IMG/VR virus record: IMGVR_UViG_3300041809_000428
Span: 1-37,312 of that record
Origin: a virus
Direction: 5' to 3' (one strand)
DNA length: 37,312 nucleotides
A program made the translations under genes and the position numbers. Numbering within the stretch: position 1 is the first letter of the stretch; each line of letters opens with the position of its first letter. This document shows, one piece after another, positions 1 through 37,312 of the stretch. The notes below the pieces were generated by a model. That model searched no databases. It had not been told where the DNA came from and worked only from the letters and a program-made list of their open reading frames with translations.

Positions 1-31
1 TTGTTAGGGATGCCGGAGGTATCATTAAGCC

Positions 32-161
32 ATGACGAAGCCATCCGCTGAATTTACGGCATTCGACAATCTGGTAACGCGAGTGCTCGCGGTCCCACTC
101 TGACAGAAAATTCCTGATGAGTCAAGTGTATTGTTGCCCAACAGTGTGCAACGGGACGTAA
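32..161 (+). pseudogene. Broken small gene of unknown function at the left edge
   Basis: An ATG at 32, preceded by GGAGGT at 15-20, opens a 23-codon frame (MTKPSAEF..FDNLV) that stops at 101-103. The sequence looks like the N-terminus of a small conserved protein seen in many soil bacteria, which normally runs on after a VPH-S motif. Here the matching residues (HSDRK..) lie in another frame from base 96 and run to a stop at 159-161. One lost base would explain it. This is a memory-based family guess and the frame is very short, so a chance ORF cannot be excluded. Confidence 0.3.
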
Positions 162-170
162 TCAGAGACG

Positions 171-220
171 TTTTTCTCTTCTCGTCTCCCCCTCGTTTCT
201 TCCTGCGCTCTTTCTCCCTG
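171..220 (+). other. Pyrimidine-rich tract in the non-coding left region
   Basis: Forty-five of these 50 bases are C or T, five are G and none is A. Nothing convincing is coded between 162 and 423 on either strand. The open frames here are Ser/Pro/Arg-rich and look like composition artefacts. A C-rich, G-poor RNA upstream of a promoter could act as a Rho-loading site, but this is inference. Confidence 0.45.
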
Positions 221-399
221 TCGCGCGCGCTCCCGTCGTGCCCAAGCCACCCACGCCTGGCGCTAAGTGCTGTTCCTGCTGTGGTTTGTCGTGCTTGTCA
301 GCACGCGGCACGGCAGATCGGCGAGAAGTTGTCCGAGGTGGGGAAGTGGGATGGCTTGGAACGTCTCTGAGCCCAAACGTGGATTCTCCATTTTTGCTC

Positions 400-428
400 T
401 TGACAAACCTATGGGTATAGACTATGGT
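400..428 (+). promoter_or_regulatory. Sigma70-like promoter of the early cassette
   Basis: A perfect TTGACA at 400-405 is followed by a 17-base spacer and TATGGT at 423-428, which matches 4 of 6 bases of the -10 consensus. It faces the long series of small rightward genes that begins just downstream. Transcription would start near 435. That is after the ATG at 424, so a TTG start at 454 would fit this promoter better. Confidence 0.6.
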
Positions 429-455
429 TATGGACATAGGGGATACCCATAGGTT
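406..455. promoter_or_regulatory. 13-bp inverted repeat over the -10 box, probable operator
   Basis: Bases 406-418 (AACCTATGGGTAT) are the exact reverse complement of 443-455, with 24 bases between the arms. The left arm fills most of the spacer of the 400-428 promoter and the right arm lies just after the expected transcription start. A smaller pair, CTATG at 422-426 and CATAG at 435-439, is nested inside. Bivalent occupation would block RNA polymerase, as in classical phage operators. The XRE-like protein at 2741-2953 is a candidate ligand. Confidence 0.55.
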
Positions 456-849
456 GGAGACGAGACGCTGCTTACGGTGTAATCATGAATGGAGGCCGAG
501 AAAATCGACTCCCCCGGTTCAGTGTCCAAAATGCAATAGTCCTTACTGGGACAAGGAGCGAGTGAATGAGAGAGTCCAAAATCGAGGAAGCGCGGCGGGA
601 GGCGCTGAGGTTCGCGGATTTGGCGATCAAGCTCCTGCGGCAGGACGACGTGAAGGACAAACTTTACGGGTCGGCGTTGAGCGGCCAACTGCGCCGGGCG
701 AGCCTGGACCTGACCAGAATCCTTTCGGAAATGAGGAAACCGTGATGTGCACGTACACGGAGTACGATGGCGAGAGCGGAGAGACGATGGCCTGTGGAAA
801 GCCTGAGCATAGCGCAAAGGTGAAACACGGGAACTGGAGGAAGGCGTGA
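424..849 (+). CDS. Zinc-ribbon protein (long frame containing a nested gene)
   Basis: The first 45 residues carry a clear four-Cys zinc ribbon: C16-x2-C19 and C34-x2-C37 with the typical HEWxPR and PYWDK flanks. This is a small nucleic-acid or protein-binding module common in bacterial and phage microproteins. From about residue 48 to 107 the composition turns Gly/Pro/Arg-rich and looks untranslated, because a better frame (566-745) overlaps it. The final 34 residues look genuine again and may be their own gene (745-849). The start is uncertain: ATG 424 or 430 lies within the -10 box, while TTG 454 would give METRRCLRC, typical of the family. I am sure of the ribbon, not of the length. Confidence 0.5.
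   Translation: MVMDIGDTHRLETRRCLRCNHEWRPRKSTPPVQCPKCNSPYWDKERVNERVQNRGSAAGGAEVRGFGDQAPAAGRREGQTLRVGVERPTAPGEPGPDQNPFGNEETVMCTYTEYDGESGETMACGKPEHSAKVKHGNWRKA
566..745 (+). CDS. Small helical protein nested in another frame
   Basis: This frame encodes 59 residues with a charged, helix-forming pattern (MRESKIEEARREALRFADL.. to ..LDLTRILSEMRKP). That composition is far more protein-like than the overlapping frame of 424-849. Its stop TGA at 743-745 overlaps the ATG of the next frame at 745, the same coupling used throughout this cassette. An SD-like AAGGAGCG precedes the start by a few bases. I do not recognise a family. Either this is a true overprinted gene, or the zinc-ribbon frame has lost its stop. 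Confidence 0.55.
   Translation: MRESKIEEARREALRFADLAIKLLRQDDVKDKLYGSALSGQLRRASLDLTRILSEMRKP
745..849 (+). CDS. 34-residue Cys-containing microprotein (alternative start within 424-849)
   Basis: An ATG at 745 overlaps the stop of the nested gene by one base and opens 34 residues beginning MCTYTEYDGESGETMACGK and ending near GNWRKA. The stop at 847-849 overlaps the GTG start of the next gene, so the spacing is what this operon uses elsewhere. It is in frame with the zinc-ribbon ORF, so it may be that protein's C-terminus instead. Two Cys residues and a His are present, but too few motifs exist to assign a fold. Confidence 0.4.
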   Translation: MCTYTEYDGESGETMACGKPEHSAKVKHGNWRKA

Positions 850-1229
850 AAAAGGGCAATATTGTGGTCCCGGAAGAGATGCTGAAGGCGGCAGAAGATG
901 CCGTAAATGCGATCTATACCCCAACTGGAATAACAAGCATAGCCGTTGAGGTAGCTCTCGGCTGGCTCGCGGAGAATCCGATTGTGCCGACAGTCGAACA
1001 GGCTTCAGAGTGTTGCAAGCGTCACTTTTCTGATGACGGTCTAGAATTTTTCAGGCTGGGGCTTATCGAGTGGCAGCGCCGCATGTTTCTCGCGCCGGAG
1101 CCGGAAGTGCCGGAGGAAATTCAAGACTTGTGCGACCAGATGGACAGTTATCTCAACCACACTAAAGGGCCATCGTACGCACGAGATTTGTTGGTTGAAG
1201 GCTACCGGCGCGGAAAGGAGTCAAGGTGA
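846..1229 (+). CDS. Hypothetical protein, 127 aa, early cassette
   Basis: A GTG start at 846 overlaps the preceding TGA (GTGA), and the stop at 1227-1229 overlaps the next GTG in the same way, so it sits in a translationally coupled string. The sequence has a mixed helical character (VPEEMLKAAEDAVNAIY, VEVALGWLAENPIVPT, FFRLGLIEWQRRMF), two adjacent Cys near the middle and a basic C-terminus. I do not recognise a family. Location and size suit an early phage accessory protein. Confidence 0.7.
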   Translation: MKKGNIVVPEEMLKAAEDAVNAIYTPTGITSIAVEVALGWLAENPIVPTVEQASECCKRHFSDDGLEFFRLGLIEWQRRMFLAPEPEVPEEIQDLCDQMDSYLNHTKGPSYARDLLVEGYRRGKESR

Positions 1230-1339
1230 TCCACGAACACGAGTACATTTGCCCAATATGCGGAATGATTCTCGACAGTCTGACAGCCTTCCATAGGCAC
1301 GTTGAGAAAGTTCATTCAGAGAACATCAAATCGCGCTAG
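1226..1339 (+). CDS. C2H2 zinc-finger microprotein, 37 aa
   Basis: The product is almost nothing but one zinc finger. C9-x2-C12-x12-H25-x4-H30 matches the classical C2H2 spacing, with a hydrophobic core (L16, L19, F22, V29) in the expected places. The GTG start overlaps the preceding stop (GTGA). Such fingers bind DNA or protein. In bacteria they are rarer than zinc ribbons, though archaeal viruses and some phages encode single-finger proteins. One finger of this size could be a regulator of viral or host transcription or a protein-interaction module; the target is unknown. Confidence 0.75.
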   Translation: MIHEHEYICPICGMILDSLTAFHRHVEKVHSENIKSR

Positions 1340-1350
1340 GATGGTGAGCA

Positions 1351-1788
1351 ATGTTGAATAACCCGTTTCGCGAACTTCGTGAGATGCTTGAGTTGGAGCG
1401 GGAGAATCGTCACTTGCTCCATAGAATCCTGAAACATCTGCACATCTCGACGTTCACAATCAAAGTCACACTGGAGAACAAAATGGCCATTTCTGTAGGC
1501 ACCACCGGAACATTCACTGCCCAACTGGAAGACAACGGGAATCCTATCTCGCTTCCTTCGGGCTCAACCTTCGCATGGTCTGCGGACGACACCAACGCGG
1601 CCCTGGCACCCTCCGCGGATTCGACTTCGGTCGTCGTGACCGTTCCCGCCACCGATACCGCAACCTCGATCACCGTCACCGCCAGCACCACGGCGCCTGA
1701 TGGGTCGACCGTCTCCGGCTCGGTCACTGTCCCAATCACCCCCGGCGTGGCTCACACCTTCACCGTTCTCGTGAGTCAGGTCAGCTAA
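1351..1788 (+). CDS. Ig-like beta-sandwich protein with helical N-terminus
   Basis: Residues 1-30 are charged and helical (FRELREMLELERENRHLLHRIL) and could form a coiled coil. From about residue 44 (MAISVGTTGTFTAQL) the protein becomes Thr/Ser/Val-rich with the alternating pattern of a bacterial Ig-like domain, including FAWSADDTNAA and SGSVTVPITPG. Such domains often decorate phage capsids or tails and bind cell-surface sugars. Here it lies in the early cassette, away from the virion genes. An internal ATG at 1482 could produce the Ig domain alone. A hairpin follows the stop. Confidence 0.65.
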   Translation: MLNNPFRELREMLELERENRHLLHRILKHLHISTFTIKVTLENKMAISVGTTGTFTAQLEDNGNPISLPSGSTFAWSADDTNAALAPSADSTSVVVTVPATDTATSITVTASTTAPDGSTVSGSVTVPITPGVAHTFTVLVSQVS

Positions 1789-1793
1789 AAGGT

Positions 1794-1812
1794 TTCCCCT
1801 ATTGACGGGGAA
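1794..1812 (+). terminator. Hairpin after the Ig-like gene, weak terminator candidate
   Basis: TTCCCC at 1794-1799 pairs with GGGGAA at 1807-1812 around a seven-base loop, six bases after the preceding stop codon. There is no T run afterwards, so intrinsic termination would be poor. It could instead be an mRNA end-stabiliser or part of the tRNA-like region that begins at 1817. Confidence 0.3.
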
Positions 1813-1816
1813 TAGT

Positions 1817-1907
1817 GCTGCGGTGAGGTCACCGAGAGAAGCGCTGGATTTGAACTCCAGTAGCGCCGAAGGAACTCAGGAGCATCGATCACACTCGATC
1901 CGCAGCA
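1817..1907 (+). tRNA. tRNA-like element, class II shape, apparent anticodon TGA (Ser)
   Basis: GCTGCGG at 1817-1823 pairs perfectly with CCGCAGC at 1900-1906 as a seven-base acceptor stem. A five-base stem at 1844-1848/1856-1860 closes a seven-base loop with TGA at the anticodon position, and a further GCGC/GCGC pair lies outside it. A T-like stem at 1884-1888/1895-1899 abuts the acceptor strand, as in tRNA, but its loop has six bases and lacks TTCRA. The D arm is irregular and no CCA is encoded. It may be a decayed or non-canonical tRNA-Ser, or a structured RNA mimicking tRNA. Confidence 0.4.
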
Positions 1908-1918
1908 TGTAAGTTTTA

Positions 1919-1932
1919 GTGCAAGATTGCAT
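1919..1932. repeat. Dispersed 14-bp palindrome, copy 1
   Basis: GTGCAAGATTGCAT matches the shared pattern RTGCRAKMTYGCAY found at six places in the window. This copy lies between the tRNA-like element and the start of the zinc-ribbon gene at 1946, so it could be a regulatory site. Confidence 0.4.
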
Positions 1933-1945
1933 CAAACGAGGGAAA

Positions 1946-2182
1946 ATGAACGACCGCGACGAAAAACTGATTGAGTTTGTCCAGAAAGACCTTCCGCGAC
2001 TTCATCAGCCCAACTGCCCAAAATGCAAGCATGAGCCGCTGGAATTCCTGTGCAACGTGGTCAAGACTCCGGTTGGGCATCTGGTGTTGATCATCTGGTG
2101 CGGTCACTGCGGACACACCCTGAGCACCCAGTTTGTCGGCATGGACCAGCCGCAACCGCCGATGATTGTGAGGCCGTCATGA
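1946..2182 (+). CDS. Zinc-ribbon protein, 78 aa
   Basis: The ATG at 1946 is chosen because GAGGG precedes it by a few bases. An upstream in-frame GTG at 1919 lies inside a palindrome and has no ribosome site. The protein has C24-x2-C27 (NCPKCKHEP) and C52-x2-C55 (WCGHCGHTL), which together form a zinc-ribbon, with a hydrophobic strand (HLVLII) between them. Its stop overlaps the next ATG (ATGA). Its C-terminal VRPS is shared with the next gene's product. Confidence 0.75.
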   Translation: MNDRDEKLIEFVQKDLPRLHQPNCPKCKHEPLEFLCNVVKTPVGHLVLIIWCGHCGHTLSTQFVGMDQPQPPMIVRPS

Positions 2183-2514
2183 ACTATTCCGTCGATGGAT
2201 GGCGTTCTAGGATTCTTGCCGGATGGGAAAAATACGGAACCGGAGAACCTCTTGATCCAAAAACAGTTGAGCATTTGGCGAACGAATTCGCAAAGCCGCT
2301 AATGCCTGATCCTAAACCGCTATTTATTCCCAAAAGTTGGCCCTGGAATCGATATGGCGTGAGCTGCTACAACCCGCTCATGTTCGCTCATCGTACGATG
2401 TTTATCGACCCATACAACGCATCTGATAAAAGTTGTTGGTGGGATGGATCATGTTTGGAAACCGCAATAGTCAAAGAAGGTCCAAAGTCGATTGTTCTGG
2501 TGAGGCCGTCGTGA
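2179..2514 (+). CDS. Hypothetical protein, 111 aa
   Basis: It starts at an ATG that overlaps the preceding stop by ATGA and ends in a stop overlapping the GTG of the next gene. It is rich in Trp and Pro (DGWRSRILAGWEKYG, FIPKSWPWNRYG), with a Cys-Trp-Trp motif near residue 90. Its last residues (IVLVRPS) repeat the end of the preceding protein, and the DNA around both stops is similar. I recognise no family. Confidence 0.65.
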   Translation: MNYSVDGWRSRILAGWEKYGTGEPLDPKTVEHLANEFAKPLMPDPKPLFIPKSWPWNRYGVSCYNPLMFAHRTMFIDPYNASDKSCWWDGSCLETAIVKEGPKSIVLVRPS

Positions 2515-2744
2515 AAATTGGCGACCGCGTTTTTATCACCGATAAATCGCATCCGTGGGTTAGCCATGCTGGAGAAGTCGTTTCCGGCGAAGAGGTCTAT
2601 GGTTTGGGGTGGAGAGGCTATAGAGTCAAGATCGACGGAACTTGTGGTCAAGAGTGCTACGTCCAAGATGGGCAAGTAATGGGACCAGCGCGTGTAGATA
2701 AAATCACATACACTATGCGCAGAAAGAGGAAGCTACCCGAATGA
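2511..2744 (+). CDS. Small SH3/KOW-like hypothetical protein, 77 aa
   Basis: A GTG start overlapping the preceding TGA gives MKIGDRVFITDKSHPWV followed by a short beta-strand pattern (GEVVSG, YRVKIDG, CYVQDGQV). The opening xxGDRVxI and the turn around HAGEVV resemble small SH3-barrel or KOW modules that bind nucleic acid or protein. This is inferred from the strand pattern only. The C-terminus is basic (RRKRKLPE) and its stop overlaps the next start. Confidence 0.65.
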   Translation: MKIGDRVFITDKSHPWVSHAGEVVSGEEVYGLGWRGYRVKIDGTCGQECYVQDGQVMGPARVDKITYTMRRKRKLPE

Positions 2745-2953
2745 GGCAGCACGGCGACCCAAACCGAGACTACGCCAGTGAATGGCTCCGCTGGCGCAAG
2801 GAACATGGTTTGACCCAGGAGCAGGAGGCCCAGGCTCTCGGCGTGGCCCGCAAGACCATCCGCGACATCGAAAAAGGCCATCGCATCCCACAGGTCCGCT
2901 CCCGTGAGAAAATGACGGCACTGCAACAGAGGTACAGGGAGGCGCAATCGTGA
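2741..2953 (+). CDS. XRE/Cro-type helix-turn-helix regulator
   Basis: Residues 16-51 form a typical XRE-family HTH: WRKEHGLTQEQEAQALGV followed by ARKTIRDIEKGHRIP, with the LTQ..A..LGV..xTI..IE.G signature. At 70 residues it is Cro-sized and has no dimerisation domain beyond a short C-terminal helix. It probably binds an operator in this virus. The inverted repeat at 406-455 is the best candidate nearby. Its start overlaps the upstream stop and its stop overlaps the next GTG, so it is coupled to its neighbours and not set apart as a lysogeny repressor usually is. Confidence 0.85.
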   Translation: MRQHGDPNRDYASEWLRWRKEHGLTQEQEAQALGVARKTIRDIEKGHRIPQVRSREKMTALQQRYREAQS

Positions 2954-3438
2954 GCACAAATACCGTTTCCATTCCTCAGCCATTGACGGGAACCGAAATT
3001 CGGCACGGCATCGCCGTCCGCATGACGCAGGACTTGCCGGCCGATGTGGAGGAAACCTTGCGTGAAAAGATCGAGGCCGGTCTGGGCAAGACATGCTCTT
3101 TGCTTCCTCATACGGCCTACGCCAAGTTCAAGGCGCAGTGGCGTATCAATTATTGGACCATCAAGGATGCCCCCAATTGTTCGTGGTGGGTAGATTACGA
3201 ATTGGACGACTTTGGAAGGATCACAAAGGGCGGCATAGGTGACGGTTCGGGTTCTTTGGTTGATATGCCGCCAACGATACAATCTTGGGATGGAGTCATC
3301 GATGAGGTTCCCCCTGATCGCTTCCGCCGCGAGACTGACCAGCCCATCCCCAAACCCACCGAACTAAAGATGCCAGAACGAGAGAAGTCGTCATTCTCTA
3401 AGTCGTTGCGTGGATCGGGTAAACGGAGGGACGTGTGA
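2950..3438 (+). CDS. Hypothetical protein, 162 aa
   Basis: It starts at GTG 2950 in a GTGA overlap with the XRE gene and ends in an overlap with the next GTG. Visible features are an N-terminal segment with a possible helix (DVEETLREKIEAGLGKTC), a Trp-rich middle (KAQWRINYWTIKD, CSWWVDYELDD), and a basic, likely disordered C-terminal tail (REKSSFSKSLRGSGKRRD). I do not recognise a family. Its position argues for an early accessory role. Confidence 0.7.
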   Translation: MSTNTVSIPQPLTGTEIRHGIAVRMTQDLPADVEETLREKIEAGLGKTCSLLPHTAYAKFKAQWRINYWTIKDAPNCSWWVDYELDDFGRITKGGIGDGSGSLVDMPPTIQSWDGVIDEVPPDRFRRETDQPIPKPTELKMPEREKSSFSKSLRGSGKRRDV

Positions 3439-3842
3439 GCGATATCGCGAAGGGCGCGTTGGAAGTCGGCACGAATGGAAGTGGAGAAGTGGTCATCAAT
3501 CATCCCGACCTAGAGCCCGATGAAAACGGAATTGGGCACATTGTGTTCTCTGTAGAGCAGGCGAGGAATCTTGCTAACCTGCTCATGTCGAAAGCAGCGG
3601 ATGCATCGGTCGAACGCGGCGATATGAAAACTACTTTCACTAACTATTCGCGGCGCCTGTGGTCCGAGGACGAATGTCAGATCATGGTGAATGCGTCTCT
3701 CGCCAAGATCATTGACGACGCGGGCGGGTTACTGACTATTGCTGTAGATGATATGTTTCGGTGCGCGAAAAAGGGCACATTGGCGATGGCTCTTTCCGAT
3801 GATGACAAAATACTCACACTAACCAGAGTGAAGGTGGCATGA
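3435..3842 (+). CDS. Hypothetical protein, 135 aa
   Basis: GTG 3435 overlaps the previous stop. Residues 20-55 (VINHPDLEPDENGIGHIVFS then VEQARNLANLLMSKA) look like a short strand pair followed by an amphipathic helix. The second half has a further helix (DECQIMVNASLAKIIDDAGG). No catalytic motif is visible. The stop codon overlaps the next gene's ATG cluster (GCATGATGG), so expression is probably coupled. Confidence 0.7.
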   Translation: MSDIAKGALEVGTNGSGEVVINHPDLEPDENGIGHIVFSVEQARNLANLLMSKAADASVERGDMKTTFTNYSRRLWSEDECQIMVNASLAKIIDDAGGLLTIAVDDMFRCAKKGTLAMALSDDDKILTLTRVKVA

Positions 3843-4222
3843 TGGAAGACTCGTTGATTAAACAGATTGATGATCTGCAGGTCGACCGCAGCGCTCGTGT
3901 CCTCGTGGATGGTTCTCCGGTCCCTGAAGATCAAAGCCACACTGAGATTAAGGAGAACGGCCAACAGAAGGATTACGTTGTGTTGACCGCTACGGAACGG
4001 GCCAAGGGTTTCGCCAGGCCATATCGAGATGCCTATCGTCATCTGAAGTGTGGCCACATCACCACTATGAGCCGCGCCATCGCTGAGACTTACGCGCGCG
4101 ATCCCTCTTTCTATAGCGGGACGTTCTGTACTACATGCTTGGGACACTTCCCTATCGGCGAAGATGGCGAGTTCGTGTGGTATGAGATGGATGGCACGAC
4201 CGGGCCAAAGGTTGGAACATAA
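3839..4222 (+). CDS. Phage zinc-ribbon protein (RPYR..CG..TTM..FC..C family)
   Basis: Residues 56-105 match a conserved small phage protein: GFARPYRDAYRHLKCGHITT, then the run AIAETYARDPSFYSGTFC and CxxC. C71, C97 and C100, with nearby His residues, are the likely zinc ligands. Relatives are widespread in phages, often in early or packaging-proximal regions, and their function is unknown. The ATG at 3839 has GAAGGTGG upstream; ATG 3842 is equally possible. The first 45 residues are charged and specific to this copy. Confidence 0.75.
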   Translation: MMEDSLIKQIDDLQVDRSARVLVDGSPVPEDQSHTEIKENGQQKDYVVLTATERAKGFARPYRDAYRHLKCGHITTMSRAIAETYARDPSFYSGTFCTTCLGHFPIGEDGEFVWYEMDGTTGPKVGT

Positions 4223-4446
4223 TGACAGCATTACAGTTGAATCGACTCATTGACATCCTCGACCGCGCGGTGAAAGTAGCAGAACGATGGGCAGACCGGG
4301 AGTATCCTCAAATCGATGAAACAGCAGAAGCCACCATCAGCAGGGTCGGAGATCATCGCCCGCCTCAAAGCCCTGAAGAGTACCGAGCCTTCGAGTCCGA
4401 AGAAGATGCCCTCCAACGGTTCTCCAAACGTCTCAATCAGGCGTAG
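4222..4446 (+). CDS. Hypothetical helical protein, 74 aa
   Basis: Its ATG shares a base with the preceding TAA (TAATG). The product is acidic and helical (MTALQLNRLIDILDRAVKVAERWADREY), then a loop and a second helix (EEDALQRFSKRL). The 3' part overlaps the start region of the following gene in another frame for 41-131 bases, depending on that gene's start. No family is recognised. Confidence 0.6.
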   Translation: MTALQLNRLIDILDRAVKVAERWADREYPQIDETAEATISRVGDHRPPQSPEEYRAFESEEDALQRFSKRLNQA

Positions 4447-5128
4447 CGGCTCGTCTCAGACAGCCGCCGCTGTCCTGAAACGGCTGGACATCGACCCCGC
4501 CCAGGTCGCCCTGGTTCCCCGTGAGCCCGCCGAAATTCTGACTCGGTGCTTCGGAAAAAGAAAGTCCTTACCCCGCCAGCAAATTCTTGCCTATGCTGCG
4601 GTATCGGATCAGTCCTGTGCTGTAACATTCATGAAGTCCATCCGGCAGATCAAGACACAAGACTTGGAAAAACTTTCTTTCGAGGCAATGTGTGTCCATG
4701 CGCGAGTAAGCCCCGTGGAGCTGCTCGGAGCCATCCTGATGGCCGCGAAGTCGATGAAGGCTCAGGAAAGCGCCCTGAAAGCCATTCTGGCCCATCCTGA
4801 CGTGGTACAGGCTACGGTCGATTCCGCCATCGAAGGAGTTCCAGTTCTCATCAACGGCAAGCCGGTCATGGATGAGAAAGGCAAGGTTCTTCGCTACGAT
4901 CATGGAGACGTCGCAGCACAGCGCATTATGCACGAGGCGGTAGGGTTCCTGCCGACAAAGAAGGGCGGAGGGGTGGAAATCAACTTCGGCTTTGGCCGGC
5001 CACCCGAGGAACGCGATACAGACTCGGACGCCGATGAGGACTGGGACGACGCTTTCCCGGCGCTCGGTGAGCAAATTCAGGAGTTTTCCGCCAATAAACA
5101 CAAGTTGCTGGAGGGGAAGAAAGACTAG
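4406..5128 (+). CDS. Possible small terminase subunit or packaging-linked protein
   Basis: It ends immediately before the large terminase, the usual place for a small terminase. At about 240 residues it is larger than most. A middle block (PRQQILAYAAVSDQSCAVTFM, LEKLSFEAMCVHARVSPVEL) could hold a helix-turn-helix, followed by helices and an acidic tail (DTDSDADEDWDDAF). I chose ATG 4406 because it shortens the overlap with the upstream gene and follows GAAGAAG. An in-frame ATG at 4316 would add 30 plausible residues, so the start is open. The role rests on position, not on a motif I can name. Confidence 0.65.
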   Translation: MPSNGSPNVSIRRSGSSQTAAAVLKRLDIDPAQVALVPREPAEILTRCFGKRKSLPRQQILAYAAVSDQSCAVTFMKSIRQIKTQDLEKLSFEAMCVHARVSPVELLGAILMAAKSMKAQESALKAILAHPDVVQATVDSAIEGVPVLINGKPVMDEKGKVLRYDHGDVAAQRIMHEAVGFLPTKKGGGVEINFGFGRPPEERDTDSDADEDWDDAFPALGEQIQEFSANKHKLLEGKKD

Positions 5129-7294
5129 ATGTACAGCGAAGCGGTGGTTGAACGCACGATTCGTGATTTTACGCTTCGCAATGGATGGGAACCGCGCTTC
5201 CACTCTGTCGCCGAGTGCGACTACATGGTGGAAGAAATCAACAAGTATGCCGACATATCTAGATCAAAAACGGGTGCCCGGTCATACTTCTTTTGGAAGG
5301 ATGAAAAATCTCCTTCCCCTGCCACAGTCAAAAAAATCAAGCGGTGGGTCGCCAACGAGCGGTTTTTGTGTTTTGCTTCAGGCGAGTATTTTGTCACCCG
5401 CTACGCCTATATCCGCGCCGCCAACACTCAAATCATTCACTTCGACTTCCGCATCGCCCAAAGAATCTTTCTAGCCTTTCTCGCTGAATGCGACGACCTT
5501 CAGATTGCCATCCAGCTTTTCATCCTCAAGGCGCGTCAATTAGGTGTGTCCACCGTCACAGCTTTGTTCTTCGTCCAAAGAATTCTGTACGTTGCCAACA
5601 CCTATGCGATTGTGGCGTCGGTACAGGTAGAGCAGTCGAAGAAGCTCAAAAACATGATTGACACGTGCCAGGACAAATTGCCGTTCTGGCTGCGCGTCCC
5701 CCAAATCTCCACCAAAGTCAATGAACCTAAGTGGACCAACGGTTCCCGGCTGTCAGTGCAGGCCGGTGCGCAGGAGGTTGGTATTGGGCAAGGCGACTCG
5801 CCTTCTTGCCTCCACATTTCCGAGCTTGGAGATTATACAAACCCCAAACACACGCTCGATGAAGGTCTTTTCCCCGCCTGCCACCAGTTACCATCTTTGT
5901 TCATGGTGCTGGAGGGTACGGGCTCCATGGCAACAACTTGGCAGAAGGAAAGCTGGGAACTCTACTCCTCTGGAAAAGGTCGATTCAAGGCGTTCTTCAT
6001 TCCCCCGGCGTGTGCAACCGACCTCTACCCGCCAGAGGCGTGGTTGCGCCAGCATCCCCTTCCTGATCCATGGGAGCAGTACGTCACCGACACCACGCGG
6101 AAGATGCGGCGGCGGGGCGAGTTGTTTGTGCGCTCCACGGATTATCTTTGGAAAGTGTTAGGCCAACGATGGGAGATGCCCAAAGAGTTCCAGTGGTTTT
6201 GGCAGTGTGGGTACGAGGAAGCCGTAGCGAAACACGCGGAGCGTGAGTTTCTTGCCGCCAACGCCGTGACCCCCGCCGATGCCTTTCAATCGAAAGACGA
6301 TCCTGTCTTCACTCAGGAGGCAATTACATTGGTGACCGATGCAAGAGAAAAAAGCTATGCGGCCTACGCCATCACCGGCAGAACGATCCTGATGGGCAGC
6401 GATAACCTACCTTACGAACCTAACCGGGAAGACGTCGACCCTAACGAACCGGATATCGTCCTTGAATGGAAAGGATTGGACGAAAACGAGTACCGATGGA
6501 ATCTGGTTCCCTTACGGTCGTTCGACGACTCGACCGATGAAGCATGTTTTGACAAGCTTCTGATTTTCGAGGAACCGCAACCTGGAGCGGAATACGCCAT
6601 TGCGATTGACACGGCTGGAGGTTTGAACAAGCCCAACGAGGATCGAGCAAGTCTAAAAGTACACAAGCATGGTCATGGAACAGGGCCAGATATCGAAGTA
6701 GCCTCGTTTACTTCGCTTCGTGTCAATTCCCCTCAGATGTCCAGAATCGCGGCGGCTGTGGCGGCGCTCTATGGAACTGACGGCAACGGGAACCTGACCT
6801 CATCGAATCCCCTGGTAGTCAAGTTCATCATCGAACAGACGAGAAAACCGGGAGATGAATGTCAGAGCCAATTGAAGATCATGGGCTTCCTCGACCACCA
6901 CATCATGATCCGCATCGACAAGAAGGGGAATGTGTTGCAGGATAGCGGCCATCAGGAAGGCTGGTGGACCCGTGCTTACACCAGACCTTATCTGCTCGAC
7001 CGTTGGGTGGACGCCGTAAACACGGGATGGCTGGTTTTGAATGATCCTATCGTTATCCGGCAGCTTTCAACCTTTGTCCGCAAATATATCGGCGGGGAAG
7101 GAAAAACCGAAATGATCCACATGCAGGGCCAGCATGACGACAATATTTTCGCCTCTGCGATGGGGTGGACGACGTTTCACGAGCTTGAGAACTCGGCAGC
7201 CCGCATCCAGTCCCGCTGGCCCCTGACCAAAAAAGTTAAAGAAGTTCTGGACGATGCGTGGTGTACCCAATCAGTAATAGTACCTAAGTATTAA
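5129..7294 (+). CDS. terL: Terminase large subunit (packaging ATPase-nuclease)
   Basis: This 721-residue protein cuts concatemeric DNA and pumps it into the procapsid through the portal. The ATPase domain has a deviant Walker A, KARQLGVST, beginning at K134. The Walker B with catalytic acid is C227-LHIS-E232. The RNase H-fold nuclease shows its first acid in YAIAID (D494), a middle strand with KFIIEQTRK, and the last acids in HDDN (D670, D671). Both halves are complete, so it should be active. It begins with the first base after the upstream stop, with GGAGGGG upstream. It is longer than many TerL proteins owing to an N-terminal extension of about 100 residues. Confidence 0.95.
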   Translation: MYSEAVVERTIRDFTLRNGWEPRFHSVAECDYMVEEINKYADISRSKTGARSYFFWKDEKSPSPATVKKIKRWVANERFLCFASGEYFVTRYAYIRAANTQIIHFDFRIAQRIFLAFLAECDDLQIAIQLFILKARQLGVSTVTALFFVQRILYVANTYAIVASVQVEQSKKLKNMIDTCQDKLPFWLRVPQISTKVNEPKWTNGSRLSVQAGAQEVGIGQGDSPSCLHISELGDYTNPKHTLDEGLFPACHQLPSLFMVLEGTGSMATTWQKESWELYSSGKGRFKAFFIPPACATDLYPPEAWLRQHPLPDPWEQYVTDTTRKMRRRGELFVRSTDYLWKVLGQRWEMPKEFQWFWQCGYEEAVAKHAEREFLAANAVTPADAFQSKDDPVFTQEAITLVTDAREKSYAAYAITGRTILMGSDNLPYEPNREDVDPNEPDIVLEWKGLDENEYRWNLVPLRSFDDSTDEACFDKLLIFEEPQPGAEYAIAIDTAGGLNKPNEDRASLKVHKHGHGTGPDIEVASFTSLRVNSPQMSRIAAAVAALYGTDGNGNLTSSNPLVVKFIIEQTRKPGDECQSQLKIMGFLDHHIMIRIDKKGNVLQDSGHQEGWWTRAYTRPYLLDRWVDAVNTGWLVLNDPIVIRQLSTFVRKYIGGEGKTEMIHMQGQHDDNIFASAMGWTTFHELENSAARIQSRWPLTKKVKEVLDDAWCTQSVIVPKY

Positions 7295-7339
7295 AGCATT
7301 TAATCCCTATGCGTTCATGGTGAAGGTGGGGGGAAGGGT

Positions 7340-7540
7340 GTGGTTAACCCGGTTTCCCAGATTGGCCACAAGGCTTGGCTATTGCCGATCACCTTTTCCC
7401 ATGCCTCCACGGAGCCAGGCGAGGGGCAGTGTCTCCACTGCGGGCGGGTGTTTGCTGGGGATTGGTTTGACGCCTTAACCACCACAGCGGGCATCGAACA
7501 GACTGAACCCGCCGCACTCAGCTTATCCCGAAGGATTTAG
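7340..7540 (+). CDS. Small CxxC-containing hypothetical protein
   Basis: A GTG start at 7340 follows a G-rich ribosome-binding stretch (GGGGGGAAGG). The 66 residues include one CLHCGRVF zinc-knuckle half in the middle, and the rest is unremarkable. A frame from ATG 7318 overlaps but is Arg/Gly-rich and less convincing. It is the last gene before the terminator at 7650. No family is recognised and it may be a remnant. Confidence 0.5.
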   Translation: MVNPVSQIGHKAWLLPITFSHASTEPGEGQCLHCGRVFAGDWFDALTTTAGIEQTEPAALSLSRRI

Positions 7541-7649
7541 GCGATTGGTCCAGACTGCTATCGAGGCTCCCCTGAGCGCACCGCTCTTCCCGCCCCGCCT
7601 GCCTTTCGCGCAGGATGCCCAGGCGCACGAAAGCGGAAACCTTGACGAG

Positions 7650-7673
7650 AAAAACCGAATTGTCGGGGTTTTT
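7650..7673 (+). terminator. Intrinsic terminator of the early/terminase operon
   Basis: AAAAACC at 7650-7656 pairs with GGTTTTT at 7667-7673, with an inner CCGA/TCGG alternative. The 3' arm ends in five Ts. It lies about 110 bases after the last stop codon and just upstream of a new promoter, as expected for an operon boundary. Confidence 0.55.
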
Positions 7674-7695
7674 GCCATTTGCGAAACCTGAGCAC

Positions 7696-7725
7696 TTGCA
7701 GAATACCCTGGAAGTTTGGTATAGT
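7696..7725 (+). promoter_or_regulatory. Extended -10 promoter
   Basis: TATAGT at 7720-7725 is preceded by TGG at 7717-7719, an extended -10 element, and by a weak -35 (TTGCAG, 7696-7701) at an 18-base spacing. Transcription would start near 7732. The only thing downstream before the terminator at 7781 is a short structured sequence with no ORF. Confidence 0.55.
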
Positions 7726-7731
7726 CAAATT

Positions 7732-7815
7732 GCGTTTGTGGCCCTGAGCAGCTTAAGACGCGGTTCCTCCTCTCCGTAACAAAAATGCCCCTTCCTCCCC
7801 GGTTGGGGCATTTTT
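7732..7815 (+). ncRNA. Candidate small RNA or attenuator leader with anti-SD stretch
   Basis: About 84 bases lie between the promoter at 7696-7725 and a strong terminator, with no gene. A first stem can form at 7732-7737/7756-7761. It is followed by a pyrimidine-rich single strand, CCTCCTCTCC at 7766-7775, then the terminator hairpin. That is the layout of a trans-acting small RNA. The CCUCC core is complementary to Shine-Dalgarno sequences, so it could block translation of GGAGG-led mRNAs. Alternatively this is a leader whose terminator is read through to control the head operon. Confidence 0.45.
7781..7815 (+). terminator. Strong intrinsic terminator
   Basis: AAAAATGCCCC at 7781-7791 is the exact reverse complement of GGGGCATTTTT at 7805-7815, giving an 11-bp stem with a 13-base loop and a T-rich tail. 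The A-rich 5' arm means it could also terminate minus-strand transcripts. Confidence 0.85.
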
Positions 7816-7821
7816 GTTTTT

Positions 7822-7835
7822 GTGCAATATCGCAC
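7822..7835. repeat. Dispersed 14-bp palindrome, copy 2
   Basis: GTGCAATATCGCAC lies seven bases after the terminator stem, in the untranslated region ahead of the gene at 7888. A second small inverted repeat, GCAATT/AATTGC, follows at about 7840-7854. Of the six copies this is the one best placed to act as an operator. Confidence 0.45.
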
Positions 7836-7887
7836 CACCCGCAATTCTCAATTGCCCTTGTCCTCCAAGCGGTGTAAATTGTGTTTC

Positions 7888-8349
7888 ATGGGTAACGTGC
7901 AATTGTGCGGCACCGAAAGAACCGTGGTTTACCGGGAACTGGGAACCAGCCGCATTCTCTCCTTTGGAATTGAAGGAGCACCCCTGCTCAATGTCCCTGA
8001 AGGCATCCGCTACGAGACGATTACCTGTCTCCATGCTTCCGACCTCGACAGATTCATGAACCAATATCGTCAACAGCACATCGAAGACGAGGAGCGGGCG
8101 GCGGTTAAGAAACTGGAGAAGGAAAGAGATTTTCGCAAGTCGGTGCGCGATGCGGTCATAGCCAGAAACGCCCATCTGGACCCATTCAACCGGGACGTGA
8201 ATCTTCGGATGCTGGATGCTCAAGACAAGCTCTACGAACGAATCCTGAGTCAGAGAATCAGGGCCGTTCCGAAACTGGCGGCGGAGATGTACGAGCAGGG
8301 CGGGGACGATACTAGAATTGTTTCCGATGGTATGAAAGGACGCCTCTAG
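7888..8349 (+). CDS. Hypothetical protein upstream of the portal, 153 aa
   Basis: The first half is beta-rich (VQLCGTERTVVYRELGTSRIL) and the second half is a long charged helix region (QQHIEDEERAAVKKLEKERDFRKSVRDAV) that probably forms a coiled coil. ATG 7888 is the first ATG in frame. An upstream GTG at 7822 would add 22 unlikely residues and lies within a palindrome. No clear ribosome site is seen. The stop TAG overlaps the GTG of the portal gene (TAGTG), so it belongs to the head operon. Confidence 0.65.
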   Translation: MGNVQLCGTERTVVYRELGTSRILSFGIEGAPLLNVPEGIRYETITCLHASDLDRFMNQYRQQHIEDEERAAVKKLEKERDFRKSVRDAVIARNAHLDPFNRDVNLRMLDAQDKLYERILSQRIRAVPKLAAEMYEQGGDDTRIVSDGMKGRL

Positions 8350-10388
8350 TGCTGCTTGGCGACAGCAATCGTACGATCAGTTGGCAAGCACCGCCAAGGG
8401 AGATGTCGGGCTCCTATATTAAAGGCTTTTTTGAAGAGCTTGTGCAGCAGGGCGATAACTGGGTCCAAAACCAGCCAGGCATCGCCAATCTGACAAATGA
8501 TATTCAGCTTTTGATGGGCACCGGCCAAGACCGGGATATGCATTCCAACCTCCTCCAGCCGGACATTCGCTCTTTTGTAGAAACTATTACCGACCTGCGC
8601 CAGATTGCCACCATGGGATCGAAGGCCGAGCAATCAAAGAAGACGGTTGCCCTCTACAACGACATCTTCAAGTTCGTGTTCTGGGATTCTCTTTACGTGC
8701 CGAGCACGCGAAAAGCTCTCCAGTGGGCCATGCTTGGCAGGGGGTACAAGTGGCAGAAGTTCTCCCGTCCGTGGCATGGCAGCGGACCGGCAAAGATCAA
8801 GTTCGAGGCTCTGGGCCCTCGTGAGTTCCTTCCCGACCAGTTGCCGCACAATGCCGACCTGGACGACGCCTATGCAGGCACAATCGTGTTCCCGATGGGT
8901 CTGGCCGAGGCTCACGCGCGGTTCCCAAAGTTTCAGCAGTGGCTTACCCCTATTTCCCAGTATTCCCGTTCCGGAGTCAATGTCACACAGAACATGCTTC
9001 GCCGGTATGAGTTCTATGACCGCTGGCGCTTTGGAGGGTCAAATAATTCTGACTGGGTAGAAAAGTACAGCGAAATCCGGTATCACTTCGTCCACGACCT
9101 GCGCATCAATGACACTGGCTACACGCAGCAAATGGGAATCGACGGTTCAACGTGGGGATACAAGGTTCCCACGGTTGGCGATTTGATTGTTACAGTTGAT
9201 CCCGATACGGGCTTGCCACGCTCTCGCAAAGCGGAGATGGACGATTGCAAGATGTATCCACGGTTGCGGCTTGCCATCACTTCCCCATCGTGTCCTGTTC
9301 CCCTCTACGACGATACGGCTTGGGACATGCACGGCATGATTCCCGTAACTCAGCACGACGTGAACGACTGGGTTTGGTCGCCGATGGGATATTCCATCGT
9401 AGCTGGCGTCAAGGGCTTGGAAGTGGCCCGGCGCGACCGGCTCTCGGACATCAATACAGTTCTCGCGATCCAGAAAGACCCCCCGCTTGGAACGGATGTG
9501 TCCACGGGCGTATCTCGGACGCAGATGGACAAGCTGGACCTCCTTCACGCTCAAGGCGTCAGGGTTGGAGGCAAAGGCGACCCCTCAAAGTGGACGCGCT
9601 CTTTGCTCCCTGAAGGCGTCACGGTTGATGAGAAAGACTTCAAGGGTGTGGACATGCTCGGAGCGGCAATCAAGGGCGCTCTCGGCCTGACAGACATTGC
9701 GTCCATGCGTGAAGTTAAGGGCAACATGTCCGACCAGTCATTTGACAAGATGGTTGAGAATCTTGGGCCAGTGGCAAAGGGCATTGCGTTGAATCAGTGG
9801 GTGGCGAACTCTAAAGACGCCAACATGCTGAAATTCAACATCGCTCAATATTTTACCGTGGACATGATTATGGACATGATCGGTCCCGAGGGAGTGGGGC
9901 TGGAGACTTTCGACAACGACCCAAACACACTCGTTCCTTCACATCTTCCCGGCGAGGACCCAGGGAACGTGAGCAGCCGAACGCGGCAGGAGCGGGCTCA
10001 ATGGTATTGCGAGAGACTCAAGGTAATCAATACCCCCGCGCAGCTTTTGAATGTGACTCACATTCAGGAAAGAATGCTCAACATGTTCATGATTCAGCAG
10101 AAACTTCCAGTGGACATGGAAACTACCATGGAAAAGGTTGGTGTGCCCGACTATTCTGTACGCCATGAGCGCTGGAAAGAAGAGCAGCTTGCCGATGCGG
10201 AATGGAAATTGGAAGTTCAGGCTACATTAGCCAAAAAGACCGCGGAGCTTGGTCTACAGCCTCCCGAGCCTCAGGGGGAGGGTCAAGGTAGGGGAGGCGG
10301 GAGAAAACAGTCGGGGAAAAAGGGCCAGCAGCCGAGCATGAAGGGTTCGCAGTCAGGAAACGTCAGAGTAGTCAATAAAAGTAGTTGA
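8349..10388 (+). CDS. Portal (head-tail connector) protein
   Basis: The portal is the dodecameric ring at the capsid vertex through which DNA enters and leaves. The 679-residue length, the position after the terminase and before scaffold and capsid, and the sequence character support this. The C-terminal third shows the long helices typical of podovirus portals (LGAAIKGALGLTDIASMREV, then ERMLNMFMIQQKLPVD) and a basic Gly/Lys/Gln-rich tail. GTG 8349 overlaps the previous stop and has AAAGGA upstream; ATG 8403, about 18 codons in, is an alternative. I see no single diagnostic motif, so this call rests on architecture and context. Confidence 0.8.
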   Translation: MLLGDSNRTISWQAPPREMSGSYIKGFFEELVQQGDNWVQNQPGIANLTNDIQLLMGTGQDRDMHSNLLQPDIRSFVETITDLRQIATMGSKAEQSKKTVALYNDIFKFVFWDSLYVPSTRKALQWAMLGRGYKWQKFSRPWHGSGPAKIKFEALGPREFLPDQLPHNADLDDAYAGTIVFPMGLAEAHARFPKFQQWLTPISQYSRSGVNVTQNMLRRYEFYDRWRFGGSNNSDWVEKYSEIRYHFVHDLRINDTGYTQQMGIDGSTWGYKVPTVGDLIVTVDPDTGLPRSRKAEMDDCKMYPRLRLAITSPSCPVPLYDDTAWDMHGMIPVTQHDVNDWVWSPMGYSIVAGVKGLEVARRDRLSDINTVLAIQKDPPLGTDVSTGVSRTQMDKLDLLHAQGVRVGGKGDPSKWTRSLLPEGVTVDEKDFKGVDMLGAAIKGALGLTDIASMREVKGNMSDQSFDKMVENLGPVAKGIALNQWVANSKDANMLKFNIAQYFTVDMIMDMIGPEGVGLETFDNDPNTLVPSHLPGEDPGNVSSRTRQERAQWYCERLKVINTPAQLLNVTHIQERMLNMFMIQQKLPVDMETTMEKVGVPDYSVRHERWKEEQLADAEWKLEVQATLAKKTAELGLQPPEPQGEGQGRGGGRKQSGKKGQQPSMKGSQSGNVRVVNKSS

Positions 10389-10711
10389 TGGAGGCAAGAG
10401 TGGACACCCGCACAGACATAGAGAAAGAGCTTGGAATCGAAGTGGTCAAACGGGAGAAGATTGTCTCCTACCGTGAGACTGTGGCTCTGAGAAACAAGGC
10501 TCGTATCCCCGAAGCTATCGCCTACATCCAGTCTCAGGTTCACCGCGGCAAGGTCACGGGAAAGGTCAATGTCAACATGAATCAGGGTGGTGTCACCCAA
10601 GTTCTAACGGAACAGAATGGAAAAGTTCGGTTAGGTTCCGAGTTGGACGAATTGACGGATTCTGTTTTTTGTTTGACAAATCCTCTTGACATGAAACCAG
10701 ATGCGGCGTAA
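10388..10711 (+). CDS. Hypothetical protein after the portal, 107 aa
   Basis: ATG 10388 overlaps the portal stop (TGATG). GTG 10400 is a competing start with TGGAGG a few bases upstream. The protein is helical at first (TDIEKELGIEVVKREKIV, YRETVALRNKARIPEAIAYI) with a short beta C-terminal half (VTGKVNVNMNQGGVTQVLT). No family is recognised. It may be a minor head protein or an assembly factor. Confidence 0.65.
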   Translation: MEARVDTRTDIEKELGIEVVKREKIVSYRETVALRNKARIPEAIAYIQSQVHRGKVTGKVNVNMNQGGVTQVLTEQNGKVRLGSELDELTDSVFCLTNPLDMKPDAA

Positions 10712-10781
10712 CGTCTGTTTTTAGATTACTGAATCGAGATTCCAATCCACTCCTTTGGAGATCGGAACGGCCTCAAGGCGC

Positions 10782-10802
10782 AAACGGCTTTGGGGCCGTT
10801 TT
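10782..10802 (+). terminator. Intrinsic terminator inside the head operon
   Basis: AAACGGC at 10782-10788 pairs with GCCGTTT at 10795-10801 around a six-base loop, with four Ts at 10799-10802. A second possible pairing uses AACGGCC at 10766-10772. It lies in the 127-base gap before the small basic gene. It would set portal transcripts apart from the capsid transcripts or attenuate between them. Confidence 0.5.
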
Positions 10803-10838
10803 GCATGTTGAGTCGAAATTCAACCAAAGGAGAACACC

Positions 10839-10949
10839 ATGAAGCACAAGAAGGGTTTGGAAATCAAGGGCGTCAGCCACGAAGGCAAAGCCAAGCGCCG
10901 CAAGGCAGCCAAAAAGGGCAAGAAGAGCACCAAAAAGGGCCGCAAGTAG
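10839..10949 (+). CDS. Very basic 36-residue protein
   Basis: Fourteen Lys and three Arg occur in 36 residues, from MKHKKGLEIKGVSHEGKAKR to the end, with a KKGKK-type tail. AAAGGAG precedes ATG 10839 by seven bases, a strong ribosome site. Such a peptide would bind DNA or RNA non-specifically. In a head operon just before the scaffold it may be packaged as a DNA-condensing or charge-neutralising protein, as is known for small basic virion proteins of some viruses. That role is inference. Confidence 0.7.
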   Translation: MKHKKGLEIKGVSHEGKAKRRKAAKKGKKSTKKGRK

Positions 10950-10955
10950 TCAGAT

Positions 10956-11210
10956 ATGGCTACTTCAATGGCAAATCCGCAGGCATCGGCTCCTCAACCA
11001 CAGGGGGCCGATGCCGGTGCGTCTCAAGCGAATCCTCTTCAGACAACTCTGGGCAAGATTGCAATGCTGCTCAAGCAGGTAGCTCAGCAAAATACTTCCG
11101 TGCAGGAACCTCTTAATCAGGCAGTTCAATCCATCGTGCAGGCGATTCAGATGAGTTCGCAGGCGGCTACCCAGCCGCAACAGCAACCATCTGCGCCGCC
11201 GCAACAGTGA
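10956..11210 (+). CDS. Gln/Pro-rich small protein in the head operon
   Basis: The 84-residue product has low-complexity ends (MATSMANPQASAPQPQGAD and a QPQQQPSAPPQQ tail) around a helical core (LQTTLGKIAMLLKQVAQQNT, LNQAVQSIVQAIQM). It may be a small scaffold partner or head-assembly factor. It stops eight bases before the scaffold gene. No ribosome site stands out, so it may be coupled to the basic protein upstream. Confidence 0.65.
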   Translation: MATSMANPQASAPQPQGADAGASQANPLQTTLGKIAMLLKQVAQQNTSVQEPLNQAVQSIVQAIQMSSQAATQPQQQPSAPPQQ

Positions 11211-11217
11211 GGATGAA

Positions 11218-12030
11218 ATGACGGTAGAAGAACTTATTGCAGAGCTTGGAGTAACAGTCGATCCCGCGAAGTCTGGCGTACTCAAAAACTGGAACACGAA
11301 GTTTGCAACCCTCGAAACCGACTCCCAGCAGAAGCTGGCTGACGCGCAGAAGCAGTTGCAGGACGCGCAAGGTCTTCAACGTGTGATCGACGAGAGCATC
11401 CGCACTTCCGGCCTGACCGAAGCCAACATTGCGCAGTTGCAGGCGAACAACGCTGCGCTGACCGCCGCGAACGCTGCGCTGACCGCCGCCGTCGAAGATA
11501 TCAGGAAGCAGGGGTTTACCGGCTTGAACATTCCCGATTTGCCGAAAGTCACCCCTCCCGCCGCCAAAGACCCAGTGAAGCAACTCGAAGAGACCATCAT
11601 GAACGGTATTGGCATGATGGGCCAGACGATGAACGAGATGAACCGCTATCAGCGGGTGTTCCAGTCGGCAGTTCCTGAAGATCCGGCAACCATTGCCGAC
11701 CGCGCCATGAAGGCTCGTCTCACTGTGCATGACTACATGGAGCAGACCTACCATGTCAGCGCCAAGGAAAAGGAATTGACCGCCGCCGCCGAGCAGAAAA
11801 GGCTGGACACCTACGCGGCCACCAAACTTGAAGAATGGAAGGCTGCGCATCCGGTGACGAACGGTCATCCTGAGCTTGGCCCTGGAGTGGCGTCGAACTA
11901 TCCCAACATTCCCAAGCCTTCCGACGCCGCCGGTGTACGGGAGATGTCCGGCAAATCGCCGATGGAAAAGATTCGCATGGCACGCGATCGCGTGAGCAGT
12001 GAAGTCAAAACGCGGATGAACGCGGCTTAA
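11218..12030 (+). CDS. Scaffolding protein candidate
   Basis: The position immediately upstream of the major capsid gene and the sequence character fit a scaffold. Residues 25-100 are a long coiled coil (FATLETDSQQKLADAQKQLQ, then NAALTAANAALTAAVEDI). A Pro-rich hinge and more helices follow, ending in a basic C-terminus (MEKIRMARDRVSSEVKTRM) of the kind that binds capsid subunits. The coiled coil contains a 21-base tandem duplication at 11449-11490. GAGG lies just upstream of ATG 11218. Scaffolds evolve fast, so lack of a recognisable family is not unusual. Confidence 0.7.
   Translation: MTVEELIAELGVTVDPAKSGVLKNWNTKFATLETDSQQKLADAQKQLQDAQGLQRVIDESIRTSGLTEANIAQLQANNAALTAANAALTAAVEDIRKQGFTGLNIPDLPKVTPPAAKDPVKQLEETIMNGIGMMGQTMNEMNRYQRVFQSAVPEDPATIADRAMKARLTVHDYMEQTYHVSAKEKELTAAAEQKRLDTYAATKLEEWKAAHPVTNGHPELGPGVASNYPNIPKPSDAAGVREMSGKSPMEKIRMARDRVSSEVKTRMNAA
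11449..11490 (+). repeat. 21-bp tandem duplication in the scaffold coiled coil
   Basis: Two adjacent 21-base units at 11449-11469 and 11470-11490 differ at only one base. Each encodes seven residues (NAALTAA), exactly one heptad, so the duplication keeps the coiled-coil register. Confidence 0.85.
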
Positions 12031-12056
12031 TTTAAGCAGTGAAAGGGTGATGTAGA

Positions 12057-13337
12057 ATGCCATATCCCAACGATCCGAGTTACAACGTCCGAGACGCCGT
12101 ATCCCGCGAGTTAATCCGCAAGGGCACGGTGATCGACTGGTTCGGTACGAACTATCCTCTGATGACTCTGTTGCGCGAGGCGGGAATCATCGACCTCGAC
12201 TTCCAAGGCACGGGCGTTCGGACTCCGGGCATCTACGACTACACGGACGGCTACGCTACCCAGCCGGGTGCGACCATCAACCCGACGAACAAGCAGCGCG
12301 TGACGGATACTCTCTACGACATCCGTTTCATGGCTTCTGGTTTGACTGTCGAGCCGACCGAGTACAAGCTCTACAACGCTCCGGGCGAGACGCAGGTTGC
12401 CGATCAGGAATTGATTGACAACTACTGCATGACGCAGCGTTTGGAGTCCATGGTCGAGATGCAGGCGTACCAGCATGGCCAGTGGAATTCCGGCGGCGCT
12501 CCGGGTTCTTCGACCGCAGGTGTGCAGACGGACCGCCACTTGGCGATGAACGGGTTTGAGGAAATCTTCAATAATGGCATCGATCCCAGTCCGTTCGGCA
12601 ACTACTTCCAGTTGACCGGAGGGATCACGCGCAACGGTGTAGTGGGTCAGGCATATAACTCGACTCCGTACTTCTGCGGCACCCCGACCGGCGCGGCGGG
12701 ATCGATCAACTATTCCCACTTCCTGCTTGCCAACGCCCGTCTGGGCACCTTGGGCGCAAAGGCTCGGGTGGGATTCACCAGCTTTTACGGATGGGGCGCC
12801 ATCGCTCTCGCGTTCCGCCAACAGGCTGTGGTCCTTCAGTTGGAAGTAAAAGAAGGAACCGACTTCGGATGGCCTTCGGTGGACTTCAATGGGTGCAAAA
12901 TTCATGCTGATCCTCTGGCCCCGTCGAGCGCGGCCTGGCAGACTTTGCCGGGTGGAAACCCTGGAGCGTTCGGAACCACCAGCACAGCGAAGTTCTACGA
13001 TGGTGTGGGAGGGACGACTCAACTTTCTCCGTTCCTCACTCCCACGTACAAACTGAATGGCGTGGCGGTCAGTGCGGGCACTCTTTCGCCGACCGGCTCC
13101 AACATTCCTTCAGCGACAACCATCAATCCGGGCGAGTGCCTGTGGTTTATCGATCCGTACTCGCTGGTAGCTTTGAAGCCGAAGCCTGGTTCGGGCTGGG
13201 CAATGGACTTTGACGAGAACCGGATTCCGAACAACATCACCTCGGCGATCCGGTATTTGCGCTATGCAACCAACATCTTTGGAGATCAGCCGACCCACGG
13301 TCTGCCGCTCTTCGGATTCAAGGGGGTAGGTCAGTAA
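12057..13337 (+). CDS. Major capsid protein, probably HK97 fold
   Basis: This 426-residue protein follows the scaffold and is the expected size for a capsid subunit. The N-terminus (SRELIRKGTVIDWFGTNYPL) and the segment rich in aromatic residues and turns that follows (LRFASGLTVEPTEY-type region, residues 85-110) resemble the N-arm and E-loop of HK97-fold proteins. A conserved-looking C-terminal core (CLWFIDPYSLVALKPKPG, ITSAIRYLRYATNIFGD) follows. The final residues show no cleavage motif. The next gene begins one base after its stop. The fold is inferred from order and size. Confidence 0.8.
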   Translation: MPYPNDPSYNVRDAVSRELIRKGTVIDWFGTNYPLMTLLREAGIIDLDFQGTGVRTPGIYDYTDGYATQPGATINPTNKQRVTDTLYDIRFMASGLTVEPTEYKLYNAPGETQVADQELIDNYCMTQRLESMVEMQAYQHGQWNSGGAPGSSTAGVQTDRHLAMNGFEEIFNNGIDPSPFGNYFQLTGGITRNGVVGQAYNSTPYFCGTPTGAAGSINYSHFLLANARLGTLGAKARVGFTSFYGWGAIALAFRQQAVVLQLEVKEGTDFGWPSVDFNGCKIHADPLAPSSAAWQTLPGGNPGAFGTTSTAKFYDGVGGTTQLSPFLTPTYKLNGVAVSAGTLSPTGSNIPSATTINPGECLWFIDPYSLVALKPKPGSGWAMDFDENRIPNNITSAIRYLRYATNIFGDQPTHGLPLFGFKGVGQ

Positions 13338-13338
13338 T

Positions 13339-14220
13339 ATGGCACAGGTTCCGTATACCTCTTTCTACAATGGCCCGTTCGCGATCTACACATCTCCGAC
13401 GGGGATGCAGAGCGCCGTCACCAATGTTCCGTATCTTGGCGGGTCGCTCCACGAGGGCGACTATTGCGATCTTCAGGCCAGCGAAGCTGCGGTCTGGAAC
13501 GTGCTGTACGGCGTCAATCTGTATCCGGGGCGCTATCGCCTTGTGCGCCTGGGCCCGAACGCTACAGCAGCCAATCTCGCCAAGTTCGGGAACCCGATTG
13601 GTTTCGGACTCGGCACGAGTGTTGCTCAGGCTGTGGTTGCTGCGGGCGGAACGGGATACACCATCACCGCTACGGGCGCATCGAGCGGAACGGTGTCCAT
13701 CAGTTCTTCGGCGGCGGGCGGGACGGCGGCGACAGCTAGCATCACGCTCTCGGCCGGTGTCATCACCTCGGCGCAGTTGACCTTTCCGGGCGCGAACATG
13801 ACTTCCGTTCCGACCTTCACTCTCACCAGCGTGTTGTCGAGCGGTTCGGGTGGTTCTCTCTTGGCTGCACAGTATTCGAGTCCGAACTTTGTCAGCTCGT
13901 TCGACTCGTCCTGCTCGCAGTTGAGCACAGTGCGTGGAGTGGCGCTTGGCCCCAACACGTCAGGAACGGCGATCACGGCAGCGCAGATTACGGCGGGTGC
14001 ATGGATTGTGATTCAGGAAGAGGGAATCGCGCCGATCTATGTAACCACGGCCACCAACACGGCGGCAGGCGCTTACGCGGCGGCTACCACGGGCGCGGCG
14101 GTGACAACCACAACAGCGGCGACAGCGGTTCCTGTGGGGTACTTTGCCGATACGCTGGATATCGCAACCGCCAGCGCCACGATTCGCGGCATTCTGCGCA
14201 TTCCAGTGCAGCAGGGATAA
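13339..14220 (+). CDS. Head decoration or minor structural protein with a GTGY-type insert
   Basis: The first 90 residues and the last 60 form a conserved-looking frame (VPYTSFYNGPFAIYTSPTG; GYFADTLDIATASATIRGIL). Between about residues 95 and 172 lies a Ser/Thr/Gly-rich beta module starting AAGGTGYTITATGASSG. This module type also occurs in the products at 14230 and 17888. Such inserts usually protrude from the virion and may bind glycans. The gene is one base from the capsid stop, so it is probably made at high level, as a decoration protein would be. Confidence 0.65.
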   Translation: MAQVPYTSFYNGPFAIYTSPTGMQSAVTNVPYLGGSLHEGDYCDLQASEAAVWNVLYGVNLYPGRYRLVRLGPNATAANLAKFGNPIGFGLGTSVAQAVVAAGGTGYTITATGASSGTVSISSSAAGGTAATASITLSAGVITSAQLTFPGANMTSVPTFTLTSVLSSGSGGSLLAAQYSSPNFVSSFDSSCSQLSTVRGVALGPNTSGTAITAAQITAGAWIVIQEEGIAPIYVTTATNTAAGAYAAATTGAAVTTTTAATAVPVGYFADTLDIATASATIRGILRIPVQQG

Positions 14221-14229
14221 GGAGCAGGC

Positions 14230-14829
14230 GTGAATACGAACTACGTGTATCCGAGTGCGCAGGTAGGCGAGTTCCGCAACGCACTGCTCTACGCGAATGG
14301 ACCGGCATCGCTTGCGTCTTCGGGTGATCCGGTCTATAACCCCGGCACGAACGAGTACATCAATTTCCCGTGCGAAGCCACCACGGTAAGCGGCAATTAC
14401 AAGGTCCGCTTTCAGCCGGCGTCGGCGGGTCTGAATATCGTTCGCGCGGGAGCGCCCAATGGGATTCCGGGCCAGTCGGGATGGACGGCAATCTGGGAGT
14501 ATGCGGGATCGAACTCCGGCGTAGCATCGGTGGCGCAGCTTGCGGCCGGAACCGGCATGACTCCGGGAACCTATCCCATCACCTTCTCCGGCGGCACAGG
14601 AAGCGGAGCAGCGGGCACGGTTACCGTCACCGCTACCACAGTCACCGCAGTCACGATCGCCAGCCGTGGGAATTACACTGTGGCTCCGACAGCGGCAATC
14701 GGGGGGACTCCGGGCGGAACCCCGGCGACCCTGAGTGTGACCCTCGGCGCGTCGAGCGGGCCGGTGCCATCGGGAACGAATCTGAGCGCAGAACTCGTAC
14801 AGTTCGCGGCGCTCGTATCGAGTTTGTAG
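14230..14829 (+). CDS. Head-associated protein with a second GTGY-type module
   Basis: GTG 14230 has AAGGAG just upstream. The first 95 residues (YVYPSAQVGEFRNALLYANG..) are followed by a beta module at about 97-174 (AAGTGMTPGTYPITFSGG, then VTAVTIASRGNYTVAPTAA). A short helical end (LSAELVQFAALVSSL) follows. An 18-base stretch in the module is identical to one in the tail-hub gene. The gene ends the head transcript: a strong terminator begins 24 bases after its stop. Confidence 0.65.
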   Translation: MNTNYVYPSAQVGEFRNALLYANGPASLASSGDPVYNPGTNEYINFPCEATTVSGNYKVRFQPASAGLNIVRAGAPNGIPGQSGWTAIWEYAGSNSGVASVAQLAAGTGMTPGTYPITFSGGTGSGAAGTVTVTATTVTAVTIASRGNYTVAPTAAIGGTPGGTPATLSVTLGASSGPVPSGTNLSAELVQFAALVSSL

Positions 14830-14853
14830 GGCCGTCGTCGCGGGTGGCTCCTT

Positions 14854-14886
14854 GGGGTCGGGGTTAATCGCCCCGGCCCCTTTTTT
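14854..14886 (+). terminator. Strong intrinsic terminator ending the head operon
   Basis: Ten bases at 14854-14863 pair with 14871-14880 (one G-T wobble, otherwise GC-rich) around a seven-base loop, followed by six Ts at 14881-14886. This closes the capsid-decoration unit and lies 12 bases before the next start codon. Confidence 0.9.
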
Positions 14887-14897
14887 ATGAGGTTCCG

Positions 14898-15932
14898 ATG
14901 CTTTACGATATTGCCTTTGCGTTAACGCGCCTCGTTCCCGACACGCCACTGGCGCGGGCGCAGACAGGCGTGCGCAGGGCGCTCGAAGCCATATACGACC
15001 AGGTTGACTGGGGATTTCAGCGCGCATTTGCGGGCTGGCTCGCTCCCGGCATGGTATTCAATGGTGTCGGGACATTTACCACTACTCCCTATTCGAATCA
15101 AATCATCGCGGATGCGACGGCGACGGCAGCGCTCGAAGCCTACACTGGTCAGCCACTCCTTACGCAGCTTCAGTACCGCAACCCAGCGTTCGCAATCTAC
15201 GACATTGTTGGATACGACTTCAACACCATCAATCCCGGCTTTGTGACGTTGACGCTGGACAGGCCGTGGATGGAGCCTGGGAGTGGTGCGGGGCAACCCT
15301 ACTACATCTACCAGCATTACTTCGTGGCCCCGGTGAAGGATTGGAGGAAATGGATTGCGATTCAGGACTTCACGAACAATCAGACGTTGGACTTCTGGAG
15401 TTTAACTCGTGCGGACCTCGCTAACCTCGATCCCGAAAGACAAGACCAATCCATTCCCACGAACGTTGTGCCGGCCGGAATTGATCAGAGACAGGGAAGC
15501 GCTACGTATGGCTGGCAGCGGTTCGAGTTGTATCCGTGGCAGGGTAATCTTTGCCCATACACGCTGTCCTATCGCCGTCGCGGGCAGTTACCGGATTCTC
15601 AACAGGACTGGATGAGCATGTACCCTGAAGCTCCCATTACTGAGAACATGGTGGAGTTCAAGGCAAAAGAAATTCTATTGCTGGACAAGGCAGCGGAGAT
15701 GGAAGCCAAGGTTCCGGCATCAGGCAAGGGCATGACTTTGCTTTCAGCTTTAGCGCAGAAGCAGTATTACGAATACTTTGGACAGGTCCTGTCCATCGAT
15801 CTTAATCTCGACGGCGAAAACTTTACACACGTTCACCAGGCCGGGAAGTGGCAGAATGGCGAGAGTTATGCAACCATGGGGCCGAATGGACGTGTGAATC
15901 TAGGCGGGTATCCTTCAGGAAGTGGGGTCTGA
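14898..15932 (+). CDS. Structural protein in the head-tail connector region, 344 aa
   Basis: ATG 14898 has GAGG upstream, just after the terminator. The sequence is aromatic-rich (PWMEPGSGAGQPYYIYQHYF, KDWRKWIAIQDF) with a regular helical end (MVEFKAKEILLLDKAAEMEA; LLSALAQKQYYEYFGQVL). It is first in the connector-tail block and could be a head-completion or neck protein. I cannot name a family. Confidence 0.6.
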   Translation: MLYDIAFALTRLVPDTPLARAQTGVRRALEAIYDQVDWGFQRAFAGWLAPGMVFNGVGTFTTTPYSNQIIADATATAALEAYTGQPLLTQLQYRNPAFAIYDIVGYDFNTINPGFVTLTLDRPWMEPGSGAGQPYYIYQHYFVAPVKDWRKWIAIQDFTNNQTLDFWSLTRADLANLDPERQDQSIPTNVVPAGIDQRQGSATYGWQRFELYPWQGNLCPYTLSYRRRGQLPDSQQDWMSMYPEAPITENMVEFKAKEILLLDKAAEMEAKVPASGKGMTLLSALAQKQYYEYFGQVLSIDLNLDGENFTHVHQAGKWQNGESYATMGPNGRVNLGGYPSGSGV

Positions 15933-15933
15933 T

Positions 15934-16218
15934 ATGCACATTCTTCAGCTAGCACCTTCGGCAAGTGGCACGGTTCCGGTTCTCGCAAGAACTACTGTGA
16001 TCATTCCGACCGTTCCGTTTCAGTGGGCAACATATCAGAACAACGGCACCAATGAAATGCGCATCGGAGATTCCTCAACAGACTCCACGCATGGAATTGT
16101 GCTTTTTGCCGGCGGTGCGCTCACGTTTGGTCCCGCGCAGCATGAGGGGCAAAACTTGAATGAGTGGTTCGTCTACATCGTGAGCGGCGACATTTGCGAC
16201 ATCATCTACCAGGAGTAG
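15934..16218 (+). CDS. Small structural protein, 94 aa
   Basis: ATG 15934 begins two bases after the preceding stop. An in-frame GTG at 15922 would overlap it. The product is beta-rich (MHILQLAPSASGTVPVLARTT, then VPFQWATYQNNGTNEMRIGD) with a Gly-rich turn, resembling small receptor-like or capping beta-sandwich proteins in phage necks. No family is assigned. Its stop is followed three bases later by the adaptor start. Confidence 0.65.
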   Translation: MHILQLAPSASGTVPVLARTTVIIPTVPFQWATYQNNGTNEMRIGDSSTDSTHGIVLFAGGALTFGPAQHEGQNLNEWFVYIVSGDICDIIYQE

Positions 16219-16221
16219 TAT

Positions 16222-17718
16222 GTGGCTGTTTATAGCTGGTTATCGAAAACCGCCGCAATTGCCGCTCTTCAAGGGCGGCTAAACCAATGGTCCTTGTGGT
16301 CATCGGCGGAATTATTTTTATACATCACGGAAGCCCTTCGCCATTTCAACGGTTTGTGTGAGCAATGGAACCAAACCGTCGCCATTCCCAACGCTGACGG
16401 CCAGTGGGTCAACACTGGAACACTGGCTAGTTCACCGCGCTTCCGTACCGTCACTGACGTGGACCTCTACACGCAAATGGAGTACATGCTGCTTGAACCT
16501 GCCTCCGGTGGAACGTGGACGGGATCGAGCCAGTTCACTCTCGCGAATCTTCAGTGGTCCCTCCAGAAGCGGGTACAGGAAGTCATTCAGGCGACTTCAT
16601 GCAATATTGCACAACTTTCTCCGATTAACGCGACCCCCGGCGTGAGATCGGGATACGTTCTCGCGGATACCGTGCTAGAGCCTCGCAGGAACCGCTTTCT
16701 CGGTCTGATGGCTACAACCACTGGCACAGCATCCTCCGGCTCGTCCACGGTCACCGTAGGCTCCGCGGCGGGGATTGTAAGCGGGCAAGTCATCACCGGG
16801 ACCGGAATACAGACGGGAACGTTTGTCACTTCCGTGAGCGGCACCGTGGTGGGCCTGAGCTTACCCACTTCCGATGTCGTATCGGGGACGGTGCAGTTCT
16901 TCCAGCCCTACTTGCTGACGCGGGAGGACGTGCTCTCATTCCAGTCCTTCGAGCCAGGATATCTGCAGACAGTTGGATTCCCTCAGTCCTGGGCGGTGTC
17001 CAGTGAACCGCCGCTGTCGTTCGATGTTGACCTTGCGCCGAATACGCCGGGGTACTTCGATCTTCTGGCGCTCAATGCGGGACCGACATTTTCCCCGCCT
17101 ACGCCATCACTGCTCGGCATTCCTGATGACTGGGCGATGGTGGCGATGTATGGAGCGCTTGCAGATGTGCTGGGTCAAGAGGCAGAATCGACGGACAGGG
17201 CACGAGGAGCCTACTGTTTGCAGCGTTACACTGAGGGTCTGGAGATGATGAAGGGATCAAACTGGTTACTCCAGACGCTCATCAATGGGCAGGTATCCAA
17301 GGTCACAGCATTGGCGGATATGGATGCTTTGGCGGTGAACTGGCAGCAGTCGCAAAACAATCTTGCCGCCGTGATTGAGGCGGGAATGGACTTCATTGCT
17401 CCAGTGCCGGGGAACGGGACAAGTCTGGCAGTTACGGTGGTCGGAAATGCGCCCCTACTTGACCCGATAGGAACCTACGTCCAAGTCGCTAGGGACGACT
17501 GGCAAAGCGTGCTTGACTATTCTCAGCATCTGGCGATGTTCAAGTGTGGGAATGAAGCCTTTGAAGCGACCATGCCCATGCTGAAGTCGTTCTATCAATT
17601 CTGCGCAGATCGGAATAAGCGCTGGGCCACGCAAGGCGTTTTCGTGAAGTATCTTCACAGCGAAGGGAAGAAACAGGAGGAGGCGCAACCGCGATGGGCA
17701 ACCAAAGAGACGCAGTAA
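16222..17718 (+). CDS. Head-tail adaptor (tail tubular protein A-like)
   Basis: The N-terminus (AALQGRLNQWSLWSSAELFL, then YITEALRHFNGLCEQWN) has the helical ExxxYIxEALRxxN pattern of podovirus adaptor proteins such as T7 gp11. These form the ring below the portal. Residues 163-230 hold a Ser/Gly/Val-rich insert (VSGQVITGTGIQTGTFVTS) of a known virion-protein type. The C-terminal half is helical (MFKCGNEAFEATMPMLKSFY). At 498 residues it is longer than gp11, mostly from the insert and an extra C-terminal region. GTG 16222 is chosen because AGGAG lies six bases upstream. Confidence 0.65.
   Translation: MAVYSWLSKTAAIAALQGRLNQWSLWSSAELFLYITEALRHFNGLCEQWNQTVAIPNADGQWVNTGTLASSPRFRTVTDVDLYTQMEYMLLEPASGGTWTGSSQFTLANLQWSLQKRVQEVIQATSCNIAQLSPINATPGVRSGYVLADTVLEPRRNRFLGLMATTTGTASSGSSTVTVGSAAGIVSGQVITGTGIQTGTFVTSVSGTVVGLSLPTSDVVSGTVQFFQPYLLTREDVLSFQSFEPGYLQTVGFPQSWAVSSEPPLSFDVDLAPNTPGYFDLLALNAGPTFSPPTPSLLGIPDDWAMVAMYGALADVLGQEAESTDRARGAYCLQRYTEGLEMMKGSNWLLQTLINGQVSKVTALADMDALAVNWQQSQNNLAAVIEAGMDFIAPVPGNGTSLAVTVVGNAPLLDPIGTYVQVARDDWQSVLDYSQHLAMFKCGNEAFEATMPMLKSFYQFCADRNKRWATQGVFVKYLHSEGKKQEEAQPRWATKETQ
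16599..16612. repeat. Dispersed 14-bp palindrome, copy 3
   Basis: ATGCAATATTGCAC lies within the adaptor gene. It has a perfect 12-base core palindrome, TGCAATATTGCA. A coding-region site may be incidental or may bind a factor at a distance. Confidence 0.35.
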
Positions 17719-17888
17719 GCCGGGAAAATGCCTTTCATGAGATTCACGAAGGCAAGACCTACTCAAAAACCAAGCGCAAAAGGGGTACCAAGGTCGCCAA
17801 TAAACAGGCTGTTGCCATCTACTTCAGCAAGGCGCGTCGGGGAGAGTACGGAAAACGGGCAAAACGCAAGGCGGACAGAGGTAAGTAG
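17694..17888 (+). CDS. Basic small protein, DUF6496-like
   Basis: The 64-residue product has the pattern FHEIHEGKTYSK..KVANKQAVAIYFSKAR. This resembles the small DUF6496 family (HE.K.GKL.SG..KV.S.KQAIAIALSEA). It is strongly basic at the C-terminus (RRGEYGKRAKRKADRGK). The ATG lies inside the adaptor gene, 25 bases before its stop, with AGGAGG upstream, and its stop overlaps the tail-hub GTG. The function of the family is unknown. Nucleic-acid binding is plausible from charge. Confidence 0.7.
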   Translation: MGNQRDAVSRENAFHEIHEGKTYSKTKRKRGTKVANKQAVAIYFSKARRGEYGKRAKRKADRGK

Positions 17889-20800
17889 TGGAACAAGGCA
17901 TCAGACTCGATATTGCGGGTGGGATAAATACAGTCGCTTCGGCGGACCAAATACCGGAGAACGGCGGCGGCTGGCCCTATCTCTGCAATGTCCGCAAGAA
18001 TCGCAAGTCGATGACCGTTGCCCGGTATCCTTTAGGCTCAAATCTTCTCGCGTCGTCTTTGGGTGCTGGAATTACTTCTGTCTCTCGGCTTAATGATCCC
18101 TATAAGACCTCTCCGTCGTATGCCTACATTTCCGGGTCCAGCGGCAGCCTCTACGTCGGAACAACGCAAGTTGCTTCGGGGCTGAGCACCAACCCGCTTT
18201 CCTTCCTCCCCTACAGACCTCCCGACAGCCCTCAGCCGTGGGATTACATTGCCGACCCGTCTTTAGCGGTTTCAATTCTGAATCCCTCCTATGCGGCCTA
18301 CGGCGCCGTGTGCGGAATGCTCAAGGTACGTTCAGATGGAACCTGCTACAAGGTGGGCATCAAGGAACCTCAGACCGCTCCCATCGTCAATGTGTCAAGC
18401 GCAGCCAGTCCTTACTGGGTTACTTATCGTTACCTCTACCGCTCGAAGATTACTGGGGCGCTTTCGAATCCGTCACCTGAATCTGTGCCGATTCAGGTGG
18501 AACTGGCTTCGCAGGCGGGTTCCTACACGATGGACCCAAGCTACGCAACGTACATTACTTACAACACTTCCCAGTACGAACCGGCAGTGTCAGACACTCA
18601 ACTTCGGACCAAGGGAATTCCCTCTGGAACTCTGACAGACTACATCATTGCGAAAGACTTGCCGGGCCTCGTGGGTACTGTTCCAACGGGCTCTCAAGTC
18701 ACTGGAGTCAGCGTCTCGATCACATGGAATGGGCAAAACAACGGAACTGGAGTTCTTGCGAATGTGGCCCTTTTCTATCAGGGCGCGGTGATAGGGCAAA
18801 TCAAGTCTCCGGGAACCATCAACACGCAAACCATTCAGACGACTGTACAGGGCGGAGCCTCAGATGTATGGGGAGCGATTCTCACGCCGGATGTCGTGAA
18901 TGATTCGACTTTCGGATTTGGAATCCAGGTCTTGACAGAGCAGTCGGGAAGCACGAATAGATCATTTTTCTATACCTTCACAATCACGGTTTACTATGCA
19001 AACTTCTCCGCAACTGGGACCTGCACGCTTTCTCTCGACCCCCAAGTGGACACCATCGACGTGTACCGCCAGACGCCGGGGCTGGACAATTTTACCTACA
19101 CTCTCTCGATTGCCAATTCCGGCTCGGGGTCTTTTACCGACACGCTTTCTGACCTGACCATCGCCAACAATCCAATCCTGAATTACAACAACTACGAGCC
19201 TTTTCCTTCCATCGACCTGCCGCGTTCGGGTACCTGCAATGTTCTCGGGGTGAGCGAAGAAGTGACTGCCGTGGGCACAGTCTCTCCGGGAAGCGGCCAG
19301 ACTCCGGGAACCTATCCGATTTCAGCGGTGGGTGGCGGCGGGACTGGGGCAGTCGTTACGGTGGTGATTGACGGCTCGGGAATTATCAGCACTTCCACGC
19401 CTCCGGTTGTGACCCATCCGGGATCGGGATACACGTCTGTACCAACTTTTCCTCTGACCTTTGGCGGAACTCCAGGAACCGTTTCGGCGACCATCAGCCC
19501 CATTCTTCCACTTGTGCCAAACGTTGTGTGGGTCAGCGGAGACATTTTCAATGTGCGCTGGCTTCCCGGAACCGCAATCCTGATTGCCGACTCGACCGGC
19601 TCGCAGATTGGTTACCTGCTCTACAACCGCCCCAGCGACACCACGCACATGCTGGTATACAACACGACAACAACGGACACCGGGTTTATCACCTTCGGCT
19701 TCCCTCCGGCCGGAACGGGTCTGACGTGGCAGATTATTGCTCCCGACCTCGCCGCGGAACCTTCGCCGGTCATTTGGGGGCCGACTCCGGACTCAGGCGG
19801 TGGATCGTTCATGATGGGCCTCGATCCGTTGAATCCCGGAGACCTACTGACCTCGACAGGGAACAACTTCGATTCGGCTCCAAGTTCGCAGAGACTTTAT
19901 ATCTGCTCTCCGTCTGAGGGTCTGGTGAATGGCATTGTGACTTCGGAGCTTCATGTGGTGTTTTCCCCAGAACGGTTCTGGCTGCTCTATCCGAACTTCT
20001 CCGACGCGGTGGCGACGGTGACAGGTACGACCGGACCTTTGTGGACCCCTGTGCAGGCGGCGGCAACGCGCGGTCTGTTCATGAGATACGCTCTTGGGGG
20101 ACTAGGAGCGCTGCTGGCGTGGAGGGCCAAAGATGGCATTTTCATTTCGCAAGGTGGAGGGCCGGAACAGGATATTTCTGCGAACATCTATAACCTGTTT
20201 CCTCACGGCGAGCCGGAAGGCCCGTCGCCCGTGGTTATCGGAGACAAGACGATTTATCCGCCGGACGACACAAAACCGAAAGCGCAGACCGTCACTTGCG
20301 TTCCCGGATACATCTTCTACAACTATCAGGACACGACAGGTACGCCGCGCACCCTTGTTTTTGACATGGAGGCAAAAGGATGGGTTGTCGATGCCTATAC
20401 GCCTCAGGTGAACTGCCATGCTCTCCCTGTGGGGATCAATCAGATTCTTGTCGGTTGCACGGATGGAACGATTAGGGCATTCGACACGGCCAGCACAGAA
20501 TCGCAAACCGCCGTCATCATCACGCGCTCGGAGAACAAGGGATCAACGCGCATTGTCAAGCGGGTAGGAGGGGTATTTCTCCGCGCGGTGGCGGCGAGCG
20601 CTATCACGCTGGCATTCTGGGCGAACCGCATCCAGACAGCCATCACCGGGTTTGCTCCGGGGGTTACGGGAACAGGGGCGAGCGAGAGCGATTATCTGGT
20701 GGACTTTACTTCGGCCACAAATGCCGATGTGAAGGACTTGGCCTGCGAGTTTTCTTGGTCGATTACCAGTGGAAACATCTTGAGCGAGTGGCAGCCAGAC

Positions 20801-21163
20801 TGGACCTTTCTTCCTGCGGCAGTGATTGGCTGGAAAACAGGGTTGCTGAGCTACGGGCCGGGATGGGGACATGTCGAGTGGATTAACCTTGCCTATCAGT
20901 CTACGGCGGCGGTGACGCTGGTCATGACGCCCGACAACGGAAGTCCGATCACATTGACTTTCCCAAGCACAGGAGGCGCGCAAGTGAAGCAGTTTTTGAC
21001 CTTCCCGCCGAACAAGTTCAAGATTGTGGGATGGACGGCGAACTCCAGCCAGCCATTCACGATCTACGCTGGCGACACATCTGTGATGTTCGCGGCATGG
21101 GGAATTAAGTCGGGATCGATCAAGCCATTTGAAGGCTGGGGAACACCAAAGGCCACAACGTGA
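17888..21163 (+). CDS. Tail hub or nozzle protein (tail tubular protein B-like), 1091 aa
   Basis: This is the largest protein of the window and lies after the adaptor, where podoviruses carry the tubular/nozzle protein with a beta-propeller-like core. Support comes from the C-terminal half: AATRGLFMRYALGGLGALL, AKDGIFISQGGGPEQDIS, IYPPDDTKPKAQTVT and LPVGINQILVGCTDGTIRAF. These read as repeating propeller blades. Residues 300-380 look like an Ig or lectin insert. About 456-541 carry a GTGY-type module (PGSGQTPGTYPIS; PGSGYTSVPTF). GTG 17888 overlaps the previous stop. The function is inferred from order and pattern. Confidence 0.6.
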   Translation: MEQGIRLDIAGGINTVASADQIPENGGGWPYLCNVRKNRKSMTVARYPLGSNLLASSLGAGITSVSRLNDPYKTSPSYAYISGSSGSLYVGTTQVASGLSTNPLSFLPYRPPDSPQPWDYIADPSLAVSILNPSYAAYGAVCGMLKVRSDGTCYKVGIKEPQTAPIVNVSSAASPYWVTYRYLYRSKITGALSNPSPESVPIQVELASQAGSYTMDPSYATYITYNTSQYEPAVSDTQLRTKGIPSGTLTDYIIAKDLPGLVGTVPTGSQVTGVSVSITWNGQNNGTGVLANVALFYQGAVIGQIKSPGTINTQTIQTTVQGGASDVWGAILTPDVVNDSTFGFGIQVLTEQSGSTNRSFFYTFTITVYYANFSATGTCTLSLDPQVDTIDVYRQTPGLDNFTYTLSIANSGSGSFTDTLSDLTIANNPILNYNNYEPFPSIDLPRSGTCNVLGVSEEVTAVGTVSPGSGQTPGTYPISAVGGGGTGAVVTVVIDGSGIISTSTPPVVTHPGSGYTSVPTFPLTFGGTPGTVSATISPILPLVPNVVWVSGDIFNVRWLPGTAILIADSTGSQIGYLLYNRPSDTTHMLVYNTTTTDTGFITFGFPPAGTGLTWQIIAPDLAAEPSPVIWGPTPDSGGGSFMMGLDPLNPGDLLTSTGNNFDSAPSSQRLYICSPSEGLVNGIVTSELHVVFSPERFWLLYPNFSDAVATVTGTTGPLWTPVQAAATRGLFMRYALGGLGALLAWRAKDGIFISQGGGPEQDISANIYNLFPHGEPEGPSPVVIGDKTIYPPDDTKPKAQTVTCVPGYIFYNYQDTTGTPRTLVFDMEAKGWVVDAYTPQVNCHALPVGINQILVGCTDGTIRAFDTASTESQTAVIITRSENKGSTRIVKRVGGVFLRAVAASAITLAFWANRIQTAITGFAPGVTGTGASESDYLVDFTSATNADVKDLACEFSWSITSGNILSEWQPDWTFLPAAVIGWKTGLLSYGPGWGHVEWINLAYQSTAAVTLVMTPDNGSPITLTFPSTGGAQVKQFLTFPPNKFKIVGWTANSSQPFTIYAGDTSVMFAAWGIKSGSIKPFEGWGTPKATT

Positions 21164-21972
21164 GCACACCTCCCATCACCGGATGGATTCCCAAAGTCTC
21201 CGCAGAGCCTTCGCCTGCCGAGGTGCACCGTCATTTGACTCTACTCTTCCAAAAACTTACCAATCACACCACGGCATTTTCTCTTCTGACTCAGAAAATC
21301 AACACAATCAAGGCTGGAACCTCAACCACAATCGAGACAGGCGGAACCGGCGGCGGTTCGGTGATTCCCTATACCCCCCCGGCGGGGACTCCGGTCAGTA
21401 ATCGTTCTGGGTTGACCTCGTATGTGACGGCGAGCACAGATGAAGGAGCGCTGATTATCCTTTCGGACGCCAGCCCTATCGCCGTTACGTTGACCTCTCA
21501 ATCACCGCCATGGTCCTGTTTCGTGACGAATCAAGGAGCGGGAACGGCAACCCTGACTCCGGCGAGCGGAACGATCAACGGCGCATCGACTTTGACGCTT
21601 CTTTCGGGTTTCTGTACTTTGGTGGCGTTCGATGGGACGAACTGGTTTGCGGCCACTTTACCCATTGTTCCAGTCACGTTTAGTGCAATCTTGCATCAAT
21701 TTCTGACGGCCTACGATGCGGTGACAGGAGTATTCTCTGCCGCTCAACCCGACTACAGCGATCTGACGGGAACTCCGCAACTTGCCAATACCATTGCTCC
21801 TGTGGCGGGCGAGTTCCTGACCGGGTATGACGCCACAACAGGAAACTTTTCTCAGGCGACACCGACCGGATTAAGTGTCACAATAACTACGGCAGCCTTG
21901 ACAGCCTTGGGGACGCAGGGATCGATGCAATTCCAGAACGGCATCTTAATCGCTCAGACGCCAGCGACCTAG
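21160..21972 (+). CDS. Fibre-like virion protein, 270 aa
   Basis: GTG 21160 overlaps the tail-hub stop. The N-terminal 50 residues are helical, and an anchor to the tail is likely. The rest is Gly/Thr/Ser-rich beta. Two copies of an FLTxYDAxTGxFSxAxP motif appear (around residues 180-195 and 225-240), separated by YSDLTGTPQLAN, a pattern typical of phage fibre shafts. It may be the short fibre attached to the hub. The protein lacks a signal peptide, unlike the fibre proteins further right. Confidence 0.65.
   Translation: MSTPPITGWIPKVSAEPSPAEVHRHLTLLFQKLTNHTTAFSLLTQKINTIKAGTSTTIETGGTGGGSVIPYTPPAGTPVSNRSGLTSYVTASTDEGALIILSDASPIAVTLTSQSPPWSCFVTNQGAGTATLTPASGTINGASTLTLLSGFCTLVAFDGTNWFAATLPIVPVTFSAILHQFLTAYDAVTGVFSAAQPDYSDLTGTPQLANTIAPVAGEFLTGYDATTGNFSQATPTGLSVTITTAALTALGTQGSMQFQNGILIAQTPAT
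21683..21696. repeat. Dispersed 14-bp palindrome, copy 4
   Basis: GTGCAATCTTGCAT lies in the coding region of the fibre-like gene, where it encodes Ala-Ile-Leu-His. Copy 5 encodes the same peptide, which weakens the case for a regulatory role. Confidence 0.3.
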
Positions 21973-21982
21973 AAAGGGAACC

Positions 21983-22603
21983 ATGAACCTGAAAGCATTC
22001 CTTATCGAGCTTTGGCGCAACGAAGATGGATTCTTCGGGATTGATATGGGTCCGTCTGGCGGGGAGTACGGCGCCACCAATGCGCTGACCGGAGAGTCCG
22101 GTTTCTCTGGCTCGGTGGGTGAAGGTCTGCTCTCGAACTCTTCCGCGCTCATCAACGGACTACTGAGCGGAAATCAGGCTGATATAGCCAAACTTCTCGC
22201 CCCTCAGATTAGCCAGATTTCCAAGCAGGCCAACGAAAAGACACAGACCAATGCGGAGTTTGGTTCTCGCTCTGGAGGTACGAACGCCTCAAACCAGAAC
22301 ACGATGGACAGTGCTCGTTCGAGCGTCAACGACATGATTTCTTCACTCACTTCGGGAGCCATCGGACAGGGCGCGTCTCTCGGAAGCGGCCTCTTGAGTA
22401 GCAGTATGAGCGGATACAATGACGTGTTCAGCCAGAATCTTGAGGAGCAACAGCAGCGGCTAGCTAAGTTCAACGACATCGTCAATAGTTCGGCCCAGGT
22501 TGCATCAATGGGTGTTGGAGCGTGGAGTGGAGTAAACGCAACCCCCGCAGGAGCATCTACAGGCGAACAGTGGCTGGCTGGATTGACAGGAGCGGGATTC
22601 TAA
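21983..22603 (+). CDS. Small internal or ejection protein, 206 aa
   Basis: Following AAGGGA, the product begins with a hydrophobic helix (MNLKAFLIELWRNEDGFFG), then is Ser/Asn/Gly-rich with helical repeats (LLSNSSALINGLLSGNQADI, NEKTQTNAEFGSRSGGTNA). The C-terminal half has another helix (SQNLEEQQQRLAKFNDIV). The composition and the place before two large Gln-rich helical proteins fit the smallest member of a podovirus ejection trio. Its stop shares a base with the next ATG. Confidence 0.6.
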   Translation: MNLKAFLIELWRNEDGFFGIDMGPSGGEYGATNALTGESGFSGSVGEGLLSNSSALINGLLSGNQADIAKLLAPQISQISKQANEKTQTNAEFGSRSGGTNASNQNTMDSARSSVNDMISSLTSGAIGQGASLGSGLLSSSMSGYNDVFSQNLEEQQQRLAKFNDIVNSSAQVASMGVGAWSGVNATPAGASTGEQWLAGLTGAGF

Positions 22604-24153
22604 TGGGCGATGCAGGAAATGGACTCGACTGGCTTGCGAATAGAGCACAGAATCGCACGGACGCGAACATGCAGACCATCCGCGCACGCGAACAGGACGC
22701 GCTTAACATGCAACTCTCTCCTCTCCAACAAGCGTTGCGTGCCGACCAAACACGTCTTGCTCTCTATGCCAACCCCGATGATCCTTCGAAGCCTCTTGCG
22801 GGCAAGGAAAACGAGTATAGACAGACGCTCGACCGCATGACGCAAACCATCGGCCAGATGCGGCAACTTTACGGCCAGAAACCGCAAGGCGCAAATCCCG
22901 TAGAGGCTGGAGTAGGGAACCTGCTCGACAGCCTGCATATCACCAACCATCTCAAGAATCACGTTGCGCAGGTTCGCGCGGATAACGCCAAGAAATATGG
23001 GGATCAGACGGCGGCAACGGCGGGAGCGTATGCGGCCGGAGCGATGCCGTTTGAGATGACGCCACAAGGCAAACAGCTTGCGTATCAGCGTCAGACGGAA
23101 GAGGAGGTGCAGCGCCTACGGAATGAAGGGGGGGCTACTTCTTATCACAATTTCAGACTTTCTGACGGGTCTGTGGTTCCTATCGACACTCGGCACCAAA
23201 CACCATCCCCAGGAGCCGTGGAAGTAGGAACGGCTGGTCAGTCTCCCAAGTCGGTACAAATTGCAGGAACGGACGGGAAGCCGGTATTTGCATCCTTACT
23301 GAACGGTAAATACTACGATCAGCAAGGTAACGAAATACCGGACGCAAAGCCTTATGTTCATACTGCCGCCCCAAGTCCTAAGCCTGGAGTTTCAGGAGGA
23401 AAGAACGTATTTGCTCTGTTGACTGATAAGGGGTGGGTAAATGCGGACACGCGAGAGCCGATGCATGATTTCCGTCCTGCTCCATCATTCGCGCAGACTG
23501 GCCTCTATGGCATTGATATGGTGCAAAATGCGGATGGTACTATTGGTTCCGCATTGCTTAACCGGCGCACTGGAGAATTCAAGAAGATTTCCGGACAAGG
23601 TGGGACGCCTATTGATCCTGCTTTGATGGCTCAGGTTAATAAGAGTCTTGAGCCTGCCATTGAATCAGATACCCGTTTCCGTGTAATGAAGGATGCCGAA
23701 AAAGATGCGCTAAACGGTAACCAGCAAGCCATGTTGAATATCGTTGCAAACCATATGGGCATGACGCTTGGACAGCAGAGGGGAACGCGTATCAGTCAGG
23801 CTCAGTGGAATGAGGCTATAGCTTCTGCGCCATGGGTTGATACTGAGGCCTCTAAATGGTTCCATACCGATCCCGATACGGGCGATCACGTGTTCGATGG
23901 TTACAAAGGTGGAGTCAATATTACTCCTACGCAGATTCACCAGATGGTTGATTTGGCTGTAACCCGGAGAAAACGTCAGTGGCAACAGGCACAACAGGCT
24001 GGAAGTGTGTATGGCGTCAATGTTCCAATACCTGAAGATTTAGATAATCCGTCAAGCGCATTGCAAGGTCCAGTTTACCGAAAGAATATGAATGCAAAAC
24101 ATCATGGTGGCAGAAAATCTTTGGCTGACCGGCTCAGTGAGGCTCTGCAATAA
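22603..24153 (+). CDS. Internal virion (ejection) protein, 516 aa
   Basis: ATG 22603 overlaps the preceding stop (TAATG), with AGGAG upstream. Helices rich in Gln and Ala run through the first 200 residues (NRTDANMQTIRAREQDALNM, LSPLQQALRADQTRLALYA). A Gly/Lys/Pro-rich middle and a Trp-containing helical C-terminus follow. This is the pattern of T7 gp15/gp16-like proteins that leave the capsid first and build the channel for DNA entry. No enzymatic motif (such as a lytic transglycosylase) is visible. The C-terminal 15 residues are basic. Confidence 0.6.
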   Translation: MGDAGNGLDWLANRAQNRTDANMQTIRAREQDALNMQLSPLQQALRADQTRLALYANPDDPSKPLAGKENEYRQTLDRMTQTIGQMRQLYGQKPQGANPVEAGVGNLLDSLHITNHLKNHVAQVRADNAKKYGDQTAATAGAYAAGAMPFEMTPQGKQLAYQRQTEEEVQRLRNEGGATSYHNFRLSDGSVVPIDTRHQTPSPGAVEVGTAGQSPKSVQIAGTDGKPVFASLLNGKYYDQQGNEIPDAKPYVHTAAPSPKPGVSGGKNVFALLTDKGWVNADTREPMHDFRPAPSFAQTGLYGIDMVQNADGTIGSALLNRRTGEFKKISGQGGTPIDPALMAQVNKSLEPAIESDTRFRVMKDAEKDALNGNQQAMLNIVANHMGMTLGQQRGTRISQAQWNEAIASAPWVDTEASKWFHTDPDTGDHVFDGYKGGVNITPTQIHQMVDLAVTRRKRQWQQAQQAGSVYGVNVPIPEDLDNPSSALQGPVYRKNMNAKHHGGRKSLADRLSEALQ

Positions 24154-26504
24154 TGCCTCAGAATGCACAATCCGATCCTATTCAGGAGTTCATTGCGCTT
24201 CCACGCGATCAGCAGCTTTCAACTCTGCAAAGTCTTCCCCCTGACAAGCAGGACAAGTTGCTAGCGCGAGTTAAGGAGTATCGGCAGAAGGGAACCGCTA
24301 CCCCCGTTTCGACTGATCCAAGCGGTCGCACTCCCACCGGTGAACCCGCACCAGGAGATACTCGAAATCCCGCGCAAAAATGGCTGGATAATCTCGTCAC
24401 TCCTGATCCCCGCCGCGAGGAATGGCAGAGCCCGGCAAGGAATGCGACGGAAGACGTAGTGCGCCACGTGGGTCAGACGTTTATACCTCTTATTTCCCAT
24501 CCGATAAACACTGCTAGAGGAATGCTCAAGAGCGCAGGCAATGCAATTGCCGATAACCCAGGAAATGCGCAAGGCGCAGTGTTTGATTTCTTTGTCAAGC
24601 CTCTGGTCGAGCAGGCAGTGACTGAATCAGCGGAAAAAGGAAAGACGCGAGCGGCGCTCAATCTATTGGGCACCGGGGTAGGCATATGGGCTACCGGCGA
24701 AGTGACTGGAACTGGAGCGAAGGCCGCGCGTCCTGTAGTCGGAAAAGTGACGCGAGGATTGATGGATACCGCAGCGAAGGCACGGGAGGCTGCGGTTGGT
24801 AAATATCGCCCTAGGGCGGTTGAGGTTGGAGGCGAAAATATTCCGGTTATGGTGGGAGAGGCTGAACCGGAAAGCTCGGCGGGAAGATTGCAAACAAGGT
24901 TAAAGCGTTCCGGTTCTGGTGCTAAGAGTTTTGAAAAGGTTGAGAGCGCTCAACAGGAAGCGGCAAAGAACGTAATCAAGAAAACTGCACAGAAAGCATC
25001 TGGTCAAATCGGTCCACTTCAAGCTGAACCGGGAGCAGTAGTAAACGATGCGGCTACAGCATCCTTCGCACAGGCAGGGCCTCTCTACGAAAGCCTTGAT
25101 GAATCGCTTAAGACCGTTCCAGAAGCGTTAACCAATGTATCGAAATTGGTGGATACGGCTATCGGAAGAGCGCGTAAACTTGGAGTGGTTATCGATGATG
25201 GGGGAGGCGATATAAGTAAAATTCGACCAGACAAGGACGGTGCTATTCAGTGGGGAGGGACAAGGATTTCTAAGGCTACACAGCCTGAGCGGTGGGCTGA
25301 ATTGGTCGATCAGGGGATTATTGACGAATCTGGCAACGGAACGCCTATGAAGGCGTATCGTAACGTGATTTCACAGTTGAAGTCTATGCAGAGATCGTCC
25401 ACAGACGGAGCTACAAGGTTTGCAATTGGGAAAGAAATAAACACCCTTACGAACAACATGGATGCCGCTCTTAGAGGAACAAGAGCCAGGCCAGAAGTAA
25501 ACTATGTTCGTCGTGGCTTGGATATTGATTATCAGGCAACAGAAGCAAATCTACCTACCGTCAAAAGTGGATACACTAGATTATTTCGATCTGAGTCTCC
25601 CACAACTAAATTTGGAGATGTGTTCAACGCCGATAAACTAGGTGAATTTGCAAAGCAAACCACCGGGGAACACTATACAAGTGATCTTTCTTATGCGGAC
25701 TATTTTCGACAGAGTTATGGGCGCGATGCGCGTACATATTATATCGACGTTCCGAATTCCATCGCCAATAAAACCAGAGTGGGAGAAAGCTCCGAATATC
25801 ATTTAAGTAACGCCGAAGTGGATAACGCGCTTGGCGAGTCATCGCTTGAAAAGACATGGCATGAGGCTGACCGCCTCTGGAGGCAGGGTCATGCTCGTAT
25901 TGATGTAGCGAAAGCGATCACGGATGCAACCAAAGGACCGAGGGCATCCATAACTCCCGCAGGAATGGCGGAAGTGCCTACCGAGATGCAGGGTTCAAGT
26001 CTCGTAAAGTCGCTCGATAAACTGCTCGACGATGGAACTCTCGAAGACGCTTTTACTCCAGATGAAGGAAAGAATCTTCGTCAGTCCGCTTTGATTCTTG
26101 ACCGCATACAGAAAACATCACCGGGAACTGGATATGGAGAATCAGGTTCAAAATCCCGTGCCATTGCTCATATTCTGCGTGGCTCGCCGGGGCCACTAAT
26201 CGGAGGCGGCATTGGGGCTGGAGTAGGGTTACTGACCGGCCACGCAATAGCTGGACTAGAGGCTGGCGGCTTTGTTGGCTTCGTTGTTCAGAGAATCGGG
26301 GAGCAGGGTCTTATTCGCGTAATGACTAGACTCGATGGAATGAACGCATTGGAGGCGCTAGAGAAAGCTAAAACTCCCGCCGCTGCCGATGCTGCGATGA
26401 AATCCATTCTCACTATTGGCGCAACCGGAGCGTCTATTCAAGGTCCCAAAACTGCCCAACTGCAAAAGACTGCCGATGACGCACGTCAAAATACTGCTCA
26501 GTGA
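24153..26504 (+). CDS. Large internal virion (ejection) protein, 783 aa
   Basis: ATG 24153 overlaps the previous stop, with GAGG upstream. The protein has long helical stretches (PDKQDKLLARVKEYRQKG; EKVESAQQEAAKNVIKKT) and a hydrophobic, Gly-rich segment near residue 685 (GGGIGAGVGLLTGHAIAGLE). This is a glycine-zipper that could insert into a membrane. A charged helix follows (LIRVMTRLDGMNALEALEKA). It fits the largest ejection protein, which forms the periplasmic or inner-membrane part of the DNA conduit. No lysozyme or transglycosylase motif is seen. It is the last virion gene before the 210-base gap. Confidence 0.6.
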   Translation: MPQNAQSDPIQEFIALPRDQQLSTLQSLPPDKQDKLLARVKEYRQKGTATPVSTDPSGRTPTGEPAPGDTRNPAQKWLDNLVTPDPRREEWQSPARNATEDVVRHVGQTFIPLISHPINTARGMLKSAGNAIADNPGNAQGAVFDFFVKPLVEQAVTESAEKGKTRAALNLLGTGVGIWATGEVTGTGAKAARPVVGKVTRGLMDTAAKAREAAVGKYRPRAVEVGGENIPVMVGEAEPESSAGRLQTRLKRSGSGAKSFEKVESAQQEAAKNVIKKTAQKASGQIGPLQAEPGAVVNDAATASFAQAGPLYESLDESLKTVPEALTNVSKLVDTAIGRARKLGVVIDDGGGDISKIRPDKDGAIQWGGTRISKATQPERWAELVDQGIIDESGNGTPMKAYRNVISQLKSMQRSSTDGATRFAIGKEINTLTNNMDAALRGTRARPEVNYVRRGLDIDYQATEANLPTVKSGYTRLFRSESPTTKFGDVFNADKLGEFAKQTTGEHYTSDLSYADYFRQSYGRDARTYYIDVPNSIANKTRVGESSEYHLSNAEVDNALGESSLEKTWHEADRLWRQGHARIDVAKAITDATKGPRASITPAGMAEVPTEMQGSSLVKSLDKLLDDGTLEDAFTPDEGKNLRQSALILDRIQKTSPGTGYGESGSKSRAIAHILRGSPGPLIGGGIGAGVGLLTGHAIAGLEAGGFVGFVVQRIGEQGLIRVMTRLDGMNALEALEKAKTPAAADAAMKSILTIGATGASIQGPKTAQLQKTADDARQNTAQ

Positions 26505-26508
26505 CCCA

Positions 26509-26537
26509 TTGACATTGTATTGCTGTTTACGATACGT
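26509..26537 (+). promoter_or_regulatory. Weak promoter candidate
   Basis: A perfect TTGACA at 26509-26514 is followed 17 bases later by ATACGT, a poor -10. It is in the right place to drive the small genes from 26716, as no other promoter-like site stands out in this 210-base gap. Confidence 0.3.
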
Positions 26538-26591
26538 ATAGATGTGTGGCGGCATGACGGGCATGTGTTGGTTGAGTAGAGGGCGTCCGAA

Positions 26592-26704
26592 GTGTAGTAG
26601 AGCGGCCTACACCCCTCGTGGAGACGGTATCCAATCCGTAGCTCGACCGAGCCGATGCGGACTTTCGATCCGCATGGGACCGCTAGTAATCAATCTAGCC
26701 CACG
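26592..26704 (+). ncRNA. Structured, tRNA-like leader with five hairpins
   Basis: A first hairpin (26592-26597/26607-26612) is followed by a closing stem, CGTGG at 26617-26621 with CCACG at 26700-26704. Inside it are four hairpins: 26624-26627/26636-26639, 26641-26644/26649-26652, 26655-26661/26669-26675 with a seven-base loop (CTTTCGA), and 26682-26686/26695-26699 directly abutting the closing stem. That arrangement is cloverleaf-like. The D-like and T-like loops have the wrong sizes, so it is not a normal tRNA. It ends three bases before the SD of the next gene and may regulate it. Confidence 0.4.
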
Positions 26705-26715
26705 CAAAGGAGCGC

Positions 26716-26832
26716 ATGATTCATAGAAGAAGGAGTTTTCGGAGTAGCCAAAAGAGTGGACTGATTTCCGTGTTAATAGGCATCCCGATCATTGCGTTGT
26801 GCATATTGATTCCATGGGTGGTGATGAAATGA
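26716..26832 (+). CDS. 38-residue single-membrane-span protein
   Basis: AAAGGAG at 26706-26712 sits just upstream of ATG 26716. The product starts with a basic tract (MIHRRRSFRSSQKSG), continues as one hydrophobic span (LISVLIGIPIIALCILIPWVV) and ends in MK, suggesting a membrane helix with a cytoplasmic positive end. This size and topology occur in small holin-like or regulatory membrane peptides. No endolysin lies nearby, so lysis is only a guess. Its stop overlaps the next ATG (ATGA). Confidence 0.65.
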   Translation: MIHRRRSFRSSQKSGLISVLIGIPIIALCILIPWVVMK

Positions 26833-27140
26833 GTAAGTCGAATCCAATGTCATTTCGTTTTTCCAACAAGACGGTGGAGCGAATCCTCTATCTTTCTGAG
26901 TTCTTTGAGACTTCGCAGAGTGCCGTTATAGATCGTGCTGTTCGGGAACTGTATGAACGGGAAGAAGAGAGGAATAAAAGGAAAATTAGGCAACTAAAGG
27001 TAGACCTAAAATTGATCAATAAAAACATGCGTAAAAACAGTCTTTCTGCTACAGATCAAGCGCTTATAGAGGCCGACAATAAGGCATTAAAGGCGCTGAT
27101 AGCTGACATCAGAAAAAGCGCAAGCAAGGGAGCGCAATGA
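26829..27140 (+). CDS. Ribbon-helix-helix protein with coiled-coil tail
   Basis: Residues 7-45 have the strand-helix-helix layout of CopG/RHH DNA-binding proteins: SFRFSNKTVERILYLSEF then SQSAVIDRAVRELYEREE. A charged coiled coil (RNKRKIRQLKVDLKLINKNM) and a second helix follow, which could add tetramer contacts or bind nucleic acid. RHH proteins often repress their own operons, so it may regulate this cassette. It starts in an ATGA overlap with the membrane peptide and ends in an ATGA overlap with the Lar-type gene. Confidence 0.75.
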   Translation: MSKSNPMSFRFSNKTVERILYLSEFFETSQSAVIDRAVRELYEREEERNKRKIRQLKVDLKLINKNMRKNSLSATDQALIEADNKALKALIADIRKSASKGAQ

Positions 27141-27862
27141 GTATGCGTGATCGCATTGAATATTATCGCAAAGTTGGCAATGAGTACGTCAGGATAGAAA
27201 ATCCTTCCGATGAACTCAAGGCAATGTTCACGCCTCCACCTCCCGGATTTGGCACATGTGCGGCGGTTGTCACTGAAGAGAAAATTCCAGAATCGGATGA
27301 TGCATACGCACGGGCAACAAAAGCTATCGGCGCAACCACTCTTTCCATGGAAGAAGGAAAGAGGATTATAGCGTTTGTCGAAGGCGCGATTCACGGCGGG
27401 TTAAATCCCGCACAGCCGATACGAGTGCCAAGGGAAATTGAAGACTTAGCCTACGAAATAGGTTCCGGCCTGCATTCAGATTGCCAATCTGGGGTTGATG
27501 CGGCAAACGCTGCTCTCGCAGAAGCCTTTGAGCGCGGATGGAACCTTGGGCGTGGAGTAATAAAATCTGTTCCGATCTGGACAGGAATAGACAAGGATAA
27601 GCGATCCAATGGGTTCGATGATTACCTGCGCGAAGGGGAGCCTTATATCCCAAATCGCAGTCCCTTAAGCCCATGCCCTTTCTGTGGCGCTGGCAACACA
27701 TCGCTTCACATTAAGCCCCTCTTGATCGTTGAAGACGGTATGGATGATGTGCAAATAGTATCCTGCAAGAACTGTGGGGCAAGCGGCCCAAGAGGAAAAA
27801 CTTCCGTGGAGTCCGTCATGCGGTGGAACACTGGGACAAGGGGCATCAGGAACAAAAAATAA
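27137..27862 (+). CDS. Lar-type restriction-alleviation domain protein with novel N-terminus
   Basis: Residues 178-235 match the Lar zinc-ribbon family: SPCPFCGAG with C180 and C183, then CKNCGASGP with C210 and C213, and the ending SVESVMRWN. In E. coli, Rac-prophage Lar modulates the type I restriction system and protects unmodified DNA, and many phages carry such domains. The N-terminal 175 residues are not Lar. They open with DRIEYYRKVGNEYVRI, a motif shared with the minus-strand gene at 29041, followed by a helical domain (REIEDLAYEIGSGLHS, ANAALAEAFERGWNLG). This may direct the Lar domain to a target. Confidence 0.75.
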   Translation: MSMRDRIEYYRKVGNEYVRIENPSDELKAMFTPPPPGFGTCAAVVTEEKIPESDDAYARATKAIGATTLSMEEGKRIIAFVEGAIHGGLNPAQPIRVPREIEDLAYEIGSGLHSDCQSGVDAANAALAEAFERGWNLGRGVIKSVPIWTGIDKDKRSNGFDDYLREGEPYIPNRSPLSPCPFCGAGNTSLHIKPLLIVEDGMDDVQIVSCKNCGASGPRGKTSVESVMRWNTGTRGIRNKK

Positions 27863-27896
27863 TATGCAAAAAGCGTTCATTCAAAGAAGGTGATTC

Positions 27897-28136
27897 GTGG
27901 ATGAAGACGTGCTTTACATTGTGCCCGACGCGGAAATGAAATTTAGGCCGCAATTGATGGAGATGACGGTCTACGGTTTCTGCGCTGGCTCGCCTCTACC
28001 GAAACCGACGCCAATTGAAACATGCAAAGTCTGCGGAAGACAGAAGGCAGAACATAACCACGACGGTGGGGGCGTTTACTGGTGCCCCGACAATGTCAGC
28101 GTCAGGGCGTCATTCCCCATCGAAAAAGACAAATAG
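27897..28136 (+). CDS. Small zinc-binding protein, 79 aa
   Basis: GTG 27897 has AAGG upstream. C43-x2-C46 (ETCKVCGRQ), H53/H55 (AEHNHDGG) and C63 (YWCPD) form a plausible zinc site resembling small treble-clef fingers. The N-terminus is acidic (MDEDVLYIVPDAEMK). No family is identified. It stands in a run of regulatory and defence-related genes, four bases upstream of the Fe-S nuclease-like gene. Confidence 0.65.
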   Translation: MDEDVLYIVPDAEMKFRPQLMEMTVYGFCAGSPLPKPTPIETCKVCGRQKAEHNHDGGGVYWCPDNVSVRASFPIEKDK

Positions 28137-28139
28137 AGC

Positions 28140-29057
28140 ATGACGCTGAACACTGCCCGCCTCATGCTCAGTGACGATCTGTGCGCTCGGCGCGCATGGT
28201 ATGGCTTGCGCTGGCAAGCCCCCTTCCTTACCCCAAAGCAAATCCTCGTTTCCGCTGTCGATCATGGACTGTTAGCGTCTGGCGATGCCGGGGAAGCGGC
28301 AGAAACTTACGCGCTTGACCTATGCGTCAATCCTGGCCTGGATACCGCGGAGCCTGACATGCTTGCGGTTGCGGAGCATATAGCATCCTTTGCCAATCTT
28401 CTAGCGTGGACACTACAGGGCACAGGAGGACCGTGGAAGCGCCCTGAGGCCATCAGGCTACCGGATGGGTCACCATGGACCACTGGCGCGTTCCTGAGCC
28501 CCACGGAGACGCATCTGCGCCGGGTTGTGCTACTCGATAGGTGGGACGCTTGGGCGGAAACAGCGCTTGAGCGTGGATGGGATACGGCGGGGGAATGTTC
28601 CGTCTACGGCGCCCCAATGGACTGCCTGATTGTCGAGATAGGCGCTATGCGGAACGGGCGGTGGGGCAACCCTTTTACGCGAGGGTATCGGCACCCGGTT
28701 TCGAAGACTCTGCGATTCCGCAAGCGGGACGGGGAAGACTTTGGCTCGACATGGAGCAAGGTTGAACGGGAGCACGAATCGGCATCGCGGGAAGAATGGC
28801 TGGGCACTCTCACTGAGGATGGGATTCTGGCGGAAACTATCCACGTCCATCAGGTTCCTGTGCCGGAACGATCCGGTGCAATCTTGCACTTGGCTCAGTC
28901 TAGACTGGCGAGGATACGGGAGGCCGGGGAACCTCCCGAAGAGAATCTGTCGATGTGTTTTTCTCGGATGAATCCATGCCCGTTCCGATCATGCTGCCCG
29001 CGGGGTGAGGAACCATCAGAATCTTTGGGTTTCACTCGAATTACATCATGCCCCTAA
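28140..29057 (+). CDS. Fe-S cluster, PD-(D/E)XK nuclease-like protein
   Basis: The four-Cys arrangement is the main clue: C15 in DDLCARRAWY near the N-terminus, and C273, C280 and C285/C286 at the C-terminus (MCFSRMNPCPFRSCC). It resembles the split [4Fe-4S] cradle of Cas4/AddB-type nucleases, where one N-terminal Cys joins three C-terminal ones. A possible active site lies around D161-E166 (PMDCLIVEIG) with basic residues following, but a canonical D..ExK is not clear, so activity may be reduced or absent. It could process DNA ends in recombination or defence. Tail-to-tail overlap with the minus-strand gene is 17 bases. Confidence 0.5.
   Translation: MTLNTARLMLSDDLCARRAWYGLRWQAPFLTPKQILVSAVDHGLLASGDAGEAAETYALDLCVNPGLDTAEPDMLAVAEHIASFANLLAWTLQGTGGPWKRPEAIRLPDGSPWTTGAFLSPTETHLRRVVLLDRWDAWAETALERGWDTAGECSVYGAPMDCLIVEIGAMRNGRWGNPFTRGYRHPVSKTLRFRKRDGEDFGSTWSKVEREHESASREEWLGTLTEDGILAETIHVHQVPVPERSGAILHLAQSRLARIREAGEPPEENLSMCFSRMNPCPFRSCCPRGEEPSESLGFTRITSCP
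28876..28889. repeat. Dispersed 14-bp palindrome, copy 5
   Basis: GTGCAATCTTGCAC lies in the nuclease-like gene, encoding Ala-Ile-Leu-His. Apart from the two central positions it is a full palindrome. Confidence 0.3.
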
Positions 29058-29673
29058 CGTCTCGGCGCATATCGTCTGCCAAGGCAACCGCAAACGATTC
29101 ATTCTGATTGCGTGCCTGTTGCGGGGCTTGGGCGGGTTCCGAAGTGATGTTGCCAATATTCGCGGGCATCTGAAGAACTGGAGCAGGAGCGGCATATCCC
29201 ACATTGACCTGTGCCGGCCGATTTTCCAGTTGTGCGATGAGGCCGATGCGATATTGCACCTCAGTTTCGATCCCCTTCAATTCGGCTTCTGCGGCTTGGA
29301 ACCTGCTTTGGGCCAGCAGGTAGGCGGAGTGGGCCTCGGTAAGTCTTTGGCGCACTTCGTCACGCTGGGCAACTCTCTGGACGACTTGCTCCTGAAGGGC
29401 AAGGACCGATGGCGAAGGCGGTAGAGGGGCTGGAGGTGCAACTACAGGAACCGGATTGGTATCAACTGAGCCTTTGAGTTGAGTATAGGTTCCATCGGGG
29501 TTTTTGCGGAAGTAATCGATTCTATCAACGTTGGCAGGAAGACCAGATTTTCTCGCTGCCCATCGCGCTTTGGCGGCATCGGAAAGAGCCTTCTTGCTGG
29601 CTGCGCTCATCTTGCGCTTCTTGGTTTTGGTAGTGGTCGCGGGTGACTCTGAAGTGATGACGGTGTTTTCCAT
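29041..29673 (-). CDS. Minus-strand helical protein with basic N-terminal motif
   Basis: This is the only leftward gene I support. The N-terminus (KKRKMSAASKKALSDAAKAR then WAARK) is a lysine/alanine-rich motif found in DNA-binding-type proteins of soil bacteria. It is followed by DRIDYFRKNPDGTYTQL, almost the same motif as at the start of the Lar-type protein. A Pro-rich linker and a long coiled coil (VLALQEQVVQRVAQRDEVRQ; QSRFQAAEAELKGIETEVQY) follow. The coherent sequence and the unlikely plus-strand alternatives make it genuine. Its start at 29673 faces the divergent fibre operon, with GGAGG about 12 bases upstream. Confidence 0.75.
   Translation of the reverse strand: MENTVITSESPATTTKTKKRKMSAASKKALSDAAKARWAARKSGLPANVDRIDYFRKNPDGTYTQLKGSVDTNPVPVVAPPAPLPPSPSVLALQEQVVQRVAQRDEVRQRLTEAHSAYLLAQSRFQAAEAELKGIETEVQYRIGLIAQLENRPAQVNVGYAAPAPVLQMPANIGNITSEPAQAPQQARNQNESFAVALADDMRRDVRGMM
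29246..29259. repeat. Dispersed 14-bp palindrome, copy 6
   Basis: ATGCGATATTGCAC lies within the minus-strand gene. It matches RTGCRAKMTYGCAY as the other five copies do. Confidence 0.3.
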
Positions 29674-29780
29674 ACAAAGAGAATACCTCCAAGAATAGGG
29701 AATAGGATAGAAATAAATGATTCGGTAGGGTATCCTTAATGCGGATTCTCTGTACTACTTCTCTTCACCCGCGATAGACG

Positions 29781-29797
29781 GCCTCGAAAAACGAGGC
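29781..29797 (+). promoter_or_regulatory. Hairpin that can hide the ribosome site of the fibre operon
   Basis: GCCTCG at 29781-29786 pairs with CGAGGC at 29792-29797 around five As. The only Shine-Dalgarno-like stretch of the next gene (GAGG at 29793-29796, six bases before ATG 29803) lies in the 3' arm, so folding would block initiation. No T run follows, so it is not a normal terminator. In the 129-base divergent gap I see only weak -10 matches such as TATCCT. Confidence 0.5.
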
Positions 29798-29802
29798 GCT
29801 TG

Positions 29803-32721
29803 ATGCTCAAAAAGATTTTCTTATTCCTGCTGTTCGGCACCGTCCCGATACTGGCCCAGACGGGTCCGATTCAGGGGCATTCGTTTTTAGGCGGTACGCA
29901 AGCGAGCACTTCCGGCCTCAAGTCTACAAACTACTTAGATGGCATCATTCCCTCGGCTACCATCTGCGTGTATCTGACTGGAACTCATACTGCCGCAACA
30001 ATTTATTCGAATGCTGGGGGAACGCCTCTTTCTAGTTGCTTTACATCGAACACGGTCAGCAGCGTAAACCCCGGTGGATGGATATTTTGGTCTGCTACGG
30101 GTCAGGCTGTGGATGTAATTGGAAGTGGAGGAATTTCCCCGAACACATATCCAGCCCCGGTCCCTCTATGCGTGGACTGTTTTCCATCGCAAGCGGGTGG
30201 CGGAGGCGGTGGAGCTTGTATCTCTTCGGGTGCGGATATTGTTTGCAACTCCAACAACTTTGACGCTACCCAAGTAGATGCGGAAAACTTCGCTGCGGGT
30301 ACGGCCTTCAACGTCAACGCGGGTACCGCTGTGAACATCAACAGCGTTGGAAGCACAGACCTTAGCTCCACGGGAGGAATCGAGGCTGACGATAACAGTG
30401 CCAGTGCAGGCATCCAATTCAATGAGACAGGAGCAGCGACTTCCGGCGTGGATGTGCACGCGGGCGGCTGGTACGAAAATTCATTGGGAGGCTTGTCTTA
30501 CAGCGATAACAGCTCTGGGGGTATTGCGATTGACGAAGCTTATGGCGGAGGGTTGGTAAGCATCGCAGCGGACAATCTCAAACTCTATTCTTTAACCTCC
30601 GCCGATGCACAGCTTAACGGTTCAGAAATCTGCACGTTTGCGACCGGCTGCGGTGGAAGCGGCGACTTCTCCGGCATGACGCAGTATGGGCTCCCTGTGG
30701 CGGCAACGGCTTCGACGGGTACGAGCAGTGTCCAACCCTCTTCTTGGACCAGCGGACATACGTTTATTCCCGCATGGCTGTCCCTGGGAAGCGCCCTTGC
30801 TCCCACGGCAATTGATCTTGGAACCTACATCGGGGCCAATATCACAGCATCTCTGCCTCTGGTTGCCACACCCTCAACCTTGGGAACCGCGCTCAGTTGC
30901 CCTACCTGTGGAAGTTCGACTGGCGGCACGGCGGTTACGGTTAACGGCGGCGGGGCGCTGGCGTCGCTCAACATTAACGCAACTGCTCCGGTGGCCGATG
31001 CATCCTACCTCGCGCTTCTGCCGAAAATCAGCGGCGGCAGCGTCATTATAGAAGCGCCCTATGGAACAGGCGCGGCCAAGGGCGTGTTGCAAGGAGATGC
31101 CTCAACGCTCTCCATCTCCAGCGGCGTGATCTCCTGCGCTACGGCAACCAGCAGTCAATTGGGATGCGTGAAGCCCGATGGGACAGTGATTACCGACACG
31201 GCAGGAGCAATTACCGTGCCCGCCGCAACTAGTTCCGCTCTGGGCGTGGTCAAGCCGGACGGCACGATCATTACTGACTCTTCGGGTGCAATCACGGTTG
31301 CCAAGGCGTCCAGCTCCGCTTTTGGAGTGGTGGAAGTAGACAATACGACCATTACCGCAACTGGCGGCGTGATTAGTGCGGTGGGCGGAAGCGGGGCAAC
31401 CTACCAGACGCTTACCTATCCCAATGATTCGACAGGCACGCACAATGGCCGCATGGCGTGCTGGGTATCGGGCGGATCGCACGGTGTCAACACCATCCAA
31501 GACTGCCCAACTAGTTATGGGGTAGCTAATGGTGGTACAAACAATCCCGCGCCGATGGTAGGCATTGTCGTTTCGGGCGGAGGCACTACGGGCAACGCCG
31601 TAGTCGCGGTCTCCGGTTCTGGGATTCAATGGATTTGCGATGAGGCAGTCGTTCCGAGCGCAACGGGAAGTTCATGGCTGCAACTGAGTTCGAGTGTGGC
31701 TGGCGAATGCTACCAGCCAAACACAGGTGACTTGACGCCGAACGAGAACCCGGAAAGCAATACAATCGACGCTTACGCGACTGCGGGAAATTCGGGAGCG
31801 GGAACGCCAGCGACAGTGACTCTGGTATGGAACGGTTGGTATGTGCCCACCGCTGCGGGATATAACTATATTGTTCTTGGCGCAAATGGGTCTCCCTCTC
31901 AAGGAGCCTCTCATTGGTTTCAACAACCTTCCAGCTCGGCAACAGAATACGATCTTGGTTGTTGGCCAGTCTGCGGAATTGCCATCCCTCAGTACACTGG
32001 CGATACCGCACACTACACGCATTTTGGTTACTCCGCGAATGGCGTGAGCGGGAATGACACTCTTTTGGATGCGCGAACCTATCGCCGAACGAGCACCGAT
32101 TCTGCGCAGTTTGAAATGAATACTCAAATGTGGCAACCGCCCACCACGGGGGGAACGTGGAACGGCAGTCTCGCCATCGATATAAGCAACTGGACCAACA
32201 TCATCGCGGCAACCCTGGCAGGGAACACCACGGTCACGCTCACCTACGAAAACCCCGGTCACTATCAAACGTGGGATATTACGCAGGCGGCGAGCGGTGG
32301 ACCGTACGCTCCGACCTGGCCGGCCGATTTTGTGAATGCGCCTACCATGACGACAGTTGCAGGGGCTTCCACCTTATTTGAAACCTACTGGGACGGAACC
32401 CACCACCTTTGTACGTGGGGCTGTGCGGGTAGCGGCGGTGGAATCGCCGACATACAGGTAACGGTCGGCACAACCACAGTGAGCGCGAACTCCTGCACTG
32501 GTGCGTCAACGGCAACAATGACCGGCCTTGCAACCACGAGCGCGATTTTCTATAACCCCGCCTCGGACATTTCGGCGGTCACAGGCTGGAGCCCGGCAGG
32601 AACAACGCTTTATTTCGTTGCATGGCCAACCGCGAACACTCTGAATTACAAAGTGTGCAACGCCTCCGCGTCCAACATTACGCCGGGTAGCTCGACTACT
32701 TGGAATTTTGGTGCACGATGA
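29803..32721 (+). CDS. Secreted tail-fibre-like protein, 972 aa
   Basis: The N-terminus (MLKKIFLFLLFGTVPILAQ) is a textbook Sec signal peptide with probable cleavage after ILA, leaving Gln first. The rest is fibre-like. Residues 25-110 hold a domain known from phage and prophage fibre genes (LDGIIPSATICVYLTGTH, ..GGWIFWSATGQ). About 449-528 has three 27-residue repeats of the form SSxxGVVKPDGTxITxxxGAITV. The C-terminus is Thr/Ser-rich beta. Virion fibres are normally made without a signal peptide, so this should be exported. It may be an adhesin-like or enzyme-presenting fibre. It starts at ATG 29803, not the TTG upstream, because of the signal peptide. Confidence 0.8.
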   Translation: MLKKIFLFLLFGTVPILAQTGPIQGHSFLGGTQASTSGLKSTNYLDGIIPSATICVYLTGTHTAATIYSNAGGTPLSSCFTSNTVSSVNPGGWIFWSATGQAVDVIGSGGISPNTYPAPVPLCVDCFPSQAGGGGGGACISSGADIVCNSNNFDATQVDAENFAAGTAFNVNAGTAVNINSVGSTDLSSTGGIEADDNSASAGIQFNETGAATSGVDVHAGGWYENSLGGLSYSDNSSGGIAIDEAYGGGLVSIAADNLKLYSLTSADAQLNGSEICTFATGCGGSGDFSGMTQYGLPVAATASTGTSSVQPSSWTSGHTFIPAWLSLGSALAPTAIDLGTYIGANITASLPLVATPSTLGTALSCPTCGSSTGGTAVTVNGGGALASLNINATAPVADASYLALLPKISGGSVIIEAPYGTGAAKGVLQGDASTLSISSGVISCATATSSQLGCVKPDGTVITDTAGAITVPAATSSALGVVKPDGTIITDSSGAITVAKASSSAFGVVEVDNTTITATGGVISAVGGSGATYQTLTYPNDSTGTHNGRMACWVSGGSHGVNTIQDCPTSYGVANGGTNNPAPMVGIVVSGGGTTGNAVVAVSGSGIQWICDEAVVPSATGSSWLQLSSSVAGECYQPNTGDLTPNENPESNTIDAYATAGNSGAGTPATVTLVWNGWYVPTAAGYNYIVLGANGSPSQGASHWFQQPSSSATEYDLGCWPVCGIAIPQYTGDTAHYTHFGYSANGVSGNDTLLDARTYRRTSTDSAQFEMNTQMWQPPTTGGTWNGSLAIDISNWTNIIAATLAGNTTVTLTYENPGHYQTWDITQAASGGPYAPTWPADFVNAPTMTTVAGASTLFETYWDGTHHLCTWGCAGSGGGIADIQVTVGTTTVSANSCTGASTATMTGLATTSAIFYNPASDISAVTGWSPAGTTLYFVAWPTANTLNYKVCNASASNITPGSSTTWNFGAR
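31147..31389 (+). repeat. Three 81-bp tandem repeats in the fibre gene
   Basis: Units start at 31147, 31228 and 31309 and encode 27 residues each (TSSQLGCVKPDGT; TSSALGVVKPDGT; SSSAFGVVEVDNT). The third has diverged. The pattern is typical of beta-helical fibre shafts. Confidence 0.8.
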
Positions 32722-35219
32722 GAAAGCTAATCCTTATCTTCGCGCTCGCTCCTGCACTCATGGCGCAGACTGTCACCTTCAATGACTCAACCGTTTTGCG
32801 AACGAATCCACGCCCTGCTTCAATTCAGATGGGAACTCTGAATTACTACGATTCAGGGCAGATGCTCAAGAATCTGATTGGCTCACTCAATCCCGGTTTT
32901 GAGCCCCTTATCAATCAAGCGATCTATGTACTGACAACAGCCGGGACCGCCAACAGTTTCACTGAGCCTGTGAGTTATGACACTCCAGCAGTAAACTATT
33001 GGGCCGGAGCTACGTTCAACGTGATTGCTTCGCAGTCAGGTGGTGCGGAACTGGGATGTTCTACCACGATTGCGTCGAACACGTCAGGTCCTCCACCTGT
33101 CTTCACGCTGTCCTCATCATGTGCGGCGGCGTTGGCAGTGGGTGACATGATTACGCTGAGCATGACGACAAGCCCCACGCCTGAATCGTGGCTGGAATCC
33201 TCAAATGGCGGTTTCTGGTCCTCAATCAGCGGGGGCGGCAAGATTACAGCAGATACAACTGACCTGTGTGCGACATGCGGCACTCAGGCACTTCACCTCA
33301 ATGCGACGAGCGGAACGTCCAAGGCGATTCTCTACTACGACACGCAAGCCGATGATGTGTATGTGCTGATGAATGGCACCTATTCACTCTCGTTCTGGGC
33401 GAAGGCGGCAAGCGGTAGCCCGACTATGACCGTGACGGCAGCGCGGCCTGTGACAGGTGGGTTCTCTTGCGGTCCTTACACCCCAACACTGACAGCGACT
33501 TGGACGCAGTATACCTACTCTTGCACGGCATCCGAGAACGCCTCAGTTGTAGTACCGGGGAATGCGAACGTCACGTTCTCGGTTACGGGCGGTGCTGCAT
33601 ATCTCGATAACCCAGATTTCGAGAAGACAGGCGCAACTAATACGACCATCCTCACCGACGCGGCAATCAACGCTTTCAAAACTGCTCTCGGGACAGGCGC
33701 ACAGTCTCCCGGATTGTTCCGCTTCTGGCTTGGTCAGAATGGGGAAACAGCCTACAACTGGACACAGCCGGACTATGCGAGGCTGGCGACCGCTGCGGGA
33801 CCATCCTATGAGATGGTGCCGAATGGCGGGGGTAGTCGGAATCTTTCCCTGGAAGACTACTTAGTCATCTGTCAATACCTCGGCGCGGAACCTTACTTGG
33901 AGATTCCGGTCACCATCACCACGGCCGATGCTTCCAACATCATCGACTTTCTGGGAGGATCAACCGGGACAACCTACGGTGCCCGCAGAGCGGCTCTTGG
34001 ACAGACAGCCCCTTGGACCTCAGTCTTCTCTAAAATCCATCTTTCTTATTGCAACGAGTGTTGGAATTCGACAGGTGCCGGACAGAATCTGCCGTGGCGG
34101 TCTTCCGCTCCTTCGACGGTTTATTACTACGACTATCAGGCGCGGGCTACACCGATTCTTGCCGCGATGCGGGCCACTGGGAGCTATACTTCCGCAGCAT
34201 TTGATCTGACCATCGGACTTCAGACGGCAGTGAATTATTCCGCTGACGCTTCGATTGCTGCAATCAAGCCGGATTCGATTGAGTTGAATGACTACCAAGT
34301 GGAGTACGTTCCTACGACTACCCCGACAGATGCACAATTGTGGGGACCGGCGATGGTCAATCCCTATTTTCCGTTGGTAAGTTCGACGGACGTGTCGAAT
34401 CTTTACACTTCGATTCACGACTATCAGGCGTTGAATACGTGCGGGGCTTCCGGAACTGCCGCCTGTCAAGTTTCTATTTATGAGTGGGGCCAGAACACAC
34501 TTTCGATATCCGGCAGCACGATTGACCAGACCCATCTTGATTACGCCAACGCGGGCGGTGGGAACGCGGTAATCGACGCGCTGGTTCCTTTGTCTCTCAT
34601 TCAGACCTACGGCATCGACAAGACGAATATGTTCTCTCTGGCGCAATACCAATTTCAGAGCGGATCGCTGCAAGCAAAGCTTTGGGGTGAGGTCGTAGAC
34701 ATGGGCGGCGCGACAAACAACGTGCGTCCTGGATACCTTGGCCTTGAATTGGCGAACGCGGCGAACATCGGAAATATGTATTCTTGTCCGATTTCCTCCG
34801 GGCCGACCTACACGTTTGCGGGATCGACCAGCACGCCAAACCCGCCTTCAGCGATGCCCTCGCTTTCGGGAGTGCCGTATCTCTACGCTTTCTGCTTCGA
34901 GAATGGAACTGCGAGGGCGCAGGTCTACATCAACACGGATTTGACGAGCAGCCACACACTTACGTTTGCGGGGACCAATCCACCCACGGGAACAGTGACG
35001 GTAAAACAGGTAGCCCCGCCATCGCTTGATTCTCTGAATGAGGCGGCTACGGGAACACCGACAAATACGACTGCGGCCACAGTGAGCATTGCAACATCTT
35101 CTCTGACTAGTCCGTCAAGCGTTTCGTTACCGCCCTATTCGGTGACGGAAATCACTTACTCGACGAGCGCACCCGCTCCGCCCGTCCTAACCGGATATGC
35201 CGTAGGGCATTCATGGTGA
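32718..35219 (+). CDS. Secreted glycoside hydrolase, clan GH-A (GH51-like), with CBM
   Basis: A Sec signal peptide (MRKLILIFALAPALMA|QT) precedes a short N-terminal motif (NYYDSGQMLKNL, NPGFE) like that of secreted soil-bacterial GH51-type enzymes. Residues 157-301 form a CBM4/9-like jelly roll (YSLSFWAKAASGS; YLDNPDF). The catalytic barrel shows FRFWLGQNGE..YNW near 334-348 and LGAEPYLEIPV. The acid/base N446-E447 is in CNECWN and the nucleophile E589 in SIYEWG. A beta-sandwich ending LPPYSVTEI closes the protein. This should cleave plant, fungal or bacterial polysaccharides outside the cell; arabinofuranosidase is the best guess. The start overlaps the fibre stop (ATGA). Confidence 0.75.
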   Translation: MRKLILIFALAPALMAQTVTFNDSTVLRTNPRPASIQMGTLNYYDSGQMLKNLIGSLNPGFEPLINQAIYVLTTAGTANSFTEPVSYDTPAVNYWAGATFNVIASQSGGAELGCSTTIASNTSGPPPVFTLSSSCAAALAVGDMITLSMTTSPTPESWLESSNGGFWSSISGGGKITADTTDLCATCGTQALHLNATSGTSKAILYYDTQADDVYVLMNGTYSLSFWAKAASGSPTMTVTAARPVTGGFSCGPYTPTLTATWTQYTYSCTASENASVVVPGNANVTFSVTGGAAYLDNPDFEKTGATNTTILTDAAINAFKTALGTGAQSPGLFRFWLGQNGETAYNWTQPDYARLATAAGPSYEMVPNGGGSRNLSLEDYLVICQYLGAEPYLEIPVTITTADASNIIDFLGGSTGTTYGARRAALGQTAPWTSVFSKIHLSYCNECWNSTGAGQNLPWRSSAPSTVYYYDYQARATPILAAMRATGSYTSAAFDLTIGLQTAVNYSADASIAAIKPDSIELNDYQVEYVPTTTPTDAQLWGPAMVNPYFPLVSSTDVSNLYTSIHDYQALNTCGASGTAACQVSIYEWGQNTLSISGSTIDQTHLDYANAGGGNAVIDALVPLSLIQTYGIDKTNMFSLAQYQFQSGSLQAKLWGEVVDMGGATNNVRPGYLGLELANAANIGNMYSCPISSGPTYTFAGSTSTPNPPSAMPSLSGVPYLYAFCFENGTARAQVYINTDLTSSHTLTFAGTNPPTGTVTVKQVAPPSLDSLNEAATGTPTNTTAATVSIATSSLTSPSSVSLPPYSVTEITYSTSAPAPPVLTGYAVGHSW

Positions 35220-35223
35220 TTCA

Positions 35224-35577
35224 ATGAAGAAACTCTGGCTTCTGCTTTTCCTCTTCGCGCCTCTGGCTCAGGCACAGTCAGGTGCGCAACTGACCATCAC
35301 AGACGCAAGCTGCACATCCACCGCGCCGTGTACTGTGCTCGTTTACCGCGCACCTGGTGCGTGTCCTGCGTCCGGCATCGGTACGCTGACCTACGCGCAA
35401 GTTGCCTCGCTGGCCAGCGGGTATTCGTGGGCATGGTCGGATGGTGGACCTCTTGCAGCCGGAACGTACTGCTACTATGCAACAGCCACTAATGGGGGTG
35501 GGGTCTCTTCGCCTTCAAACACCTTTCAAAAAGCGGTACAAACACCGCCTGGCCCGCCAGTCCTCGTTGGAAAGTAG
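35224..35577 (+). CDS. Small secreted fibronectin-like protein, 117 aa
   Basis: A clear signal peptide (MKKLWLLLFLFAPLAQA|QS) precedes a single beta domain of about 90 residues. The domain has a fibronectin III-like pattern (VLVYRAP, YSWAWSDGGPLAAGTYCYY, NGGGVSSPSNTF). Four Cys (C31, C37, C47, C83) could form disulfides, in keeping with export. It lies four bases after the glycosidase stop and could accompany or present it. The family is not otherwise known to me. Confidence 0.7.
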   Translation: MKKLWLLLFLFAPLAQAQSGAQLTITDASCTSTAPCTVLVYRAPGACPASGIGTLTYAQVASLASGYSWAWSDGGPLAAGTYCYYATATNGGGVSSPSNTFQKAVQTPPGPPVLVGK

Positions 35578-35584
35578 GTAACCG

Positions 35585-37312
35585 ATGAAGCACATCTTCT
35601 GGACTCTCGTTGCAATCCTCATACTGGCGCTGCCGGTGGTGGGACAGATTAGCAACCCGAGTGTCATTCCCTCGTCTCCGCCTTCTACCTGTAAAGCAGG
35701 TGTCCCACTTTGGAGCGTCTTCAGCACAGGTACGCTCTATATCTGCAATAATGGGACACCTACAGCAGTTAGCGGTGGTGGCGGCGGCAATCTCTCCGGC
35801 ACCCTGACTCCCGGTTACTTGCCTTTGTCGATAACCGATACACACACACTAGGCAATTCACTGGCGGATTATGGAGTGACGACGGCGGGGACGTATACAT
35901 TCCCTCAGAATATGGCAATTGGGGGCACGGCACAGCTACCGCTCTCTGGTTACACAGTTGATGGTCCTTTAAGTATTGGGCCGCAGCAGAGTATCTTTGT
36001 CGAACCGCTGAGCGATTACATTCCAGTCAACGCGAGCAATGTGATTGCAGGGAATCATACTGATCTTTCTCCGGCACTTGCGCTCTACAACCAAAACACG
36101 CTGACAAGTGTCCAGATAGCGACGGCACTTGAAGCAATTGAGCAGGTCAATGGAACTGCGTCTTCGGCTGGGATTTATTCAGTCGGCTTGTCCATTCCGG
36201 GCTTAGGAAATACCTCGAATGAATTTACTGCGGGTGTCGTAGGGTCGTCTCAAATTGGAGTCTACCCCGGTGGCACCGACGTGGGTGGTGCGCCTATTCT
36301 CGCATCTCTTTATGCAGCGGCCAATTCAAATTTTAGTCTCAAAACACGAGTGCCAATCAATGCGGGTCTTTATGTTGAACCACAGGCCGATCAAGGGCTT
36401 GTAAATGCCGGGGTTTACATATCCGACCAAACGACTACTGCTGGAGATTACGCCGAATATATCGCGGGAGGCGAATTGTACTCACATGGACCAGTGCAGT
36501 TCGACAACATCACCGGCCACGGCACGGCAGGAGTGGTGGCCATCGACGCGAGTGGGAACCTGTCTGTAGGCTCGGCGGGCAGTTCCGGGGTAAATATCCC
36601 CTATGGCACAGCGGGGGGCACGGCCAACGCGCAAACCTTGACGACTACTCCGCCTGTGACTTCGTTGAGCGTAGGGACGACAGTCACATTCATTCCATCT
36701 GGTTCTCCATCGAGCGGTTCGCCCACTTTGAATGTGGGAAGTACGGGCGCGAAGACTATCGTCAAAGGCGGTTCAACCTATCCCACCGCGCTTTTCACTG
36801 GCGCGAATGGCGATATGAATACAGCGATGTATTCAACCGTGACCTATGACGGGACCTATTGGGTCCTGCAAAATCCGGCTGGCTTGAGCGGTCTGTATGT
36901 GGGAAGTTCCAGTGTTGCAATTGGGCCTACGGGCATTCCAAATCCAGGGTCCAGTGCAATACAGATTGGTGCGGGAACAAATTCAGCATCCCAGGATACG
37001 GTTGTTGGATATGCCGCAGAAGGGAGCGGGGCGGGCGGAGGAAGCGACTCTATTTTCGGATACTCATCCTGTACGGGGTCGGGAGGCGCGAACGCTTGTT
37101 TTGGTCATAACGCAGGTCGCAATCAGGGAACTTCCGGGACCGGAAACTCTATCTTTGGTGCGGAAGCTGGGTATGGAACAGGCCACAATAACAGCTTCAC
37201 AGATTCGGGGTATTTCGGTTATGGCGCCTCCCCGAGCGCAAATTCAGTTGTAAATCAGTGGCTTTGGGGGTATCAGGTTACCTCTTCGCTTTCCAATTAT
37301 CAACAGTTCGGC
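35585..37312 (+). CDS. Secreted fibre-like protein, cut by the window end
   Basis: The frame is open from ATG 35585 to the last base (576 codons, no stop). A signal peptide (MKHIFWTLVAILILALPVVG|Q) opens it. It is followed by C36-type early Cys residues, a beta-rich region and, from about residue 470, fibre shaft repeats (DSIFGYSSCTGSGGANACFG; NSIFGAEAGYGTGHNNSF). These repeats are typical of self-trimerising fibres that often end in a chaperone domain, which would lie beyond the window. It begins seven bases after the preceding gene. The signal peptide makes it the fourth secreted product in a row. Confidence 0.75.
   Translation, partial: MKHIFWTLVAILILALPVVGQISNPSVIPSSPPSTCKAGVPLWSVFSTGTLYICNNGTPTAVSGGGGGNLSGTLTPGYLPLSITDTHTLGNSLADYGVTTAGTYTFPQNMAIGGTAQLPLSGYTVDGPLSIGPQQSIFVEPLSDYIPVNASNVIAGNHTDLSPALALYNQNTLTSVQIATALEAIEQVNGTASSAGIYSVGLSIPGLGNTSNEFTAGVVGSSQIGVYPGGTDVGGAPILASLYAAANSNFSLKTRVPINAGLYVEPQADQGLVNAGVYISDQTTTAGDYAEYIAGGELYSHGPVQFDNITGHGTAGVVAIDASGNLSVGSAGSSGVNIPYGTAGGTANAQTLTTTPPVTSLSVGTTVTFIPSGSPSSGSPTLNVGSTGAKTIVKGGSTYPTALFTGANGDMNTAMYSTVTYDGTYWVLQNPAGLSGLYVGSSSVAIGPTGIPNPGSSAIQIGAGTNSASQDTVVGYAAEGSGAGGGSDSIFGYSSCTGSGGANACFGHNAGRNQGTSGTGNSIFGAEAGYGTGHNNSFTDSGYFGYGASPSANSVVNQWLWGYQVTSSLSNYQQFG

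Follow-up and report, generated by a model that had tools for sequence, protein, structure and literature searches.

Predicted Sec-exported tailspike and fibre genes in a soil phage with a probable acidobacterial host

The assembly of tailed phages is taught as a cytoplasmic process, and tailspikes of the P22, Sf6, Pam1 and Pan3 type, which assemble there, are not known to carry signal peptides. Four consecutive genes at the right end of a viral contig (nt 29803–37312) raise the question of how fibre-like phage proteins that appear to be exported could become part of a virion, or whether they serve there at all. The window, i.e. the whole stretch of DNA analysed, is a linear contig of 37.3 kb, of which 38 ORFs were examined. 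The four ORFs, all on the plus strand, have ATG starts at nt 29803, 32718, 35224 and 35585 and are arranged as an operon, with the stop of gene 1 overlapping the start of gene 2 (ATGA) and later gaps of 4 and 7 nt. According to in-house rules for Sec/SPase I signal peptides (n-, h- and c-regions, small residues at -3 and -1), all four N-termini qualify, and these were the only calls among the 38 ORFs; the probability of four calls clustering by chance is about 5e-4. A second rule, blind to the +1 residue, gave calls on 0.38% of shuffled N-termini versus 7.5% of real ORFs. The predicted cleavage junctions are MLKKIFLFLLFGTVPILA-QTG (gene 1), MRKLILIFALAPALMA-QTV (gene 2), MKKLWLLLFLFAPLAQA-QSG (gene 3) and MKHIFWTLVAILILALPVVG-QIS (gene 4), and no lipobox was found in any of the four. 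The sequence-only reading of this DNA, which had described four signal peptides, each followed by Gln, is borne out to this extent.

Gene 1 (nt 29803–32721, 972 aa) is the most informative of the four, and is predicted to encode an exported tailspike or fibre from the conservation of its N-terminal domain and from profile and fold matches. Its signal peptide (nt 29803–29856), recognised by the n/h/c-region rule and by conservation among homologues, is followed immediately by a domain at nt 29857–30207. An AF2 model of this mature domain, built from 42 sequences, has a pLDDT of 81 (above 90 in the core) and begins with a beta-strand at mature residue 2. In fold comparisons (VIA-align) the Z scores were moderate, at 8.6 to the Pan3 tailspike, 7.8 to Pam1, 7.2 to Sf6 and 6.7 to P22, but the 13 best rows were all Pan3, Pam1, Sf6 or P22 entries, and a profile of the domain (hmmsearch) matched the Pan3 tail spike protein (7eeq_A, named 'Tailspike head-binding domain') with an E value of 2.7e-6. 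Because fold rows and sequence profile agree, the assignment of the mature N-terminus as the head-binding (virion-docking) domain of P22/Pan3-type tailspikes is firm and well supported. Judged by this domain, gene 1 is a predicted virion spike, although a homologue of a head-binding domain might have been reused for some other attachment. Across relatives the N-terminal domain is kept and the C-terminus varies; gene 1 also has fibre shaft-type repeats (SxxLGVVKPDGTxIT..., nt 31063–31215), which match a virion structural protein family (phrog_27494, E 1.4e-8). Gene 1 thus resembles P22/Sf6/Pam1/Pan3-type tailspikes in its N-terminal head-binding domain, its variable C-terminal part and its position near tail genes, but differs in the conserved Sec signal peptide that precedes the domain and, in most exported homologues, in a cysteine pair (see below).

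Terminase, portal, major structural or tail genes of the window have counterparts in 13 viral contigs. A search of related viral genomes for the same gene set, as the earlier reading had proposed, found gene 1's N-terminal domain together with a signal peptide in 9 of these 13 first relatives, and the same cassette in the cultured phages Tunturi_1 and Tunturi_2; the partner genes that accompany gene 1 vary from relative to relative. In the aligned gene 1 N-termini, the window's included, a signal peptide followed by Gln is present in 10/10, even though the sequence of the signal peptide itself diverges. A wider profile scan with the N-terminal domain recovered 68 viral contigs, yielding 58 usable non-redundant homologues, 52 with and 6 without a signal peptide. 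Gln lies exactly at the aligned +1 position in 46 of the 52 (a looser pattern gave 50/52, and the strict count was adopted). Two of the homologues without a signal peptide (L082, L108) come from contigs with a different exported gene elsewhere, and among other signal-peptide ORFs longer than 150 aa in the contigs with gene 1 homologues, 21/45 have Gln at +1.

Among annotated phages, the only significant matches to gene 1 are in Tunturi_1 and Tunturi_2 (E 5e-6). These are also the closest by large terminase (nt 5129–7294, plus strand, phrog_5989; tblastn E 9e-71 over 98%, 27% identity), and infect Tunturiibacter (Acidobacteriota). The window is therefore probably from a soil tailed phage of an acidobacterial host, as judged from distant relatives (27% identity in TerL); since scans of bacterial genomes with the portal and the gene 1 N-terminal domain yielded no provirus, we infer the host from these relatives.

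The shared Gln at +1 is explained by the signal peptide usage of the likely host group. In 450 kb of the Granulicella tundricola plasmid pACIX901 (L131, L133–L152), 24 of 58 predicted signal peptides (41%) have Gln at +1; counted in register the figure is 41/58 (71%), and it falls to 5/58 when the counting window is shifted by 12 residues. In an E. coli control of 120 kb, Gln was at +1 in 1/12. The phage genes and this acidobacterial replicon therefore have the same bias, the window's own host being a prediction, and the +1 Gln of the four genes fits host usage. It seems to be an instance of the Q-rule of Bacteroidetes (PMC5837995, PMC10653852), which it resembles in that SPase I cleavage exposes a Gln, presumed to become pyroglutamate, and from which it differs in being found in an Acidobacteriota plasmid and phages. 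The Q-rule was called specific to Bacteroidetes (PMC5837995, 2018), and Acidobacteria are absent from the main text of that paper; the present counts suggest that it extends further. Glutaminyl cyclase (PF05096) was absent from the one Granulicella plasmid searched. Phage signal peptides fitted to the Q-rule of the host also occur in Nixviridae of Porphyromonas gingivalis (PMC10367356), but in five genes without assigned function, rather than in tailspikes or fibres with a docking domain.

An independent trait sets the exported proteins apart. A cysteine pair in the gene 1 domain is present in 46/52 homologues with a signal peptide versus 0/6 without (Fisher 2e-5, ignoring shared ancestry), and with one exception the two cysteines are either both present or both missing. 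The window's own gene 1 and four other homologues with signal peptides are without this pair, and a second pair (TICVY...SSCF) is found instead in the window's gene 1 and in L067. More generally, the exported fibres have a median of 18.3 Cys per 1000 aa, about 2.5 times the 7.0 found for the same phages' non-exported fibre-like proteins (P 1.6e-11, again ignoring shared ancestry). Both the pair and the enrichment point to an oxidising compartment.

The gp12–gp17 cassette of the cultured phages Tunturi_1/2 is the counterpart of that in the window, and in Tunturi_2 its genes bear the annotations tail fibre, pectin lyase and virion structural protein, with signal peptides on all large members. 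Tunturi_2 has no fibre-like ORF of at least 250 aa that is without a signal peptide, and in Tunturi_1/2 all fibre-like ORFs are predicted to be exported, leaving no evident cytoplasmic spike. The unrelated jumbo myophage Tunturi_5 has an analogous run of six consecutive signal-peptide genes (gp337–gp342), annotated as tail fibres, virion structural or hypothetical proteins. The siphophage Tunturi_4 would have two such genes provided that translation begins before the annotated start codons: for gp111 and gp114 (record positions 80433 and 85018) in-frame upstream starts would add signal peptides, and the annotation is perhaps too short. Exported fibres of this kind are thus predicted in unrelated cultured phages (the podophage Tunturi_2 and jumbo myophage Tunturi_5) and probably in Tunturi_4 as well. 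The paper describing these phages (PMC11924767) does not mention signal peptides. In contrast to the others, Tunturi_3 has no signal peptides on its fibres; as it shares the host strain of Tunturi_1/2, its cysteine-poor fibres form a natural control. In a small control sample (lambda, T4, crAss001, B124-14, phi38:1, FCL-2 and Mt1B1_P3) no fibres had signal peptides.

For the cassette of four genes, searches of Pfam, PHROGs and NCBIfam were largely uninformative. Gene 2 (nt 32718–35219) has a signal peptide, a weak Pfam match to CBM_4_9 and weak PDB matches to GH51 arabinofuranosidases. Its homologue in Halomontanus matches the ASD1 arabinofuranosidase domain at 5e-8, with a shared NE-W motif, and an alignment contains NE-W and EWG motifs (a check for the clan GH-A catalytic pair); a model made without an alignment reached a pLDDT of 34. 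This weak evidence suggests an exported glycoside-hydrolase-like protein, closest to GH51 arabinofuranosidases, with a CBM_4_9-like region. Gene 3 (nt 35224–35577) encodes a small protein of 117 aa with a signal peptide and four cysteines, and has a homologue in the same cassette of relative G004. No recognised virion-docking domain was found in genes 2 and 3, the products of which may be free proteins. Gene 4 (nt 35585–37312) is incomplete, running off the contig end, and is a putative exported fibre by its signal peptide and a weak Phage_depo_C match; its mature N-terminus begins QISNPSV..., and its N-terminal 69 aa are matched in relative G007. N-termini resembling it (Q[VI][ST]NP) occur in other contigs. 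Scans of viral contigs with genes 2 and 4 as queries returned no relatives. A second group of exported fibres, with Q[VI][ST][NS]P[SQ][IV] N-termini, comprises the window from nt 35585 onward, G004 (9647–11152), G007 (1882–3480), L069, L089 and L108, and occupies more than one genome position.

Conserved signal peptides, host-like +1 Gln, the cysteine signature and recurrence in unrelated phages together make it very likely that the four proteins are exported through Sec. Carrying a docking domain as well as a signal peptide, such a tailspike has to encounter the virion beyond the cytoplasm, unless it is divided between two pools; the simplest reading is that it docks once the cell has lysed. 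We consider it somewhat probable that the spikes of this operon are Sec substrates which are processed, disulfide-bonded and docked onto virions at or after lysis. The precursors would cross the inner membrane and be cut by SPase I before Gln, which the host would probably cyclise to pyroglutamate (the processed gp12 of Tunturi_1/2 would then begin pyroGlu-TAAYPNGVCSAGAAK). Disulfides would form and spike trimers fold in the periplasm. Even ahead of lysis, the spikes that have been exported, together with the putative glycoside hydrolase of gene 2, may trim surface polysaccharide of the host. Virions in the cytoplasm, already filled, would be spike-less until holin and endolysin open the membrane, upon which the head-binding domain of gene 1 would dock onto the tail. 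Assembly of fibres outside the membrane was among the options listed by the sequence-only reading and is now the leading one, such extracytoplasmic assembly being our inference. A 1967 study, known from its title among the references of PMC6024685, counts toward the feasibility of such late docking. Full-text literature searches found no earlier report of this and no precedent for a Sec-exported tailspike. The more general proposal, that tail assembly in phages of Acidobacteriota is completed beyond the inner membrane from a periplasmic pool of processed, disulfide-bonded spikes taken up at lysis, and that podo-, sipho- and jumbo myophages adopted this independently, is put forward tentatively, with a little under an even chance of being right.

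The earlier reading also spoke of a secreted module. On an account of this kind, exported depolymerases and adhesins, their fibre-like domains borrowed from tailspikes, would work separately from the virion, stripping polysaccharide from the host or its neighbours or helping release. Export itself has gained support from several lines, and the signal peptides on all four genes, the glycoside-hydrolase-like gene 2, the lack of a recognised docking domain in genes 2 and 3 and the differing partner genes among relatives all suit such a module. For gene 1, separation from the virion is weakened by the head-binding domain directly after the cleavage site, as well as by the pattern, seen in receptor-binding proteins, of a constant N-terminus with a C-terminus that varies, and it would leave Tunturi_1/2 without a recognisable tail fibre or spike; we regard this account as unlikely, though the most probable of the rivals. 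It is improbable that slow signal peptides divide each spike between cytoplasmic virions and an exported fraction, which would reconcile docking domain and signal peptide, as the cysteine enrichment and the covarying pair imply that it is the oxidised, exported form that functions. Phage-encoded exported proteins for superinfection exclusion or as decoys are known in other phages, and the C-terminal parts of the spikes do vary like receptor-binding parts. Acting on the receptor from within the envelope, by binding or cleavage, to block other phages or re-adsorption nevertheless calls for no head-binding domain and for no run of as many as six exported genes with large fibres among them, and is slightly more improbable still. 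It is very improbable that ordinary virion fibres use the hydrophobic N-termini as anchors that stay uncleaved or as segments for trimerisation, given small-x-small motifs with a +1 Gln that matches the host bias, the cysteine signature and a fold that begins right at the mature N-terminus.

If assembly does proceed by docking at or after lysis, an extracytoplasmic step would be added to tailed-phage assembly, disulfide-rich receptor-binding proteins would be explained, and co-infecting phages could share spikes. The cultured virus-host pairs of the Tunturi phages allow direct testing. The fact that the Gln coincidence reflects a host rule makes it, by itself, no new system.

Several features lie outside the cassette. 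A tail or hub structural gene (nt 17888–21163, plus strand; phrog_438 baseplate wedge, E 1e-4) has no signal peptide and is conserved in relatives, and sequence searches found no solved structural relative of it; in relative G001 an exported fibre of 1032 aa (nt 25532–28630, LSA-QVLGPP) adjoins the tail hub gene, apart from the main cassette. Two further genes (nt 22522–24153 and 24153–26504) were rejected as ordinary fibres, as they look like charged, helical internal proteins. A gene at nt 27137–27862 shows a Lar-like restriction alleviation match (phrog_599, E 6e-6), and two genes on opposite strands (nt 28140–29057, plus, and 29041–29673, minus) lie ahead of the exported cassette in almost all relatives.
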